From positions 1,364,001-1,428,000 of the forward strand of contig NZ_CP136624.1 in the NCBI RefSeq assembly GCF_032917945.1: a stretch of 64,000 bases of DNA. The letters are read 5' to 3'. The position numbers and the translations under genes were made by a program. How positions within the stretch are numbered: position 1 is the first letter of the stretch; every line of letters begins with the position of its first letter. This DNA comes from Bradyrhizobium sp. sBnM-33. GTDB taxonomy: Bacteria; Pseudomonadota; Alphaproteobacteria; Rhizobiales; Xanthobacteraceae. Under the pieces are notes generated by a model. That model searched no databases and was not told the origin of the DNA. It was given only the letters and a program-made list of their open reading frames with translations. Shown here in pieces: positions 1 through 64,000 of the stretch.

Positions 1-1
1 C

Positions 2-175
2 GAACTCGCCGGCAGCAATTATTCCGATGGCTGGGGCGCGCATTGCTATGTGCAGGGCAAGCCGGCCGCCACCACTGACGCGAGCTTTCGCGACTGGACC
101 TGCGCCGAGGGCCTGACGTGCCAGGCCGCCGGCAAGACCTCGCGCTTCGGCATGTGCTTCGTCAAAAGCCGCTAG
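2..175 (+). CDS. 3' end of a Cys-containing protein (partial)
   Basis: An open frame enters from the left edge and ends at TAG 173-175, giving the last 57 residues of a protein whose start lies outside the window. The visible part has four Cys (HCYV, WTCAEG, LTCQA, MCFV) and ends FVKSR. No family was recognised. The even spacing of the Cys suggests disulfides in a secreted protein, but the signal peptide, if any, is not in view. It is convergent with the GST gene 12 bases downstream. Confidence 0.55.
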   Translation, partial: ELAGSNYSDGWGAHCYVQGKPAATTDASFRDWTCAEGLTCQAAGKTSRFGMCFVKSR

Positions 176-187
176 CGCTGCGGACCA

Positions 188-835
188 TCACTTGGCGTAA
201 TGCGTCAGGCGCTTGCCGGGCAACAGATCATAGGCCGATTTCCAGCCCGGCAACTGCGCCATCCGTCCGAGCCAGGCGTTGATCGCGGGATGGCTCACCG
301 CCCAATCATATCCGGTCTCGTCAGCGGGATAATGCAGATAGGCCATCATGGAAATGTCGGCCACCGTCGGCCGTTCGCCGATGGCAAATGCATTCTTCTG
401 CATGTGCTGTTCGAGGATCGACAGGAAATCGTCGAGCCGCCTGCGGAAATGTTTCAGCACGTGCTCGTCCGGCGACGGCGTGAAGGTGCGGAAATAGCGA
501 TAGGTCGCCATGTAGCCGGTGAGCTTGTGGTTGTCCCAGAACAGCCAGCGCAGCAGTTCGAACTCCTCCTGCTCGATCTCACCACCGAACCGGCCGAATT
601 GCTTTGCCAGCTTGAGCAGGATCGGCGCCGTCTGGGTGAGACGCTCGCCGTCGACCTCAAGCACGGGAATTTCGCCCATCGGGTTGACATCGCGCCGCCA
701 TTCCGGCGTACGCGTGACGCCGCCGCCGAAATCGGTCCATACCGGCTCGAACTTCTGCCCGCACAGAGTGAGCATCAGCGCGAGCTTGTAGCTGTTTCCC
801 GACTCCGGGAAGTAATGCAGTCGATAGCTGGGCAT
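188..835 (-). CDS. Glutathione S-transferase family protein
   Basis: A 215-residue protein with the length and two-domain layout of cytosolic glutathione transferases. Residues 1-80 form the thioredoxin-like domain: a beta strand MPSYRLHYFP, then the cis-proline strand GEIPVLEVDGERL and the QTAPIL helix cap that binds the gamma-glutamyl part of GSH. The C-terminal all-helical domain contains the N-capping box ERPTVADIS near residue 155. The substrate cannot be told from sequence. It starts 6 bases after the stop of the upstream CoA-transferase gene, so the two are almost certainly cotranscribed. Confidence 0.9.
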   Translation of the reverse strand: MPSYRLHYFPESGNSYKLALMLTLCGQKFEPVWTDFGGGVTRTPEWRRDVNPMGEIPVLEVDGERLTQTAPILLKLAKQFGRFGGEIEQEEFELLRWLFWDNHKLTGYMATYRYFRTFTPSPDEHVLKHFRRRLDDFLSILEQHMQKNAFAIGERPTVADISMMAYLHYPADETGYDWAVSHPAINAWLGRMAQLPGWKSAYDLLPGKRLTHYAK

Positions 836-841
836 GGCGGC

Positions 842-2047
842 TTACGCCACTGCGCCGGCCGAGCGCAGCGCTTTGATTGCTGCCTCGTCATAGCCGGCGT
901 CGCGCAGGATTTCGTCGCTATGCTCTCCGATGCCGGGCGGCTTGCGCGGCTGGACCTTGCGGCTGCCGTCGATCCAGATCGGACTATTGATCGTCAGCAT
1001 AGTGTCGTTTTCGAACGGCACTAGCACCTCGTTCTCAATCATCTGCTTGTCGTTCGGAATATCATCGAGGATGCCGACTACGCCGAAGACCAGGCCGTTG
1101 CCGTCGAGTATCCTGCGCCATTCCGCGAGGTCCTTGGTCGCAAACGTCTCGTCGAAAATCTTGATCAGCTCGACCGACCGCGCGTGACGTTCCTTCTTGG
1201 TCTCGAAGCGGGGATCGGTGACGAGATCCTCGCGGCCGAGGCAGCGCGCCAGCGTCGGCCATTGCCGGTCCTCGTTGAGCAGGGAGAGGATCAGCCAGCG
1301 TCCGTCCTTGCACTGGTAGTGGTTAGTCACCGCGTTCAGCGCGCGCTCGCGCGGGCGGCGTTCGCCGAATTTCGCGCCGACCAGTTTTGCTTGCGCCAGC
1401 ACCGAAGCGGCCCAGACGCCGTTGGCCATCAGGTTCGAGCTGACATGCGAGCCCTTGCCGGTGCGCTCGCGCTTGTAGAGCGCGGTGACGATCGCGCCGT
1501 AAAGCGCCATCGCGCAGGGGTGGTCGCCCATGCCGGCGATCGAGCGCGCCGGCGTCGTATGTTCATCCGCCCGCACCAGGTCCATCAGGCCGGAGCGCGC
1601 CCAATAGGCGTTGGAGTCGAAGCCGGGCTTGTTGGCTTCCTCGCCCTTTTCGCCGTAACCGGTGAAGGAAGCGTAGATCAGACGTTCGTTGTGTGGCGCC
1701 AAATGATCATGCGTGATGCCGAGTCGTTCGCGTACCTGCGGGGGATAATTGGTGATGAAGACGTCCGCCTGGGCGGCGAGACGATGCAGCACCGCCTGCC
1801 CCTCGGGCTTGGAGAGATCGAGCGCCAGGCTCTTCTTGTTGCGCGCCTCCAGCATCCACGCAAAATTGTACTCGCTGTGCGGGTAACCCGGCAAATTCGG
1901 CAGGTTGCGATAGGGATCGCCGGAGCCGGGCGGCTCGATTTTGATCACGTCGGCGCCGAAATCCGACAACACAGTGGCGGCCGCGGGCGCAGCGATGAAG
2001 CTCGCGCAATCCAGAACCTTGAGGCCGTCGAAGATACCCTTTTCCAT
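842..2047 (-). CDS. CaiB/BaiF class III CoA-transferase
   Basis: A 401-residue protein of the formyl-CoA:oxalate/CaiB family, which moves CoA between carboxylic acids through an Asp-linked mixed anhydride. The N-terminal Rossmann-like part reads LKVLDCASFIAAPAAATVLSDFGADVIKIE in family style (residues 9-38). GSGDPYR and the catalytic Asp of GMGDHP (about D175) are present. Length is normal and the frame is intact. The acceptor and donor are unknown. It is the first gene of a pair with the GST downstream; similar pairs occur in aromatic or fatty acid degradation loci, but here that is only inference. Confidence 0.9.
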   Translation of the reverse strand: MEKGIFDGLKVLDCASFIAAPAAATVLSDFGADVIKIEPPGSGDPYRNLPNLPGYPHSEYNFAWMLEARNKKSLALDLSKPEGQAVLHRLAAQADVFITNYPPQVRERLGITHDHLAPHNERLIYASFTGYGEKGEEANKPGFDSNAYWARSGLMDLVRADEHTTPARSIAGMGDHPCAMALYGAIVTALYKRERTGKGSHVSSNLMANGVWAASVLAQAKLVGAKFGERRPRERALNAVTNHYQCKDGRWLILSLLNEDRQWPTLARCLGREDLVTDPRFETKKERHARSVELIKIFDETFATKDLAEWRRILDGNGLVFGVVGILDDIPNDKQMIENEVLVPFENDTMLTINSPIWIDGSRKVQPRKPPGIGEHSDEILRDAGYDEAAIKALRSAGAVA

Positions 2048-2156
2048 AGTGCCGCCGCTCCGTGTGGTTTGTTGATTTTTTTCGTAAGTCGGAATTACCG
2101 TCAGCGAAAGCTGAAGTTCGGATGGGCATTTGGCCCATGTCGGGTGGGCGATGCAA

Positions 2157-5100
2157 CTACTCGCTGCCAGACATCAGTGCTGCATTTCCGCCGGCAGCCG
2201 CCGTATTGATGGTCACCGTCTGCTCGGTTGCAAACCGCGCCAGATAATGCGGCCCGCCCGCCTTGGGCCCGGTGCCGGATAGCCCGTGGCCGCCGAACGG
2301 CTGCACGCCGACAACGGCGCCGATCATGTTGCGGTTGACATAGATGTTGCCGACCTGCAGGCGCTCGATCGTGTCTTCCACGGTATCGTCGATCCGGGAA
2401 TGGATGCCGAGTGTGAGCCCGTAGCCCGAATGCTCGATCGATCGCAGCACCTGGTCGAACCGGTCGGCGCGGTAGCGCACCACGTGCAGCACCGGGCCGA
2501 ACACTTCTTCCGTGAGCTGGCCGGCATCGGACAGTTCGAAAATATGCGGCGCGACGTAATTGCCTTGTGGTGCCTGACCCGCAAAGTGCATCCGGGCCTC
2601 CTGCTTCATGCGCCCGATATGCGCGTCCAGCCGCTGCTTGGCCTCGGCGTCGATCACCGGTCCGATATGCGTGGCCGGATCGCAGGGGTCGCCGATAACG
2701 AGTTCGCGGGCTGCACCCGCGATCATCTCGATCATGCGATCGGCGACGTCGTCCTGCAGGAATAATAGCCGCAGCGCCGAGCAGCGCTGGCCGGCGGAGC
2801 GGAATGCCGACGTCACGACGTCGTCGGCGACCTGTTCGGGTAGGGCGGTGGCGTCGACGACCATCGCATTGATGCCGCCGGTTTCCGCGATCAGCGGCAC
2901 GATCGGCCCGTCCTTGGCGGCGAGCGCGCGATTGATCGTGCGCGCCACTTCTGTCGAGCCGGTGAAGACGACGCCGGCGATACCGGGATGCGCCACTAGC
3001 GCGCCGCCGATCCGGCCGTCGCCGGCCATCAGGTGCAGCGCTGATGCCGGGACGCCGGCTTCGTGCAACAGCCTGATGGCTTCAGCGCCAATCAGCGGCG
3101 TCTGCTCGGCCGGCTTGGCAACAACCGCGTTGCCTGCCATCAATGCCGCCGTAACCTGTCCAAGGAATATCGCCAGTGGAAAATTCCACGGCGAGATCGC
3201 GACGAAGACGCCGCGGCCGCGCAGGCGAAGTACATTGCTCTCGCCGGTCGGCCCCGGCAGCGGCTTGCCTTCGCCAAACAGCTCGCGTCCCTGCGCCGCA
3301 TAGTAGCGGCAGAAGTCCACGGCTTCGCGGACTTCCGATACCGAATCGTCCAGCGTCTTTCGGCCCTCTCGTTGCAGCAGCGCGATGAAATGCGCCGCGC
3401 GCGCTTCCAACAGGTCAGCGGCCTTTTTCAGCACGGCAGCGCGCGTTCCGGCCGACGTTCTGCTCCAATTCATAAAGCGGGCGCGTGCGGCCGATACCGC
3501 CGCATTCGCCTCCATCTCCGTCGCATCCGCAATGCTTCCGGATGCGGGCAGTCGTTCCGCAGCGATGGCCGAGACGAGTTTGCTCAATGCCGCGCGTTCA
3601 CCGAATTCGATTCCGCGGGAGTTCTTTCGTTGCGGCCCATAGAGGTCGCGCGGCAGCGGGATATTCGGATGTCTGGCATTGTCGGCGCTGCCGACGATAT
3701 CAGCGGGGCGCCGCAGCAATTGCGAGACCGGTACCGCCTCGTCGGCGGCGAGCGCGACAAAGGATGAATTGGCGCCGTTCTCCAGTAATCGCCGCACCAG
3801 ATAGGCGAGGAGGTCGCGGTGGCTGCCGACCGGCGCGTAGGTGCGATGAGCGATATCGGGACGGTCTTCGCCGAGCTTTGCATAGAGCGCTTCGCCCATG
3901 CCGTGCAGGCGCTGGAATTCGTATCCGCTCTGCTCCGTTGCCAGTTCGAGGATGGTTGCGACGGTGAGCGCATTGTGGGTGGCGAACTGCGGAAATATCC
4001 GTGGCCGCAGCGCCAGCAATTGTTTTGCGCAGGCAATGTAGTTCAGGTCCGTCATCGCCTTGCGGGTGAACACGGGATAGCCGTCGAGACCGCGTTCCTG
4101 CGCGCGCTTGATCTCGGTGTCCCAATAGGCGCCCTTGACCAGCCGCACCATCATTTTGCGGTCGAGGCTGCGCGCGAGACGATCGACGTAATCGATCACG
4201 TCAGCGGCGCGCTTTTGATAGGCCTGAACTGCGAGACCAAATCCATCCCAGCCGGCCAGCGATGGATCAACGAATGCCGCTGAGATCACATCAAGCGACA
4301 ATTCCAGCCGGTCCGCTTCCTCGGCATCGACAGTGAAATTGAGGTCGTAGGATTTCGCTTGCCTGGCGAGATCGATCAGCCGCGGGACCAGTTCGTCCAT
4401 CACCCGCGCGCGGCTTATGGCCTCGAAGCGCGGATGCAACGCGGAGAGCTTGACCGAAATACCGGGCCGGTCGGGCAGGGGATGGTCATCGGCCGTGCGG
4501 CCGATCGCCTCGATGGCGCTGGCATAGGAAGTGAAGTAGCGCGCGGCGTCATCGGCGGTGCGGGCGCCTTCGCCGAGCATGTCGAAGGAGTAGCGTTGCT
4601 GGCGCGCAGAACGCGGTTGCGCCCGCGACAGCGCCGCCTCGATGGTCTCGCCGAGCACGAAATGGTTGCCCATCAGGCGCATCGCCTGCCGCGTTGCGGC
4701 CCGCACGGCCGGTGCGCCCAGCCGCTTGGTCAGCCGGCCGATGGTGCCCTGCGGGGTCTCCCCGGGTTGGATCACGCGGGCCGACATGCCGAGCGCCCAC
4801 GCCGAGGCGTTGACCAGGAAGGCGCTCGACCTGGTTTCATGATGGACGAAGTCGCCCTGGGCCAGCTTGTCCTCGATGAACTGGTCGGCGGTGCGGGCGT
4901 CCGGGACCCGCAACAGCGCTTCCGCCAGCACCATCAGCGCCAGCCCCTCCTTGGTCGACAGCGCGAACTCGCGCAGCATGTCCTCGACCCCGCCGAGCGG
5001 ATCGTCATTGGCTCTGATGGCCTCGATCAGCGCAGTCGCCGTGCGATCGATGCGCCGCTCCTGCGCCGCATCCAGCCGCGCGGCCTGGAGCAGGCGGACA

Positions 5101-5168
5101 GCCATCGCACGGTCATCAGGCGCGTAGGGCGCGCTGAAGGGCGGAAGCGGCGACGGAGGAAACAGCAT
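2157..5168 (-). CDS. putA: Bifunctional proline dehydrogenase / P5C dehydrogenase PutA
   Basis: The protein oxidises proline to pyrroline-5-carboxylate (FAD) and then to glutamate (NAD+), with substrate channelling. The start chosen at 5168 gives MLFPPSPLPPF and 1003 residues, close to the ~999 of Bradyrhizobium PutA; 20 more codons are open upstream without support. The N-terminal half carries the PRODH barrel (SVKLSALHPRFEA, MVRLVKGAYWD, FATHNALTVA), and the C-terminal half an ALDH domain with SPWNFPLAIFLGQ, FTGSTEVA and the catalytic Cys in SAGQRCSAL. No ribbon-helix-helix domain precedes it, so this is a type A PutA without autogenous repression. No Lrp-type regulator is adjacent. Confidence 0.97.
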   Translation of the reverse strand: MLFPPSPLPPFSAPYAPDDRAMAVRLLQAARLDAAQERRIDRTATALIEAIRANDDPLGGVEDMLREFALSTKEGLALMVLAEALLRVPDARTADQFIEDKLAQGDFVHHETRSSAFLVNASAWALGMSARVIQPGETPQGTIGRLTKRLGAPAVRAATRQAMRLMGNHFVLGETIEAALSRAQPRSARQQRYSFDMLGEGARTADDAARYFTSYASAIEAIGRTADDHPLPDRPGISVKLSALHPRFEAISRARVMDELVPRLIDLARQAKSYDLNFTVDAEEADRLELSLDVISAAFVDPSLAGWDGFGLAVQAYQKRAADVIDYVDRLARSLDRKMMVRLVKGAYWDTEIKRAQERGLDGYPVFTRKAMTDLNYIACAKQLLALRPRIFPQFATHNALTVATILELATEQSGYEFQRLHGMGEALYAKLGEDRPDIAHRTYAPVGSHRDLLAYLVRRLLENGANSSFVALAADEAVPVSQLLRRPADIVGSADNARHPNIPLPRDLYGPQRKNSRGIEFGERAALSKLVSAIAAERLPASGSIADATEMEANAAVSAARARFMNWSRTSAGTRAAVLKKAADLLEARAAHFIALLQREGRKTLDDSVSEVREAVDFCRYYAAQGRELFGEGKPLPGPTGESNVLRLRGRGVFVAISPWNFPLAIFLGQVTAALMAGNAVVAKPAEQTPLIGAEAIRLLHEAGVPASALHLMAGDGRIGGALVAHPGIAGVVFTGSTEVARTINRALAAKDGPIVPLIAETGGINAMVVDATALPEQVADDVVTSAFRSAGQRCSALRLLFLQDDVADRMIEMIAGAARELVIGDPCDPATHIGPVIDAEAKQRLDAHIGRMKQEARMHFAGQAPQGNYVAPHIFELSDAGQLTEEVFGPVLHVVRYRADRFDQVLRSIEHSGYGLTLGIHSRIDDTVEDTIERLQVGNIYVNRNMIGAVVGVQPFGGHGLSGTGPKAGGPHYLARFATEQTVTINTAAAGGNAALMSGSE

Positions 5169-5402
5169 GGGATTTCTCTTGGCTTCGGCCAGTCTAGCGG
5201 GGCCAGGATGGGCGGAACAGGGCCGCAAGCCCCCTCAATTGCGCAGGGGATGGCGGCGCCGGCGGAACCAACTGGCGCATGGAAAACACAGCGGCCGGAA
5301 TTTCCGCGGCCTGGTCCACGGAATCGCGGGCTTGCTGGTTGGCAGCGTGCAGGAGCCGCGCTAATCGTCAGGCACGCCCGTCGCTTGGGAACAGCAGGGA
5401 TC

Positions 5403-6062
5403 ATGAGAGACGCCGCCTCGCCGATACCGGGAAGCCGAACGCGGAACAGTTTTGCGGCCGTGCTTGGCGTGCTCCTGGCCGCGCTGCTTGCAGCGCTGCC
5501 GGCGAGAGCGATCGAGATGAGCGCCGAGGTCGCCAACCTCTACAGCTCGGTTTCGATCTATCCGCCGTCAGCCAAATCCATGACCGTGTGCTACGGCTTC
5601 GTCTGCCGGCGCCGCGAGATCCTCGATTTCACGGCCGCCGATCGCAGCGCGCTGACGCAGATCATGCAAGCAGGCCGCGCCTCGGCCGCGGCCGAACGCG
5701 CCGCCGTGCAGAAGGCGGTGGTGTGGTTCGACCGCCGCATGGGACCGATCATCGGCACCAACAAGCGCGTGCCGAAGGCTGATTTCCGCTACTTCGACGA
5801 CAAGCACAATTACGATTGCTGGGACACGACGCGCAACACGACCAGCCTGCTGCTGGTGCTGCAGGAGTGGGGCCTGTTGAAGCATCATGCGATCGGCGAC
5901 CCGCGTTATCGCGGCAATACGCTGGTGTTGCAGACGCCGCACAACACCGCGGTGCTGGTCGATCGCGCCACCAAGGTCGAATGGGTCGTCGATCTCTGGC
6001 CGCGCGGCTACCTGCAGCCACCCGACGTGATGACGGTCCAGAAGTGGGTCACGGAAGATTGA
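5403..6062 (+). CDS. Secreted conserved protein, possible transglutaminase-like fold
   Basis: A 219-residue protein. The ATG at 5403 precedes an N-terminal hydrophobic segment ending ALPARAIE, which fits a Sec signal peptide; the frame is open far upstream, but that part is antisense to putA and is not credible. The mature part has a Cys in NYDCWDTTRNT (about residue 139), a His in TPHNTAVLV and an Asp in WVVDLWPRG. That Cys-His-Asp order matches transglutaminase/NlpC-like cysteine enzymes; this is inference, not a recognised family. It is divergent from putA, with about 230 bases between the starts. Confidence 0.75.
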   Translation: MRDAASPIPGSRTRNSFAAVLGVLLAALLAALPARAIEMSAEVANLYSSVSIYPPSAKSMTVCYGFVCRRREILDFTAADRSALTQIMQAGRASAAAERAAVQKAVVWFDRRMGPIIGTNKRVPKADFRYFDDKHNYDCWDTTRNTTSLLLVLQEWGLLKHHAIGDPRYRGNTLVLQTPHNTAVLVDRATKVEWVVDLWPRGYLQPPDVMTVQKWVTED

Positions 6063-6210
6063 GCGGCCGGTTTTTCGCGCAACGATCTGACTATCGTGCG
6101 TGCAGAAGCGGTGCCCGCTCCGCCGAACGCTCACAGTTTTCGAAGAGTTTCTTAAGCCCTACTCCCGGATTTAGGTCCGAGAGTGCGCCGTTGCCGATTG
6201 CGCGGTCGCG

Positions 6211-6411
6211 CTAAACCTTGAGGTTCTCGGCCGAAGTCTTGCCGCGGTTGGCGATCTCTTCGTACTCGACGGTCTGCCCTTCATTGAGCGTCGAAAGCCC
6301 AGCTTTCTCAACTGCCGAAATATGAACGAACACGTCCTTGCCGCCGCTTGAGGGCTGGATGAATCCGTATCCCTTGGTCGGATTGAACCACTTCACCGTA
6401 CCTTTAGCCAT
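6211..6411 (-). CDS. cspA: Cold-shock domain protein (CspA family)
   Basis: A 66-residue single cold-shock domain, the normal length. It shows RNP1 (KGYGFIQ) and RNP2 (VFVHI) in the family positions and the start [17 protein letters not shown]. It binds single-stranded RNA/DNA and acts as an RNA chaperone in the cytoplasm. The gene is monocistronic and has about 380 bases of non-coding sequence upstream, room for the long 5' leader typical of csp mRNAs. The paralogue number cannot be judged here. Confidence 0.95.
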
Positions 6412-6792
6412 TCACGTCGTCTCCGCGGAATCAAAAAAATAAACGAGCCGCCGGTCCCCGCACTAACCGGCATGCCCGTACCATCAGGATACGCGGGTTG
6501 GGGCAGGCTGGGTAGCGTAAACGGATCGGCCGTTTCGGCAAAAAAGCCCCCATTCCCAGCCGATTCGCGCCGTTTTGCCGGTTTCGCGCCCATTTGACGC
6601 GGCCGGGCGGCCGGCAATTTCAATTTTTGGCGAGTGGATCGATCCGCTGCATTGACGCCATCCTTCCGCCTGGAGGGAGGCGGCGGCGAGCCTTCGGCAT
6701 GGCTGCGCCGCGTTCGCCGACAACTTTCTGAACGATTGTTCAGGTGTGAAAGAACATTGCCTGCGCTTCGAACCACCATTGCCGGAGCGATT
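6412..6792 (-). other. Non-coding leader region upstream of cspA
   Basis: About 380 bases between cspA and the 3' end of the cyclase gene, both on the minus strand. No convincing coding sequence is seen; short frames here lack start signals. The part next to cspA, with an A-rich run at 6433-6442, probably holds its promoter and 5' leader. No specific -35/-10 assignment is offered. Confidence 0.4.
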
Positions 6793-8532
6793 TCACGCAG
6801 CGGCGCTTTGCTCTTCGTTAGCCAGCGCCGGCAGCATCCGCGCATCGGTCGCGCTGCGTACGATCATCGGCTCGTTGCGCCCGCGGATCTCGACTTCATG
6901 CTGCGGCAGCGCGTCGGCATCTAGTCCGGCAGTTTCGCGAACTTCGTCCGAGATGACGACTTCGCATGCAAGGCTCTTGGTCATGTCCTGCAGGCGCGCC
7001 GCGACGTTGACGGCGTCGCCGAGCGCGGTGAACACCATGTGATCTCGGTAGCCGATATCGCCGACGATCACTTCGCCGCCGTTGATGCCGATGCCGAAGC
7101 GGATCGGTTCGCGCAAATCATGTTCGAGAAATTTATTCAACTCGTCGACATTGGCGGCGATCATCGCCGCTGCGCGTAACGCCTGACGGCAGGCGTTCTG
7201 GCGGGTGGTCGAAAGCCCGAACAGCGCCAGCATGCCGTCGCCGACGAACTGGTTCGGCATGCCGCCGCTCTCGAGCACCGCCTGCGACACCGCGCCAAGG
7301 AATTTATTGACGATGAAGACGGTGTCGAACGGCAGGCGCTTTTCCGCGAGCTTGGTCGAGCCGCGCATGTCCACGAACAGGCTGACGAGATAGCGCTCCT
7401 GACCGATCCGCGTCGGGTTCGACTCGTGGCCGTCGGCGGAGGTGTGCGGCAGGAAGAGTTGAAAGAATGAAAGATCGGTCGGCGGCCGTAATTGACAGGC
7501 GAGGCGGATGGATGGATCCGACGTGCCGACCCGGCTAAGCACGAACGCCTCGCGCTGCGACGGCTCCGGCAGCACAGAGCAGTCGCCGATGATGCGGATG
7601 CGGCAGGTCGAGCACCGGGCGCGGCCGCCGCACACGCTGGCATGCGGCACGTTGTTGCGCAGGCTCGCCTCGAGTACACTCAGGCCCTTTGGCACACGGA
7701 CGGTGCGCCCGTTGCCGTAGGAGAGGCTGATCATGCCGCGGCGACGCTCGTTGATCGTGCGCACGCCTCTCGCCACCAGCGCGATACCGATCAGGCCGAA
7801 ATAGCCGAACAGGAAATAGTCGGTGATGCGTTCGAGCGCCTGCGCCTCGGCCCGCGTGCCGATCTGGCGCTCCGACTGGGTTTGCGCCCGCCATTCGGCG
7901 CTGTCATTGTTAATCACCATGCGCCCGCTCTGATAGAAGCCGAGCATGGAAAGCGTTGGAATCAGCACCGCCGCGGCGAGCAGGAACGGCGCGGCGCGCT
8001 TGTAGAACGCCCGCATGCGCAGCCACAGATACAGCCCGATGCAGCCATGGACCCAGGCGATGATCATCACCGCGAGCATCATCCAGATCCGCCACGGCGC
8101 CCAGATCCAGTACAGGAACAGCACCTGCGGATAGAGCTTCTCATGTCCGTAGAGCGTCTGGCCGAGCCGGACGCCGACGATATGGGCGATGATCAGCATC
8201 GGTATGCTGAGCCCGAGCGCAAGCTGCAGCGGCTCGATCGCCTTCCAGCGGAATTGCCGGCGTTCGTAGAGGGCCCAGATGCCGAGCGCCGTGTGCACCA
8301 GGCATGCCGTGTAGAACAGGATCGTGATGGGCAGGAATTGCCAGAACGCGGTGTGGATATAGACGCCTGTCGCCAGCGCCTCCAGCGAGATGTTGCCAAG
8401 CGCGTGGTTGAGGAAATGGCTGACCAGATAGGCAAATAAAATCACGCCGGTGATAAGGCGGACCTGCCGCAGGCTGATGCCGCGGAGGAAAGTCGTGATC
8501 TGGTCTCGGGAGAGGGCGGCCATGCGATCCAT
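6793..8532 (-). CDS. Membrane-anchored [2Fe-2S] ferredoxin / class III adenylate cyclase fusion
   Basis: A 579-residue fusion. Residues 20-270 hold several transmembrane helices (ITGVILFAYLVSHFLNHALG and others) like succinate-dehydrogenase cytochrome b anchors, with conserved His residues that could ligate heme. About 275-370 is a plant-type ferredoxin domain with the cluster motif SVCGGRARCSTC plus a later Cys in LACQLR. The C-terminus (about 385-560) is a class III cyclase: VSLFVDMRGSTKLAE, FVGDGMLALFG, GINGGEVIVGDIG, DAVNVAARLQ. It probably makes cAMP in response to redox or membrane electron flow. The start MDRMAAL could be at residue 1 or 4. Confidence 0.9.
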   Translation of the reverse strand: MDRMAALSRDQITTFLRGISLRQVRLITGVILFAYLVSHFLNHALGNISLEALATGVYIHTAFWQFLPITILFYTACLVHTALGIWALYERRQFRWKAIEPLQLALGLSIPMLIIAHIVGVRLGQTLYGHEKLYPQVLFLYWIWAPWRIWMMLAVMIIAWVHGCIGLYLWLRMRAFYKRAAPFLLAAAVLIPTLSMLGFYQSGRMVINNDSAEWRAQTQSERQIGTRAEAQALERITDYFLFGYFGLIGIALVARGVRTINERRRGMISLSYGNGRTVRVPKGLSVLEASLRNNVPHASVCGGRARCSTCRIRIIGDCSVLPEPSQREAFVLSRVGTSDPSIRLACQLRPPTDLSFFQLFLPHTSADGHESNPTRIGQERYLVSLFVDMRGSTKLAEKRLPFDTVFIVNKFLGAVSQAVLESGGMPNQFVGDGMLALFGLSTTRQNACRQALRAAAMIAANVDELNKFLEHDLREPIRFGIGINGGEVIVGDIGYRDHMVFTALGDAVNVAARLQDMTKSLACEVVISDEVRETAGLDADALPQHEVEIRGRNEPMIVRSATDARMLPALANEEQSAAA

Positions 8533-8584
8533 GGGTCAATATTCGGTGATGGTAGCGTTTAATTTATCCGGTGAATACCATCTA

Positions 8585-8704
8585 CCGTCGTCCCTGCGAA
8601 AGCAGGGACCCATACGCCGCGGCCTCTCTGTAGTGCTGTAGCCCATGGTGTTTTCCTTATCACGATCGGTGGTTATGGGTCCCTGCTTTCCGCAGGGACG
8701 ACGG
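8585..8704. repeat. Long inverted repeat between cyclase and glycosyltransferase genes
   Basis: Two ~30-base arms face each other: 8585-8614, starting CCGTCGTCCCTGCG, and 8674-8704, ending CGCAGGGACGACGG. About 60 bases separate them. Each arm is itself a small hairpin (TCCCTGC..GCAGGGA). This is the layout of REP/BIME-type intergenic repeats; it lies between divergent genes, so a terminator role is unlikely. Confidence 0.75.
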
Positions 8705-8765
8705 AGGATCACTTTTTCTGCAGGGCACGTTGACACCTCCGGGCCAGTCGACGAGAAAGCGCGTC

Positions 8766-10355
8766 GTGACGATTGCCCAGCCCCATAAAAGCAAAGCCAG
8801 TCCCGCCACGCAGCCGTGGCTTGCCGTGGCGCTGCTGATTGCCGCATTGACGGCGATGCGCTTCGTCTATGCAAGCGTGCTCGATCTGCGTACCGACGAG
8901 GCCTATTACTGGACCTGGTCGAAGGAGAGCGCGCTCGCTTTTCTCGATCATCCGCCGGGCATCGCCTGGCTGATCCGGTTCGGCACCGCGATTTTCGGCG
9001 ACACCAATCTCGGCGTGCGGTTCGGCGGCATCGTCGCGATGCTGATCACGCAGCTTCTGCTCGCCGACATCGTCCGGCGCGTGACGCATGACGTGCGTGC
9101 CGTCATCTTTGCGGTGCTGTTGCCGGAAGCGGCGCTGTATTACGGGCTGCTGATGGCGAAGGTCGCGCCCGACACCGCGATGATCCCGTTTGCGGTCGCG
9201 ATGCTGTGGGCGCTGGTGCGGCTCAACGAGAGCGGCAACCCGCGCTGGTGGCTTGCCGCGGGACTGTTTGCAGGACTGGCGCTGCTGTCGAAGTTCACCG
9301 CGATCATGCTGCTGCCGGCGGTGATCGCATTTGTGCTGGTACCGGACTGGCGGCGGCGCTGGCTGCTCAGCCAGTATCCATGGCGGGCAGCGCTGATCGC
9401 GGTGATCGTGTTCTCGCCAGTCTTGATCTGGAACGCGCAACATGACTGGGCTTCGTTCCGTTTCCAGTTCGTGCGCGCGGTTGCGACCCACCAACTGTCG
9501 CTGCGTACCGTCGGCGAATTCATCGGCCTGCAGTTCGGGCTCGTCGGCTTCGTGCTGCTGCCGGTGGTGCTCTCCGGCGTCACGCTGACGGCGTGGCGCG
9601 GCTATCGCACGCGCGAGCCGGTCGCGATCCTGCTGTCGACCGCCGTGCTCGTGCCCTTCCTCTATTTCCTCTGGAAGTCGCTGACGCTCCGCGTCGGCGA
9701 CACCTGGCCGATGTTTTTGTGGCCCGCCGGCTTTGCCGCGACCGCCATCAATCTCGTCATGCTGCCGCGTGAGGGCTGGCCAGACTGGATCGTGAAGTCG
9801 ACGTTCTTGTGGGCGAGGGTGGCCGTCATCTCCGGCATCGCTTTCGTGGTCGGCGTGTTCTTCTATTACGTCGCGGCACCCTGGAATTTCATCGGCAGGA
9901 CCGATCCCGTCGGCGGCGAGGCCGGCTATGAGCAGGTCGCGGCCCGCGCCCGCGAGCAGTTGCAGAAGACCGGCGCGACCTGGATCGCGACGTCGGATTA
10001 TCGCACCTATGCAATGCTGCGCTGGCATTTCAAAGGGCAGGTGCCGGTCATCCAGATCAACGAGCGTGGACGGTTTCAAGGCTTTCGCGATCCCGGCATG
10101 AACCTGATCAAGGATCATCCCGGCCTCTATGTCGCCCGCGAGCCGGACCACCGCCTGCCGCTGTGGGATCTCACCACCGCGAAGCGGCAGCCGCTGGAGC
10201 GGGTCGAGCGCGTCTGGCGCGGGATGGTGATGGATACCTATGCGCTGGAAAAACTGAACGGCTGGACGCCCGAACTCTCGCCGGCGCAGGATTCGCCGCT
10301 GTTCCGCTGGCGCGTGCTGGCAGGGATGATGCGGTTTGATGCCAGCCTCTCGTGA
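8766..10355 (+). CDS. GT39/ArnT-like membrane glycosyltransferase
   Basis: A polytopic protein of about 529 residues (GTG at 8766 with GAGAAAG 8 bases upstream; TTG at 8730 would add 12 residues). After the first helix comes LRTDEAYYWTWS, the acidic loop of PMT/ArnT-type enzymes that binds the polyprenyl-phosphate sugar donor, then FLDHPPGIAWLIRFG. About ten further hydrophobic helices and a C-terminal soluble part follow. Such enzymes transfer a sugar to a lipid or protein in the periplasm; the acceptor is unknown. A long antisense frame exists but lacks family features. Confidence 0.85.
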   Translation: MTIAQPHKSKASPATQPWLAVALLIAALTAMRFVYASVLDLRTDEAYYWTWSKESALAFLDHPPGIAWLIRFGTAIFGDTNLGVRFGGIVAMLITQLLLADIVRRVTHDVRAVIFAVLLPEAALYYGLLMAKVAPDTAMIPFAVAMLWALVRLNESGNPRWWLAAGLFAGLALLSKFTAIMLLPAVIAFVLVPDWRRRWLLSQYPWRAALIAVIVFSPVLIWNAQHDWASFRFQFVRAVATHQLSLRTVGEFIGLQFGLVGFVLLPVVLSGVTLTAWRGYRTREPVAILLSTAVLVPFLYFLWKSLTLRVGDTWPMFLWPAGFAATAINLVMLPREGWPDWIVKSTFLWARVAVISGIAFVVGVFFYYVAAPWNFIGRTDPVGGEAGYEQVAARAREQLQKTGATWIATSDYRTYAMLRWHFKGQVPVIQINERGRFQGFRDPGMNLIKDHPGLYVAREPDHRLPLWDLTTAKRQPLERVERVWRGMVMDTYALEKLNGWTPELSPAQDSPLFRWRVLAGMMRFDASLS

Positions 10356-10358
10356 GGC

Positions 10359-10499
10359 CGTCATCCCCCGCGTATGCGGGGGATCCAGTACGCTGCGGCT
10401 TCTCGATTCAATCACTGACGTCTCTGGGATACTGGATCACCCGCTGGAGCCTGTCATCGGGCGCGCATTCGCGCGACCCGTTGGCGGGTGATGACAGTT
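10359..10499. repeat. Paired palindromic intergenic repeats downstream of the glycosyltransferase
   Basis: A hairpin CCCCCGCG-TATGCGGGGG at about 10364-10383 is followed by GATCCAGTA and, about 45 bases on, the inverse TACTGGATC, then a second GGCGGGTGATGACAG arm near 10484-10498. This matches a common Bradyrhizobium intergenic repeat. The first hairpin could also terminate the glycosyltransferase transcript, though it lacks a T run. Confidence 0.65.
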
Positions 10500-10576
10500 G
10501 AATGTGCGTTCGCGATCTCGCCGCATCATTCGCGCGAGTTTTGCCTTTAGAACTTGCCGCCCTCTCATTCAGAGGG

Positions 10577-10688
10577 CGCAGGGAAGACCGGGTGCGCGCT
10601 GCACCCGCGGTCTCGCGTGCGATTTGCGCAAACAAAAGTGCACACGAGCATACAGGTACAGCGGGAGCATCCCGGCCTTCCCTGCGCA
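10577..10688. repeat. Inverted repeat, Bradyrhizobium intergenic type
   Basis: Arm GCGCAGGGAAGACCGGG at 10577-10592 is mirrored by CCCGGCCTTCCCTGCGC at 10671-10687, with one mismatch and about 80 bases of spacer containing another small palindrome. From memory the same arms recur in Bradyrhizobium and Rhodopseudomonas intergenic spaces. It marks the last core-like sequence before the integrase. Confidence 0.6.
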
Positions 10689-10830
10689 AGAGAAAATAAA
10701 TATCCCGATGGATTTCCAGAGAGGCATATGGAAAGCCTAAGCTATTGATCGGCCACGAACTCTCCCCATACCATGCCACTCGGTTCTGTTGGCACTCCCA
10801 CACACCATTGGGACAAAATCGGGGACACAC

Positions 10831-12093
10831 ATGGCACGCAACGTTCGCTACTCCAGCCTTGAGACGCGCACGGCGCGGCTGAAGCTCGCCGTTCGGCGGA
10901 AGCCGTACAGCGGTCCGTCGCTCGCGCGCGGCGTCTCGCTGATGTACAGGCGCAACGTGACGAGCGGCTCTTGGGTGGTCAAGGCCAGTGACGGCCACGG
11001 AGCATACTGGACAAAGGTCGTCGGAATCGCCGACGACTACGACGACGCCAACGGCAAGAATGTGCTGGACTTCTTTCAAGCGCAGGGCGTGGCGAAACAA
11101 CTCGCGCGCGGCGGCGAGGACGGCAGCGACGACACCGCACCGATTACGGTCGATGGAGCGCTCAAGGACTACAGGCGTGATCTCGAAGCGCGCGGAGCGA
11201 ATGCGTACAACGCTCAATCACCGCGCGCGCATTTGACACCGGTGCTACTGGCTAAACCAGTGCAACTGCTTAACGCGCACGAGCTGAAAAAATGGCGCGA
11301 CGGTCTTCTCGGCAAGGTCGCACCGGCCACAGTCAATCGCATTTGCAGATGCCTATGCGCCGCCTTGGAATTGGCGCGACAGCACGACGAGCGCATTCAG
11401 AACCGGCAAGCATGGGAAATTGGGCTGGCTGCTCTGCCGGACGCTCAAGAGGCGCGCAACGTCATCTTGTCGGACGATAAGGTTCGCGAATTCGTCAGCG
11501 CCTGCTATGGCCTTGAACATCAGTTTGGGCTGCTGGTTGATACGTTGGCAATAACTGGCGCACGACCAAGCCAAGCGGTTCGGCTCCGCGTCGAGGACCT
11601 GCACTATCATCCCGTCCGACCGAAACTGATGATGCCCAAGTCCGGCAAAGGCGGCGGTAGAAATCGCGCCGCTAAGAAGAACGAGCGGTACAGCGTGCCC
11701 ATCACCGTGCAGCTCGCGGCGAAGCTGAAGGCAGCAGTCAAAGGCCGTGCATACGATGCACCTCTATTGCTACAAAGCGATGGCAGACCTTGGGACCGCA
11801 ACCCTGGGCAGAACTATCACCGGCAGGTTGACAAGGCCGTCGCTGCCACCGGCCTCGATCCAGCCGTTGTAACGATATACGCGCTACGGCATTCGAGCAT
11901 CGTGCGAATGCTGCTGCAGAACGTTCCAATCAGGTTGGTTGCATCGCTTCATAATACAAGCGTCATAATGATTGAACGAACCTACTCGAGGTTTATCACC
12001 GAACACACTGACGATATCTCGCGCAAGGCGCTGCTGCAGCATGAGGAGCCGCAAGCAGGCAACGCCGACAACATTATTGCCTTGGCGAGATGA
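10831..12093 (+). CDS. Tyrosine recombinase / phage-type integrase
   Basis: A 420-residue protein. ATG 10831 is preferred; 14 more codons are open upstream. An N-terminal Arg/Lys-rich arm-binding region is followed by a SAM-like core-binding domain and a catalytic domain. Box I Arg is in TGARPSQAVRL (about R245), box II reads YALRHS (R353; the usual first His is Tyr), and the nucleophile Tyr is in ERTYSRFI (about Y385). It should catalyse site-specific integration and excision. It is the first gene of the element and points into it. Nothing in the sequence identifies its attachment site with certainty. Confidence 0.9.
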   Translation: MARNVRYSSLETRTARLKLAVRRKPYSGPSLARGVSLMYRRNVTSGSWVVKASDGHGAYWTKVVGIADDYDDANGKNVLDFFQAQGVAKQLARGGEDGSDDTAPITVDGALKDYRRDLEARGANAYNAQSPRAHLTPVLLAKPVQLLNAHELKKWRDGLLGKVAPATVNRICRCLCAALELARQHDERIQNRQAWEIGLAALPDAQEARNVILSDDKVREFVSACYGLEHQFGLLVDTLAITGARPSQAVRLRVEDLHYHPVRPKLMMPKSGKGGGRNRAAKKNERYSVPITVQLAAKLKAAVKGRAYDAPLLLQSDGRPWDRNPGQNYHRQVDKAVAATGLDPAVVTIYALRHSSIVRMLLQNVPIRLVASLHNTSVIMIERTYSRFITEHTDDISRKALLQHEEPQAGNADNIIALAR

Positions 12094-12316
12094 AGCCACA
12101 ACGAACTTACGAGCGGGTCGTGATCCAGCGCCATCGTCAGTCTGAAGATTTCTGCTTCTGACTGGAGCAGATGGCAACGCCCTGCAAGTCTCTGAGTTGT
12201 TGGATCAGATTTGAAGAGTCGGTGCTAGTATGCCCAAACTCAGCAACAGATCGGGAGGTCGGCGTCGATCACCCGGAGTATCGCCGGTCCGCGACTCGCA
12301 AGTCCGTTCCGTTCAC

Positions 12317-13003
12317 ATGACTAGCTTCATGACATTTACCGCTCTCTCTAACGCGCAATGGGAGGCCATTCGTTCGACCCGCACCAACTGGCCGAACGGA
12401 ATCGATTACCGGCGTGAGATCGAGCGGATCGGACAAGACTATTGGGATGCGCAAGCTGCCAGGGAGATTTGGGTCAAGCGATTGCAGGGAAAACAACCGG
12501 CAAAGCAGCGGGAGAAAATCCACAAGGCGTGGATATCATCGCAACAGCTGCGGACCGCTCTGGCAGCACTGGGTAATGACGGCCTGCTCGATGATGATTT
12601 CCCCTATCCCGATCTCGAGTCACCGGAGAATAGGCTTGAAGCGTGGCTCTCTGAGTATGATCTTTGGGTTCGGCCATTTGCCGGCAAGAGCAACCCGATT
12701 CAGGCGGAACTAGAATGGCGCTTGCTGGCCCTTTGGAAGAAGGCCGGCGGGAAGCTGGTTTTTACGAGGGAGCAGGAACCTGGGATGCGGCGACCGACCA
12801 AGCCTGTTCGCAGGCTACTGCGCGAGCCAGGCACTCCCTACGGACCCTTGATAGATTTTCTCACGCACACCCTCCACGCCATTCTTGGTAGGTCTCTCAC
12901 TCCATCCGGGATTGCCGGAATCATCGACCGTCATCGAGGGCGACGACCACCACACGATCCCTTCCTGATGTACGCGATGCGAGTCCGAATCATCGGGTCG
13001 TGA
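12317..13003 (+). CDS. Hypothetical protein of the integrative element
   Basis: Not recognised. From ATG 12317 it has 228 residues (an upstream ATG at 12230 would give 257 with a basic, low-complexity extension). It is rich in Trp and charged residues, with segments RTNWPNGIDYRREIERIGQDYWD and LIDFLTHTLHAILGRSLTPSG, predicted helical and without signal or membrane segments. The C-terminal part ends in a basic stretch IIDRHRGRRPP. It is codirectional with the integrase, about 220 bases after it. Confidence 0.55.
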   Translation: MTSFMTFTALSNAQWEAIRSTRTNWPNGIDYRREIERIGQDYWDAQAAREIWVKRLQGKQPAKQREKIHKAWISSQQLRTALAALGNDGLLDDDFPYPDLESPENRLEAWLSEYDLWVRPFAGKSNPIQAELEWRLLALWKKAGGKLVFTREQEPGMRRPTKPVRRLLREPGTPYGPLIDFLTHTLHAILGRSLTPSGIAGIIDRHRGRRPPHDPFLMYAMRVRIIGS

Positions 13004-13198
13004 TTCGCCCGAGTCATCCGGCTACACGAGCAATTAACGAGCAAAATTCAAATCTGCCGCAAGACATTGAATTGCAATGATGTTTCGCCACTTCCTTTAT
13101 CGATCCTGCACTGAGCATCGATCGTAAACTTATCTGAGCAGATCAACTGCGCTTCATTGCCTCCTACGCGCAACCATACAGTAGGAGCAGATAACACG

Positions 13199-13441
13199 AT
13201 GGCCCGCCCTGAGATTACTGGCCGTAAGATAGCATCGCTGGACGCCGCGGAAGCGGACGCCTTTTCGGTCAAAGAATTTTGTCGCCGCAACGGCATCTCT
13301 GTGCAGCTGTTCTACAAACTCCGCAACCAGATGCCCCGCACGTTCAACGTCGGGACGCGCGTGCTGATTTCCAAGGAAGCGGCTGCTGCATGGCGTCGCG
13401 AGCGCGAGCAGGCGGCGGAGGCAGCTAACGGCATCGCCTAG
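13199..13441 (+). CDS. Small helix-turn-helix (excisionase/MerR-like) DNA-binding protein
   Basis: An 80-residue protein. ATG 13199 follows TAGGAG at about 13181-13186. The core FSVKEFCRRNGISVQLFYKLRNQMPRTF looks like the winged helix of excisionases and phage regulators, in which a sequence-reading helix (SVQLFYKL) is followed by a wing (GTRVLIS), then an Ala/Glu-rich tail. It could direct excision or act as a replication/transcription regulator of the element. Function is inferred from fold-like pattern and position only. Confidence 0.7.
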   Translation: MARPEITGRKIASLDAAEADAFSVKEFCRRNGISVQLFYKLRNQMPRTFNVGTRVLISKEAAAAWRREREQAAEAANGIA

Positions 13442-13509
13442 TTAGCGCGGAAAGAAACGGCGGCGCGCCGGCCGCTCTCTCCAATTTCTCTCTCACGGAA
13501 TCTCTTAGA

Positions 13510-14168
13510 ATGTTTGTCAGCAATACCAGCGCGCTCACGGGCGCGCCAACCTGTAACGATTTCCCCGAGCAGGAAACCGCCGGACGGGTTTTCCATCCAC
13601 TGCCGGCGCACAGCTACGATCTGATCGTTATCGATCCGCCGTGGCCGTTCGCAACATGGAGTGCGGCTGGGGAAGGCAAGTCCGCATCGAAGCATTATCG
13701 CGTGATGACGCTTCCGACATCAAGGCGTTGCCGGTCCGTGATTTGTTGAAGGACAACGCTGTTGTTCTCCTCTGGACGACCGGCGCGATGCTTTCGCACG
13801 GGGTGGCCGTTATGGAGGCGTGGGGCATCACCTTCAAAACCGAGCTTGCCTGGCGCAAGGTCACGCGCAACGGCAAAGTGCGCATGGGCTGCGGCTTCTG
13901 GGCGCGCAGCATGCATGAGCCTATCCTGCTGGGCACGGTCGGCAAGCCGAGCAAATTCACGCTGCCGTCTTGCTTCGACGGAATCGCGCGCGAGCACAGC
14001 CGCAAACCGGATGAATTCTACCGCATGATCACGGACCGGACGCCGAACCTGCGGCGTGCCGACGTGTTCGCTCGCGAAAAGCGCAAAGGCTGGGACGTTT
14101 GGGGTGACGAGGTCGAGAAATTCTCGCCGGCTGCCAGTGAGCAGCCACCCCTTAGCTTCACCTCTTAA
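13510..14168 (+). pseudogene. MT-A70 family adenine DNA methyltransferase, frameshifted
   Basis: Two overlapping frames make one MT-A70 protein. The first (13510 to about 13710) supplies the catalytic DPPW motif in YDLIVIDPPWPFATW (residues 42-45). The second (about 13711 to 14168) supplies DIKALPVRDLLKDNAVVLLWTT, AWRKVTRNGKVRMGCGFWARSMHE and REHSRKPDEFYRMI. The switch lies near GACGCTTCCGACATC at 13705-13719, where one extra base would restore a 219-residue protein. MT-A70 enzymes methylate adenine N6 at sites such as GANTC-like or phage-specific motifs. It is either a sequencing indel or a real lesion, since both halves keep conserved residues. Confidence 0.85.
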
Positions 14169-14181
14169 AAGGAGACTAGGT

Positions 14182-14385
14182 ATGAAGAAACCTAACGGAA
14201 ACCGTCGCGAGTATTCGATTCATTCACTCTTCGGCGTGCTCTCCATAGCAGAGGGCTTGCTCTGCCCGAGCTGCAATCGCGCTATTCAGAGCTACGACTT
14301 GGAGTCGATCTATCGGTCTGCTTTTCAGATCAATTGTGGCGGTTGCCACCGTACGCTGCTCGCTTACGAGGAGCCGCGGAAGTGA
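14182..14385 (+). CDS. Small zinc-ribbon protein
   Basis: A 67-residue protein. ATG 14182 follows AAAGGAG, 9 bases upstream. Two CxxC pairs, CPSC (about residue 33) and CGGC (about 55), are spaced like a zinc ribbon. The rest is short basic N-terminal sequence. Its stop overlaps the GTG start of the sliding clamp gene (GTGA), so the two are translationally coupled. Its partner or nucleic-acid target is unknown, but coupling to the clamp suggests a replication or transcription accessory role. Confidence 0.7.
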   Translation: MKKPNGNRREYSIHSLFGVLSIAEGLLCPSCNRAIQSYDLESIYRSAFQINCGGCHRTLLAYEEPRK

Positions 14386-15488
14386 AACTCTCGGCTCCAG
14401 CTTGCGTGCTTTCCGATGCGATCTCGCTTGCGAGCGTGATCAAGCGGGGCGGCAATAGCCCGTGCTTCGCGCATCTCGCCACGACTGGGGACGCCGTCTC
14501 TATCACGTGCACCGAGAATACAGTGGGCACGATCGCGACCAGCGTCTCCCCAACGATCCAAGAACCGGGCGAGATTGCCGTTTCCATAGCTCGTCTTGCC
14601 ACTCTTCTTTCCAGCTTCACGGCCGACGCGATCGTCGACATCGAAGGGACCACCGGCGCAGTTAACGTGGTCTCTGGCACTAGCCGTTTACGATTGCCGG
14701 CTGTTTCGGTTGTCGAATCGCCAGCGGCAATTACCATCGATCAAGAGGTTGGACGTGTCGAGATCAGCAGCGCCGACCTTCTCCAACTCCTGGAGCCACT
14801 CGCAGTAGCGGACCGCACCAGGTTGCAGCTAACAGGCGTTTTTCTGCACGGCGTCGGCCATCAGCTCGTCGCGGTTTCCACGGACGGAATCAGGTTGATC
14901 CGTACGAGCGTTGCCGCCTCCACGTTCTCGGAGGACCGTACTCTCATTGTGCCTACCGAGGTTGGCATTGTGGTGCGCCGGCTGTTGCAAAAGGCTGGTG
15001 CATCTCGCGTTACGCTTCGGCGATCCCGTAGCCTGATTGCCTTTGAAGCTCCGTCTTTCAGCTTCACCGCTCGCTTGATCGATTCCAGTTTCCCGGCTTA
15101 TGAAGGCTTGATTCCACCGCCCGCACCAAACTCAGTTTTCTGCAACCGTGGCGACTTGCTCGCAGCACTGTCGCGGCTCGGCGCCGCCGCTTCGAGCAAT
15201 GACACCGCGCTGGTTGCACTATCCTGGGGAGACGGCCGATGCCTGGACCTTCACCTGGCACGACGCCCGCTTGATGGTGCCGATGTCATTGCGGCCGAAG
15301 TGCATGGCAGTGCGGAGGCTGCGCTTTCGCTTCCGCAATTCGCAGCGTTGCTAAAGGAATTTAGTGACGAGCACGTCCTGCTCGAAACTGCAAACGAATT
15401 GCCGGTTGTGATCTGTGGTGCGAGCGAGAAGCTGGCGCTCATCGTCCGCTCGAAATGGAACTTCGGTAGTCGCGGGAGAAGGACATGA
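14382..15488 (+). CDS. DNA polymerase III beta-clamp-like protein (DnaN paralogue)
   Basis: A 368-residue protein from the GTG at 14382. The length and three-repeat layout match bacterial beta clamps. Diagnostic pieces are VSTDGIRL (the TDGHRLA motif of domain 2), RTLIVPTEVGIVVRRLL, and ARLIDSSFPAYEGLIP (the RLIEGxFPDY motif). The C-terminus ends LALIVRSKW rather than the usual PMR, so the partner-binding pocket may differ. It would be a processivity ring on DNA for the element's own polymerase or a hijacker of the host one. Host DnaN is not in the window. It stands just upstream of the primase gene. Confidence 0.85.
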   Translation: MKLSAPACVLSDAISLASVIKRGGNSPCFAHLATTGDAVSITCTENTVGTIATSVSPTIQEPGEIAVSIARLATLLSSFTADAIVDIEGTTGAVNVVSGTSRLRLPAVSVVESPAAITIDQEVGRVEISSADLLQLLEPLAVADRTRLQLTGVFLHGVGHQLVAVSTDGIRLIRTSVAASTFSEDRTLIVPTEVGIVVRRLLQKAGASRVTLRRSRSLIAFEAPSFSFTARLIDSSFPAYEGLIPPPAPNSVFCNRGDLLAALSRLGAAASSNDTALVALSWGDGRCLDLHLARRPLDGADVIAAEVHGSAEAALSLPQFAALLKEFSDEHVLLETANELPVVICGASEKLALIVRSKWNFGSRGRRT

Positions 15489-15573
15489 GGGTCCATGTCC
15501 GCGGATCCGCACCAAATTCCAAGATGCACTGTGCAGCGCCCGTATCAAGCTCGAGCGGTCGGGAGCATTGCTG

Positions 15574-16176
15574 ATGGATCAGGGTGCTGACCAACACAAC
15601 AAGAACCAAGTGTGTCCGCAGATCACGCTGATCACCAAGCGCGGTACGCCTGCGCTGATGTCGAAAAGCATTTCGCTGGACGAGGCGGGTAAGCTGCACA
15701 GCGATGCGTCCGAATGCCGGATGGTGCACGGCACGGCAGCTCGCGCGTTCGCGGCAACAGCGAGCGACCTCGTTCTTATCATCGCGAGCTGTGGTTCAGA
15801 TCAGGCCATCGCGCTTGGTCGCTTAAAAGATGAGCTCCCTGACCGTGTGGAGATCACTGTACCGAGCAGACTTGACCGTCATCCTGGTGCCATTACTCGC
15901 TCCCGTAAGTTCATCGATTATCGGCCGGGAAGTCCTGCCTGGGTGCTCATCGATTTCGATGCAAAAGCAATGCCTGAACAGGTGGCTGCCCGGATCGAAG
16001 TCGTAGGTGGCATGTGGAACGCCTTGTTGACGGTGGCGCCAGAACTGGCGGCTGTTGCGCGAGTTTCCCGGGCGAGCACCACGGCGGGTCTTTCCCGCAG
16101 CGACACCCTTGAGCCAATTCCTGGCTCCAATGGTATGCACCACTACGGGATGGTAGAGACGTCGAACGGTTCTTGA
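15574..16176 (+). CDS. AEP primase-polymerase, N-terminal piece
   Basis: A 200-residue piece from ATG 15574 that ends where the next frame begins. It contains the acidic motif LIDFD (D127, D129) and the motif GSNGMHHY (H189) of archaeo-eukaryotic primases. The third motif (LIDRMVG) lies in the following frame, so both pieces are one protein: DVERFLKDLHERCW continues after a frame change just before 16158. The loss is one base modulo three, possibly more. The intact protein would have about 1,100 residues. It would synthesise primers or DNA for element replication. Confidence 0.75.
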   Translation: MDQGADQHNKNQVCPQITLITKRGTPALMSKSISLDEAGKLHSDASECRMVHGTAARAFAATASDLVLIIASCGSDQAIALGRLKDELPDRVEITVPSRLDRHPGAITRSRKFIDYRPGSPAWVLIDFDAKAMPEQVAARIEVVGGMWNALLTVAPELAAVARVSRASTTAGLSRSDTLEPIPGSNGMHHYGMVETSNGS

Positions 16177-18872
16177 AGGACCTGCACGAGCGCTGCTGGT
16201 TGCACGGATTCGGCTGGCACACGATCGGCGCAGCAGGTCAGTTGCTCGAACGGTCATTGATCGATCGGATGGTCGGCTACGGCGAACGCCTGTGCTTTGA
16301 AGGCGCGCCCTTGATTCTTCCGCCGCTGGCGCAGGATCCGGTGAAGCGCGTACCCGAAATGTTCGAGGGCGAAGCGATTCAGTCGGATCGGGTTGTACCC
16401 CGCCTGACCGAGTTTGAGCGCCATCGCGTCAACGAGGCCAAACGCGCCAGTGCCGAGGCGCTGGGCAAACCTGCAGCAGCTGTTCGCAGTGAACATGACC
16501 GCAAGCTCGCCGAGCGAATCGCAGCCGAGTCGGGCAAGCCTCTGTTGACGGCGCTGCGCCTCGTGGCTGCGCGACATCGCGGGGTGCTCTTTCCCGACGT
16601 CGAGCTCGAGTTTGATCACCTGGGCGTCGTGACGATCGGGGCCGTGCTGGCTGATCCTGAGCGGTTCGTCGGCGAGACGCTCGCTGACCCCATGGAAGGC
16701 GTCGGTTACGGACGCTGTAAGGCCATGGTGATGAAAGGCGAAGACGACGCCCTGCTGATTCATAGCTTCGCGCACGGCCGGGGCGTCTACCTTCTTCGGC
16801 ACGACCTGAAATCTGGCAAGGCTGCCTTTGCACAAGCTCCAGCCGACGCCATGGTAGAACATGCCCTAGCGATCTTGGCCCAAGCCGAGCTTGAGGAGGA
16901 CGAGCTCGCAGATTTTGTCGCGCATGTTTCCAAATCTGCGAACGTTGGCGTTCGCGTTTTGACGAGGCGGATCAAGAAGGACCGTGCGCAACGCGAATCC
17001 GAGAAGCATAAAGCATCCATGGGATCGAGTACCGATGGCCGCATTATTCGGCGGCGGCCCGAGGCCGACGGCGAGTTGCTGCCGACGATTACATTCGTTG
17101 ATGAGCTGCTTGCCGCGGACGGGAGCGAAGAGCCGCCGATGCGGAATGCTTCCGGCGCGTTCGTACAGGTGGAGGTGAAGCAGCCCTGGGCGCTGCATCT
17201 GCTGACGGCCGAGAGTGCCAATGCGATTGGCGATGACACCGATCTCATGAAGGCGCCGGCAGAGCCGGTCCTCGCTGAATTGACGCCGATCGGAGTTGAA
17301 CTACTCCTTGAACGCTACGTCCGATGGGAAGTCGTGACGCGGGATGCATATTACTTCGGCGCTTTGCAGGCGCCCTTCATCAATGCGCTGATCGAGTTTC
17401 CCGGGAGTGCGCTGCCGGTCGCAAGGGCGATCAATACGGCGCCGTTGGTCACTATGTCAGGTCGAATCATCGATGGGGTTGGACTGGACCGGCCCACTGG
17501 GCTGGTCCACCGCATCGATCCCGTTCTTCGCTCGTGTGTTCCGGCCGGTGCCCCGACAAACGATGAGGTCAAATCTGCTCTCAAGTTTCTGTTGGACGAC
17601 TGGCTGGTCGACGTCGCGCTCGATCCGGTCGGCAAGTGCATTGCCGTCCTGCTCGCGCTCACTCTGCTGCAGCGAGCCTTGCTGCCTGAACGCCCTGCGT
17701 TTTTTGTGACAGCGGGGCAGCGGGGCGGGGGGAAGACGACCTTGGTCCACATGATCCTGACGGCGGTCTTGGGGCGACGTGCTGCGGCCGCAGGTTGGTC
17801 AGAAAATGTCGAGGAGCGAAAGAAGGCCCTGTTCTCCTACTTGCGCCAGAATGTAGCGGCGCTGGTCTGGGACAACATCACCAGGGGCGGCAACATCACG
17901 TGTCCGCATATCGAGGCTGCGTTGACGGCCTCAGAGATTTCCGATCGAGTCTTGGGAGTGTCACGGGTGGAGACGGTCCCCTCGTCCACGATCCAGATCT
18001 TCACCGGCAACTCGATTGCGCCGCGCGGGGATATGGCGAGCCGATCGTTCATCCTGCCGCTGGATGTGAATCGGCCAGACCCTGAGAATCGCGCTTTCAC
18101 GCATGCCGACCCGCTGGCCTGGACGCAGGCAAACAGGGCGAAGATCCTACGGTCGCTCTACACGATCCTGGTCGGCGGGGCGTTGTCGCGCCCAAGAGGC
18201 CAGGTTGCAAAAACCCGGTTCAAAACATGGTGGGGGTTGATCGGGTGGCCTGTAGAATATGCGGCCGGACTGCTCGAGATCGAGGTGGACTGCACTCAGC
18301 TCCTCAGGGCCGGCGAGGCAAGCGAGGAAGAAGCGAGTGCCGCATCCCGTGCTCTTACCGTCCTGCGAGAATGCTGGGGTGAAGACAGCTTCACCACGCG
18401 ACTGGTGGTGATGAAGCTAGCTGAATTGGGCTCGATGATGGAGAGCAAGGTCGCGCGTGCGGAGGCGCTCTCCGATGCCTTGGGCGAACTGATCGGAAAG
18501 CCGCTCGAGAATCCGACTGCCCGCAGTGTTGGTAAACTCTTCCAGAAATATCTTACGAACCGGCCGGTCTGGCTGGCGGACGGTGATGTCGTGGCGGTGC
18601 TTCGCAAGATTCCGGGCCACGATGCCAACGAATACCGGGTCGAGATATCCAATCCGAGGCAGTCCTCCACGTCAGGTCCTCGGGGTTTGGCCCCTGACGC
18701 GCCTAACCGGAGCGGCGAGACCAATGCGGCCGCCGGGGCAACAGCAAGGTCGACGGGGAAAGCCGGGAAAGTGGGAAAAGACGGGAATGTTTCGGCCGCC
18801 GCTGGCCAGGATAAAACAATTTTTTCGGATGAGCCTGCCGGTGAATGCGAGGGTTGGAGGGCTCGGATATGA
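16173..18872 (+). CDS. Primase-polymerase/helicase, main C-terminal piece
   Basis: The frame is open from just upstream of a TTG at 16173 and gives about 899 residues. The first 40 complete the AEP domain (LLERSLIDRMVG). A long middle region follows, then a P-loop ATPase with Walker A GQRGGGKTT (about residues 514-522), VWDNITRGGNI as a likely Walker B/sensor region, and FTGNSIAPRGDMASRSF, the pattern of primase-associated SF3-like helicases. The C-terminal 90 residues are low complexity. Its stop overlaps the next start (ATGA). Whether the native start is translated depends on the frame lesion upstream. Confidence 0.8.
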   Translation: MKDLHERCWLHGFGWHTIGAAGQLLERSLIDRMVGYGERLCFEGAPLILPPLAQDPVKRVPEMFEGEAIQSDRVVPRLTEFERHRVNEAKRASAEALGKPAAAVRSEHDRKLAERIAAESGKPLLTALRLVAARHRGVLFPDVELEFDHLGVVTIGAVLADPERFVGETLADPMEGVGYGRCKAMVMKGEDDALLIHSFAHGRGVYLLRHDLKSGKAAFAQAPADAMVEHALAILAQAELEEDELADFVAHVSKSANVGVRVLTRRIKKDRAQRESEKHKASMGSSTDGRIIRRRPEADGELLPTITFVDELLAADGSEEPPMRNASGAFVQVEVKQPWALHLLTAESANAIGDDTDLMKAPAEPVLAELTPIGVELLLERYVRWEVVTRDAYYFGALQAPFINALIEFPGSALPVARAINTAPLVTMSGRIIDGVGLDRPTGLVHRIDPVLRSCVPAGAPTNDEVKSALKFLLDDWLVDVALDPVGKCIAVLLALTLLQRALLPERPAFFVTAGQRGGGKTTLVHMILTAVLGRRAAAAGWSENVEERKKALFSYLRQNVAALVWDNITRGGNITCPHIEAALTASEISDRVLGVSRVETVPSSTIQIFTGNSIAPRGDMASRSFILPLDVNRPDPENRAFTHADPLAWTQANRAKILRSLYTILVGGALSRPRGQVAKTRFKTWWGLIGWPVEYAAGLLEIEVDCTQLLRAGEASEEEASAASRALTVLRECWGEDSFTTRLVVMKLAELGSMMESKVARAEALSDALGELIGKPLENPTARSVGKLFQKYLTNRPVWLADGDVVAVLRKIPGHDANEYRVEISNPRQSSTSGPRGLAPDAPNRSGETNAAAGATARSTGKAGKVGKDGNVSAAAGQDKTIFSDEPAGECEGWRARI

Positions 18873-19408
18873 ATGCCGCCCAGATAATTGAAGAGATCAC
18901 TTCGTTCGGGATCCAGATCCGGACTGAGGGCAACGACCTGCTGATCAAGGCGGAGGCAAAGCCTCCCGCTTCTGTTCTGAAACTCCTGTCCAACTACAAA
19001 GCTGATATTCTCACATTGCTACAGTCTGGCAGTGGGAGGCTCGATCACGCACTTCTCCGGCTAGAGTGTGCGTGCCCCGACTATGTCGACGAGGGCCGCT
19101 GGCAGTGGTGCATCAGCGACGCCCGACGCTTCCCCCGAAGCTGGGGCAGTCAGGCCGTGGCTCTTGGATGGACAGCCAAGGACCTCTTTGGGTTGCACGA
19201 TCCGCCAGCCAATCCGCATCCGTCCTATAGCCGGCTTTCCCGATACGACCAGACAGGTCTGCTCTGGCTACTAGAGGGTCGTCCCGTTGTTGCACTTACG
19301 GCGACGACTGCGGCAATCGAATCTCTCGGAGGGCCGTCCATCAAATACCGCAAGTACCACAAGCCAGCCCTTGGGTCTGTTGGCGACTCGCTGGAAGATT
19401 TCGTGTGA
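18869..19408 (+). CDS. TubC_N-domain-like protein
   Basis: A 179-residue protein translationally coupled to the primase gene. Residues 3-50 (AAQIIEEITSFGIQIRTEG, then ALLKAEAK-like and LLSNYKADILTLL) match the small TubC N-terminal docking fold, often found beside primase-helicases in mobile elements. The C-terminal part has Cys/Trp-rich CACPDYVDEGRWQWC and GWTAKDLFGLH, seen in phage and plasmid proteins of similar context. It may bridge the helicase to a partner. The role is inferred. Confidence 0.7.
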   Translation: MNAAQIIEEITSFGIQIRTEGNDLLIKAEAKPPASVLKLLSNYKADILTLLQSGSGRLDHALLRLECACPDYVDEGRWQWCISDARRFPRSWGSQAVALGWTAKDLFGLHDPPANPHPSYSRLSRYDQTGLLWLLEGRPVVALTATTAAIESLGGPSIKYRKYHKPALGSVGDSLEDFV

Positions 19409-19483
19409 TCACAAATATGCCATTCGGACGACAGAGGTCGTGCGTTGGACCAGGATCTAATCTCTAAGAAAGGGAGCAGTAAG

Positions 19484-19894
19484 ATGAGTGTAGACGTCAT
19501 CGGAAACAGCAGCGGATGGTGGCGCGTGGCGCTGTACTGGTGGTTTACGCTTGCCGATTACTCCCATCACATCGCGCCAAGCGTTACGAGTGCGTGCCGC
19601 CACTGGCGCTCAAGCGACGAGGATGGACTGAACGGCGATCAGGCGCGCGAGCTCGCCGCCGAATTGCAGCGCTCAATAGATGATGGCAGGATTGATGAGT
19701 ATGCACGCCAACTCTTTGTTCGGTTGTACAACGGCAAAAGAATGAGGTGCCTTGTCGAATACGAAGATGACAGCAGCGATGCTCCCTTTCCGGTTTGTAG
19801 GCCAGATGAGCGTCGCTTCGTCAACGAATTCATCGGCGAGGTTCAACGTTTCATTGAGTTCCTGTTGTCCTGCGAGGGATTCCGAATCCAATGA
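19484..19894 (+). CDS. Hypothetical element protein
   Basis: A 136-residue protein. ATG 19484 follows AAGGGAG. Not recognised. It has a Trp-rich start (SSGWWRVALYWWFTLADY), a central helix LAAELQRSIDDGRIDEYARQL and an acidic C-terminal half. The pattern WWRVALYWWFT is too polar around it to be a clear membrane helix. It lies between the TubC_N-like gene and the terminase-like gene. Confidence 0.5.
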   Translation: MSVDVIGNSSGWWRVALYWWFTLADYSHHIAPSVTSACRHWRSSDEDGLNGDQARELAAELQRSIDDGRIDEYARQLFVRLYNGKRMRCLVEYEDDSSDAPFPVCRPDERRFVNEFIGEVQRFIEFLLSCEGFRIQ

Positions 19895-20008
19895 TAAGTC
19901 ACGTGCTTTCAGAGAATTTGGGTCCCTGTTGGAGCGGAGTAATCGCCGGTAGCGCGACCGCACGAGCGTCTCTCAGGGTTGTATTGGAAACGAGGAGTCA
20001 GAAGTGAA

Positions 20009-20563
20009 ATGGCAACAATAGCTCAAGCAGCGGCTCACCTTTGCTGCTCGCGAGCCCAATTTGACCAGTACCTGGCTGAGGGCGTGGTCACGCGGCAGCC
20101 TAGTGGCAAATACGATCTCGATGAGGTGCGCCGCGAGGCATTTGCCCACCTGCGCTCTGTCGCCGCTGGTCGGGGTGGTGCCGCCGGTGACAAGCTCACG
20201 GCGGAGCGCGCTGCTTTAACGGCTGCGAAACGTCGGCGCGAGGAACGCCAGGATGAACTCGAATCCGGTCAGGTTGTGCGACTCGCGGTCGTCCGGCGCT
20301 ACCTTGAACAGATGCTCGTGGGGATGCGTAATCGATTGCTCAACTTGCCCGGCGAGACCGCCTACATGCTCGCAATGCGTCCGCAGGCCGAATGCTTCGA
20401 GATTCTGGACGATAGTGTTCGCGCCGCCCTCGAGGAGATTGCCGATCCCGCCGGCGCTGCCGCACGCGCCGCTGCTGCCGGCGTCGAGAGCAAGAATGGT
20501 GAACCCAATAGGAGAGACGACAATGATAGCGAAAAAGAGGATGCCACAGACGCTGCTGAGTGA
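20009..20563 (+). CDS. Phage terminase small subunit-like protein (Nu1 type)
   Basis: A 184-residue protein from ATG 20009. The N-terminal HTH (IAQAAAHLCCSRAQFDQYLAEG, wing KYDLDEVRREAFAHLR) and the following GRGG...LTAERAALTAAKRRREE, SGQVVRLAVVRRYLEQML, MRNRLLNLPGETA follow the order seen in lambda Nu1-type small terminases, which bind the packaging site and recruit the large subunit. No large terminase, portal or capsid gene follows. It may redirect a helper phage's packaging machinery, as in satellites, or be a leftover. Confidence 0.75.
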   Translation: MATIAQAAAHLCCSRAQFDQYLAEGVVTRQPSGKYDLDEVRREAFAHLRSVAAGRGGAAGDKLTAERAALTAAKRRREERQDELESGQVVRLAVVRRYLEQMLVGMRNRLLNLPGETAYMLAMRPQAECFEILDDSVRAALEEIADPAGAAARAAAAGVESKNGEPNRRDDNDSEKEDATDAAE

Positions 20564-20705
20564 CGAGGTCCCCGGCTTTCGGATTGGCCCGACTGGCGAA
20601 GTAGAAATTTTGACCGAGGCCGAGGTCGAGGCACTGGTCTGGCCCGCCGTCCGCGAAGCGATGCATAGAGCGGGCTGGCCGAGGCCAAAACGGACGCTGC
20701 ACTGA
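20523..20705 (+). CDS. Small hypothetical protein overlapping terminase 3' end
   Basis: 60 residues, starting at ATG 20523 inside the last 41 bases of the upstream gene. It has an acidic central helix EILTEAEVEALVWPAVREAMHRAGW and a basic end PRPKRTLH. No family was recognised. A weak GGAGAGA lies 8-14 bases upstream. The overlap and composition suggest a coupled accessory gene. Confidence 0.4.
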   Translation: MIAKKRMPQTLLSDEVPGFRIGPTGEVEILTEAEVEALVWPAVREAMHRAGWPRPKRTLH

Positions 20706-21045
20706 TGACACCTTTTGGTTCACGGACCGGCTGCACGTTGTCGATCTCACCGATGATGTGCGCTTTCTTGTACCTGAACAGAGCCGTCACGCATGCTCCC
20801 GGTCCATTCCCCGGTTCGACCCGAAGACAGTGTCAAATTCCCGCTTGATAACTCCGGGTCAAACCAGCTCTGGAAAACGATATCAGAGCCTGCTATACTG
20901 ACACTGCATCCAGAGAAGGGGCCACACCCTCGCCAACCTGCCGAATCCGGGCAAGGTGGTTTCCCGCAAGGGAGATGCGGCCATTCGGCAACGAAACGGG
21001 TCGCGCGAATGTCAGTCCTCCTCGGGATCCGAAGGAGGGATTTTT

Positions 21046-21453
21046 ATGCCTACACGTAAGTTCAAGACCCCCGCGACCGGTTCGAGTGAGCTAACTTCGG
21101 CTGGCATTCCTTGGTCCGAGGTGCCTGAATCCCCGTGTCCCTATACCGAATGGCTGGATGGGCGCCACGGCCCGGCGAAGGACGCGCTGCCGTCCGTTGA
21201 TCAGTTTCCTATCCCCGAAGCACTTTTAGCTCTTCCTATTCTGCATGCTGACCGTCCACGCGGATCAAAGCCAATGGCCGATGTTCATGGCGCAAGGCAA
21301 CGACTGGCTGGTTGCCGCCCTGGAGCTTGGTTGGTCAGTCCGTTCACCGGCTGGCGGTGGGCCAAATGGCCTCATGGAGAAGTTGGCTGGCTTTCGGCCG
21401 ATACGGTGCTGCCTGACGCCCTCCGCGTGCGATCACGCAACGATGTTCAGTAG
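21046..21453 (+). CDS. Hypothetical protein, possibly degraded
   Basis: 135 residues from ATG 21046, which has an excellent GAAGGAGG 8 bases upstream. The N-terminal half looks genuine (WSEVPESPCPYTEWLDG). After about 21230 the alternative frame (DQSQWPMFMAQGNDWLVAALELGWS) looks more protein-like than this one, so a frame lesion is likely. No family was recognised. Confidence 0.4.
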   Translation: MPTRKFKTPATGSSELTSAGIPWSEVPESPCPYTEWLDGRHGPAKDALPSVDQFPIPEALLALPILHADRPRGSKPMADVHGARQRLAGCRPGAWLVSPFTGWRWAKWPHGEVGWLSADTVLPDALRVRSRNDVQ

Positions 21454-21473
21454 GCGTAGCCTAGAGAGCGGTG

Positions 21474-21779
21474 ATGCCCAATTCTGACAGCCGGGAACTG
21501 ACACGCAGAAGCATCTTAGTTGGTGCGACCGCTTCATTGATTTGCAGGCCAGCCATTGTGCGGGCCGCAAGCTTGATGCCGATCCAGCAACTGATTCTCT
21601 CGACCGTTTCAATCAATCCAGAAAAGCCCTCGTTGGGCTTTATCGGCACCTGGCGGATTCACTTCATGAGGCAAGCCTTGAGGAGAGGCTGGGAAGGCCG
21701 TGACTCCCAGACGTTCGGTGGAACTTCTGAAGCTGCCGCTCGATGCTATGTCATGTGGATGACCGCACAGGGATTGTGA
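21474..21779 (+). CDS. Small protein with Tat-type leader
   Basis: 101 residues. The N-terminus RELTRRSILVGATASLICRPAIVRA is a twin-arginine leader, followed by SLMPI and a short Trp/Arg-rich domain GFIGTWRIHFMRQALRRGW. I recall small phage-region proteins of rhizobia with this leader, but no function is known. An ATG is chosen; a GTG precedes it directly. Confidence 0.5.
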   Translation: MPNSDSRELTRRSILVGATASLICRPAIVRAASLMPIQQLILSTVSINPEKPSLGFIGTWRIHFMRQALRRGWEGRDSQTFGGTSEAAARCYVMWMTAQGL

Positions 21780-21993
21780 AAAGCCGGAGGGATGGCCCAC
21801 GTAATTCTATGGGCGACGGCACCGGCGGACGACGTCGGAATCCGCTTCGCATTTTCGAAGCCGCGTTTGCCGACGCTGCCAAAAGAACTTTGTATAGTAC
21901 TCTTAAAGGCTGCCCATCGGTTGGGGCATCGTGTTTGGGCGACGCGAATGTAGTGCGCGCGAAAGGCGTGTCCCTTCCCGGATTATTTCGTGG

Positions 21994-22366
21994 GGGCGGC
22001 AGGAGTTTGTGATCGAGCAGGAACTGTAGCGCCTTGCGGAAGGCGTCCTCGGTATCGATTGTCTTTGCGAATCCAGCTTGGCGCAGCTTGACGGTGCTCA
22101 CGAATGCCCGAGGTCCTTCCAGGGCGCGTAGGCGAATGCGAAGTCCGTATGCTGGTCTCCTTGGCCGACAAGCTCCCGCAGGCTCCGTGAACGAAGTCCG
22201 TACTTCGTGACGGATCCGGTCCCAGAGATCCGGATTTTCCTTTTGGGTAGGCTGCCACGCTCGTTGGCATGTCCGGCCCCGTTTCGACACCAAGGAGTCT
22301 GGCCATGGCTGGCCACACCTTCCGCCACTCGAACACGTCGCCGTAGGTGATATTGAACGAACTAGG
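21994..22366 (-). pseudogene. 3' fragment of a PRISE-type NAD-dependent epimerase/reductase
   Basis: Three frames on the minus strand together read as the C-terminal third of a progesterone 5-beta-reductase-like (PRISE) protein: FNITYGDVFEWRKVWPAMA, then GLRSRSLRELVGQGDQHTDF, then PRAFVSTVKLRQAGF and FRKALQFLLDHKLLPPP. At least two frame changes are needed. The 5' part is missing: the sequence breaks at about 22366-22380, next to the tRNA 3' half. It is a host gene relic truncated at the element boundary. Confidence 0.75.
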
Positions 22367-22393
22367 CAGCTCCGGCTTGGATTTCTCAGCCGC

Positions 22394-22443
22394 TCAGGCT
22401 CAAAATCTGAAGGTCATAGGTTCAAATCCTATCCCCGCAACCA
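22394..22443 (+). other. tRNA 3' half (candidate attachment site)
   Basis: From 22394 the sequence folds as the 3' half of a tRNA: anticodon stem TCAGG/TCTGA around a loop CTCAAAA, a 5-base variable region, a perfect T arm ATAGG-TTCAAAT-CCTAT (22416-22432), the acceptor strand CCCCGCA, discriminator A and CCA (22441-22443). The D arm and the 5' acceptor strand (expected TGCGGGG) are absent upstream, so it is not a functional gene. Such 3' halves are the classic crossover sites of tyrosine integrases. Confidence 0.75.
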
Positions 22444-22448
22444 GAAAG

Positions 22449-22483
22449 AGCCGCCAAGTCAAAGGCTTGGCGGCTTTTCTTTT
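22449..22483 (+). terminator. Rho-independent terminator after the tRNA fragment
   Basis: A perfect 10-bp stem AGCCGCCAAG/CTTGGCGGCT with loop TCAAAGG is followed by TTTTCTTTT. It is probably the native terminator of the tRNA gene of which only the 3' half remains. Confidence 0.9.
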
Positions 22484-22844
22484 GATTGGGAATTCCTGAA
22501 ACTGACCGTATCTTTCGTTCGAATCGCTCTCGCTCCGCCATCGACCAGGGCAGTCTGCCTTCGAGCTCGGTCGACCAGCCCCAAAATCCCAACAAACTGA
22601 GACCTTTTGGGTGACGGACCGTACTAGAGATTACCGAAGAGGCGGCAATTTGCGGCTGGAGATGACATTTTTCTCCAAAGCTTCGTACTTCGTCATTTCA
22701 GTACAGTTCTGAAAACCAAAGGGCGAGCGCAATAACTTGCGCTGCAGTTTGCTCAGGGTTCGAATCCTTCTCCGACGAGCAAGAGTAACAGCCTCTCTAA
22801 CTTTCAGCAGCCCCGACCGGGAATGTCCGCTATCGGCGGGATAG
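22484..22844. other. Non-coding stretch with a second degenerate T-arm-like sequence
   Basis: About 360 bases without a gene. At about 22755-22778 the sequence CAGGGTTCGAATCCTTCTCCG looks like a T arm and acceptor strand of another tRNA, but the T stem is mispaired and nothing else folds. It may be a relic of a second integration event. The rest shows no coding potential. Confidence 0.35.
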
Positions 22845-23054
22845 TGTTGAAAAAGTCTTTTTGGGGGTCACGAACGGAAATTTCTAGAGCCGCTGATGCG
22901 TTTCGCGCGCGGCGATATGAGGGGACCACATCGTTTCACACAAAAACGACCACAGAGCATCGTATCGGCGCTACGGAGTATTGCTGTGGCGGAGTCGGCT
23001 AAAAATCAAATTTTGCGAGATTTCGGCGTCGTTCGATTTTCGACTTTTGCAACA
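22845..23054. mobile_element. 210-bp inverted-repeat element, copy a
   Basis: Terminal repeats TGTTGAAAAAGTC (one mismatch) and GACTTTTGCAACA; the symmetry extends outward to GATAG/CTATC. GGCGG flanks both ends, a plausible 5-bp target duplication. The interior shares AATTTCTAGAGCCGC and TGAGGGGACCACATCG with the other copies, and no protein is encoded. It behaves as a non-autonomous MITE. Confidence 0.75.
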
Positions 23055-23281
23055 CTATCGGCGGAAGCGCGGAAAACATTTGCTCGTATTGAGATCACTC
23101 AGTTTGACCCGAAGCCGAACCATCGCAACAAACACGGGATGTCCGATATGCGGCGCGTCAAACTAGTAGAAACATTAACCTACGTTAAACCGCTGCGGCG
23201 GCGACAGTGCTTGCGACTTCATTACGCTTCTCGGCGGCGCGGCGGCCGCATGGCCGCTAGCGGCACGGGCCTCGCGCATGT

Positions 23282-26095
23282 CTATTCGATCAGGATCAGA
23301 CCGGGAGGGAGTGAATCGTCGTATAGACTGGCCCAGTCGGATCGTCCGATCGGAACGAACCCTTTGATTTTTGCGGTCTGCAGCGCAGGGACGCCGGATT
23401 TCTCCAGCTTGCTGGCAATCAAACCGCGCAAAGGCATGGGCAAATCCAAGCTCCGATCGTCGACGACGCGCGCGGCCCGGAGGAACAGAATCTGCAGGTC
23501 GAGCAACTCCGGCGTAGTCCAATCAAAGCGCTGGAAAGCCTGATACGCGTGCTCGACGAGATCGGGCGAGACGACAGTCTCCGGCCCTGCGTAGAGCGGA
23601 GTTCGGTTGAGCAGGAGCCCGAGCGCCGCAAGATAGGGAGCGCAGTGCCGCTTGGCCCGTGCAAGCGTCACCGCGATGTCGCAAAAGCAACGCACCAGTT
23701 CCGCCTTGGTGTCGTGGTGGATCAGTTCCAGGGATCCAGCCAGGCGCACGAGTTCGTCGGACGCCCTGCCGCTGCGGATCCTGTCGATCTCTCCGGCCAT
23801 AAGCCTGGTCTGGCGTTCGCGCGTGAGCCCGCCCGCCACCCGGCGCCAGAGGATGTATTCCTGGCTCTTGATGCGCCGACCGGGAAAACACGGGCCATCA
23901 TGGTGCAGCCGCCACAGGGCATCGATACGAAGGTCGTCCCGGACAACGCCGAAGCCCGGGCGCAGCAGGAATCCAGCCATGATGAGCCATGCCTCTTCGT
24001 GGTCCGCCGAACGTCGTCTGTCGTCCCGCCGCTCCTCGAGCGCAGGCCAAAGGGCGCGCAGCAGGGGCCCGTTCCATTCACTTCTGGCAGACGCGAGGAT
24101 GCGCTCCATACCCTTGAGGATCGTGGCAGCAGTAATCTTGTTCTTTTTGCTGTTATTGGCAGGCTGGGTGAACACGATCCCGATCTGCCTGCGTGCCGTT
24201 TCCAGCGCGTCCGCTGAAGCGTTCGGTTCAATCGGAGCGTTTGCCTCCCGCGCCCGCCCGACACCGGGCGCGCCCGCGACGCCTTGGACATGCTCGCGCA
24301 TGTTGAATTCCAGCGGCCAGGACTGCTGGACGGCGGGGTCGGCGCTGACGCACGAGATGTGGAGCAGCCCCAGTGCGTTCATCCGCGCCGTCAGACCGAC
24401 GGGCAACATCCCGCCCGGTTCCGGACCGGATAGCTCAGCCGTCCTGACGATGGTCTGGAGCGGGGGCAACGGGTGAAATTCGCCTTCGGACCAGGAAACG
24501 ATGTCTCCGGCCTGGCTGACGCTCTTCCGGGTTGAGGAATAAGCCTGGAAGCGCACTAGCTGATCGGTGCGGAGCTTAAGCCCAAGATCAGCGATCTCAA
24601 AAAGCTGCGACGGCCCTGCACCCTGAGGAAGAACGCATATGAGGGGCGGACGCACTGTCTGGCGATCCGTTGCCTGTATCCCCTCCACTTCGAGAAAGAT
24701 CGCAGCGGCGGCGCCAGCGGCGATGCGACCCGAACGGTGGTGGAGGAGGGCACCAAATCGCGCGGCTCCGCGCGCCACCGCCAGATCCGGCTCCTCGTTC
24801 TCCAGAACCTGCGGTACGAAGCCGTCCTGCCAGCCTCCGATCTGCTCGCGGAGTCTTTGGCGCAGGAGCGGCGGTCGGACGGATCCGCCGTTGAACAGGA
24901 CGGCATCAATGCGCGGGCGATCGTTGAGAAATTCGGCAAGGTGTCGGGTTATCGCGCTATCGGGAGGATAAGGAAGCCCCCATTCCCTCAGTGCCGCGTG
25001 CGTCAGGTACGGCCGCGCCGCCGCGTCGCAGAAGGGAAAAAATCCGTCCAGCAATAGGCTCTCGATTTCCGCCCGCATCACCGTCGCCGCCTGCGAGCCG
25101 CCGACCATCCCCGACCCGCGACCGGCCAGTGCAACAACGAACCGCTCATCCGGCGGCCCCGTAGCGGCCAGCGCGTGCTCTTTCAGATGACGGCAGGCGG
25201 CGACGAGCTGATCCCATTGCGGGCCGGAAAGCCGGCCGCCCGCCCCGGCAAGCCGCGGCTCCAGGAAATGGGCGACGGCAAGGTCGAGATTGTCGCCGCC
25301 GAGCAGCGTATGCTCGCTCACCGCGACACGCCTGATGTCAGGGTCCGGCGTTTGCTCGTTCAGGCGAACTTCAAAAATGCTGAAATCCGAGGTGCCGCCG
25401 CCGATATCGATGACCAACACGTGTCGCAGCCCGGCATCGCCATTGTCGGGCCGCTGCCATAATTCGCGCGCTGGGTCGTGGCTTTCCAGCCAGCAATAAA
25501 ACGCAGCCTGCGGCTCTTCGAGCAGTCGCACATCGCCGGGGAAGCCCGCTTCCTCGGCGGCGGTAATCGTCAGCCGCTGCGCCGCCGCATCGAAGGAAGC
25601 CGGGACGGTAACCGTGATGTCCTGATCATCGAACGCAAACCCGGCCTGGGCAAACCGGCTGTTCCAGATCCCCCGCAGATAGTTCAGAATCAGTGCCGAG
25701 GAGCGTACCGGTGAGATTTTCTGCTCACGTGCCAGAACCGTCGATCCCCATGGCAGAAAAGGTGCCGACCGGTCGGCGGCGTGATGGCAAAGCCACGACT
25801 TCGCGGAATGGACGACCCGTCCGGGCGCTTCGCTTGCCTTCATGCGTGCAAAAAGTCCGACGATCCATTGCCCGGCTCCGACCTCCTCACCGCGCAAGTG
25901 TGCTGCGACCGCTTCCTCTGGCAGGTACAGGAAAGAAGGTAGCGTTGGCTTCTCGGTCAGACGCGCCAGGCCTTCCCATTGCGGGACGAGAAGGACCTCT
26001 GGCGTCCCCTCGCCGACCAGTGGCGCGAATGCGAGTGCGGAGTTGGTCGTGCCGAGATCAATACCAATGGCGAAGCGGGCGCGGTCTTTCGTCAA
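23282..26095 (-). CDS. Hsp70-family protein with long C-terminal region (DUF3731 type)
   Basis: A 937-residue protein. The TTG start at 26095 is supported by GGAGGT 5 bases upstream. The N-terminal 500 residues are an actin-like Hsp70 ATPase: phosphate 1 FAIGIDLGTTNSALAF, phosphate 2 HVLVIDIGGGTSDFSIFE, connect motif TLLGGDNLDLAVA, adenosine motif VLFNGGSVRPPLL. The canonical substrate domain and lid are replaced by a large helical region (about 560-937), which from memory is the DUF3731 type. Probably an ATP-driven chaperone with a dedicated client. It follows a second Hsp70 gene by 24 bases. Confidence 0.88.
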   Translation of the reverse strand: MTKDRARFAIGIDLGTTNSALAFAPLVGEGTPEVLLVPQWEGLARLTEKPTLPSFLYLPEEAVAAHLRGEEVGAGQWIVGLFARMKASEAPGRVVHSAKSWLCHHAADRSAPFLPWGSTVLAREQKISPVRSSALILNYLRGIWNSRFAQAGFAFDDQDITVTVPASFDAAAQRLTITAAEEAGFPGDVRLLEEPQAAFYCWLESHDPARELWQRPDNGDAGLRHVLVIDIGGGTSDFSIFEVRLNEQTPDPDIRRVAVSEHTLLGGDNLDLAVAHFLEPRLAGAGGRLSGPQWDQLVAACRHLKEHALAATGPPDERFVVALAGRGSGMVGGSQAATVMRAEIESLLLDGFFPFCDAAARPYLTHAALREWGLPYPPDSAITRHLAEFLNDRPRIDAVLFNGGSVRPPLLRQRLREQIGGWQDGFVPQVLENEEPDLAVARGAARFGALLHHRSGRIAAGAAAAIFLEVEGIQATDRQTVRPPLICVLPQGAGPSQLFEIADLGLKLRTDQLVRFQAYSSTRKSVSQAGDIVSWSEGEFHPLPPLQTIVRTAELSGPEPGGMLPVGLTARMNALGLLHISCVSADPAVQQSWPLEFNMREHVQGVAGAPGVGRAREANAPIEPNASADALETARRQIGIVFTQPANNSKKNKITAATILKGMERILASARSEWNGPLLRALWPALEERRDDRRRSADHEEAWLIMAGFLLRPGFGVVRDDLRIDALWRLHHDGPCFPGRRIKSQEYILWRRVAGGLTRERQTRLMAGEIDRIRSGRASDELVRLAGSLELIHHDTKAELVRCFCDIAVTLARAKRHCAPYLAALGLLLNRTPLYAGPETVVSPDLVEHAYQAFQRFDWTTPELLDLQILFLRAARVVDDRSLDLPMPLRGLIASKLEKSGVPALQTAKIKGFVPIGRSDWASLYDDSLPPGLILIE

Positions 26096-26119
26096 GAATT
26101 ACCTCCAGAGGCGGGGCCC

Positions 26120-27952
26120 CTATTCCGTGCGGACCTGGAACTCAACCTTCCATCGGCGATCGGAGTTCGTGTGCCTCATCCAAAGCTCAAGGATGCCAAG
26201 TTCGGTGACGACGGGGTTGACGCGGACCGGCACCACCTGCCCCACCGGGACGTCCAGCGCCGGGATCGCGACTTCGAGCAGGCCAGCGTCATCAAGGTCG
26301 CGCTCGGCGTCAGGGAGGATCTGTCCCGGCGTATCGCCGCTTCGTACCGAGGAGGAGAAAAACCGAAACTCCGCCGTGCGGCCGGTGACAAGGCCGAACT
26401 CGCGTCCTTCGATCAGCAGTTCCGTGCCTTCCTGCATCCCCTGCGGGACAACACACAATGCCTTCAGCGGCGGCTTGTAGCCCGGAATGGCGGGCATCGA
26501 CGTTTCCAGGCCGATGTAATAGGAGCGCGCCGCGCCGGCCTTGATGCACATGCCCTTGCCAGTGGCGCGGTGACGTCCGTAGATCGCGCCGCCGCGTGCG
26601 ACGGCGAGGTCTGGTTCGAAACCCTGCAATTCGCGGACTGGCTGGCCCCCATTCCAGGACGCCAGCAGATCAAGCACCCGGGTACGGATCGGCGCGGCCT
26701 TGAAAACGCCCCCATTGAACAAGACCGCGGTCGGCATCAGCACCTGCGTGCCAGCCGATGCTCCCACCAGAGCGGCAAGCTTTTCGCTTGCCTTCACGTT
26801 CTGCAGGCTCTGAGCGAGAAACCGGGCGATATGCTTGCTGACGACCGGATCGGAAGCATAGGGCAGACCGAATTCCTGCAGCCCTGCCATACGGCTCTCG
26901 CGCGGCAGGTCGTCAACGCTGGTTCTGGCGAAAAAACCGTCGACAACAACTTGCTCCAGCGTCTCGCGATCGAGAGTCGTTGAGACAGTTTTGGCAAGCA
27001 GGCTGGAGCCGCGCGAGGGGACCGCGATGGGCGCCTGCGCCAGCCCGCCATCATCAAACAGGACGATCTTGGCTTTGGAGGCGGCATGCACGAGCGCCAG
27101 GAACTGCCAGGAGTCCAGCCGTTTGTCCGCGGCCTCAAGCTTGGCGTGCAGCGCATATGCGAGCGCCAAATCCATATTGTCGCCACCTAACAGAATGTGC
27201 TCGCCGACGCTCACACGCTCTAGTTCCAGTCGGCCTTCGACATCTGTGACCGCGATCAAGCTGAAATCGGCTGTCCCGCCACCGACATCGCAGACCAGCA
27301 CGATATCGCCATCAGCAATCAGGTTTCGCCATTCTCTGCGCCTCTGCACCATCCAGGCGTAGAATGCAGCCTGCGGCTCCTCCAGCAATGTGACGTCCTC
27401 AAGCCCCGCAGCCTTGGCGGCCTCGGCGGTGAGGCTTCTTGCGACCTCATCGAACGAGGCAGGAACGGTTACAACGATCTCGCCGTCCGAGAGGTCCCAA
27501 TCCCGCCCCTGCGCCCGTTCGGTATGCAGGAACGCGTCCCTGAGACGTTGGAGGTAAAGACGTGAGCATTCGAATGGCGAGAGCTTCTCCTCCGCGATGT
27601 CGGATCGCCAGGGCAGGATTCGCTGCTTCGGGTCGATATGCGGGTTGGACAGCCAGGATTTGGCGGAGGTCACGAGGCGATCAGGCACGAGCACCCCCCG
27701 CTCGCGCGCGAACTGGCCAATGATCGCGCGCTCCCCGGCATCGTTCCAGGGCAGAGGAAACGAACTCTCCGGGAACTCCTCGGAGTGCGGAATATAGATG
27801 GCGGACGGCAGTGTCGGCATCTCGCCGATCTGATTTGGTCCCAGGGTTTGCGCGATTTCGATAATCCTGGTCTCACCACTCTCGAGATCGGCGATCGCGA
27901 TTGCGCTGTTGCTGGTGCCGAGGTCGATAGCAAGACTGAAACGAGCGCTCAT
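26120..27952 (-). CDS. Hsp70-family protein (shorter partner)
   Basis: A 610-residue protein with the same ATPase motifs: FSLAIDLGTSNSAIAIAD, VLVCDVGGGTADFSLIAV, LLGGDNMDLALAYAL and AVLFNGGVFKA. A beta-rich C-terminal part (about 460-610) resembles an Hsp70 substrate-binding beta sandwich without a lid. It is not DnaK: the spacing between motifs is shorter and there is no EEVD-like or DnaJ/GrpE neighbour. It is the middle gene of a three-gene operon; heterodimer-like action with the longer Hsp70 is plausible. Confidence 0.88.
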   Translation of the reverse strand: MSARFSLAIDLGTSNSAIAIADLESGETRIIEIAQTLGPNQIGEMPTLPSAIYIPHSEEFPESSFPLPWNDAGERAIIGQFARERGVLVPDRLVTSAKSWLSNPHIDPKQRILPWRSDIAEEKLSPFECSRLYLQRLRDAFLHTERAQGRDWDLSDGEIVVTVPASFDEVARSLTAEAAKAAGLEDVTLLEEPQAAFYAWMVQRRREWRNLIADGDIVLVCDVGGGTADFSLIAVTDVEGRLELERVSVGEHILLGGDNMDLALAYALHAKLEAADKRLDSWQFLALVHAASKAKIVLFDDGGLAQAPIAVPSRGSSLLAKTVSTTLDRETLEQVVVDGFFARTSVDDLPRESRMAGLQEFGLPYASDPVVSKHIARFLAQSLQNVKASEKLAALVGASAGTQVLMPTAVLFNGGVFKAAPIRTRVLDLLASWNGGQPVRELQGFEPDLAVARGGAIYGRHRATGKGMCIKAGAARSYYIGLETSMPAIPGYKPPLKALCVVPQGMQEGTELLIEGREFGLVTGRTAEFRFFSSSVRSGDTPGQILPDAERDLDDAGLLEVAIPALDVPVGQVVPVRVNPVVTELGILELWMRHTNSDRRWKVEFQVRTE

Positions 27953-28072
27953 GAGGGGAGGTTTGTCCTGGTTGTCGTGCTGTCAATTCGCGTCAATAGC
28001 CGCGCGTGATGGAAAGCACCGGTTGTACGTGATCCGACTCGGGCGTCCGGCAGCCGGCCGATTCGAGCCCGC

Positions 28073-28723
28073 TTATCTCAGTTCCACCTCCGCCGGAGCG
28101 ATTGCCGGAAGTCGATCGGTCGAGCTCCGCAAAACGCGCGGTAGATTCACCGCATCCGTTTTCCAGCCGTGGTGGACAAGCACTCCCGAGAATGGCGCCG
28201 GGCCGCTGATCTTGCCCAGCAGTCGGTACTCGTCCGCCGAATAGCCAGCGGCGACCTGCACCGTCGATCCCTCGCTCTCTGCGCGCACGGGAGAGATTCG
28301 GAAGTGCTCCAGCAGGGCGGTCTTGCATCCGGCATGGACCACGCGCGCGGCTGCCCCAACCTGTGCGTCATCATGCGCGTTGATGTCGTCCATCAGGAAA
28401 TCGACCAGCCGGCCCCTTGCCTGCAGCATCGCCAAAAAGCTGACGATCTCGGCGTCTGCCTGGTTTGCGCGAGTCGTAACAGGCATCGGTCGGGCCGCCT
28501 CAGCGCCAGCACTTCGGTTATCCCGTGACGGGCCGCGCCCGACCAGGATCGCTATCAGCGCGACAAGGCTCAGCGCCACCGCCCCACCCGACAGATACAT
28601 TTGGAATGCGCTCGCTGCCGGCAGCAATTGCAGAGCGTTCACCACGACCAGGAGCAGGACCACTATGATGGCGATCGCTTTCATCGCATGCATGTTTAGC
28701 CGCAGCTCCCTTTTGAGACGCAT
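28073..28723 (-). CDS. DUF2760 membrane protein
   Basis: 216 residues, or about 206 if the start is the later MHAMKAI at 28693. There are two N-terminal membrane helices (AIAIIVVLLLVVVNALQLL and VALSLVALIAILVG), then a soluble domain with the DUF2760 signature: FLAMLQARGRLVDFLMDDI, DAQVGAAARVVHAGC, SPVRAESEG and LVHHGWKT. It is the first gene of the Hsp70 operon, 120 bases upstream of the short Hsp70. It is probably the membrane anchor or client of the chaperone pair; from memory this trio recurs in many phyla without a known function. Confidence 0.85.
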   Translation of the reverse strand: MRLKRELRLNMHAMKAIAIIVVLLLVVVNALQLLPAASAFQMYLSGGAVALSLVALIAILVGRGPSRDNRSAGAEAARPMPVTTRANQADAEIVSFLAMLQARGRLVDFLMDDINAHDDAQVGAAARVVHAGCKTALLEHFRISPVRAESEGSTVQVAAGYSADEYRLLGKISGPAPFSGVLVHHGWKTDAVNLPRVLRSSTDRLPAIAPAEVELR

Positions 28724-28911
28724 CAGCGTTGATTAACGCACGAAGAATATAGGAAATCGACGGTTGTGGAAACCTAACCGGGTCCGCGCCCGCTAATTGC
28801 GCAACCGGCACAGCGCCGCTCGGAACTTCCTAGGTCAGTCGGATAGTCGGAGCGTCCTTGGCCAAACAGGCGACCTGCTCCGAAATCTAATTTCCGCTCT
28901 ACCCCCGATAC

Positions 28912-29121
28912 TGTTGCAAAAGTCGAAAGTTGCATCAGTCCGAATTTTTGGTGAAACCTTTAAACGCGAGGCAATCGACGATTCGGATAACCTCAATCGC
29001 GTTACCGACGTCGCCTATGAGTTTAGCGTGAGGCGATGAGGTTCCCTCAGATCTCTACACGAAAATCGCGCCTGCGGCCCTCAGAATTTTTGACACCTTC
29101 GGCAAAACGACTTTTGCAACA
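28912..29121. mobile_element. 210-bp inverted-repeat element, copy b (reverse orientation)
   Basis: TGTTGCAAAAGTC at 28912-28924 and GACTTTTGCAACA at 29109-29121, a perfect 13-bp inverted repeat. Read on the minus strand its interior aligns with copy a (AAAATTCTGAGGGCCGC, CTGAGGGAACCTCATCG). Runs of C on both sides (5 and 6) fit a target duplication. No coding capacity. Confidence 0.8.
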
Positions 29122-29129
29122 CAATCCCC

Positions 29130-29190
29130 CCGAAAGCGGACTCAACTCGGACATCGCGCCATGTCCGAAAAGTGCCCAAGAGCCGACTTA
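29130..29190 (-). repeat. ~100-bp GGCAC repeat, partial copy R1
   Basis: On the minus strand this reads GGGCACTTTTCGGACATGGC, then ATGTCCGAG, matching the start of the degenerate repeat family seen at 42.5, 44.5, 51.5, 54.9, 58.3 and 60.2 kb. It lies directly beside 210-bp element copy b. Confidence 0.55.
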
Positions 29191-29310
29191 GCGCTGCTTG
29201 CTGCCGGTCGAGGAAATGCCATCGCGAGATTTGGGCAGACATACTGCCTTGTAACGGACCCAAACCTGACGGAGGGTTAATCGGTTCCGCTATGACTCGA
29301 CGGTCTGCGC

Positions 29311-29841
29311 GTGATCGCGCGGCTCTTGACCGAGCACTTCATGATCGACGCTGTCGAACCTGGGACAAAGCTGTACGTCAGAAACAAGCGCCCGGAAGGC
29401 CTGAAGCAATTTACAGCACAAAAAACGCTGCTGTTTGTCCATGGCGCAACCTTGCCAGGCGAGGCGATATTCGATTTTCCGCTCGAAGGACTATCCTGGA
29501 CGGACTACATCGCCCAGCGCGGCTGGGATGTGTATCTGGTGGATGTGCGCGGCTACGGTCGATCGACCCGGCCGCCGGAAATGGATCAGCCGGCGGCCAG
29601 TAATCCTCCCATCGCCACGAGCGATGTCGCGGTGAGGGATGTCGGCTCCGCCATCGATTTCATCCTTCAGCGGCGAGGCGTCTCCAAGCTCAGTCTCGTG
29701 GGCTACTCATGGGGCACAGTCGCCGTGCGGCAAGAAAGCGATGGCTATTGCGGCGGAGGGAGCGCATGCTGCTTTGCGGGCAGCGTCGGCGCCGGCGCTT
29801 TGCGAAAGGCAGGCGCGCATGACCATCCGTTCCCGACGTGA
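29311..29841 (+). pseudogene. Truncated alpha/beta hydrolase
   Basis: From a GTG at 29311 the first ~140 residues are an alpha/beta hydrolase: LLFVHGATLPGEAIFD (oxyanion strand HG), WDVYLVDVRGYGRSTRP and the nucleophile elbow GYSWGT. The acid and His regions that should follow are missing: after about 29725 the sequence joins unrelated DNA and stops at 29841. A fold without Asp/His of the triad cannot be active. The break marks a deletion junction. Confidence 0.7.
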
Positions 29842-30088
29842 AGTCGTCACCTTCAAACATCCGTTCCGGATCAGGGGCATCGATCGCCTGTTGCCCGCCG
29901 GCGCCTACGAGGTCGTCACCGATGAGGAGACGATCGAGGGCCTTTCGTTCGCGGCGTTCCGCCGCGTCCCCACTATGATCAAGGTGCCGGCGGAAGGCTC
30001 GCGCGGGTTGGCGATGGAGGTGGTCTCGATCGGCCCGGTCGATTTGTCGGACGCGCAGCGCATCGACGCGAGCACATCCGATGGCTGA
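29819..30088 (+). CDS. Conserved small protein
   Basis: 89 residues from ATG 29819: MTIRSRREVVTFKHPFRIRG, a beta-rich core LLPAGAYEVVTDEETIEGLSFAAFRR, then an acidic end. No known family name. I recall this protein beside the next one in Bradyrhizobium. The frame is also open to 29639, but that part overlaps the hydrolase relic. The gene overlaps the following start by 8 bases, so they form an operon. Confidence 0.6.
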   Translation: MTIRSRREVVTFKHPFRIRGIDRLLPAGAYEVVTDEETIEGLSFAAFRRVPTMIKVPAEGSRGLAMEVVSIGPVDLSDAQRIDASTSDG

Positions 30089-30377
30089 CGAACCGCTCGA
30101 CCTCGACAGCCATCGCGGCATGGCGGCGCAGAGAGCGACCGACATCCGCCGCGCGCTGGCGGAAGTCGAGACCCATGCGCGGGAGCTGCGCGAACGGCGG
30201 ACCGAGATCGAAGATCACCTGCTGGCGTTTCCCGCCGCGTCGTGGCCGGAGGCGGCCGCCAAGGCGCGCTACGTCCTGAAGCTGTATGCCGCAGGACTGG
30301 CGCCGGAAGACACAAGGCATCGCGACCTCATCGCGGCCATCCTCGAGGACTTTGTCCGGCTCACTGAGCAGGGCTGA
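30081..30377 (+). CDS. Conserved small helical protein
   Basis: 98 residues, almost entirely helical and rich in Arg/Glu (TDIRRALAEVETHARELRERRTEIEDHL), likely a coiled coil. The C-terminal half contains SWPEAAAKARYVLKLYA. No enzyme motif or signal is present. It is translated from a start inside the previous gene. Function unknown. Confidence 0.6.
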   Translation: MADEPLDLDSHRGMAAQRATDIRRALAEVETHARELRERRTEIEDHLLAFPAASWPEAAAKARYVLKLYAAGLAPEDTRHRDLIAAILEDFVRLTEQG

Positions 30378-30459
30378 GGCAAAAGAGGGCTGCGATGGCG
30401 GCGCCGCGTCTAGGAGCGTAACTTGAAGCAAGAAAAATCGATCGTGGGAGGATCGCGCC

Positions 30460-30552
30460 ATGAGTCGGACGAAATTTTTCGTTTGGGCATCCCTCGCTTG
30501 TAAGTCTCGACTGACCACGCATTTGCAGCATTGCGCTTTGGCCGAGACATAG
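30460..30552 (+). CDS. Small ORF with strong ribosome site, possible leader relic
   Basis: 30 codons from ATG 30460, preceded by GTGGGAGGAT (GGGAGG 8-10 bases upstream). MSRTKFFVWASLAC looks like the start of a signal peptide, after which the reading becomes ordinary. The next gene starts three bases after its stop. It may be the original 5' end of the copper-chaperone gene, shifted out of frame. Confidence 0.35.
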   Translation: MSRTKFFVWASLACKSRLTTHLQHCALAET

Positions 30553-30555
30553 CCG

Positions 30556-31065
30556 ATGATCGCCATAGCGATATCGGGTCTCCATGGCGCGGGTCTCGAC
30601 CGCGTCGGCCAGATTGCGCTGTTTGGCAGATCTGGATCTCTTGCGGTCGGACTGGTTGCCGCTGGACTTTGGCTGACGCCCGGGTTCGCCGCGGCAGGTG
30701 ACGGGCTGCAGGTGACAAACGCCCGGGTGCCAGCCTCCGACCAGATTGGTATCGATCTCCCGCTTCTGATGACGATCAGGAACGATACGGCCGAACCCGA
30801 CGCGATATTGCGCGTCCGCTGTCCGTTCGCGAATTTCTCCGAAAAGCATACCGTCGATCGCGGCGAAGGCGCGCCCGCCATGCGCGAGATCAAGTCCATT
30901 CCGATCCCAGAGAACAAGACGATCGAACTCAAGCGGGACGGATATCACGTGATGCTGCTGCAGACTCGGCAGAAGCTTGTCGATGGCGAGACGTTCACAT
31001 GCGCCGTCGTTTTCCAGAAAGCCGGAACCAAAGAAACGGAGGTGCAGGTCTCACGAACGCCCTGA
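30556..31065 (+). CDS. PCu(A)C-type periplasmic copper chaperone
   Basis: 169 residues with an N-terminal hydrophobic leader ending GFAAAGDG. The copper site is exact: His of EKHTV, 10 residues, Met of PAMRE, 21 residues, then HVM of GYHVMLL, i.e. H-x10-M-x21-H-x-M. The cupredoxin-like C-terminal strand LVDGETFTCAVVFQKAG is present. These proteins deliver Cu(I) to cytochrome oxidase and other periplasmic enzymes. It stands just upstream of the PQQ dehydrogenase, so it may serve that respiratory chain. Confidence 0.85.
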   Translation: MIAIAISGLHGAGLDRVGQIALFGRSGSLAVGLVAAGLWLTPGFAAAGDGLQVTNARVPASDQIGIDLPLLMTIRNDTAEPDAILRVRCPFANFSEKHTVDRGEGAPAMREIKSIPIPENKTIELKRDGYHVMLLQTRQKLVDGETFTCAVVFQKAGTKETEVQVSRTP

Positions 31066-31171
31066 TCGCGACAGCGGACCGCTGAGCTCGCTGAACGAGG
31101 CTTCTCAGTTGAACGCCCGGATGTGCCGGACGCTCGATTCAGCATGAATTTGCCACAGGAGGGCATGACTC

Positions 31172-32959
31172 ATGGAGCGATTTTCAGGTCACACAAGAAT
31201 CTTCACGCGAGCAGGTCTGCTCGCCATTGCAGTCGCGGCCGGAGGCATGATGGCTGCACAGCCAGTCTCCGCTGCAGACGAGGTCAACCAGGAACGGCTG
31301 CTCAACGTCGACAAGGAGCCTGGCAACTGGCTTCATCATCATCAGAATTACTCGGCTCACCGGTTCTCCAGTCTCAAGGAGATCAGCCGCGATAACGTGA
31401 AGAACCTGAAGGTCGCCTGGACCATGCACCTCGGCGGCATCGAGGGCGGCGGCATCTGGAGCCATGGCGGGCTGGAAGGCACTCCGATTGCCGAGAACGG
31501 CTTTCTCTACGTCACCGATGGATGGGGTTCGGTCTACAAGATCGATGCGCATGGTGGCCGCGGCGTGCTGGTCTGGAAGATGGATCCCAAGACGGACCGT
31601 GACTGGGCAGGTGCTGTTGCGTGCTGCGGCGTCGACAACCGCGGCGTCGCATTGTGGGGTGATCAAGTCATTTCCCATACGCTCGATGGCCGGCTGATCG
31701 CGATCAACAAGGAAACCGGCCAGGTCGCCTGGCAGCGTACTGTCGCCGATCCGGACAAGGGCGAGACGATCACCGGCGCGCCGTTGATCGTCAAGAACAT
31801 GGCGATCACCGGCGTGGCCGGCGCGGAGTACGGCATCCGTGGATGGCTCGCCGCCACCGACCTCACGACCCAGAAGGAGGTCTGGCGCACCTACACAATC
31901 CCGGGCAAGGGTGAGCCCGGCAGCGAAACCTGGAAAGACAGCAACAACGCGGCTGCCGCGGGTGGCGGTTCGACCTGGGTAACCGGCACCTACGATCCCG
32001 CAACCGACACCATCATCTGGGGCACCGGCAATCCCGGACCGGACTGGGATAGCGCTTATCGGCCAGGCGACAACCTTTACACCGACAGCTCGCTGGCCCT
32101 TGACGCCACAACCGGCAAGATCAAGTGGCACTATCAGCACACGCCAAACGACCCCTACGACTATGACAGCGTGGCGGAAAACGTGCTGGTCGATGTCCCC
32201 GGGCCCAGTGGTCCGCGGAAGCTCGCGCTCGAAGCGGACCGCAACGGTTTCGCCTATGCGATCGATCGCACCACCGGCAAGTTCGTCTGGGGCCTCCCGT
32301 TCGTCAAGAAAGTCACATGGACCAAAGGGCTCGACGCAGAGACCGGCAAGCCGATCGAGTATGACCCGAATAAGTCCGTGCAGACCTATATCGCGTCGGT
32401 GACGCCAAGCCGCGCCAACATGGAAACCGACATCTGCCCCGGCAATATGGGCGGCAAGAACTGGCCGCCGACGGCCTACAATCCGGATCTGAAGCTCTGG
32501 TACATCCCGGTGATCGAGAGCTGCAATCGCATCAAAGTTGAGGTGATGACGCCGGATAAACTGAAACCGCGGGAGTTCTGGACCGGCGGGGGCCCGAGCC
32601 AGCCCTTCAGGATCACCGGCAGCGTGACTGCGATCGATGTGACTACCGGCAAGATCGCCCAAAAAATGGAAACACCGTTCCCCAATTTGGGCGGCATGCT
32701 TGCGACTCCCGACCTCGTCTTCACCGGGCAGCCATCCGGCGAAGTGATGGCGCTTGATGCCAAGTCATTGCAGAAGCTCTGGGAGTTCAACACGGGCGGC
32801 GGCGTCAATGCACCGCCGATGACCTTTACGGTCGATGGCAAACAGTACATCGCCATTCTGGTCGGCCTGGGCGGCGCCTGGGACAAGTGGTTCATCGATT
32901 CGACGCCTGAGCTGAAGAAGATACAGCCGGGATCGATGCTTTACGTGTTCGCACTCTGA
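31172..32959 (+). CDS. PQQ-dependent alcohol dehydrogenase, lanthanide-type signature
   Basis: 595 residues with a signal peptide ending VSAADE. The eight-bladed propeller motifs recur (LDGRLIAINKETGQVAWQ, LDATTGKIKWHYQ). The vicinal disulfide Cys151-Cys152 (ACCGVDNRG) that stacks on PQQ is present. The catalytic Asp lies in NDPYDYDSV (D330) and is followed two residues on by Asp (D332), the extra ligand that marks lanthanide-dependent enzymes such as XoxF, whereas calcium enzymes have Ala or Ser there. It oxidises an alcohol in the periplasm and passes electrons to a cytochrome c, encoded next. Confidence 0.92.
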   Translation: MERFSGHTRIFTRAGLLAIAVAAGGMMAAQPVSAADEVNQERLLNVDKEPGNWLHHHQNYSAHRFSSLKEISRDNVKNLKVAWTMHLGGIEGGGIWSHGGLEGTPIAENGFLYVTDGWGSVYKIDAHGGRGVLVWKMDPKTDRDWAGAVACCGVDNRGVALWGDQVISHTLDGRLIAINKETGQVAWQRTVADPDKGETITGAPLIVKNMAITGVAGAEYGIRGWLAATDLTTQKEVWRTYTIPGKGEPGSETWKDSNNAAAAGGGSTWVTGTYDPATDTIIWGTGNPGPDWDSAYRPGDNLYTDSSLALDATTGKIKWHYQHTPNDPYDYDSVAENVLVDVPGPSGPRKLALEADRNGFAYAIDRTTGKFVWGLPFVKKVTWTKGLDAETGKPIEYDPNKSVQTYIASVTPSRANMETDICPGNMGGKNWPPTAYNPDLKLWYIPVIESCNRIKVEVMTPDKLKPREFWTGGGPSQPFRITGSVTAIDVTTGKIAQKMETPFPNLGGMLATPDLVFTGQPSGEVMALDAKSLQKLWEFNTGGGVNAPPMTFTVDGKQYIAILVGLGGAWDKWFIDSTPELKKIQPGSMLYVFAL

Positions 32960-32971
32960 CATCCCAAAAAA

Positions 32972-33000
32972 CGGAGGGCCCGCCAACCGTGGGCCCTCCG
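32972..33000 (+). terminator. Hairpin between PQQ dehydrogenase and cytochrome c genes
   Basis: CGGAGGGCCC at 32972-32981 pairs with GGGCCCTCCG at 32991-33000 over a 9-base loop, followed by only a weak T run. It could lower expression of the downstream cytochrome relative to the dehydrogenase or stabilise the upstream mRNA end. Confidence 0.65.
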
Positions 33001-33021
33001 GCTTCTTCCACAAGAGACGCA

Positions 33022-33594
33022 ATGATGATCTTTAACCGATTCCCGGCGACGGCAGGCGTGCTGCTCGTGAGCGTCGTCGCCCTGAATTTTTCGACGCCGA
33101 CCGCTGTTTACGGTCAGTCGGCGCAAACGCCAGCCTCGGATCCGACCAATGCCGGCAAGGCGGTGTTCAGCAAGGCTAATTGCGTGGGGTGCCACAAATG
33201 GCACGGCAATGGCGGCGGCGGCTACGGCGGTGATGCGCTGTCGCTGCGCAAGACCGAGCTGACGCGGGATCAGATCATTGAAGCCGTCGGCTGCGGGCGG
33301 CCGGGCACCGCGATGCCGTTCTTTATACGCGGCGCCTACGACGAGGTGAAATGCCACGGCATGAACCGCCAGGACGCGGGGGCACAGATGCCGCCCGAGG
33401 GCGGAACGTTCCTGCGGCCGAAAGATATCGAAGCCGTCGCCGACTACGTGATCGCACACATCAAGGGAGCCGGCGAGCCCACTTACGCGGAGTGCGTCGC
33501 CTTCTTCGCCAGCGCGTCGCGGGTGTGCGACGTCTACAAGACGCAGGAGCAGAAGCCGGAGGATGCGGCCGCCAACACGGGGAAGAACCAGTGA
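33022..33594 (+). CDS. Periplasmic c-type cytochrome
   Basis: 190 residues; the start MMIFNRF has AAGAGA upstream. A signal peptide ends VYGQSAQ. The heme-binding motif CVGCH is near residue 53, with candidate sixth ligand Met in GTAMPFF or QMPPEGG. Three extra Cys (GCGRP, VKCHGM, AECVAFF...VCDVY) could form disulfides. The gene position after the PQQ dehydrogenase makes it the likely electron acceptor, comparable to XoxG. Confidence 0.85.
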   Translation: MMIFNRFPATAGVLLVSVVALNFSTPTAVYGQSAQTPASDPTNAGKAVFSKANCVGCHKWHGNGGGGYGGDALSLRKTELTRDQIIEAVGCGRPGTAMPFFIRGAYDEVKCHGMNRQDAGAQMPPEGGTFLRPKDIEAVADYVIAHIKGAGEPTYAECVAFFASASRVCDVYKTQEQKPEDAAANTGKNQ

Positions 33595-34241
33595 TGGACA
33601 GACGGAAGCTGCCGGGAATTTTTGCCGCGGGTCTCTTGGCCTGGCAGGCGGTTGCGCTCGCGAACTCTCCGGCAAGGGCGGAAGAATTCAGCGGCAACGA
33701 TCTGCGTGACATTCGCCTTGGAATGGCTGCGGCCGAGTTGCCGGAGGCCGGCTATGTCGATTTCGCCTGCGCAGCGGATCCGAAGCGTGCATTGGCCGGC
33801 TGGAAGAACTGGCGTGACTGTCCTGCCGATGCGCGTGGGACGCGGGCGATCCGATTTGGTTACGATCCGTCGACCAGCCGGGACGGCACCATGGTGGCGG
33901 GTCATCCGGCGATCCTCACCCTTCTGATCGACGATACCGGGCATGTTGCCGGTTTGCAGATCGAGACCGATCCGAAGGCGCGTCTCTATATCCGCAAGAA
34001 GGCGTTTCTGCTGGGGCTACAGGCCAGATCGCGCTACGGCTCGGACGGCTGGGCGTGCACCGAGGGCCAGCCGGGCGCAGGAGACCAGCCCGTGGGAGGC
34101 GTCTACGTCAAGGAGCGCTGCACCAAGACCATCAGCGGCCGTTCGCTCGTTGTCGAACGCAATCTGTTCCGCCGGCCCCATCAGGACAGCAAGAGTTTCG
34201 TCGACGAAACGCGGATCAGCATCCTGCGAGCCAAGGATTAG
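33594..34241 (+). CDS. Conserved secreted protein of the PQQ locus
   Basis: 215 residues. The ATG overlaps the stop of the cytochrome gene by one base. Signal peptide ending SPARAEE. The mature part contains LRDIRLGMAAAELPEAGYVDFACA, a small periplasmic fold with four Cys (FACA, RDCP, WACT, ERCT) likely disulfide-bonded. No catalytic motif. I recall similar proteins after xoxF-like genes in Bradyrhizobium. Coupling suggests an accessory role for the dehydrogenase/cytochrome pair. Confidence 0.7.
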   Translation: MDRRKLPGIFAAGLLAWQAVALANSPARAEEFSGNDLRDIRLGMAAAELPEAGYVDFACAADPKRALAGWKNWRDCPADARGTRAIRFGYDPSTSRDGTMVAGHPAILTLLIDDTGHVAGLQIETDPKARLYIRKKAFLLGLQARSRYGSDGWACTEGQPGAGDQPVGGVYVKERCTKTISGRSLVVERNLFRRPHQDSKSFVDETRISILRAKD

Positions 34242-34386
34242 AACCCCCAACCCTCGGCGGGCCGGGTTTCGCAAAGGCGAAAGAGCCGGCTTCATCCGCT
34301 TGAAGTCCGGGTGCCCATTGGATTAACGCCGTCGCGATGCTTGCGGCGATGGGCGTTGGAATCTGCGGCCGCTTAGGAGACCAGAG

Positions 34387-34797
34387 ATGTCTCGTTCGAG
34401 ATCATCGGTTCCCGGTGTCGATGCCGAACTCCTCGCCAGAGACACCGCCAAACTCCTGCCCGAGCCAACCCGCCGCGCCTTCCTACAGGCCGGCGCCAGC
34501 GTGGGTGCGCTCGCCTTCCTGACCGGATGCGATATTATCGATGGGCCATCGGCTGAGAATGCGCTGCGCATCGTGTCTCGCTTCAATGACCGCGTGCAGG
34601 GGTGGCTCTTCGACCCGAACCGACTTGCCCCGATCTATCCAGAATCCGCGATCACGCGTCCTTTCCCGTTCAATGCGTATTATCGCGAGGAGGAAGCGCC
34701 TGATATCGACGAAGAAGACTACAAGCCTCCGTGCGTCCCCATCACGATCGCCATGATCGGAGCCTTGCGGGTGGGCAAGTGCTCGCTCGTTGCTTGA
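34387..34797 (+). pseudogene. Truncated sulfite-oxidase-like molybdoenzyme (N-terminus only)
   Basis: The first ~115 residues are typical: a twin-arginine leader RRAFLQAGASVGALAFLTGC, then RVQGWLFDPNRLAPIYPES and FPFNAYYREEEAPDIDEEDYK, the entry to a molybdopterin oxidoreductase of the sulfite oxidase fold. After DYK (about 34728) the reading turns into unrelated residues and ends at 34797; the whole Mo-binding domain with its Cys ligand is absent. It is a deletion remnant at the edge of the PQQ locus. Confidence 0.75.
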
Positions 34798-34866
34798 ATT
34801 ACCACTGCAAGATCAGCACGTGCTTCAGGAACAAGCCAGTCCGATGCACCCGGCCGGAGCGCGCGA

Positions 34867-36456
34867 CTAGATCCGGCTCAAGAAAAACGTCTCCAGTTTG
34901 CCTTTGCCCTTCACGTCAATGCTGCCACGTGGCTCCAGCGCGAAGCGACCGACGAGGTGGCGCGCGATATCCTGGGACACATGGATTCGATTGGGTAGAG
35001 AATAGGCCTCAAGCCGGCTGGCGACATTTACAGTATCGCCCCACACGTCGTAGATGAAGCGGTGCGCGCCGATGATGCCGGCAACCACGGGACCGGAATG
35101 TATGCCGATGCGGATTTGCAACGGCCAGCCGAAATGGCTGTTGACGCGGCCTAGCCGATCGATCATGCCGAGCGCCATTTTTGCGATCGCTGCGAGCGGA
35201 TCGGGGTTCGGATCGGGCAAGCCGGCGACGGCCATGTAGGCATCGCCGATGGTCTTGATCTTCTCGACACCGAGCTCGCGGGCAAGCGCGTCGAACTCCG
35301 AGAACAGCCGGTTCAAATATTCGACCATCGCTGCGGGCGTGACCCGTGCCGAGTGCTCGGTGAAGCCCACCAGATCGGCGAACAGAACGCTCACGCCCTC
35401 GAAGCGGTCGGCGATCATGGCTTCGCCTTGGTTCAGGCGGCCAATCACACGTCTTGGCAGGATGGTCAACAGCAGCCGCTCGAACTTGGCGGTCTCGTTC
35501 TCAATGCGGCGAAGATACTTCTGCTCGCGGTCGCGCCAGCGCTTCTTGTGCAAGCAAGCATTGATCCGCGCGCGCAGCAGGATCGGATCGAACGGCTTTG
35601 GCAGATAATCCTCGGCCCCGGCCTCGATGCAGCGGACGGCGCTCTCGGTCTCCGCCAAGGCCGTGATCATGATAACCGGAATGCGACGCAGCCGCTCGTC
35701 AGCCTTCATACGCACAAGCACGTCAAACCCGTTGATATCGGGCATCATCAAATCGAGCAGGACAAGGTCGAACTCATCGTCGGCGAGCGCCTGCAGCGCC
35801 TGCTGACCGCCGGCCACCGAAGCGACGCGATGGCCATCGTGGGTCAGTCGGCGCGACAGGAGATCGCGGTTGGCCTCGATATCATCCACGACGAGAATGG
35901 AGCCAGTTTCGGTGACAGTATTCGTCTCATGCCGGACGGGCCCGAGGCTGCGCAACAAGTCGCTAACAATGACCGCGCCGGTCTGATCGGAGGCCAAGCT
36001 CGTCTGCTCGACATCGACCGAGAATCGCACGATGCGATCGAGACGCAGCAGCAGGTCGGTGGCCGCCACCAGCAGGCGGTCGAGATCTGCCCGTAGCGAG
36101 CCGGTTGCGAAATTGGCCACATCCTCGCGCACCATCTCGCCATAGCCCTTGATCGCGTTGAGGGGCGTGCGCAGCTCGTGACGCAGCTCCTGCTCTTGCG
36201 TGGCGGCCGCTGAGCCGGGTGGGCTCTTGGCGCGATCGCCATCCACCAGCCGGTCGACCTTGCCGGCGAGATCCCGGGCAGCGCCGAGGATACGGTTCAT
36301 ATCGGGGAGAATCTCCGGGCGCTCCTTCCGGGACGCCTCCTCGTGCAGGATTTCTGCATAGCCGAGCAAGGCGTTGACCGGGGACAGCAGTTCCTGGCGA
36401 AGGTGGGCAAGCCAAATGCGCCTGGCGCGTGCGCTGTCGGTGTCAATGATGCTCAT
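34867..36456 (-). CDS. DHp-like/REC/class III adenylate cyclase signalling protein
   Basis: 529 residues; the start ATG 36456 overlaps the upstream stop (ATGA). Two HisKA-like helices come first: LRQELLSPVNALLGYAEIL, lacking the phospho-His, and [19 protein letters not shown], which keeps it. There is no kinase ATPase domain. A receiver follows (SILVVDDIEANRDLL, phospho-Asp in LLDLMMPDINGFD), then a cyclase domain at about 345-520 (VLFADLVGFTEHS, KTIGDAYMAVAG, IHSGPVVAGIIG, WGDTVNVASRLE). It is probably the cAMP output of the operon, switched by phosphotransfer. Confidence 0.88.
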   Translation of the reverse strand: MSIIDTDSARARRIWLAHLRQELLSPVNALLGYAEILHEEASRKERPEILPDMNRILGAARDLAGKVDRLVDGDRAKSPPGSAAATQEQELRHELRTPLNAIKGYGEMVREDVANFATGSLRADLDRLLVAATDLLLRLDRIVRFSVDVEQTSLASDQTGAVIVSDLLRSLGPVRHETNTVTETGSILVVDDIEANRDLLSRRLTHDGHRVASVAGGQQALQALADDEFDLVLLDLMMPDINGFDVLVRMKADERLRRIPVIMITALAETESAVRCIEAGAEDYLPKPFDPILLRARINACLHKKRWRDREQKYLRRIENETAKFERLLLTILPRRVIGRLNQGEAMIADRFEGVSVLFADLVGFTEHSARVTPAAMVEYLNRLFSEFDALARELGVEKIKTIGDAYMAVAGLPDPNPDPLAAIAKMALGMIDRLGRVNSHFGWPLQIRIGIHSGPVVAGIIGAHRFIYDVWGDTVNVASRLEAYSLPNRIHVSQDIARHLVGRFALEPRGSIDVKGKGKLETFFLSRI

Positions 36457-36776
36457 GGCCGATCCGGACTCGCGCGCCGGGCGTATCGGGGTACCAGCTC
36501 GTCGAGCGCCGCCAGCACGGCCTTGCCGCTGCATTCGCCCTTGTGCACCAAACGCTGTACCTGGCCGTTGAGCCGCGCGCGATCATCGGCGGTAAGTGTC
36601 TTGGCGGTGACGACGATGATCGGGATGCGCCGCCAGCGGGATTCGGCGCGCACCCGTGCGATGAACTCGAACCCGTCCATCTCGGGCATCATCAGATCGA
36701 GCAGAATTGCGTCGGGTAAAGCCTCGTTCAAACGCTCGAGACCAACCCGACCATTCTCTGCTGCGTGACCGTGCAA
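36453..36776 (-). CDS. Receiver domain, C-terminal piece of the hybrid kinase
   Basis: Reads [33 protein letters not shown] with the phospho-Asp in LLDLMMPE, the Thr region VVTAKTL and the Lys after it, i.e. the second half of a receiver domain. It lacks the N-terminal DD pair, which is present at the end of the neighbouring kinase frame ([27 protein letters not shown]). One base added near 36758 joins the two. So this is not a gene of its own but the end of the hybrid kinase. Confidence 0.75.
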
Positions 36777-38926
36777 TCGAGCTGCCGCAAGGCGCGCGCC
36801 ATCAGCTCGCTGGTCGGAGCGTCATCCTCGACTATCAGCACGTGCCGTGGCGAGCCCCTTGGGCAGCACTTTTCCACCGCACGGACCAGTCTGTCGCGAT
36901 CGATCGGCTTGATCAGGTAATCGGCGGCGCCGAGCGAGAAGCCAATGCCCTGGTTGTCGACGACCGTGACCATGATCACGGGAATTTCGGCGAGTGCCGC
37001 ATCTTCCTTCATGGCGCTGAGCACGGCCCAGCCGTCCATCTGCGGCATCAGAGCGTCGAGCGTGACGACGTCGGGCTGCAGAGTGCGGGCGAGCTGCATC
37101 GCCTCCTCGCCATTGGCAGCCACGCGAACGGCGTAACCGCCTCGCTGCAGGTGTCGGCTCAGCAGCTCCCGCGCGTTGGGGTCATCGTCGACCACGAGAA
37201 CGATCGGCGCATGCTCGGGCTCGGTGACCTGCGGACCCTCGGAACGCTTCTCTGCCGCCGAGACCGTGTCCGATGCAGCGCGTGTCACCGCCGGCAGACG
37301 AACCGTGAAGGTCGTTCCCTTGCCGGCTTCGCTGGTCAGCGTCACATCGCCGCCCATCAGCCGGCAGAAGCTCTTGGTGATGGCGAGGCCCAGCCCGGTG
37401 CCGCCATAGGTGCGGGCCGTCGAGGCATCGGCCTGACTGAAGGCCTCGAACACCTTGGCCTGCTGATCTGTCGTCATGCCGATACCGGTATCGCGCACCT
37501 GGAACTCGATCCAGTCGACCGCCTCGTTTGTATCACGGAGCGCGGCAAGCGTGATCGTCCCGTTCCGTGTGAACTTGCAGGCATTGCTGAGAAGGTTGAA
37601 CAGGATCTGCCGCACCTTGGTCAGATCGCTGTGGATCGTGCCGACCTCGTCGGCGCAGTTCACCACGAGAACATTGCCAGTTTTCTTGGCCAGCGCGGTG
37701 ACGGTCGCCGCTACGCTATCGATCATGGGGCGCAGCTCGAAGGTCTCGAGATAGAGCGTCATCTTGCCGGCCTCGATCTTGGAAAGATCGAGGATGTTGT
37801 CGATCAGGCCGAGCAGATGCTTGCCGGCATCCTGGATCTTGCGCAGGTCCACCATCTCGGATTCGCGCCCGGCACTCTGGGCGTCCTCGAACAGGATCTC
37901 GCTGTAACCGATGATCGCGTTCAAGGGCGTGCGCAGCTCATGGCTCATGCTGGTGGCCTGCTCGCTCGCCCAGATCGCCTTGTGCAGCTCGCCCTCCATG
38001 CGCTTGCGGTCGCTGATGTCGGCGAGGCCGTTGATCATCGCCGGGCGCCCTTCGAACTGGACGCGCTGCGATGCTATGAGCGCCCAGAACTCCTCGCCTC
38101 CAGCCCGCTTGAGCAGTATCTCCATGCCCTCCACATGGCCGTGCTCGGTGAGCGCGTCGATGAAGCGCTCGCGATGCTGGGGGTCTGCGTAGAAGGTTTT
38201 TGCTTGCAGGCCCAGGGCGGACGAACCTTCGACATCGAACATTTCGCTGAAGCGTTGATTGGCATACTGGATGATCCCGTCATCGAAGGTCACGATCGCC
38301 ACCGCCATCGGCGCGGCCTCGGCAATGACGCGCAGCCGCTGCTCGCTCTCCTGGATCGCCTGCTCCGCCTGCTTCACGTCGGTGATGTCGGTGTAGGTCG
38401 CGACCGTGCCACCGTCGTCGGTTTTGCGCTCGTTGATCTGGATCCAGCGCCCGTCGGAGCGGCGTTGCACATGCGTGCCCTTGGGATCGCGATGCCGGGC
38501 CAGACGTTCCGCGACCCAGGCCTCGACGTGCCCCTCCGCGTCACGGATCTCGCCGCTCGTGGCCGCATTGCGGAGGATCGCTTCGAACGATGCGCCCTGT
38601 TTCACGACATCGATGCTGCCGCTGCCGTGCATGTCCCGGTACCGTCGGTTGTATATCACCAGCTTGTCATCGGCATCGTAGAGTGAGAAACCCTCCGAGA
38701 TGCTCTCGATCGCGTCGACCAGCCGGCGCTGTGCCTGCGTAGCCTTGTCGCGTGCCTCCGACAGCTCCTTCGAGCTCAGCTCCTGCGAGCGCTCGACCAT
38801 GGCCCGATCGCTATCGAAATCGGTGTATGCGGCATCGACGGCTGCCACGAATGGCTGCAAGGCAGCCGGTACTTCACCCTCGACACCGAGGTGCTTTCTG
38901 AGCTGGCGTCGTAGCAGCCTGTGCAT
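36728..38926 (-). CDS. Hybrid histidine kinase (PAS-PAS-HisKA-HATPase-REC-REC)
   Basis: 732 residues in this frame, about 824 when joined to the receiver piece downstream. Order: N-terminal coiled region; PAS 1 ([22 protein letters not shown]); PAS 2 ([22 protein letters not shown]); HisKA with the phospho-His in [20 protein letters not shown]; ATPase with N box [10 protein letters not shown] boxes DTGIGM and GGTGLGLAI; receiver 1 with [11 protein letters not shown]. No membrane helix, so a cytoplasmic sensor. It is third in the operon, between the FIST protein and the cyclase. Confidence 0.88.
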
Positions 38927-38943
38927 CTGTGCCCTGTGACAGT

Positions 38944-40083
38944 TCAGTCCTCGGCGAAGGTTGTTATGGTCATGGTTTGATTATGCAGGCGGCACTCGCC
39001 ACCGTGCATGAAGGGGCAAAGCTCGCCGTATGAGTAGAACCCGGAAATCTTTGCATCCGTCCCGAAGACATTTCGGATTGCTTCGATTTCTTCTTCGGTG
39101 CGCTGCTTCATCACAAGCTTACGACCGACACAGCTCACCAGAATCGCAAGATCCGGTCGCCTGTCGCCCAGCCCGCTGAGGCTGGCCTTGGCGGCGGCCG
39201 TCGCGCCGTCGACCAGATTGTCAACATTGGTCTTCATCAACTGCGCCGTTCCGCCCTGTGGGATGTCGCCCGCGAACGTCATTGACTTGTTCTTCTCGTC
39301 CACAGACAGGACGGTCCGGACGACACCCTGGCCGCCCTTTGCCTCGGTAACCAGGATTGGAAAAAGCAGGGCAGAGCTTGGCAACTGGTCGGCGTGTGGG
39401 CCCAGGTACGATTTATAGAGATCGAGCGCTGACCGCTCATCCAGCTCATAGAGGATGTTGCCCTCGGCCCGGGTGATGGTGCGCAGCGGCCCAAATGGCT
39501 GCCAGCCGCCCATCGATCCGTAGCCAATGCGCAAGTCGTCGCCATACAGACCGACCGCCGCCACGCGCTGGGGGCCCGCGCCCTCGTCGGCAATGACCCA
39601 GGTCTCGGCGAAGTTGGTTCCGTCTCCGGAAAGGCCGCCGGTGATCGACACGCCTTCCAAGACGCCGCCCGCGAGACCGCGCGCCAGGTCAGAGCCATTG
39701 ACGTGCAAGCCGTCCGAAAGTACGAACACATGGCGCAATGAGCCGTCGTTCAACTGCTGCGCGAGCTCCTTGCCGACGTCGTAGCTTGCCTTCGCCTCGC
39801 CAATCGTAGCGGAGGCAAACCGGAGTTGCGTATGTTCGAAGTCGACAAGGGTGGCAATCACCGAATCGTCGACGACCATGTCGCCTAGAATCTCGCCGGA
39901 AGTCGAGCAACCAAGCATGGCGGCCCCTTTGAAGTGATCGCGTAGCTCGCCCACAATGTCACCTGCCTGCATCAGCGATCTAGCGCCGAAAACGAACACG
40001 ACACTTTGTTGTCCGACTTCACCAGTTGGCAAGTTCGGCCCCCACCCGCCACTTTGGGACCACTTGTACTGAGCCGTTTTCAT
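38944..40083 (-). CDS. FIST-domain sensory protein
   Basis: 379 residues from ATG 40083, which has GAGAGGA with 8-base spacing (an upstream ATG at 40122 abuts the previous stop and has no such site). FIST N part: [60 protein letters not shown] part: [47 protein letters not shown] domains are thought to bind small ligands such as amino acids and feed signalling proteins. Here it probably informs the kinase 17 bases downstream. Confidence 0.9.
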
Positions 40084-40122
40084 GAGTCGTTTCCTCTCGT
40101 CATCTGTCCGGAACTTGGTCAT

Positions 40123-40497
40123 CTACTGTCCCGCAGCCGTGAGCAGCGTCTCGATCTTGCCCAGCAGCCTCTGCAGTTCGATCGGTTTTGTGTCGTAGTC
40201 GTCACAGCCGGCCTCGAGGGCCTTGTCCCGGTCGGTCGCCATGGCGTGCGCCGTAAGCGCGATAATGGGGATCTTGCGCAGTTCGGGCGTGGCCTTGATC
40301 CGGCGCGTCGCCTCCCAACCGTCAATCACCGGCAGGCTCATGTCCATTAAAATGAGATCGGGCCTGTCGCTCGTCGCCATTGCGACGCCGCGCGCTCCGT
40401 CCTCGGCAATGATGACCTCGTAGCCGCCGCGCACGAGGCGCCGCGAGAGCATGTCGCTGTTCATCTCGTTATCTTCGACCAGCAGGATCTTGGGCAT
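40123..40497 (-). CDS. Single-domain response regulator (CheY/DivK-like)
   Basis: 124 residues, one receiver domain and no output. Acid pocket LLVEDNE, phospho-Asp in LILMDMSLPVIDGWE, Thr in IIALTAHAM and Lys in DTKPIEL are all present. It is the first gene of the FIST operon; its stop is followed at once by a potential start. It may shuttle phosphate between the hybrid kinase receivers and another target. Confidence 0.9.
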   Translation of the reverse strand: MPKILLVEDNEMNSDMLSRRLVRGGYEVIIAEDGARGVAMATSDRPDLILMDMSLPVIDGWEATRRIKATPELRKIPIIALTAHAMATDRDKALEAGCDDYDTKPIELQRLLGKIETLLTAAGQ

Positions 40498-40963
40498 CAC
40501 ACCGCCTCGAGCCGGACTGTGAGCACTGCTTGCCGGAGACCACCCCGAGTGGCCTCAATAGACGCCTAAAAAATCAACTTAGCACTCAAGCCTACCTGTC
40601 GCATCACAAAAATGGCGAGTGGCGCCGACGTTGAATTGAAGGGGACGCGTGATCTGGGCTGCGCCTACAGGCAGCCAACCACGTGTGCCACCAGGATAGC
40701 CGCAAGCCGGCGTTGCAGATAGTCTTGATGCACAGCCGTCCGCGCGGCAGGGCCGACAGACCTCTGTACCGCGAGGAGCACCATGACCACCGCTAACTTA
40801 GCACCTTTGGACATGGCAGGTTAGGGAAGTTTGGCTTCCCGTGTACATTGGCCCCGACTATCGATCTCGCTGCGAAGCAACAAAGTTGAACGCGAGAATA
40901 GTTCCGCTGCTTCTGCCTACGCCGCAACGTCGCGTCCGGTACTTCCGATATTGGCAGATACTG
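40498..40963. other. Non-coding spacer with repeat debris before IS copy 1
   Basis: About 460 bases with the operon promoter for the FIST cluster presumably at its left end. At 40795-40835 TTAGCACCTTTGGACATGGC resembles the start of the ~100-bp GGCAC repeat. At 40946-40965 the sequence ATATTGGCAGATACTGTT is the left part of another repeat copy interrupted first by a 210-bp element and then by the IS. No gene is seen. Confidence 0.45.
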
Positions 40964-42338
40964 TTCTCTAATTCCGGGTCTGGGTGTCAAGCTCTCCACG
41001 ATCATCCTTGCCGGGCCCACTGTTCTCTCCGCGGTAGGGGTGAACCCTCCGCATGATGGCGTAAGGTGACGTTGGCGGTTCAATGTTGCAATCGCGGTCG
41101 TCCTTTCCGACGCTCGCACCAAATCTGTCGAACTCACCATCGCCATCGTCCCGGCTGGGACGTCTTTTCCCGCCGTTTGGCAGAAACTCTGTAATGCCCT
41201 CGCTAGGCAGCAATTTCCTTTTTCGACCAGTTGAACTCGGTTCCGTCGATCCACATGCGATGCAGAATGACCGCGAGCTTACGCGCGACTGCGACCTTTG
41301 CCTTGCGGAGTCCGTTGCGCTTGACGAGCCTAACCCCCCAAGCCTTCACGGCGGACCACTTCGGGACGCGCGTCAGCAGAACCCCGGCTGCTTCAAACAG
41401 GTAACTTCGTAGCATCGCGTCGCCGCACTTCGAGATGCGACCTGACCAATCGAGCTCTCCGGAGGCGTGGCGTCTACTGGTTAGCCCGACATAAGCACCT
41501 ACGCTTCTCGATCGCGCAAACCGTGCCGGATCGTCAATCGTTGCCTTGAAGGCGAGCGCGGTGATCGGACCGATCCCAGGCATCGTCATAAATCGGCGGA
41601 CCTGCGCATCATGGCGGGCCAGTTTCATAACCTTGCGGTCAAGCTCGCTAACCTGCTGCCCAACGGCATTGCGCGCTTCGAGCAGCGGTCTGATCGCAGC
41701 TATCAGCTCAGGACGGCCCTCGATCAACTCCTCGGTTCGTACGGCGAAGACATTGAACGTGGCGCGGCCGATGACAAGACCGAGGTTCTTGAGAAGGCCG
41801 CGAACATGGTTCTCAAGATCGCGCTTGATCTTGACCAGCAGCGCCCGACTCGCCAGCAGCGCCCTGACCGAATGGCTGTCGATATCCTTGACGTGCACCT
41901 CTTTGAACCAGCCGGTCTGCATGATGCGGGCGATCCCGATAGCATCGTTGCGGTCGCTTTTGTTGATCTGCATCTTGAGCACGGCCTTGGCATGGCGCGC
42001 GTCGATACAGATCACCGGTAGGCCAAGCTGCTTAAGTTCGGTCCACAGCCAGGTGGACGTTGGGCCGGTCTCGAGGCCGATGCGTACTGCATCCGGCGCT
42101 TTTGACCTCACGTAAACTGAGATCGCCTCAGGATCTGAATCGACCACGCCCTCTCGCACGACCGACCCCGTCTGATCGACCACGCAGATCGATGTCTGCT
42201 TCAACGATACGTCCAGTCCGACAAAGTATTCCATTGCCGCTCTCCATCGTTGCGAGGCCACATGAGGCTGGCCTCTTACGTTCCTGGAGAGCTGATTCCT
42301 TTGCCTTTTGTCTGGCTCGATCCCGGAATTACCCCATG
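40964..42338 (-). mobile_element. IS110-family insertion sequence, copy 1
   Basis: About 1.37 kb, starting CTCTAATTCCGGG just after TGTT (40962-40965) and ending ACCCCA just before TGTT (42337-42340). A second copy at 49.9-51.3 kb has the same boundaries and about 99.5% identity. TGTT at both ends is the duplicated core of the target. About 240 bases follow the transposase stop and about 100 precede its start; one of these should encode the guide (bridge) RNA of the family. It is inserted in the terminal repeat of 210-bp element copy c. Confidence 0.85.
41203..42234 (-). CDS. IS110-family transposase
   Basis: 343 residues from the ATG at 42234 (MEYFVGLDVSLKQTS). The RuvC-like DEDD site is visible: D in VGLDVS, E in IGLETG, D in CIDARHAK and the D pair of NKSDRNDA. 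The C-terminal transposase_20 domain has MTMPGIGPITALAF and GAYVGLTSRRHASGE with the conserved Ser. The frame is intact, so this copy can be active. It acts on circular IS intermediates with a guide RNA. Confidence 0.92.
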   Translation of the reverse strand: MEYFVGLDVSLKQTSICVVDQTGSVVREGVVDSDPEAISVYVRSKAPDAVRIGLETGPTSTWLWTELKQLGLPVICIDARHAKAVLKMQINKSDRNDAIGIARIMQTGWFKEVHVKDIDSHSVRALLASRALLVKIKRDLENHVRGLLKNLGLVIGRATFNVFAVRTEELIEGRPELIAAIRPLLEARNAVGQQVSELDRKVMKLARHDAQVRRFMTMPGIGPITALAFKATIDDPARFARSRSVGAYVGLTSRRHASGELDWSGRISKCGDAMLRSYLFEAAGVLLTRVPKWSAVKAWGVRLVKRNGLRKAKVAVARKLAVILHRMWIDGTEFNWSKKEIAA

Positions 42339-42546
42339 TTGCAAAAGTCCCAAAAGGACGCGCGGCTAATTTTCCGCGAAAGAACGAAATAAACGACAAT
42401 CGCCGGTCAATGTAGCCTCAGGCCCGTTGTCAGAATCGCCGGTGAGTTTAGCGCCCGACAGCGTGGGTCCCCCACGTTATTATTCGATCGTCGCGCCTAT
42501 GGCTCTAAGAATTTGAGTCACATGCCGAAAAAAGACTTTTGCAACA
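42337..42546. mobile_element. 210-bp inverted-repeat element, copy c (split by IS copy 1)
   Basis: TGTTGCAAAAGTC at 42337 and GACTTTTGCAACA at 42534-42546. Its outer left end, GATACTGTT, lies 1.37 kb away at 40957-40965 on the other side of the IS. Right flank GGCAC and left flank TTGGCA (40951-40956) share GGCA, a plausible target duplication inside a GGCAC repeat. The interior resembles copy b in reverse. Confidence 0.8.
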
Positions 42547-42660
42547 CTATCGGCACTTTTCGCACCTGATAGGCCCGGCTGATGATGTCTATTCTTGAGG
42601 GTAAAGCGGACTGCCGAGTTGCGCGCCCAGACTTCCGAATTTGACCCAACTCGGACATCA
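42547..42660 (+). repeat. ~100-bp GGCAC repeat, R3
   Basis: CGGCACTTTTCGCACCTGAT at the left, GATGATGTCTATTCTTGAG in the middle and ACTTCCGAATTTGACCC toward the right, ending CGGACATCA at the stop region of the cyclase gene. The same order recurs in R5 and R10. Confidence 0.7.
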
Positions 42661-44454
42661 GCCCTCAGGTACCCCGGCCAATCGCATGCCCTCAATCACG
42701 CGGTCGCGCCAGGCACGGAAAGTCGGAACGTCGCTCCGTGCGTTGGTGGCATCACAAAAGCGGCGAATGGTGAAACTCGGATCGAGCGCAAGTCCCGCTT
42801 GCACTGTGGCCCGCGCTTCGTCCAGCTCCCCGAGCCGCGCCAGCGCAGCCGCGAGAACGAAATGCGCGGTGGAATGGTTTCGGTTTGCGTCGAGGGCCCG
42901 GCGCAGCCAGACGATTGCTTCGGCATCGGCACCGAGCTGCGCCTTGGCGAAGCCGACGATTGCCATCCATCGATGGGCAAAAATGTCGCGAGGAGAAAGG
43001 CGGAGTGCCTCATTGATGTGGGGTTCAGTTTCTTCGCCGCGACCAAGAAAAAACTTTGCGCCCCCGATGACAGCATGAGCGGGGGCCAAATTGCGATCCA
43101 GAGCCGTTGCGTGCTCGCATTGAACCATGGCTTGGGCCGCGCGCTTCGTGACCACTTGCACGATGCCCAGCAACATGTGAGCCACAGCGTGGTTCGGCGC
43201 GAGCGATAATGCTTTGGTTAAAGTCGCCTCGGCCGAGGCAAGCCGCGCTGACCAGTCGTCGGTCATAAGGGCAGCTCCAGTCATCGTATCGACCCGCGCC
43301 AAACCAACCATGGCCTCGACATTTTCGGGATCAAGCGCCACCGCCTTCTCGAAAAAACCGCGCGCCCGCGCCATGTAATCGGGGATCAGGCCCTTGTTGA
43401 ACCAGCCTCGGCCCTGCAACACCAAATCCAAGGCGTCTGGATGTAACGAACTCTCCGCGCGTCTTGCTTCGGCAGCAATGAGTTGCGCATCGAGCGTGTT
43501 GGCTAGCCTCGATACGATTTCGTCCTGCATGTCGAAGAGGTCGGCGACAGGCTTGTCGAAGCGCTCGGCCCAGAGGTGGTTGCCAGTTTCGGCGTCGATC
43601 AACTGAACGTTCACGCGGAGGCGGTTGCCGCCACGCTGCATCGAACCCTCCAGTACATAGCGGACGTTCAGCTCACGTCCCAGCTTCTTGACATCGATTG
43701 CTTTGCCCTTGAACGTGAACGCTGTGTTACACGCAATCACAAGCGCGCCGCTGATGCGCGATAAGTCTGTGGTCAGGCTCTCTGTGACGCCATCCACGAA
43801 GTACTCTTGCTCGGGATCGCCGCTGATGTTCGCGAATGGTAGAACCACGATGGACAAGTGTGGCACTGAAGGTGGGCTGGGTGTCGTGCTGCTGTCCTTT
43901 GTCGGCAGGCTGAATTCATCCCGGACCATGGCATAGGCCCGCACCGGGCGGTCGATGTTCTTGAGGTTCTGCTCGCCAAGATCGGCGAACTCGATCCCGA
44001 CCTTGCCTCGGACTTGATCGTAGGTCGAAGACGAGATGCAGATGCCGCCCGGCTCAGCGATCCCCTCAAGCCGGGCCGCGATGTTGACGCCATCTCCAAA
44101 GATGTCGTGGGGCTCGACAATCACGTCGCCGATATTGACGCCCACGCGCAAAGCGATGCGTCTGTCTTCCGCGTCACCAACTGTAAGTTCCTTGATGCGG
44201 GTTTGAAACTGCGCAGCGGCTCGAACCGCTTGGACCGCGCTCGGAAACTCCGCCAAGAACCCATCGCCGGTGTTCTTCACGACACGGCCGCCGTGTTCGG
44301 CAATTGCCGGGGCGACGGCGTCGGTTAGGAGCGCGGCCAGTTTGGCATGGGTCGCCTCTTCGTCATTGTGCATCAACCGCGAGTAGCCAGCTACGTCGGC
44401 GGCCAATATCGCCGACAACCTCCGCTCGACCCGGACTGGCCGCTCCTGCACCAT
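42658..44454 (-). CDS. Class III adenylate cyclase with TolB-like and TPR domains
   Basis: 598 residues. N-terminal cyclase (about 8-180): LSAILAADVAGYSRLMHNDEE, VVKNTGDGFLAEFPS, VNIGDVIVEPHDIFGDGVNIAARLE. A linker leads to a TolB-like segment SIVVLPFANISGDPEQEYFVDGV...VRYVLEGSMQ (about 200-310), then five or more tetratricopeptide repeats to residue 590. It lacks membrane helices. Probably a cytoplasmic cAMP synthase whose TPR part binds a partner. Repeats of the GGCAC family lie at both ends. Confidence 0.92.
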   Translation of the reverse strand: MVQERPVRVERRLSAILAADVAGYSRLMHNDEEATHAKLAALLTDAVAPAIAEHGGRVVKNTGDGFLAEFPSAVQAVRAAAQFQTRIKELTVGDAEDRRIALRVGVNIGDVIVEPHDIFGDGVNIAARLEGIAEPGGICISSSTYDQVRGKVGIEFADLGEQNLKNIDRPVRAYAMVRDEFSLPTKDSSTTPSPPSVPHLSIVVLPFANISGDPEQEYFVDGVTESLTTDLSRISGALVIACNTAFTFKGKAIDVKKLGRELNVRYVLEGSMQRGGNRLRVNVQLIDAETGNHLWAERFDKPVADLFDMQDEIVSRLANTLDAQLIAAEARRAESSLHPDALDLVLQGRGWFNKGLIPDYMARARGFFEKAVALDPENVEAMVGLARVDTMTGAALMTDDWSARLASAEATLTKALSLAPNHAVAHMLLGIVQVVTKRAAQAMVQCEHATALDRNLAPAHAVIGGAKFFLGRGEETEPHINEALRLSPRDIFAHRWMAIVGFAKAQLGADAEAIVWLRRALDANRNHSTAHFVLAAALARLGELDEARATVQAGLALDPSFTIRRFCDATNARSDVPTFRAWRDRVIEGMRLAGVPEG

Positions 44455-44524
44455 GGCCCACGATCCAACCTAGATGCGATTGTACGACAGATCAGATGGG
44501 ATGCCCACTAAGGCTGATGTCGCA

Positions 44525-44625
44525 TATTGGCACCTTTGAGACATGCCCGCCTATCCTGAGAATGTCCGTTCCTCGGGGCAGACCGGAAGTCACCGCGGTC
44601 CGGTCAAACCGACGCGAATGACCCG
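44525..44625 (+). repeat. ~100-bp GGCAC repeat, R4
   Basis: ATTGGCACCTTTGAGACATG, then GAATGTCCGTTCC, GACCGGAAGTCACC and GACGCGAATGACCC in that order. R9 at 54.88 kb matches it at most positions. It is immediately upstream of the cyclase start. Confidence 0.75.
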
Positions 44626-45063
44626 AATGTATGGTCCGGCCGTGCGGTGCAAGAAGATTTCGATGATCCGGTAGATGCGGTCTTGCATCAATGTATCCGG
44701 CCTCTGCTTGGAGCGCAGTGCTCCGGGCCATCATGGATATCAGCGCGCATGTGATCTGGTTAGCGGACAGGCCTCGACCGGGCCATTTGGGTCACCAGTG
44801 TTCGCATGCGCCGGGAAGACCGATTCTCCATCGTCGTCTCATCTTCTCGCAGACCTCGGCGGGTAAGGGTGTTGTTACGTCATCGATAGCTCTTCACTTC
44901 GCGCTGTTCCTTTGTTTGTGCCTGGCGGTCGTTCCTTCGTCCCGGCCTGCGCGCGCAGACGCGCCGCGCGCAAGGGGTCGTCAAGGCCGGCCGTCGTGCT
45001 TTCCTGACGTCTTGCTCTCTGCTGCCAGGCTGCGCCTTGACGGCCCCGCGCACGGCGCGAGGG
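44626..45063. other. Spacer between cyclase and IS1111-type relic
   Basis: About 440 bases with no convincing gene. The right part is the 3' non-coding region of the IS1111-type element whose transposase ends at 45064. Short frames have no ribosome sites. Confidence 0.4.
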
Positions 45064-46074
45064 TCAAGCAGGTCGGGACGCTGTCTCCTCCGTCTTGACG
45101 CTCGCGAAGGCGCGTCCCTTGTTGAGGACCGCCCAGGCAATTCGGGCGAGTTTGTTAGCGAGCGCAATCGCCAGCACGTTGTGATGCAATCGTTTCTTGG
45201 CGGCTCGGATCCAAGAGTTGAGGCCATAGCGCTCCCAACACCTGATCTTGACCAGCACAACCCAAGCGGCTTGCGCGAACAGCGCGCGCAGGTAGCGATT
45301 GCCGCGCCTTGATATACTGCCGAGGATCGTGCGGTCGCCGGTCGATGTCTGCTTCGGCACCAGTCCAAGCCAGGCGCCGAAGTCGCGGCCTTTCGAGAAC
45401 ACGTCTCCAGCGCCGATCGCGGCCACCATTGCGCTCGAGATGATCGGGCCAATACCAGGCACCGTCATCAGTCGCCGGCAGGCCTCATCTTGATGGGCTA
45501 GTGTTTCGATCTCGCTAGATAGCCTCTCGATACGCTGATCCAGCCGGCGCCAGTCTTCCACCAGGCCCTCGATGATGAGCGACATGCGAGGCGAGAGGAC
45601 ATCGATGCGTGTCGCCAAGATGCCCGGCAACTCGAACCGCAGGGAATGCAGGCCTTGCCGCACGGCGATGCCCCGCTCCAGCAGGAACGCACGGATCTGA
45701 TTGATGACGCCGGTACGCTGACCGACCAATCGATAGCGGACGCGGTGCAGTGCCTGAAGGTCGAGCTGTTCGGCGGTCTTGGTCGCGACGAACTTCATCG
45801 TCGGGCGTTGGACAGCCTCGGCGATGGCTTCCGCATCTCGGAAGTCATTCTTCTGTCCCTTCGAGTACGGGCGCACGTACTTCGCCGGCATCAGGCGGGC
45901 GTCGTGGCCAAGCATCTGGAGTTTGCGGCTGAGATGATGGGCGCCTACGCAGGCCTCCATACCGATCAAGCACGGCGGCAGGTTGGCGAGCCGCGTTTCC
46001 ACCTGGCCGCGTGACCACTTCTGCCGCAGCACGATGGCACCGCGGTGATCATGCCCCACGTCCGAGATTTTCAA
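45064..46074 (-). CDS. IS110/IS1111-type transposase with altered N-terminus
   Basis: 336 residues from a TTG at 46074. Most of the family is intact: CLIGMEACVGAHHLSR (catalytic Glu), GQKNDFRDAEAI (Asp pair), MTVPGIGPIISSAMVAAIG, LGLVPKQTSTGDR and RRGNRYLRALF. The first strand with the GLDLAK-type catalytic Asp is missing; instead it starts KISDVGHDHRGAIVLRQ. The N-terminus was probably lost by truncation, so the enzyme is expected to be inactive. It is inserted after the methyltransferase gene. Confidence 0.8.
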   Translation of the reverse strand: MKISDVGHDHRGAIVLRQKWSRGQVETRLANLPPCLIGMEACVGAHHLSRKLQMLGHDARLMPAKYVRPYSKGQKNDFRDAEAIAEAVQRPTMKFVATKTAEQLDLQALHRVRYRLVGQRTGVINQIRAFLLERGIAVRQGLHSLRFELPGILATRIDVLSPRMSLIIEGLVEDWRRLDQRIERLSSEIETLAHQDEACRRLMTVPGIGPIISSAMVAAIGAGDVFSKGRDFGAWLGLVPKQTSTGDRTILGSISRRGNRYLRALFAQAAWVVLVKIRCWERYGLNSWIRAAKKRLHHNVLAIALANKLARIAWAVLNKGRAFASVKTEETASRPA

Positions 46075-46145
46075 AAGCGGGATACGAAACTCCAGTTTCC
46101 AGGTGTTCTTCCCCCCGATACGGGATCGACCATAATCCGCGAGGC

Positions 46146-47168
46146 TTAGTGCGGTCGAGCTTCAATCACATTGTGGATGCCCGCCGGAAAAACGCGCGTC
46201 AGCTCGAAGCCGGACTTGGCAAAGAGGTCTGAAAATTCCTCGCGCGTTCGCTCTCGTCCACCCGGCGAGACAAGCATATTCAGATCGCTGAACTTGGTTG
46301 CCGGCATTTCATTGGGGGGCCCGACGAGCCGTTCGATGAGAAGCAATTTTGCAGCTTCCCCCGCCGCGCGCCGGCACACTTTCAGGATGGCGATGGCTTC
46401 ATCGTCTTCCCAATCGTGAATTACCACCCGCATCAGATATGCATCAGCGCCTTCAGGCACCGTTTCGAAGAAGCTTCCGCCTACGATATTGCACCGGTCG
46501 ATGACGCCGCGTTTCGCCAATACAGCCCTTGCTTGCGCTACGACGTCCGGCTGATCGAACAGCGTGCCGCGGACGTGAGGGTGAGCGCGCAGGATCGCGG
46601 CCAACATCAAACCTTGCCCGCCACCCACGTCCACGATGTGGCGAAATGGGGAGAAATCATAAGCGCGGATCACCGCTTCGGCGCTGCCGCGTGAAAATTG
46701 CGTCATCGCCCGATCAAACGTTGCGCCGTGTTCGGGGTGCTCGGCGCGGAATTGCCACACGTCCTTGCTGTTCAGATCTTGAAATGCGTTCTCGCCGGTT
46801 TGCACGCTGTGCAACAGGTGGCCCCAAGATTGCCAAAAATAGGGACTTCCGACGACTTCCGCCCACGCCCCGAGCGGCGTCCCGGAATTCGTACGCAAAC
46901 AATCACCCATGGGAGTGAGCGTAAACGTTCGGCCTTCCTCTTCCCGGAAAACACCCACTGCAGCGAGCGCCCGCAACAGCCGGTACAGCGAATCAGGATG
47001 GCTTCTTGTCAGCGCCGCAAGTTCGCCGGCCGAACGAGCCGCGCCACTTAGATGATCGGCGACTCGCAGGGCTGACGCGACATGGATTGCCTGCGTGATC
47101 TGAAAACCATTGATCAGGCCCAGCAGATCGAGCCAAGGGTCGGATGTCACTTGACGGACCTCCGTCAC
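46146..47168 (-). CDS. SAM-dependent O-methyltransferase (Methyltransf_2 type)
   Basis: 340 residues. N-terminal winged-helix dimerisation domain (LLGLINGFQITQAIHVASALRVADHL, DSLYRLLRALAAVGVF). C-terminal Rossmann domain with the SAM motif IVDVGGGQGLMLAAIL (about residue 180) and MRVVIHDWEDDEAIAIL, where H and D are the catalytic region of plant-type O-methyltransferases; ERLVG and DLNMLV complete the pattern. It methylates a hydroxyl of an unknown small molecule. Its start overlaps the stop of the binding-protein gene by 4 bases. Confidence 0.9.
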   Translation of the reverse strand: MTEVRQVTSDPWLDLLGLINGFQITQAIHVASALRVADHLSGAARSAGELAALTRSHPDSLYRLLRALAAVGVFREEEGRTFTLTPMGDCLRTNSGTPLGAWAEVVGSPYFWQSWGHLLHSVQTGENAFQDLNSKDVWQFRAEHPEHGATFDRAMTQFSRGSAEAVIRAYDFSPFRHIVDVGGGQGLMLAAILRAHPHVRGTLFDQPDVVAQARAVLAKRGVIDRCNIVGGSFFETVPEGADAYLMRVVIHDWEDDEAIAILKVCRRAAGEAAKLLLIERLVGPPNEMPATKFSDLNMLVSPGGRERTREEFSDLFAKSGFELTRVFPAGIHNVIEARPH

Positions 47169-48142
47169 TGGGTCGCTTTGAAATCGATGGTTTTCGCGAG
47201 ATCGGCAAGGCGTCGACGGTATTGATCCAGCAAAGCGGCAAAATCGGCCGCGGTACCTGGACGAGCGGTCTGTCCAACGGCGGCCAGTCTTTCACGAACG
47301 TCGGGATCGCTTGCGACTGCGCGGACATCAGATGCAATCCGGTCGCGCAGTGTATCGGGCAGTCCGCGTTTGCCGTAAAATCCGACAACGCCGTCCATTC
47401 GAAGCTCGGGGAATCCGGCTTCGGTTACGGTCGGCACATCTGGAGCAAGCGGCACGCGAACGTCGCTGGCTACTGCAAGCAGCCGCGCTCTGCCTGACTG
47501 CACCTGCGGCATGATCACACCCAGCGCGTGAACGAATACATCTATGCGGCCCTCGCCAAGATCCTGGAGAGCAGGGCTAACGTCGCGATATGACACAAAA
47601 GCGAGATCCAGTTTCGAACTCTTGAAGAACCCGCCTGTAACGAAAGGCGGAAGACCAGGCGAAGCGGCCCAGTTCAGCTTGCCCGGTTGAGCGCGAGCCG
47701 TTCGAACTAAGTCGTCGAGCGAGCGGATTGAATTCTTTTCGGAGGCCGCGATTGCAAGGACAACGTCCGAAGTCGGGGAGATCGGGACGAGGTCACGAAC
47801 CGGATTATAGGGCAGCTTTTGTTGCGTAATCGGATGGACGGTAAAAACGGCCGAGATTGCATACAGCAGGGTATGGTCGTCATCGGTGCCGAGAAAGGCA
47901 GAGACTCCTATCACCCCGTCGGCGCCTGGCCGGTTTTCCACGATGACGGGCTGTCCCCAACGTCGGGAGAGTCGTTCGGCAAAGAGCCGGGCGGTGAAAT
48001 CCGCCGCGGCTCCCGCCGGCACGGGTAGAATTAAACGGACGGTGCGATGCGGCCAGTCGCCGGCAACGGCAGCAGAACTTGAGTAAAAGATGGCGCCCAG
48101 CAGGAGGCCGACGACAGCGACGGATCGACTGGCAATGCACAT
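47165..48142 (-). CDS. Bug/TctC-type tripartite tricarboxylate transporter binding protein
   Basis: 325 residues from ATG 48142 (a further 15 codons upstream are open but precede the signal peptide). The leader RSVAVVGLLLGAIFYSSSAAVAG is cleaved to give WPHRTVRLILPVPAGAAADFTAR, the Bug signature, and ENRPGADGVIGV. It binds a carboxylate in the periplasm; no TctA/TctB genes are adjacent, as is common for these orphan receptors. It is coupled to the methyltransferase, an unusual partner. Confidence 0.88.
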   Translation of the reverse strand: MCIASRSVAVVGLLLGAIFYSSSAAVAGDWPHRTVRLILPVPAGAAADFTARLFAERLSRRWGQPVIVENRPGADGVIGVSAFLGTDDDHTLLYAISAVFTVHPITQQKLPYNPVRDLVPISPTSDVVLAIAASEKNSIRSLDDLVRTARAQPGKLNWAASPGLPPFVTGGFFKSSKLDLAFVSYRDVSPALQDLGEGRIDVFVHALGVIMPQVQSGRARLLAVASDVRVPLAPDVPTVTEAGFPELRMDGVVGFYGKRGLPDTLRDRIASDVRAVASDPDVRERLAAVGQTARPGTAADFAALLDQYRRRLADLAKTIDFKATQ

Positions 48143-48239
48143 GGCATTCTCCTTCAGCGACCTGTGTTCAACGATTTGAATCTTCACGCGAAGACCGTAC
48201 CAGGCCCTGTCAGCACGCGCTTAACCTCCGGCTTACTAT

Positions 48240-49880
48240 TTGCTCACCGATGGCTTATCTTTCGGCACCAGCACCGTCGCACGTAACCTAGGTGATGGCA
48301 CCTTGCGCTATTTCTTCGATGAGTTCGTATTTGACGCTGAACGGCGCGAACTGTACCGCGGGACAGACCTAGTTTCCGTCCCGCCACGAGTATTCGATCT
48401 GCTCGACTACTTGATTTGCAACAGGGAACGCGTCCTCAGCAAGGAAGAGATTATCAAGGCGGTCTGGAACGGCCGTGTCGTATCTGACGCCGCTCTGACG
48501 ACCCGGCTGAATGCAGCTCGGAACGCGATCGGCGATTCCGGCGATGAGCAGCGCCTCATCAAGACACTGCCGCGCAAGGGCTACCGCTTCATCGGACGCG
48601 TGCAGGAGGCACAGGGGGACGCAGATCCAACCATCGCCGGTCGCCCGATAGAGCCGCATCAGCCGGCTCTCAGGCTGCCTGATAAGCCTTCAATCGCGGT
48701 TCTTTGCTTCGTCAACCTGAGCGCCGATCCGGAACAGGAATATCTTGCTGACGGAATGGTCGATGACATCATAACGGCGCTATCTCACTTCAAGGCGTTG
48801 GTCGTCATTGCTCGGAACTCCAGCTTCACTTACAAGGGGCGAGCGGTCGATGTGAAGCAGGTCGGGCGCGAGCTTGGGGTGCGCTATGTTCTGGAAGGAA
48901 GCGTCCGCAAAGCAGCAAACCGCATACGGATCACGGCACAGCTCCTCGATACTGCAACCGGGGGACATCTTTGGGCGAACCGGATCGATGGTGGGCTTGG
49001 CGACATATTTGATTTGCAGGATCGAGTGACCGAGAGCGTTGTCGCCGCCATTGCACCGGCCGTGGAAAAGGCGGAGATCGAGCACACCAAGCGTAAACCG
49101 ACAGAGAGTCTGGATGCTTACGCCTTCTATTTGCGCGGAATGGCCAAGCTGTACCAGTTTGCCAGCCAGCGAGCGAACGAAGAGGCGCTACGCCTGTTCT
49201 ATCGTGCAATCGAGGTTGATCCAGACTTCGCATGTGCCTACGGGCGTGCCGCCTCCTGTTTCGCCCGCCTTAAGGCCGATGGTTGGATTGTCCTCACTCC
49301 GAACGAGATAGCCGAGGTTGTGCGGCTCACTCGGAAAGCGATCGAACTGGGCAGAGACGATGCGATCGCGCTCGCCGCGAGCGGATGGGCCTTAGCGTTT
49401 GTCGTTCACGATCTCGGCGCAGCCGCCGACTTAATGGAGCGGGCGCTTGTGCTGAATTCCAATCTGGCGGAGGCGTGGCGTTTCGGTGGATGGGTGAAAA
49501 GTTGGCTCGGAGAGCCCGAAGCAGCGATCGAACGCTTCGGGCGTGCTATGCGCCTGGATCCCCTAGATCCACGGATGGGCGGAATGCGAAGCGGCGTCGC
49601 GCATGCATATTTTTTTGCCGGCCGCTACGAAGAAGCGGCAGGCTGGGCTGCGATGGCATTGCGGGACAATCCAAACTTCCAACCTGCGCTGCGCATCGCT
49701 GCCGCAAGCAACGCGATGGCTGGACATATGGAGCAGGCCCGGCATTTGTTGGCCAGGCTGCGAGAGCTAAATCCCACGCTGGTTCTTTCCAATTTGAAGG
49801 ACGGGCTGGGGCCTTATCAAAAGGCCGAGAACGTTTCCCGATACGAGGAGGGCTTGCGCCAAGCTGGACTGCCGGAATGA
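48240..49880 (+). CDS. Winged-helix transcription factor with TolB-like and TPR domains
   Basis: 546 residues from TTG 48240; a TTG at 48303 (RYFFDEFVFDAERREL) is the more usual family start. Residues 25-110 are an OmpR/CadC-type winged helix (LSKEEIIKAVWNGRVVSDAALTTRLNAAR, LPRKGYRFIG). The TolB-like segment SIAVLCFVNLSADPEQEYLADGM...VRYVLEGSVR follows, then TPRs to the end. It shares the C-terminal module with the two cyclase genes at 42.7 and 58.5 kb but replaces the cyclase by DNA binding. No transmembrane helix, unlike CadC. Confidence 0.88.
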   Translation: MLTDGLSFGTSTVARNLGDGTLRYFFDEFVFDAERRELYRGTDLVSVPPRVFDLLDYLICNRERVLSKEEIIKAVWNGRVVSDAALTTRLNAARNAIGDSGDEQRLIKTLPRKGYRFIGRVQEAQGDADPTIAGRPIEPHQPALRLPDKPSIAVLCFVNLSADPEQEYLADGMVDDIITALSHFKALVVIARNSSFTYKGRAVDVKQVGRELGVRYVLEGSVRKAANRIRITAQLLDTATGGHLWANRIDGGLGDIFDLQDRVTESVVAAIAPAVEKAEIEHTKRKPTESLDAYAFYLRGMAKLYQFASQRANEEALRLFYRAIEVDPDFACAYGRAASCFARLKADGWIVLTPNEIAEVVRLTRKAIELGRDDAIALAASGWALAFVVHDLGAAADLMERALVLNSNLAEAWRFGGWVKSWLGEPEAAIERFGRAMRLDPLDPRMGGMRSGVAHAYFFAGRYEEAAGWAAMALRDNPNFQPALRIAAASNAMAGHMEQARHLLARLRELNPTLVLSNLKDGLGPYQKAENVSRYEEGLRQAGLPE

Positions 49881-49904
49881 AAATCGACACTCAGGTGGCT
49901 CACT

Positions 49905-49926
49905 TCAGCTATTGGCAGATTGTGTT
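49905..49926 (+). repeat. Left remnant of GGCAC repeat and 210-bp element d
   Basis: CTATTGGCA (repeat) joined to GATTGTGTT (outer end of the 210-bp element), then the IS begins. It lies 25 bases after the stop of the winged-helix/TPR gene. Confidence 0.65.
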
Positions 49927-51297
49927 CTCTAATTCCGGGTCTGGGTGTCAAGCTCTCCACGATCATCCTTGCCGGGCCCACTGTTCTCTCCGCGGTAGGG
50001 TGAACCCTCCGCATGATGGCGTAAGGTGACGTTGGCGGTTCAATGTTGCAATCGCGGTCGTCCTTTCCAACGCTCGCACCAAATCTGTCGAACTCACCAT
50101 CGCCATCGTCCCGGCTGGGACGTCTTTTCCCGCCGTTTGGCAGAAACTCTGTAATGCCCTCGCTAGGCAGCAATTTCCTTTTTCGACCAGTTGAACTCGG
50201 TTCCGTCGATCCACATGCGGTGCAGAATGACCGCGAGCTTACGCGCGACTGCGACCTTGCCTTGCGGAGTCCGTTGCGCTTGACGAGCCTAACCCCCCAA
50301 GCCTTCACGGCGGACCACTTCGGGACGCGCGTCAGCAGAACCCCGGCTGCTTCAAACAGGTAACTTCGTAGCATCGCGTCGCCGCACTTCGAGATGCGAC
50401 CTGACCAATCGAGCTCTCCGGAGGCGTGGCGTCTACTGGTTAGCCCGACATAAGCACCTACGCTTCTCGATCGCGCAAACCGTGCCGGATCGTCAATCGT
50501 TGCCTTGAAGGCGAGCGCGGTGATCGGACCGATCCCAGGCATCGTCATAAATCGGCGGACCTGCGCATCATGGCGGGCCAGTTTCATAACCTTGCGGTCA
50601 AGCTCGCTAACCTGCTGCCCAACGGCATTGCGCGCTTCGAGCAGCGGTCTGATCGCAGCTATCAGCTCAGGACGGCCCTCGATCAACTCCTCGGTTCGTA
50701 CGGCGAAGACATTGAACGTGGCGCGGCCGATGACAAGACCGAGGTTCTTGAGAAGGCCGCGAACATGGTTCTCAAGATCGCGCTTGATCTTGACCAGCAG
50801 CGCCCGACTCGCCAGCAGCGCCCTGACCGAATGGCTGTCGATATCCTTGACGTGCACCTCTTTGAACCAGCCGGTCTGCATGATGCGGGCGATCCCGATA
50901 GCATCGTTGCGGTCGCTTTTGTTGATCTGCATCTTGAGCACGGCCTTGGCATGGCGCGCGTCGATACAGATCACCGGTAGGCCAAGCTGCTTAAGTTCGG
51001 TCCACAGCCAGGTGGACGTTGGGCCGGTCTCGAGGCCGATGCGTACTGCATCCGGCGCTTTTGACCTCACGTAAACTGAGATCGCCTCAGGATCTGAATC
51101 GACCACGCCCTCTCGCACGACCGACCCCGTCTGATCGACCACGCAGATCGATGTCTGCTTCAACGATACGTCCAGTCCGACAAAGTATTCCATTGCCGCT
51201 CTCCATCGTTGCGAGGCCACATGAGGCTGGCCTCTTACGTTCCTGGAGAGCTGATTCCTTTGCCTTTTGTCTGGCTCGATCCCGGAATTACCCCATG
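49925..51297 (-). mobile_element. IS110-family insertion sequence, copy 2
   Basis: Same boundaries, orientation and target core TGTT as copy 1. Differences are few: two single-base deletions (GGGG to GGG near 49999, TTT to TT near 50258) and isolated substitutions. It sits in the terminal repeat of 210-bp element copy d at the identical internal position as copy 1 in element c. Confidence 0.85.
50163..51193 (-). pseudogene. IS110-family transposase, frameshifted copy
   Basis: Identical to the copy at 41203-42234 through NGLRKA, then a base is missing in a T run (TTT to TT near 50258), and the last ~30 residues, including the end of the transposase_20 domain, are read in another frame. The frame then stays open to 49817. 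The catalytic residues are retained; activity is doubtful unless the indel is an assembly error. Confidence 0.88.
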
Positions 51298-51506
51298 TTG
51301 CAAAAGTTTTTTTGGGGTGGCGAACGAAAATTCTTAGAGCCGCTGATCCGTTTTACGCGCGGCGACGTGAGGGGGGCCAAGTCGCTTCATCCAAAATTGA
51401 TCACGGACCTCCGTAGTGGCGCTGAAAAGCGACGCAGCAGCAGAGAAGTCAAAAAATCAACTTTCGCGAGATTTTTGGTGCTGTTCGATTTTCGACTTTT
51501 GCAACA
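51296..51506. mobile_element. 210-bp inverted-repeat element, copy d (split by IS copy 2)
   Basis: TGTTGCAAAAGT at 51296-51307 and GACTTTTGCAACA at 51494-51506. The interior has AAATTCTTAGAGCCGC, TGAGGGGGGCCAAGTCG and GTTCGATTTTCGAC, closely matching copy a. The outer left end GATTGTGTT is at 49918-49926, beyond the IS. GGCA flanks both sides. Confidence 0.8.
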
Positions 51507-51620
51507 CAATCGGCACTTTTCGGACCTCAGAGGCTAGACTGACGATGTCCGTTCTTGAAAGCAAAGCCGACTTCCCGGCTGCACCTCAGGACTTCTCAGT
51601 TTGACCCATCGCGGACATCA
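51507..51620 (+). repeat. ~100-bp GGCAC repeat, R5
   Basis: CGGCACTTTTCGGACCTCAG, GACGATGTCCGTTCTTGAAA, ACTTCTCAGTTTGACCC and GCGGACATCA in order, ending at the stop of a cyclase/TPR remnant, exactly as R3 does for the intact cyclase. Confidence 0.7.
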
Positions 51621-51899
51621 ACCCTCCGGCACCGCGGCCAGCCGCAGACCCCTGTAAAACAGCGCGCGCCCGGCAAGGAAGGCCGGATTGTTGCTGGGCG
51701 CGGTCGCGCGCAAGCGACGGATGGTAAAGATCGGATCAAGGGCCAGGGCTGCCTGCGCGGTTGCCTTCGCTTCATTCAGTTCGCCAATCCGCGTCAACGC
51801 GTCGGCGAGCCAGAAGCGCGAAAGCGGATTGTTTCGATTGGCCTCAATGCTTCGCCTTAGCCAAACCACCGCTTCCTCGCCGGCATCCAGGTGCAATTT
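51618..51899 (-). pseudogene. C-terminal remnant of a cyclase/TPR protein
   Basis: The last ~92 codons (EEAVVWLRRSIEANRNNPLSR, RIGELNEAKATAQAALALDP, FTIRRL, GLRLAAVPEG) align with the end of the cyclase at 42658. The upstream part is absent: beyond 51899 the frame reads unrelated sequence antisense to a secreted-protein gene. So only the last TPRs survive. Confidence 0.8.
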
Positions 51900-51975
51900 A
51901 AGGCGAGCTGATGCGGGAACCTCTGTCCGCGACGGTCGTTTGGTGCTGGGGTGGATATCTCGGGAAGAGCCAACT

Positions 51976-52206
51976 ATGACCAGAACCATTCTTGTCAGTC
52001 TTGCCGTCCTCACTCTGTCTGCTTCCGTCGCTATGGCCGCGAAGAATAAGGCTCGCCACGCGGCGAAGCCATCGCCTGCCGCCGCTGCGCCTGCGTCTCC
52101 GGCTGTGGGTGCGTCTCCAGTCTTCTGGACGGGCGGTGTGAGCAGCGCTGACCGAGACCTGTATATCCGAAATCAGCGCGACTCCGGCCTTGGCGACAAG
52201 CGGTAG
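51976..52206 (+). CDS. Small secreted Ala/Pro-rich protein
   Basis: 76 residues; ATG 51976 with GGGAAGAG upstream. Signal peptide TILVSLAVLTLSASVAMAA, then a KNKARHAAKPSPAAAAPA linker and a short tail VFWTGGVSSADRDLYIRNQR. No known domain. Two hairpins follow at 52303 and 52350. Confidence 0.6.
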   Translation: MTRTILVSLAVLTLSASVAMAAKNKARHAAKPSPAAAAPASPAVGASPVFWTGGVSSADRDLYIRNQRDSGLGDKR

Positions 52207-52302
52207 GGTCTCAGGCCAGCCGATCAGCGCCAGCTCAGGCGGCGCGCTCCGGCCTGCTGGTCTAGCGCCTGCGTCGGATCGTAGGCCATTACCGCGTGCG
52301 GA

Positions 52303-52325
52303 AAATCCCCCAAATTGGGGGATTT
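52303..52325 (+). terminator. Hairpin after the small secreted gene
   Basis: AAATCCCCCAA and TTGGGGGATTT form an 11-bp palindrome with a one-base centre, followed by CTTCG. It is about 100 bases after the gene stop and, being near symmetric, could serve both strands. Confidence 0.7.
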
Positions 52326-52349
52326 CTTCGCGCTGGCCGGTGACGCAAA

Positions 52350-52375
52350 ACGGGCCGCCCCGAAGGACGGCCCGT
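52350..52375 (+). terminator. Second hairpin, GC-rich
   Basis: ACGGGCCG and CGGCCCGT enclose CCC-CGAA-GGA, giving a stem of about 10 bp with one mismatch, followed by CTCCTGG. Terminator-like, but no U tract. Confidence 0.55.
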
Positions 52376-52640
52376 CTCCTGGCCCATCGCGACAAATCTG
52401 ACCCGTCCCGATGAGGTCCGCTTTCAGGGGCGGAGCCGACTAGATTTGCTCGTCGCAAGTATTACCGCTCGTGACCCAAAGCGCCGCCTGAAGAGCGGCT
52501 GCTTCGTGTAGCGATACGGGTTTGCATCCCTACTCGCGATGCTTTGACTCAGATCAAAGCAGCCGGAGCCAAATCGAAACCTTGATAACGTTCGTGTTGC
52601 GCGGTCTCTAGAGTGTGGGTTGGACGTAGTGGAGGCTCAA

Positions 52641-52913
52641 ATGCGCGCACTGATCGGGACAATCCTCGTGATGGGAATGATGGCGGCCACCTCCGCAGTA
52701 CAGGCTCAGACCTACGATCCGCGTTATCCCGTTTGCGTGCAGGTCGCGACCATAGACGGCACTTCCATTGGGTGTGGCTATGGTACTTTGGCTCAGTGTC
52801 AGGCGTCGGCATCGGGTCGTGGAGCCCAGTGCTTTGCCAACCCGTATTATGCGCACGCAAACAAGAAGGCGTCGCGGCGTGCCAATCAGCGACACCAAAG
52901 CTTGAATTGGTGA
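52641..52913 (+). CDS. DUF3551 family secreted protein
   Basis: 90 residues from MRALIGTIL, with signal peptide ending SAVQAQ. The mature part TYDPRYPVCVQVATIDGTSIGCG, LAQCQASASGRGAQCFANPYYA has the Cys pattern of DUF3551, a small-protein family abundant in Bradyrhizobium with no assigned function. The earlier ATG at 52620 only adds residues before the signal. Confidence 0.8.
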   Translation: MRALIGTILVMGMMAATSAVQAQTYDPRYPVCVQVATIDGTSIGCGYGTLAQCQASASGRGAQCFANPYYAHANKKASRRANQRHQSLNW

Positions 52914-53148
52914 GGCACGTCTGCTGTTGGCACGAAACTAACATCGACCCCGCCTGCGGTGACGTCCGTCCTTGGGGATAGAGCCGACTTAGTTTAGGCA
53001 GCAGCGCACGTCGTCTTTTGACCGAGAGTTGACATTGGCCCTAACCAAGAAGCGCATGGAATTGCATCATGCTTGGCCCTGACCCTCATCGACGTGAGAT
53101 TAATCTCTCCATCACTTTCAGAGCTTTTCAGCGGTCGCAGGAGCAACC
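52914..53148. other. Spacer with weak repeat debris
   Basis: About 235 bases. Around 52970-53040 GTCCTTGGGGATAGAGCCGAC and TTTTGACCGAGAGTTGACATTGGCC resemble pieces of the GGCAC repeat family in a degenerate state. No gene. The ribosome site of the next gene (AGGAG, 53139-53143) lies at the end. Confidence 0.35.
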
Positions 53149-54183
53149 TTGAACATTGTTATGACGTTTCAGTTGTTCGTGGCGATCATCATCTCGCTGT
53201 TCGTATCATACAACGTTTTTCATTACGTACTTTTTCTCTTGGTGACTCAACCGAAGGACGCGAGCAAGATCGGGCACGATTTGAATCAATTCGAGCGGCG
53301 CCAACTGACCGAGTGGACACCGCAGCCGATCGACTTTCTTAAGCACGACGACGAGAAGCGTACATATGATGACGTGTTCGGGACGTATCGCGACGAGCAA
53401 GCGAACTACAGCACATGCGTATTTCCCCGCGTCGCATTTTCGCGTCTCTACGAAGCCGAACGCGTTCTTCTGAAGCTGAAGGACGGGATGCGGCTGTTGG
53501 ATCTCGGGTGTGGATCTGGCGCGGCGGCCTACTACCTCGCCAGCCAGCGAGATATCGAAGTTGTGTGCGTCACCAACTCATCCGTGCAAGCGGACATCTG
53601 CCGGCGGAAATTTGCAAAACTGGGTGGGCGTGGGCAGGTGATCGTTACCGACTTCGACAGCCTCGATCTGCCGAGTGAAAGTTTTGAGGCCATCTATGCG
53701 CTCGAATCGATCGGCTATACTAAAAACCTGGACGCTTGGCTGGCGCGCTGTTGGCTGATGCTCAAGCCGGGGGGAAGCCTGTTGATCCGCTCACCGGGGT
53801 CGTTGGATCATTGTCGGCGTGAAGAGGATTACCTGAGCGTCACCGCCTTCTTCGACAACTGGCGCTACAATTTTGTCGGCGCCAACCTTCTCGTCTACAA
53901 GATGCGCCGATTAGGCTTCAACCCGATCCGTTATCGGCGGCTGCCATTCTGGGCGTGGGGCCTCACGTGGAATTTCATTCAACACCTGGTGTTGTGGAAG
54001 TATCGGCTAAAGATGCGCACATTCGTGGAATTGGAACGGATCATTTGGCGCACTTCAAAGGCATTTGTCTTCGGCAACCCGTACAACACTGTGTTGGCTA
54101 CCAAGCCCGAGGCAGCATCTTGCTCCCTGCAGACTCGTGCATCCTCAGAAGCACTAGGTAGCGTTGCCGAGACTGATCTCTAA
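53149..54183 (+). CDS. Membrane-anchored SAM methyltransferase (cyclopropane synthase-like)
   Basis: 344 residues. TTG 53149 is chosen because CAGGAG lies 5 bases upstream; the ATG at 53161 would be 17 away. One N-terminal membrane helix (LFVAIIISLFVSYNVFHYVLFLLV). The class I SAM domain has RLLDLGCGSGAAAYYLA, VIVTDFDSLDLP, and EAIYALESIGYTK, where YALESIGY resembles the E-x-x-x-H region of cyclopropane-fatty-acid synthases and sterol methyltransferases. MLKPGGSLLIRSPGS follows. It probably methylates a membrane lipid or isoprenoid. It stands alone. Confidence 0.85.
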   Translation: MNIVMTFQLFVAIIISLFVSYNVFHYVLFLLVTQPKDASKIGHDLNQFERRQLTEWTPQPIDFLKHDDEKRTYDDVFGTYRDEQANYSTCVFPRVAFSRLYEAERVLLKLKDGMRLLDLGCGSGAAAYYLASQRDIEVVCVTNSSVQADICRRKFAKLGGRGQVIVTDFDSLDLPSESFEAIYALESIGYTKNLDAWLARCWLMLKPGGSLLIRSPGSLDHCRREEDYLSVTAFFDNWRYNFVGANLLVYKMRRLGFNPIRYRRLPFWAWGLTWNFIQHLVLWKYRLKMRTFVELERIIWRTSKAFVFGNPYNTVLATKPEAASCSLQTRASSEALGSVAETDL

Positions 54184-54234
54184 TCCGGGTGCTTTTGACC
54201 CAAATGATCTCCGACGTTGTGGGGTGATCGAATG

Positions 54235-54345
54235 AGGCGACGACATGCGGAAGTATCTTGGCAATGTCCGTTGTTGGGTGACCAGCGGAAAACGTTTGTT
54301 CTCGTCGAGCGTTTCCGGTGTTGACCCAAAGCTGCCATTGACTGA
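54235..54345 (+). repeat. GGCAC repeat family, degenerate copy R8
   Basis: GACATGCGGAAGTATCTTGG, AATGTCCGTTGTTGG, GACCAGCGGAAAACG and GTTGACCCAAAGCTGCC occur in the order of the family, but the first GGCAC part is missing. It fills most of the gap between the methyltransferase and the next small gene. Confidence 0.5.
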
Positions 54346-54496
54346 CCTCGGGTGCGAGGCCCCATTCAGTGAGGCGGTTTGATTCGATACCATGGTCGTC
54401 CCCGACAGAGGCTGAACATGAGACGGCGCGAGGGTTGAGTCCCGGAACGCCGCGTCATAGAGATCGATTGTCTCGCCCAACCGAAGGGAGAACTCC

Positions 54497-54790
54497 ATGA
54501 AGGCCATCGCACTGGGCGCATTCGGTGCCGCGCTGCTCGCGTCCGCCGCTTCCGCCGCGCCCCTCAACGCGACGACGATCGGCTCCGCCGAAGTCTCCAA
54601 CGCCGATCAGGTCGGTCTGGTCTGCAACGAGTATTATGGACGCTGCTGGCGGACCCCAGGACCGCGCTATGTCCTGCACTATTACTACGACCCCAGCTAC
54701 TTCCCCGGCCGGGGCTACAACTACTACGCTGGCCCCGGCTACTACGATCGCCGCTACGGCGGACCAAGGTTCATCATTCGCGGCTGGTAG
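54497..54790 (+). CDS. Small secreted Tyr/Gly-rich protein
   Basis: 97 residues; ATG 54497 follows GAAGGGAG. Signal peptide MKAIALGAFGAALLASAASA. The mature part is rich in Tyr, Gly, Pro and Arg (GPRYVLHYYYDPSYFPG, YYDRRYGGPR) with one Cys pair (LVCNEYYGRCW). Such proteins are common in Bradyrhizobium; no function is known. Confidence 0.65.
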   Translation: MKAIALGAFGAALLASAASAAPLNATTIGSAEVSNADQVGLVCNEYYGRCWRTPGPRYVLHYYYDPSYFPGRGYNYYAGPGYYDRRYGGPRFIIRGW

Positions 54791-54882
54791 CCTGCTCGGC
54801 CTCCCGGTGCCGCCGTCCCTGCTCGCCCCGCCGACGAGGTGATCGAATGAAGGCTGATTGTTGCAGTGCATGAGTCAGTTTC

Positions 54883-54980
54883 TGGCACCTCTGAGACATG
54901 CCCGCCTATCCAGAGAATGTCCGTTCACCGGGTAGACCGGAAGTCGCCCTGGTCCGGCCAAACCGACGCGAACGAATGAT
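54883..54980 (+). repeat. ~100-bp GGCAC repeat, R9, abutting IS1111
   Basis: TGGCACCTCTGAGACATGCC, GAATGTCCGTTCACC, GACCGGAAGTCGCC and GACGCGAACGAATGA match R4 closely. The IS1111-type element starts two bases after it, so the element was probably inserted in the right part of this repeat. Confidence 0.75.
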
Positions 54981-54982
54981 GC

Positions 54983-56335
54983 TGTGGACGGCGCCCACTC
55001 TGCGGCATCGAAGTGCCATAGGGTGGTTGCGTTGAAGCAAACCACTTTGAGGAGAGCCGTCCATGGGCGAGGTTAGCACGATCGGTCTCGATATTGCGAA
55101 GTCAGTCTTCCAGGTTCACGGCGCAGATGTTGATGGCGCGGTTGTGATCCGCAAACGTGTGAGCCGCGCCAAGGTGCTGGAGTTCTTCTCGACTTTGCCG
55201 GCTTGCGTTGTTGGCATTGAAGCTTGCCCAAGTGCCCATTATTGGAGCCGTGAGCTCCGGGCGCTCGGCCATACGGTGCGGCTGATGCCCCCCAGTTATG
55301 TGAAGGCCTATCTCAAGCGCAGTAAGAACGACGCTAATGATGCTGCGGCGATCTGCGAGGCAGTGACACGTCCGTCGATGCGTTTTGTACCGACCAAAAG
55401 CGAGCAGCAACAATCAGGCCTGATGCTGCATCGCAGCCGACAGCTACTGGTCCGTCAACGAACGATGCTGTCGAACGCGATCCGTGGTCACCTGGCCGAG
55501 CTCGGCATTATCTCGGCAAAGGGGCGCAACGGCACAGCCGAGCTGTTCAAGATCATTGCTGACGAGAAGGATGGTCGGATACCCGCGGCCGCACGGTTCA
55601 GCCTCGATGTTCTTGCCGGCCAACACGCCGCGATCACAGCAGAGATCGGAGCTATCGAGAAGCGCATCCATGCCTGGCATCGTTCGAGCGAAGAAAGTCG
55701 CCGGCTCGAGCAGATCCCAGGCGTTGGTCCCATCGTCGCCACCGCCCTGGTCTCAGAAGTCGGTGACTGGAAAGAGTTCTCGTCCGGACGAAGCCTGGCG
55801 GCCTGGATCGGGCTTGTTCCCAAGCAGCATTCGACCGGCGGCAAGGAACGTCTGGGCAGAATTTCAAAGCAGGGAAATCGGTATTTGCGATGGCTGCTCG
55901 TCACGGGCGCCATGGCCGTTATCCGATATGCGCGGCAGCATGGCACGCGGCGCCTCTGGCTGGCGCATATTATGGAGCGCCGGCCGATCAAGGTCGCCGC
56001 CGTGGCGCTTGCCAATAAGATCGCGCGCATGGCCTGGGCCATGATGGTACGCGGAGAGCAGTTCAAAGAGCCAAGATTGCTGCCAGCAGCATAGACAACA
56101 GGAGTTTCAACGATTGGCGAGGGCATGACGACGTAATGCAGATACGGTTGTTCCGGGGATTGGGAGAGCCCGTTTGGGTCAACGCACTTTCAAGTGCATG
56201 CGAACGATTGGGACCCGATCCGCGCAGAGCATTAGGGCCAGCGGCCACACCTGCCGCATTAAAAGGCCGGACACGTGACCGCACCCGACCAATGCTGCAA
56301 AACGTCAGAAAGTTCTTGCCAGGGCGCCGTCCACA
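54983..56335 (+). mobile_element. IS1111-type (IS110 family) element, intact
   Basis: Inverted repeats TGTGGACGGCGCCC at 54983-54996 and GGGCGCCGTCCACA at 56322-56335 bracket the transposase gene; 14 of 14 bases match. There are about 65 bases before the gene and about 230 non-coding bases after it; in IS1111-type elements the long 3' side is where the guide RNA would be encoded. The element is about 1.35 kb. Confidence 0.85.
55063..56094 (+). CDS. IS1111-type transposase
   Basis: 343 residues from ATG 55063 with GAGGAGAG upstream. Complete DEDD site: D in IGLDIAKS, E in VGIEACPS, the Asp pair in SKNDANDAAAI. The C-terminal domain has QIPGVGPIVATALV, WIGLVPKQHSTGGKERLG and RISKQGNRYLRWLL. 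It differs clearly from the IS110 copies at 41.2/50.2 kb and is closer to the relic at 45.1 kb. Confidence 0.93.
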   Translation: MGEVSTIGLDIAKSVFQVHGADVDGAVVIRKRVSRAKVLEFFSTLPACVVGIEACPSAHYWSRELRALGHTVRLMPPSYVKAYLKRSKNDANDAAAICEAVTRPSMRFVPTKSEQQQSGLMLHRSRQLLVRQRTMLSNAIRGHLAELGIISAKGRNGTAELFKIIADEKDGRIPAAARFSLDVLAGQHAAITAEIGAIEKRIHAWHRSSEESRRLEQIPGVGPIVATALVSEVGDWKEFSSGRSLAAWIGLVPKQHSTGGKERLGRISKQGNRYLRWLLVTGAMAVIRYARQHGTRRLWLAHIMERRPIKVAAVALANKIARMAWAMMVRGEQFKEPRLLPAA

Positions 56336-56487
56336 CGTGCTGACGACGAGCGTCAGCCGACTGTGAGCCTAGCTGCCCGATAAGGTATCATCGCAGACCC
56401 TTTATCGGAGGGCGCGAAGTCTTCTAGTCGGTGGATCGACACTCACACAAACTGTGGGTTCCACTAAGCAAATAAAGGATTCTCATC
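56336..56487. other. Short spacer after IS1111
   Basis: About 150 bases up to the next start. GCTGACGACGAGCGTCAGC at 56338-56356 is a small hairpin next to the IS end. No gene or clear promoter was assigned; the ribosome site of the next gene is weak (AAAGGA, about 56475-56480). Confidence 0.3.
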
Positions 56488-57189
56488 ATGCGTAAGTTTC
56501 CATTGGTTCCGTTGATCATCGCAGGCTGGATCGTTGTACTGATGCTCGGAGCGCCCCTGCGCGCCGAGACATGGACCACGGAGTTTCCGATCGACAAGCA
56601 AGACTTGGCCTCCACTGGTCGCAACCCTTACTTCATCTTGGAACCAGGCCACTACTTAGTCCTCAGAGGGGGCGACGTAGAGTTGACCATCACCGTCTTG
56701 ACCGAGACCAAAATGGTGGATGGGGTGCAGACGCGCGTGGTCGAGGAGCGAGAAACCAAGGCCGGCAAGCTGTTCGAGATTTCGAGGAACTACTTCGCGA
56801 TCAGCAAGCGGACCAACGACGTGTTCTACTTCGGAGAAGACGTGGACATTTACGAAGGTGGCAAGGTCGTAAGCCACTCTGGGGCGTGGCTGTCGGGCGT
56901 CAACGGGGCGAGATTCGGCCTCTTTATCCCGGGCCAGCCATCGGTGAATGCGAGATACTACCAGGAGGTGGCCCCTGGAGTGGCTATGGATCGAGTCGAG
57001 ATCATCAGCCTGACCGACACGGTCAGAACGCCGGCGGGGGAGTTCAAGAACTGTTTGAAGGTCAAGGAGACAACTCCCTTGGAGGCCGGCGTCACGGACT
57101 ACAAATACTACGCCCCTGGCATCGGGATGGTGCAGGACGGCGCGCTGAAACTCGTTAAGTCTGGAACAGCTCAAGAGTCCCACAGATAG
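56488..57189 (+). CDS. Secreted protein of unknown function
   Basis: 233 residues with a signal peptide MRKFPLVPLIIAGWIVVLMLGAPLRA. The mature part is beta-rich: TWTTEFPIDKQDLASTG, YFILEPGHYLVLRGG, VEERETKAGKLFEISRNYFAI, RVEIISLTDTVRTPAGEFKNCLKVKET and KYYAPGIGMVQDG. The last two motifs recur in lipoprotein-like bacterial proteins I cannot name. A single Cys (NCLK) excludes a disulfide. It is isolated between an IS and small genes; its somewhat lower GC suggests transfer. Confidence 0.65.
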   Translation: MRKFPLVPLIIAGWIVVLMLGAPLRAETWTTEFPIDKQDLASTGRNPYFILEPGHYLVLRGGDVELTITVLTETKMVDGVQTRVVEERETKAGKLFEISRNYFAISKRTNDVFYFGEDVDIYEGGKVVSHSGAWLSGVNGARFGLFIPGQPSVNARYYQEVAPGVAMDRVEIISLTDTVRTPAGEFKNCLKVKETTPLEAGVTDYKYYAPGIGMVQDGALKLVKSGTAQESHR

Positions 57190-57251
57190 GACGTGTTGGC
57201 ACTCGGCGTCTAATATCCCCGGCGAAGCCATCATCGATGGTGAAGTGGTCA

Positions 57252-57461
57252 TCACTTTATCAAATACGAGACAAACGCCGCGTACGCCCCCAGCATGAAC
57301 AGGGCATCTGTCTCATCTACCTTCGCCGTGCTGTCATCTAATAGCGCGTGCCGTATTCCCTGCAGAACGATGCTTGCTTGGCAGTAAGCTTGATCATGTA
57401 GTCTCCATATTAAGTATCTGCATCTTTGCTGCCGCCGGGGCGATGGAACAAATCGGAACAA
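57252..57461 (-). CDS. Possible small protein
   Basis: A 69-codon frame; only the last ~45 residues look protein-like (LQGIRHALLDDSTAKVDETDALFMLGAYAAFVSYLIK). The start is unclear and there is no convincing ribosome site. Low confidence; it could be a remnant. Confidence 0.25.
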   Translation of the reverse strand: MFRFVPSPRRQQRCRYLIWRLHDQAYCQASIVLQGIRHALLDDSTAKVDETDALFMLGAYAAFVSYLIK

Positions 57462-57512
57462 GTGTCGTTCTTCTTAACCTGCTTGCATCGTGGGTAAACT
57501 GGGAGGACGAAC

Positions 57513-57782
57513 ATGTTGCTTCGAGGTACCCTCATAGTTCTTGCCGCAATGCTCGTGCACACGGCGCCATCCGTTGCAGACAGCGGTTCTTTGATTCATC
57601 AAGCTCAATTCCGTGGCCCGGGCAGTGGCCAGTGTCCGCACGGTTACGATTTCAATGATAAAGATGGACGCTGCTATCCGCACGGAGCTGGGCGGGATTA
57701 TCGTGGTGAGGGACGTATGTATCGTGGCGGCCAATACCCTGTGCGGTCATGGCGCCATCCCGGCAATATAGAGCAGCCCTGA
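57513..57782 (+). CDS. Small secreted protein
   Basis: 89 residues; ATG 57513 follows GGGAGGA. Signal peptide LLRGTLIVLAAMLVHTAPSVAD, then a Gly/Arg/Tyr-rich mature part with CPHGYDFNDKDGRCYPHGAG, where two Cys could pair. Similar short proteins occur in rhizobia; function unknown. Confidence 0.6.
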   Translation: MLLRGTLIVLAAMLVHTAPSVADSGSLIHQAQFRGPGSGQCPHGYDFNDKDGRCYPHGAGRDYRGEGRMYRGGQYPVRSWRHPGNIEQP

Positions 57783-58289
57783 TCAATAAGGGCATCAAGC
57801 CGAAGATCGCGCGGACCGTTCACAGCCCCGCCGGCAATGGTATCAATGGCCGGCGTGCTGTCGTCGCAAAGCTTCAGCATTCAGCGACCGACCACTTGCG
57901 AACGCAAGACAGTGTTGATGTAGCTCCGCGCATCATCCTTGGACTTCAAGTCCTTCCGAATTACGCGACCCGTCGATTGTTTAGAATGGCCCAGCCATCC
58001 TGCAGGCCGAGATGCCTGGTCTCGAACTGGGTGTCGTCGCGGCGGTGCAAATTGCCAACGGTACCTCAAAACAAAGGCCCGGAGTGCCTTGGAGCCCGGG
58101 GTCCTCACAACCTCAATAGCCAATGGGGTGGCAGGATATCGAGCGCACCGGCAATGTCACGGCCGCGTTCAGCGGCAGTGTTGCCGGTACTCCGTTGCGC
58201 GCATCACTCGTCGCCTCACACAACCGCGCGAGCGGCTTAGTCCTCTGGCCCCTGCCAGACAATCGTCAAGGTGCTGAATACGTCGGCTC
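57783..58289. other. Stretch without a recognisable gene
   Basis: About 500 bases with several overlapping short frames on both strands, none with a signal, family motif or ribosome site. It may be a decayed gene; the minus-strand segment ending YINTVLRSQVVGR (about 57881-57930) is the most protein-like part. The region ends at GGCAC repeat R10. Confidence 0.35.
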
Positions 58290-58398
58290 TTGGCACTTTT
58301 CGGACGTCACAACCGGACGCAGGAATGTCTGTTGTTGAGAGAAGAACGGAAGTCGCGATTGCATCGCCTGACTTCCGAGTCTGACCCGATTCGGACGT
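58290..58398 (+). repeat. ~100-bp GGCAC repeat, R10
   Basis: TTGGCACTTTTCGGACGTCA, GGAATGTCTGTTGTTGAGA, GACTTCCGAGTCTGACCC and TTCGGACGTGG in family order. It stands just upstream of the cyclase gene that starts about 70 bases later. Confidence 0.75.
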
Positions 58399-58470
58399 GG
58401 GCATAGCCGGACATCGGCCCACAATTGTGCTATATGAACGTTCAATTTCCCCGAGCCCCGGGGGTGCATC

Positions 58471-60183
58471 TTGAGCAGAGAGCACGTAGAGCGGCGACTG
58501 GCAGCGATTCTGGCGGCGGATGTTGCGGGCTCTTGCCGCTTGATAGGGATCGACGAAGAAGGCGCGGGCGCAACTGAAAGCTCTGAGAAAGACGCTTTTT
58601 GATCCCAAAATCAGCGATCATCGCGGGCGCATCGTCAAGAACACCGGGGACGGCGCTCTCGTTGAGTTCGGGAGCGTCGTAGATGCCCTACGCTGCGCCG
58701 TCGAAATTCAGCGCGGAATGGCCGAACAAAATATCGATGTGCCGCAGGTCAAGCGGATCGAATTTCGCATCGGCATTCATGTCGGTGATATTGTTATCGA
58801 AGAGAACGATATCTTTGGTGACGGGGTCAATATTGCGGTGCGTATCGAAGAGATCGCAGAACCGGGCGGCATTAGCATTTCCGACGATGCTCACCGGCAA
58901 ATTCGTGGCAAGGTAGATATCACCTTTGAGGACACGGGCTCGCAATCTTTGAAGAATATCGCCGAACCGATACGGGTCTGGCGCGTGCGCATTGTCCCAA
59001 TCTCTTCTCCGGCAATGGTAACACACCTGTCAAGCGAGACTGCGCAGCCGCTCCCTTTCCCCGACAAACCCTCCATCGCGGTGCTGCCGTTCCAGAACAT
59101 GAGCGGCGATCCGGAACAGGAATATTTCGCCGACGGCATGGTCGAGGACATTATTACCGGACTGTCGCGGTCCAAATCGCTTTTCGTCATCGCGCGACAC
59201 TCGACCTTTACCTACAAAGGCACGGCCGTCGATATCAAGCAAGTCGGCCATGAACTTGGCGTTCGCTACGTGCTCGAAGGCAGTGTGCGCAAGGCCGGCA
59301 ATCGCGTTCGTATCTCGGGACAGCTCATCGATGCCGCAACAGGAGCGCATCTCTGGGCCGACCGGTTCGACAGCCAGCTCGATGACATTTTCGATCTGCA
59401 GGATCGGGTCACCATGAACGTGATCGGCGCAATCTCCCCTAAGCTTGAACGCGCCGAAATCGATCGAGCAAAGCGTAAACCAACCGAAAACCTTCATGCC
59501 TACGACTATTATCTTCGCGCGCTCGCTTGCGTTTATCGGATCGCCCGTGAAGCGAACATTCAAGCGCTCAAGCTCACCAAAAAGGCCATCCGCCGCGATC
59601 CCGAATTCGCCCTATCATATGCGCTCGGCGCTCGTTGCTATGTACAAAGGAAAGGTTTCGGCTGGAGAATCGATACTGTTGCCCAAGAGATAGCTGAGGC
59701 CCGGCGGCTCGCGAGGCGGGCGCTCGAACTCGATAGAGACGATCCATCGGTACTCGCATGGGCCGGATATGCGCTCGCTTACGTAGTGGGTGAGGTCGAG
59801 GAGGGCGCAGCCCTCGCCTCGCGGGCGATAACTCTAGACCCAAATCTGGCTACCGCACGACATTGGGGCGGTTGGGTCCACCTTTATCTCGGGGACGTAG
59901 ATGCCGCGATCGAGCAATTCGAGGTCGCCTCGCGTTTGAACCCGCTGGATCAACGGATCTTCAACGTTCAGACCGGGCTGGCCTATGCTCATTTTTTCGC
60001 CGGCCGCAATGAGGAGGCCTCAACGTGGGCGACGACTGCTTTACGGCAGCAACCAGATTATCGGCCCGCACAATTTATTCTGGCGGCATGCCATGCGATG
60101 TCTGGACGGATTGAGGAAGCACGAGAGATCTAAGATATCGACAGATTGGCGCAGGCTTTCCGGATCGCGGGGATGCCGGAATG
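58471..60183 (+). pseudogene. Class III cyclase/TolB/TPR protein, frameshifted and with a late stop
   Basis: A TTG at 58471 starts LSREHVERRLAAILAADVAGSC, but the frame stops at 58588. One base too many near 58558-58565 (GGCGCGGGCGCAACTG) would restore LKALRKTLFDPKISDHRGRIVKNTGDG and the rest of the cyclase (FRIGIHVGDIVIEENDIFGDG). The TolB-like and TPR parts are intact to AREI, where TAA (60131-60133) precedes the normal ending LAQAFRIAGMPE and TGA 60183. The part from 58718 can be read as one frame to 60133. A close paralogue of the gene at 42.7 kb. Confidence 0.85.
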
Positions 60184-60189
60184 ACCGTT

Positions 60190-60290
60190 ATTGGCACTTT
60201 TGAGACATGCTCACTGGCCCTGACGACGTCCGTTTACAGGGGAAGACCGGAAGTAGTCGGCCGACGGCCAAAGTGATGCGATTGACCCGT
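60190..60290 (+). repeat. ~100-bp GGCAC repeat, R11
   Basis: TTGGCACTTTTGAGACATGC, GACGTCCGTTTACAGGGG, GACCGGAAGTAGTCGG and GCGATTGACCCG in family order. It begins 7 bases after the cyclase gene's end. Confidence 0.75.
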
Positions 60291-60909
60291 TGCTGATCTC
60301 GTTACGTCTCACGAATTCACTCGGGCAGCCTAGTCGGCACACCGGCCGAATTGTTGGAGAAGATGACGGGACCATGCGGCCATTTGAGCCTATTCCTAGG
60401 GTCCAAGGCCCCTCGACGGGTCATGGCGCAAGATTTCTCATTGGCTTAGCAGCGAGCTGAAAGAGCCGGAGATCGTTCGTTAAGAAAAGCGATCGGATGA
60501 TAAACGACTCGGGCATCGAGGCGCGCTGAAGCAGCGGTATCCTTGTTGGTACAAAATTCCGGTAGAACACGCTGACTTGCATGAAGGCGACTCGAACTCA
60601 CTTCCTCTCCCACCAGAACGACAAGCCTCGAAGTTTGTATCGTAGTTTACGGTGGATTTTCCGACGGAGATGCGTTCTTTGGGGAGAACGCGGCCTCCCC
60701 ACAACGAATATCTTGGAACATGACCCCGAATGTCGGCTTTGAACTGATACACCTCCCAAGCTCGGAGCATCTGTGCGTCTGGTTCGAGCAAGTCCAACTC
60801 ATCTCCCACCTTTCGATGGGCTCCAGGTTGAATGTGCTGCCGCTTCATCGTCCTCCGACAAACCCCACCACCTGCCGCACCCATGGTGTCACTCTGACCG
60901 GCCTTGCAC
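60291..60909. other. Gap before the kinase gene
   Basis: About 620 bases. Frames on both strands are short and show neither family motifs nor ribosome sites. No tRNA, hairpin with T tract or repeat was found, apart from R11 at the left edge. It probably separates the accessory zone from the conserved block to the right. Confidence 0.4.
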
Positions 60910-62355
60910 CTAGTGCGAAAGGATTTGATTGCCCCCCCGGGCCGTTAGCTGAACTTCGTCAGGGCGATCGGTCTCGCTTGCGGCACGAACGACTGTCACG
61001 GTGCACGGCGCCTCGGCGGTAATTCGGGCGCTAACCTTGGCGGAAGCGCCCCCCGTCGTCGATGCACCGATGATCATGTGATTCACTTTGTTCGACCGTG
61101 CAAAATCCAGAATGGCGCCGGCAACATTTCGTGACTCAAGAAGATGGAAGGTGATCTTTCCCCTTGGCAGCTGGAGCGGCCGCGCCCAGTTTCTCAACTC
61201 GACCAACCTTTGGACGTGAATATTGTCCCCCGCCGCGTCGACGTTGTCGTCGATGGCGATGAGGGACGTCGGCACTACGCTGACGCAGGCGAGACGCGCT
61301 CCTGGCATGTTCGCGAGCACCGATGCGCTGGCGTCGAGCAGAGCGTGTCTCACCTCATCAAGGCCGGGACGCAGACTGACTACCACCAGAATGATGGGAG
61401 CACGCGGCGGGGATCTGGTCGCACTCGCAACGATCTCCCGCATCGTCATTGCCGCACGGAGCCTTCGCGCGAGGGTCGTTCGGAAGTCGCTCTGCTGTAT
61501 GCGCTCGCCGCGTTCGGTCAGCACGACAAGGTCCGGATGGCGCAGGTCGAACATCAGATCCTCGGCGTGCGCGTAGCGGGCATCGGGCAGGGGTTCGAGA
61601 CACTTGAGAATGATCTCCTGCAGGCCCGGTGGAATATCAGGCCGTAAGGCGCGCGGCGGAATCGGATCGCGCCATATGCGGCGGCGCACCTTGCGCATGC
61701 GCGCGGGTACTCCGAACGGAAGCCGCCCCGTCGCGAACTGGTAGAGGATCGCGCCAAGCGCATAGATGTCGCTGCGCTTGTCGGACCGGACCCGGAAGAG
61801 TTGTTCGGGTGCCATGTATTCGGTCGTTCCCACCGGCCGATGGAACTGCTCTTCCAAAAGATCGGGCAGATGCTTGTGACGCGACAAGCCGAAGTCGACC
61901 AGGGCGGCCGCGCCGGACGGGCGGAAAATAATGTTGGCCGGTTTGAGATCCAGGTGCAGCACGTCCTGTTGATGTAGATCCGAGAGGGCTGCGGCCACTT
62001 CCGCGCCGATGCTTACGATCCTATCGATCGGGAGTATCTGATCCAGGCTTTTCAGCAACGTCGGCCCCGTGATGTGTTCCATCACGATATAGGGCTGCAC
62101 CGCGAAATCGCCGTTCGCGACCCATCGCGGTACATGAGGGCCTTTGAGCTCCGCCATGATCATCTGCTCGACCTCAAAGCCGACGATCAACGAGATGTCG
62201 CCCTCGAAATCGAGGAGAGGCAACTTCATGACGATCGGAAAGTCGATATCGTTTCGGCTGACACGCCAGATATCCGCCATGCCGCCGCGGTGGATGCGCT
62301 CGTCCAGCCGAAAGCCGTCGATTGTCATACCAACCGTCAGCTGCGCCTTCGCCAC
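60910..62355 (-). CDS. Serine/threonine protein kinase with C-terminal universal-stress domain
   Basis: 481 residues. Kinase domain (about 12-275): Gly loop IHRGGMADIWRV, Lys in FPIVMKLPLL, catalytic loop HLDLKPANI (HLD in place of HRD), LVDFGLSR, TTEYMAPEQ and SDIYALGAILYQFATGRLPF. After a linker, residues 318-465 form a UspA-like domain (ILVVVSLRP, HMIIGASTTGGAS, CTVTVVRAA). No membrane helix. A cytoplasmic Hanks-type kinase sensing stress. Its start is 4 bases after the stop of the phosphoesterase gene. Confidence 0.92.
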   Translation of the reverse strand: MAKAQLTVGMTIDGFRLDERIHRGGMADIWRVSRNDIDFPIVMKLPLLDFEGDISLIVGFEVEQMIMAELKGPHVPRWVANGDFAVQPYIVMEHITGPTLLKSLDQILPIDRIVSIGAEVAAALSDLHQQDVLHLDLKPANIIFRPSGAAALVDFGLSRHKHLPDLLEEQFHRPVGTTEYMAPEQLFRVRSDKRSDIYALGAILYQFATGRLPFGVPARMRKVRRRIWRDPIPPRALRPDIPPGLQEIILKCLEPLPDARYAHAEDLMFDLRHPDLVVLTERGERIQQSDFRTTLARRLRAAMTMREIVASATRSPPRAPIILVVVSLRPGLDEVRHALLDASASVLANMPGARLACVSVVPTSLIAIDDNVDAAGDNIHVQRLVELRNWARPLQLPRGKITFHLLESRNVAGAILDFARSNKVNHMIIGASTTGGASAKVSARITAEAPCTVTVVRAASETDRPDEVQLTARGGNQILSH

Positions 62356-62359
62356 GTGA

Positions 62360-63100
62360 TCAGATCCCCATTGTCAGTCGCGAGGCCAGAAAGTCCGGTA
62401 ACCCCGCTTTGCGAATCTTGCGCGCGGCCAATTCGGCATCATAGGGCACGCGCACGTAGGTGAGCCTGTTGCGCGCGTCGTCGAAGAGCCCGTAACAGGC
62501 GGCCGGGTTGTTGTCGCGCGGCTGGCCGACTGCGCCAAGCACCGCGAGCCATCGGCGCTGCCCGAGCAAAGGGATCGGCTTGTCATCGGCCGGAACGTGG
62601 TGCTGCGGGAGCGTCAGAGCGCTCTCATTGAAGAGCGCTGGAAAATGCGTGTGGCCGCAAAAAGTGAGGCGATGGCGGGTCGCCCGAAAGCTCTGGAAGG
62701 CTTCGCGCGGCCCAAGCACGTAGATCCATGTGTCCGGCGCGCTGGCGCTTGCGTGGACATAAAGTCGATCACCTTCCTCAGCGGTCAGTGGAAGCTGGGT
62801 GAGGAACGATCGGTGTGCGTCTTTGAGCCGCGTACGCGTCCATGCGATTGCCGTATTGGCGGTGGCGTTCATGGTTTCGCTCGGACTCAAGACCGCCGCG
62901 TCGTGATTTCCGAGAACGGCAACGGCGCCGGCCTGTACCATCTCCGCCGCGCGATCCACGACCCACGCCGGATCTGCACCGTAGCCGACGAGGTCGCCTA
63001 GAAACACATACCGATCGGCTCCGGCGCGCTGGGCGTCGGCAAGGCAAGCCGTCAACGCCTCACGGTTGCCATGGATGTCGGCAAGCAGGGCAATCAACAT
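62360..63100 (-). CDS. Calcineurin-like metallophosphoesterase
   Basis: 246 residues, all metal-site motifs present: LADIHGN (residues 7-11), FLGDLVGYGADP, VLGNHDAAV, LYVHASASA and FCGHTHFP. It resembles small phosphodiesterases of the YfcE/PrpE group. It is cotranscribed with the kinase, so it may reverse its phosphorylations, or hydrolyse a nucleotide; the first is inference from context. Confidence 0.9.
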   Translation of the reverse strand: MLIALLADIHGNREALTACLADAQRAGADRYVFLGDLVGYGADPAWVVDRAAEMVQAGAVAVLGNHDAAVLSPSETMNATANTAIAWTRTRLKDAHRSFLTQLPLTAEEGDRLYVHASASAPDTWIYVLGPREAFQSFRATRHRLTFCGHTHFPALFNESALTLPQHHVPADDKPIPLLGQRRWLAVLGAVGQPRDNNPAACYGLFDDARNRLTYVRVPYDAELAARKIRKAGLPDFLASRLTMGI

Positions 63101-63214
63101 CTTGATATTGTAGCATAGACAGCGGCTTGCCGCACCCGATCCGGATCAGCAATGATACAAGCCCCACAAGCGAGACATGTCCTGCCAGCCGCCGTGCAAG
63201 ACTTCTGCCTGATC

Positions 63215-63307
63215 TCAGCGGAAAAGCACCAGGATCACGTAGGCGATGCCGATGGCAATGACACCGCAGGCGGCAGTAAGCGACAGTATGCGTTGAAATC
63301 GGGTCAT
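63215..63307 (-). CDS. 30-residue membrane peptide
   Basis: MTRFQRILSL followed by a single hydrophobic helix TAACGVIAIGIAYVILVLF and Arg. Its ATG at 63307 is preceded by GGGGGAGGG, 4 bases away. It lies between the MFS transporter and the phosphoesterase on the same strand. A transporter-associated small membrane protein is likely, but no family is known to me. Confidence 0.6.
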   Translation of the reverse strand: MTRFQRILSLTAACGVIAIGIAYVILVLFR

Positions 63308-63329
63308 TCTGCCCTCCCCCGACAGGCTC

Positions 63330-63355
63330 ATGAGCGCCTCAGGCGAGGCGCTCAT
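63330..63355 (-). terminator. Perfect hairpin downstream of the MFS transporter
   Basis: ATGAGCGCCTC and GAGGCGCTCAT pair over the loop AGGC, an 11-bp perfect stem with no T tract. It separates the transporter from the small membrane gene, and may act as an attenuator or mRNA 3' end stabiliser. Confidence 0.7.
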
Positions 63356-63450
63356 GCGGTTGATGATTATCTGCCTTCAATGGACCTGGCTGCGATAGAC
63401 CGGATCGATCGTTCGCTCCGGTCCACCGCCTGGAAGCTCCGGACAGCATG

Positions 63451-64000
63451 TTACTGCTTGAAGATGTCCCGTTTGTAGGTCTCCGGCACAAACATCAGAC
63501 CGATCACAAAGGTCATCAGTGCCACCACGATCGGATACCAGAGGCCAAAATAGATGTCGCCGGTCTGGGCCACCATCGCGAACGATGTGGCTGGCAAGAG
63601 GCCGCCGAACCAGCCGTTGCCGATGTGGTAGGGCAGCGACAGGCCGGAGTAGCGGATGCGGGTCGGGAAGAACTCGACCAGAGCCGCGGCGATCGGGCCG
63701 TAGACCATCGTCACATAGATCACCAGGATGGTCAGGATGCCGATGATGGTCAATTTCTGCGCGCTGAAGATGTCGAACATCCCAGCGAAATTGGCCAGCC
63801 CTGCTTTCGGGTCGATCGGAATCCGCGCGATCGTAGGATTGCTGGCGCCAGGATATCCGGCCGCGGTCAGGGCCGCACCGACATCTCGGGCGAAGTTCGG
63901 ATCGTTGGCGGTGAATTCCTTGTCTCCAATCCTCACTTTGGCGACCGTACCGCCCGACGCGTTGACCGTCGTTGCGTTCACCGAACTGCGTGCTAGCAGC
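63451..64000 (-). CDS. MHS-type MFS transporter, C-terminal part
   Basis: The frame runs off the right edge; about 183 residues are visible. A periplasmic-loop segment (VAKVRIGDKEFTAND) is followed by helices LTIIGILTILVIYVTMVYGPIAA, a cytoplasmic FFPTRIRYSGLSLPYHIGNGWFGG motif (the RIRYSGLS box of the metabolite:H+ symporter family) and two last helices, ending VPETYKRDIFKQ. A proton-coupled importer of an organic acid or betaine-like solute; the substrate-determining half is not in the window. Confidence 0.85.
   Translation of the reverse strand, partial: LLARSSVNATTVNASGGTVAKVRIGDKEFTANDPNFARDVGAALTAAGYPGASNPTIARIPIDPKAGLANFAGMFDIFSAQKLTIIGILTILVIYVTMVYGPIAAALVEFFPTRIRYSGLSLPYHIGNGWFGGLLPATSFAMVAQTGDIYFGLWYPIVVALMTFVIGLMFVPETYKRDIFKQ

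What the first reader, a model, noticed from the sequence alone, without database searches (positions are those of the whole stretch)
10831..20563. Integrative element with its own clamp, primase-helicase and small terminase but no virion genes
In about 10 kb one strand carries integrase, excisionase-like protein, MT-A70 methylase, zinc ribbon, DnaN-like clamp, AEP primase-polymerase/helicase, TubC_N-like protein and a Nu1-like terminase small subunit. Several neighbours are coupled (GTGA at 14382, ATGA at 18869), so this is a working order, not random debris. Encoding a sliding clamp next to a primase-polymerase is unusual for so small an element. With a small terminase and no capsid, portal or large terminase, it fits a phage satellite that replicates alone and borrows packaging. 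Domains are seen in the sequence; the satellite idea is inference.
Basis: partly seen in the sequence, partly recalled or inferred. Interest (0 to 1): 0.85.

Follow-up and report, generated by a model that had tools for sequence, protein, structure and literature searches.

The report
Satellite-like Bradyrhizobium element with own clamp
A piece of mobile DNA in a soil bacterium carries an integrase, its own DNA-copying genes (including a sliding clamp) and a virus-packaging gene but no virus shell genes, so it may spread by borrowing virus particles, although the copy in this genome looks broken.

Summary
The genes are there, mostly as described, but the primase-helicase and the MT-A70 methylase are each split between two reading frames, while relatives have them in one. 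This copy is probably dead, not "a working order". The limits were also wrong: the left end is 10689/10690, and a right arm resumes only beyond the window (equivalent 69.3-76.93 kb), after about 47 kb of other DNA.

The integrase belongs to a Bradyrhizobium family (43 of 257 genomes). In 15 of 17 loci examined it sits at one core in a dispersed repeat. Eight loci have both ends (17.5-20.9 kb); I found no convincing virion gene in them. Their replication genes differ, TerS occurs in 2 of 8, and the three checked carry defence-like cargo. The clamp-primase-TubC_N-like-TerS block also stands, with the primase intact, in a 9.7 kb tRNA-Ser-anchored element of a Nitrobacteraceae genome. The clamp is a true beta clamp, 27% identical to the host's own.

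Best reading: a decayed member of a PICI-like satellite lineage with interchangeable replication modules. Helper and packaging are inference; a non-phage integrative element is the main rival. Three searches listed no paper on a clamp-bearing satellite.

The parts
10678..10688 (+). attL core TTCCCTGCGCA inside a dispersed Bradyrhizobium repeat; left junction 10689/10690
   Evidence: Matching host DNA ends at exactly 10689 in 7 of 9 relatives fetched; the same core stands beside the integrase in relatives
10831..12093 (+). tyrosine integrase (420 aa)
   Evidence: phrog_1 E 3e-21; 43 of 257 genus genomes at E<=1e-60, this one included
12230..13003 (+). 257-aa protein of unknown function, shared with relatives L146, L147, L154, L157
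   Evidence: tblastn; no Pfam or PHROG match
13199..13441 (+). small HTH / excisionase-like protein
   Evidence: phrog_66 E 0.012; tblastn matches in 16 of 17 integrase loci
13510..14168 (+). MT-A70 DNA methylase, split between two frames (13510-13749 and 13641-14168)
   Evidence: Pfam MT-A70 75.8 bits; one DPPW-bearing frame in 5 of 6 relatives found
14182..14385 (+). small protein with two CxxC pairs (zinc-ribbon-like), start-stop overlap with the clamp
   Evidence: sequence; no family above cut-off
14382..15488 (+). beta sliding clamp (DnaN-like, 368 aa)
   Evidence: Pfam and PHROG; profile 2-355 matches 2-360 of a solved clamp; AF2 pLDDT 87.8, Foldseek E 4.4e-28 to the P. aeruginosa clamp
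15571..16176 (+). AEP primase N-terminal part (motifs I and II), cut off by a frame change
   Evidence: 85% identical to G169; phrog_16593 E 8.8e-12
16173..18872 (+). remaining primase (motif III) and helicase, in another frame
   Evidence: 88% identical over 899 aa to the 1091-aa single-frame gene of G169
18869..19408 (+). TubC_N-like protein (179 aa), ATGA overlap with the helicase
   Evidence: weak Pfam TubC_N 14.5 bits; 81% identical in G169, same place
19484..19894 (+). 136-aa protein of unknown function
   Evidence: ORF; partial match in L143; no Pfam match
20009..20563 (+). small terminase subunit (Nu1-like TerS)
   Evidence: phrog_57 E 6.5e-24; 83% identical in G169, 73% in G414
20523..20705 (+). 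60-aa conserved protein behind TerS
   Evidence: 50% G169, 52% G414, 42% L140, each time behind TerS
21046..21453 (+). 135-aa element protein of unknown function
   Evidence: 81% identical in L146
21474..21779 (+). 101-aa element protein of unknown function
   Evidence: 48% identical in L146, directly behind the 135-aa gene

Best explanation
It is the left arm of a decayed, satellite-like integrative element of Bradyrhizobium. Shown by sequence: the integrase family inserts at a fixed core (TTCCCTGCGCA) in a dispersed genomic repeat; complete relatives are 17.5-20.9 kb with no convincing virion gene and with interchangeable replication modules; the module here (clamp, AEP primase-helicase, TubC_N-like protein, TerS) also forms a separate bounded 9.7 kb element elsewhere. 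Inferred: in intact relatives integrase and excisionase release a circle, the AEP primase-helicase starts and drives replication, the element's own clamp makes the copying polymerase processive, and TerS steers a helper phage's packaging motor to element DNA; defence-like cargo protects host and element. In this copy the primase active site is divided between two frames and about 47 kb of other DNA lies inside the element, so it is probably no longer able to replicate by itself.
For: Order clamp-primase-TubC_N-TerS-60-aa protein conserved in G169, bounded by tRNA-Ser and a 29-of-37-base copy of its 3' end (score 42 against at most 26 in 60 shuffles), 9.7 kb, with its own integrase (Pfam) and the primase in one frame. 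Integrase family at the same core in 15 of 17 loci, 8 with both ends. No named capsid, portal, TerL, tail or lysis family at E<=1e-5 in 121 of 143 ORFs of the 8 complete elements, rescanned with every matched family shown; TerS in 2. The scan does find TerL and tail genes where they exist (L096). Five contigs besides this genome's appear to hold both clamp and primase by equal contig length, against 0.2 on average for shifted lists. Pattern scans of IMG/VR found no relative and no phage record covers 80% of the primase. Primase-helicase model resembles NrS-1 PrimPol and the SaPI5 primase-helicase, a satellite replicase. Defence-like cargo in L140, L150 and L159. The far right arm (69.3-76.9 kb) matches six loci of the integrase family and none of 26 other 20-kb loci.
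Against: No helper phage, packaging signal or particle was shown. TerS occurs in only 2 of 8 complete relatives and 3 of 17 loci of the integrase family. No capsid-remodelling gene, master repressor or replication origin was identified. Three right-arm proteins and the 135- and 101-aa proteins of this copy gave no defence match (0 of 5). A distant relative (L096) carries TerL, tape-measure and baseplate genes, so the primase family is not confined to virion-less elements. One protein of L159 has a weak 'major head protein' score (E 0.0082). The right-arm reading is not clean: a stretch of G370 (L173) outside the 26-locus comparison also matches 71290-71528, and L141 and L142 have their right-arm matches about 35-38 kb from the integrase.
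Confidence: 0.5

Rival explanations
1. A non-phage integrative element (defence-type island or integrated plasmid-like replicon) that replicates on its own or is passively mobilised; TerS is a relic or a DNA-binding protein with another role.
For: TerS in only 2 of 8 complete relatives; replication modules differ widely while the integrase is constant; defence-like cargo; no relative found in IMG/VR.
Against: TerS keeps its place behind the replicase, with the 60-aa protein, in window, G169 and G414, and the 60-aa protein also follows TerS in L140; size and layout resemble satellites (PMC6092414).
Confidence: 0.35
2. An ordinary prophage remnant that has lost its capsid and tail genes.
For: TerS and AEP primases occur in phages; L096 has this primase family beside TerL, tape-measure and baseplate genes; the window copy itself is decayed.
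Against: G169 is a bounded 9.7 kb unit of the same order without room for virion genes; the 8 relatives with both ends have a narrow size range and no convincing virion gene; no phage record covers 80% of the primase.
Confidence: 0.12
3. The whole 66 kb from 10690 to window-equivalent 76934 is one large genomic island moved by this integrase, not an interrupted small element. (This concerns size and can hold together with any of the other readings.)
For: A perfect core stands at the left end and a degenerate one at the right; L141 and L142 have right-arm matches about 35-38 kb from the integrase, and L142 also matches two stretches of the middle, so longer members may exist.
Against: All 8 relatives with both ends found are 17.5-20.9 kb, though no right end was found for 9 of 17; the middle 46 kb has 6 family hits, no more than the 6 in unrelated loci, while the right arm has 12 against 0; part of the middle lies in G370 without either arm beside it.
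Confidence: 0.2

Closest known systems
Phage-inducible chromosomal islands (PICI, SaPI family; PMC6092414: introduction and passages read)
   Same: Integrase at one end, own primase-helicase, terS in some members, no virion genes, interference or defence-type cargo, size of 15-20 kb order; the primase-helicase model resembles the SaPI5 primase-helicase.
   Different: No master repressor or divergent regulatory pair found; att is a dispersed repeat; it encodes a beta sliding clamp; induction and packaging unknown.
AEP primases of mobile elements, NrS-1 phage PrimPol type (PMC5862659: five passages read)
   Same: AEP domain with D-x-D, H and D motifs fused to a D5-like helicase; best PDB fold matches are NrS-1 C-terminal region structures.
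   Different: No sequence match among solved structures; the word clamp does not occur in the main text of that paper.
P4-like satellites (recalled)
   Same: Integrase plus AlpA/Vis-like regulator and a primase-helicase.
   Different: P4 hallmark proteins (Psu, Sid, delta; recalled) were not searched for one by one; none was named in the PHROG scans.

Membership tests
PICI | unique specific attachment sites never occupied by prophages | tested here: inconclusive
   A specific site was shown for 15 of 17 loci; occupation by prophages was not tested
PICI | no phage structural or lytic genes | tested here: met
   No named virion or lysis family at E<=1e-5 in 121 of 143 ORFs (115 aa or more) of 8 complete elements; the other 22 were scanned with only the top 25 families shown; one weak head-protein score, E 0.0082
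PICI | size about 15 kb | tested here: inconclusive
   17.5-20.9 kb in 8 relatives, 9.7 kb in G169; this copy 66 kb between its ends
PICI | primase/rep replication module | tested here: met
   AEP primase-helicase family; split in this copy, one frame in G169
PICI | divergent regulatory pair with master repressor (Gram-positive) or AlpA activator (Gram-negative) | tested here: inconclusive
   Only a weak excisionase/HTH match here, phrog_66 E 0.012; a Pfam AlpA protein stands beside the block in G414; no repressor identified
PICI | terS in some members | tested here: met
   phrog_57 E 6.5e-24; 2 of 8 complete relatives
PICI | helper-phage-dependent induction and packaging | not testable with these tools
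   needs wet-lab work
P4-like satellite | psu, sid, delta hallmark genes | not tested
   families not searched one by one
beta sliding clamp (DnaN) | beta-clamp fold over the full length | tested here: met
   Profile 2-355 on 2-360 of 6ams; model pLDDT 87.8, TM 0.87 to 6ams_D
AEP primase superfamily | motifs I hhhDhD/E, II (H) and III (D) | tested here: met
   D126, D128, H188, D233 invariant in 44 homologues, assigned to the motifs by me; in the window motif III lies in the other frame

The most novel reading that the evidence does not exclude
A lineage of phage satellites that swaps complete replication machines between a fixed integrase and a fixed cargo zone, one of which is a private replisome: AEP primase-helicase plus the element's own beta clamp. 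It uses a multi-copy genomic repeat as landing site, so that one genome may offer many attachment sites.
Probability: 0.4. Interest if true: 0.75.

Novelty: new variant of a known kind. Interest (0 to 1): 0.58.

Why it matters
Satellites are generally taken to lean on host or helper for processive DNA synthesis (recalled); one that brings its own sliding clamp would be unusual and testable. The att core and the integrase give a simple handle for finding these elements in the many Bradyrhizobium genomes, and three of them, where checked, carry anti-phage-type genes. Two searches for phage satellites in Bradyrhizobium or Rhizobiales returned no paper.

Tried and rejected
Led nowhere: the search for related loci with the helicase, the clamp and, in viral contigs, the primase alignment found no loci; a plasmid search gave one partial match. 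Of the 8 loci I looked at the context of 4; L092, L094 and L095 are short contigs and L098 (25%) was not examined, nor was G763. Rejected: (a) that the conserved DNA at 22517-22839, with a 33-base match in G169, is an origin or end of the element: it is a dispersed repeat, in tandem in G313 among genes that by eye belong to no element. (b) That the clamp is a host dnaN duplicate: 27% identity over 206 residues. (c) That L146:14812-15261 is a large terminase fragment, as it looked by eye: PHROG did not support it. (d) That L144 holds a whole clamp: only the C-terminal domain is there, in a frame shared with a methylase-like stretch. Own error: TerS and the 135-aa gene were translated in a wrong frame; redone, and the TerS identities quoted are from there.
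Full report
What is there. The window lies in a 9.18 Mb single-contig genome of the genus Bradyrhizobium: a same-genus handle, G466, has a 7,033-base contig with the primase at the same place as a record of that length titled Bradyrhizobium genosp. SA-3. On the + strand from 10831 lie integrase, a 257-aa protein, a small HTH protein, MT-A70 methylase, a small CxxC protein, a DnaN-like clamp, AEP primase, helicase, a TubC_N-like protein, a 136-aa protein, a Nu1-like TerS and a 60-aa protein. Two further element genes follow, 21046-21453 and 21474-21779; both recur side by side in L146.

The copy is damaged. In G169 the primase-helicase is one 1091-aa frame. Here it is two frames, 15571-16176 and 16173-18872, 85% and 88% identical to the G169 gene. 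Residues D126, D128, H188 and D233, which I assign to the three AEP motifs, are invariant in 44 homologues; the change of frame falls between motif II and motif III. The MT-A70 gene is split too, while 5 of 6 relatives found have one frame with DPPW. Intact copies therefore exist elsewhere; this one is probably inactive.

Ends. I fetched 9 relatives with the host DNA left of the element: in 7 the match runs to exactly 10689, in G313 to 10628, in G370 to 10328; beyond 10689 the 7 continue into a repeat that the window lacks at this place. In this genome that continuation appears 66 kb further on, at window-equivalent 76,935, and about 6 kb after it comes the gene block that follows in relatives. 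The far right arm, 69.3-76.9 kb, has 12 hits in six loci of the integrase family and none in 26 other 20-kb loci; the middle has 6 hits in the family and 6 in the other loci. Against this reading, a stretch of G370 (L173), not among the 26, matches 71290-71528. Part of the middle, 23260-28859, is present in G370, where neither arm's DNA was found in the 31 kb to its left. I read this as an element of about 19.5 kb (10690 to about 22.5 kb plus the right arm) interrupted by about 47 kb; a genuinely long island is a live rival, since L141 and L142 have right-arm matches about 35-38 kb from their integrase.

The integrase family. 43 of 257 Bradyrhizobium genomes, this one included, have a match at E<=1e-60. 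I took 20 loci; 3 were dropped because their contigs ended early, leaving 17. In 15 of 17 the integrase stands beside the core TTCCCTGCGCA or its counterpart in the reverse reading of the same repeat; the exceptions are L146 and L158. Eight (L140, L145, L147, L148, L149, L150, L157, L159) also have the other end: 17,668, 18,418, 18,400, 20,892, 20,580, 18,844, 17,456 and 18,342 bases. For the other 9 no right end was found: eight were read to 40 kb, L158 to 20 kb.

Virion genes. From the 8 complete elements I took 143 mechanical ORFs of at least 115 aa (the longest where they overlap; the integrase end and ORFs across a locus border left out). All were scanned against PHROGs at E<=1e-8, but only 25 of 43 and 25 of 30 matched families could be shown. 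I rescanned 121 of them at E<=1e-5 with all 17 and 24 families shown: TerS in two elements (L140, L149), primases, helicases, a ligase family, enzymes and unnamed families, no named capsid, portal, TerL, tail or lysis family. The 22 left out were replication, methylase, transposase and defence genes and a few small ORFs. Genes under 115 aa were not covered. Against this: one protein of L159 has a weak major-head-protein score, E 0.0082. The scan can see virion genes: in L096, a distant primase relative (43%), it found TerL, tape-measure and baseplate-hub proteins; no capsid was seen there.

Replication modules differ between these elements: a DNA polymerase (phrog_17) in L140, primase-type proteins in L145 and L159, Toprim plus D5_N in L147 and a Toprim protein in L150, the clamp block in the window. 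Cargo near the right end, where I checked it (L140, L150, L159), includes AbiTii, TIR/ThsB-like, FRG-domain, HNH/type IV and McrB-like proteins. Five proteins of the window element, three of them in the right arm, gave no PADLOC match.

The clamp block elsewhere. G169 (Nitrobacteraceae bacterium AZCC 2146 by the name of P0074, whose contig has the same length) has a different tyrosine integrase (Pfam), a 228-aa protein, clamp (70%), primase-helicase, TubC_N-like (81%), a stretch unlike the window's, TerS (83%) and the 60-aa protein (50%). A tRNA-Ser stands at the integrase end and a 29-of-37 copy of its 3' end at the other, score 42 against at most 26 in 60 shuffles: a 9.7 kb unit. G414 has an AlpA protein (Pfam 33 bits), primase, TerS (73%) and the 60-aa protein, but no clamp match and no integrase that I recognised. 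Among 7 other contexts with a full-length primase relative (G169, G414, G466/L091, G420, L093, L096, L097) an integrase stands beside it in 5, TerS in 2, TerL/tail genes in 1; several of these contigs are short. Prevalence is low: 4 of 265 genus genomes at E<=1e-60 and 2 of 397 in the order sample at E<=1e-50, this genome counted in both. In a family sample 22 of 296 match at E<=0.001, but besides this genome only G169 over the whole length and G176 over the N-terminal part; the rest match parts of the helicase region. The protein database gave 571 primase relatives (120 listed) and 73 clamp relatives, each among about 8,000 scored candidates, most of those listed with jgi, ena or lgn as the source. 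Five contig lengths besides this genome's own coincide between the two lists, against 0.2 on average (at most 2) for shifted lists, so clamp and primase probably share those contigs. Pattern scans of IMG/VR found no relative; 56 phage records match part of the primase, none 80% of it.

Structure. The clamp profile matches solved beta clamps over nearly the full length; the model has pLDDT 87.8 and TM 0.87 to the P. aeruginosa clamp. The second clamp-like gene of this genome, at 1945-2577 and presumably the host dnaN, is only 27% identical. The primase-helicase model (pLDDT 79.4) has its best PDB matches in NrS-1, ASFV PrimPol and the SaPI5 primase-helicase, with modest TM-scores, about 0.2-0.4 of target length; by sequence no solved structure matches.

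Mechanism. Shown: site-specific integration of the family, conserved order, a complete clamp, an AEP/D5-type replicase, TerS, no convincing virion genes. Inferred: excision, autonomous replication with the element's own clamp as processivity factor, TerS-directed packaging by a helper. Not shown: any helper.

Literature. PICI features are taken from PMC6092414 (introduction in full and passages). Searches with 'sliding clamp': one search listed 11 papers, one search listed 12 of 53, one; by title and abstract start none is on a clamp-bearing satellite, and in the one (PMC11874982, passages) the word stands in a reference only. Searches for phage satellite with Bradyrhizobium and integrase, and PICI with Rhizobiales, gave none. 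PMC5862659 was read in five passages. The library holds open-licence papers only.

Noticed in passing
window 22517-22839 and 22840-23063: Two dispersed Bradyrhizobium repeats side by side; the first occurs in tandem in G313 (L063:13111-13596), the second has many copies in the genus.
   Followed up: partly
L096:7516-19668: A compact stretch in a Proteobacteria MAG with integrase, AlpA/excisionase-like protein, the same primase family, TerL, tape-measure and baseplate-hub genes but no capsid or portal seen.
   Followed up: partly
L140:11783-18479: Dense defence-like cargo before attR: AbiTii, TIR (ThsB/PDC-S66-like), EVE-HNH and FRG (PDC-S15) proteins.
   Followed up: partly
L140:9249-10193, and L144, L145, L149: A recurring coiled-coil-looking protein, recognised by eye, in elements of this integrase family; no PHROG match for the L140 copy.
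   Followed up: no
L144:4841-5953: One frame joins a methylase-like stretch with a clamp C-terminal domain only (140.8 bits): decay or a fusion.
   Followed up: no
G420 (L106:12190-13152, L107:2503-3756): A 42%-identical primase between two tyrosine recombinase genes (one clear, one just under the Pfam cut-off), with a toxin-antitoxin-like pair by eye and no TerS match.
   Followed up: no
window 23282-64000 and L090 to 69300: About 46 kb inside the element holds two Hsp70-like genes, transporters, cyclases and several IS110-type transposases by eye; two near-identical IS copies at 41203-42399 and 49817-51220. Two stretches (48714-49880, 58463-59486) also match the relative L142.
   Followed up: no
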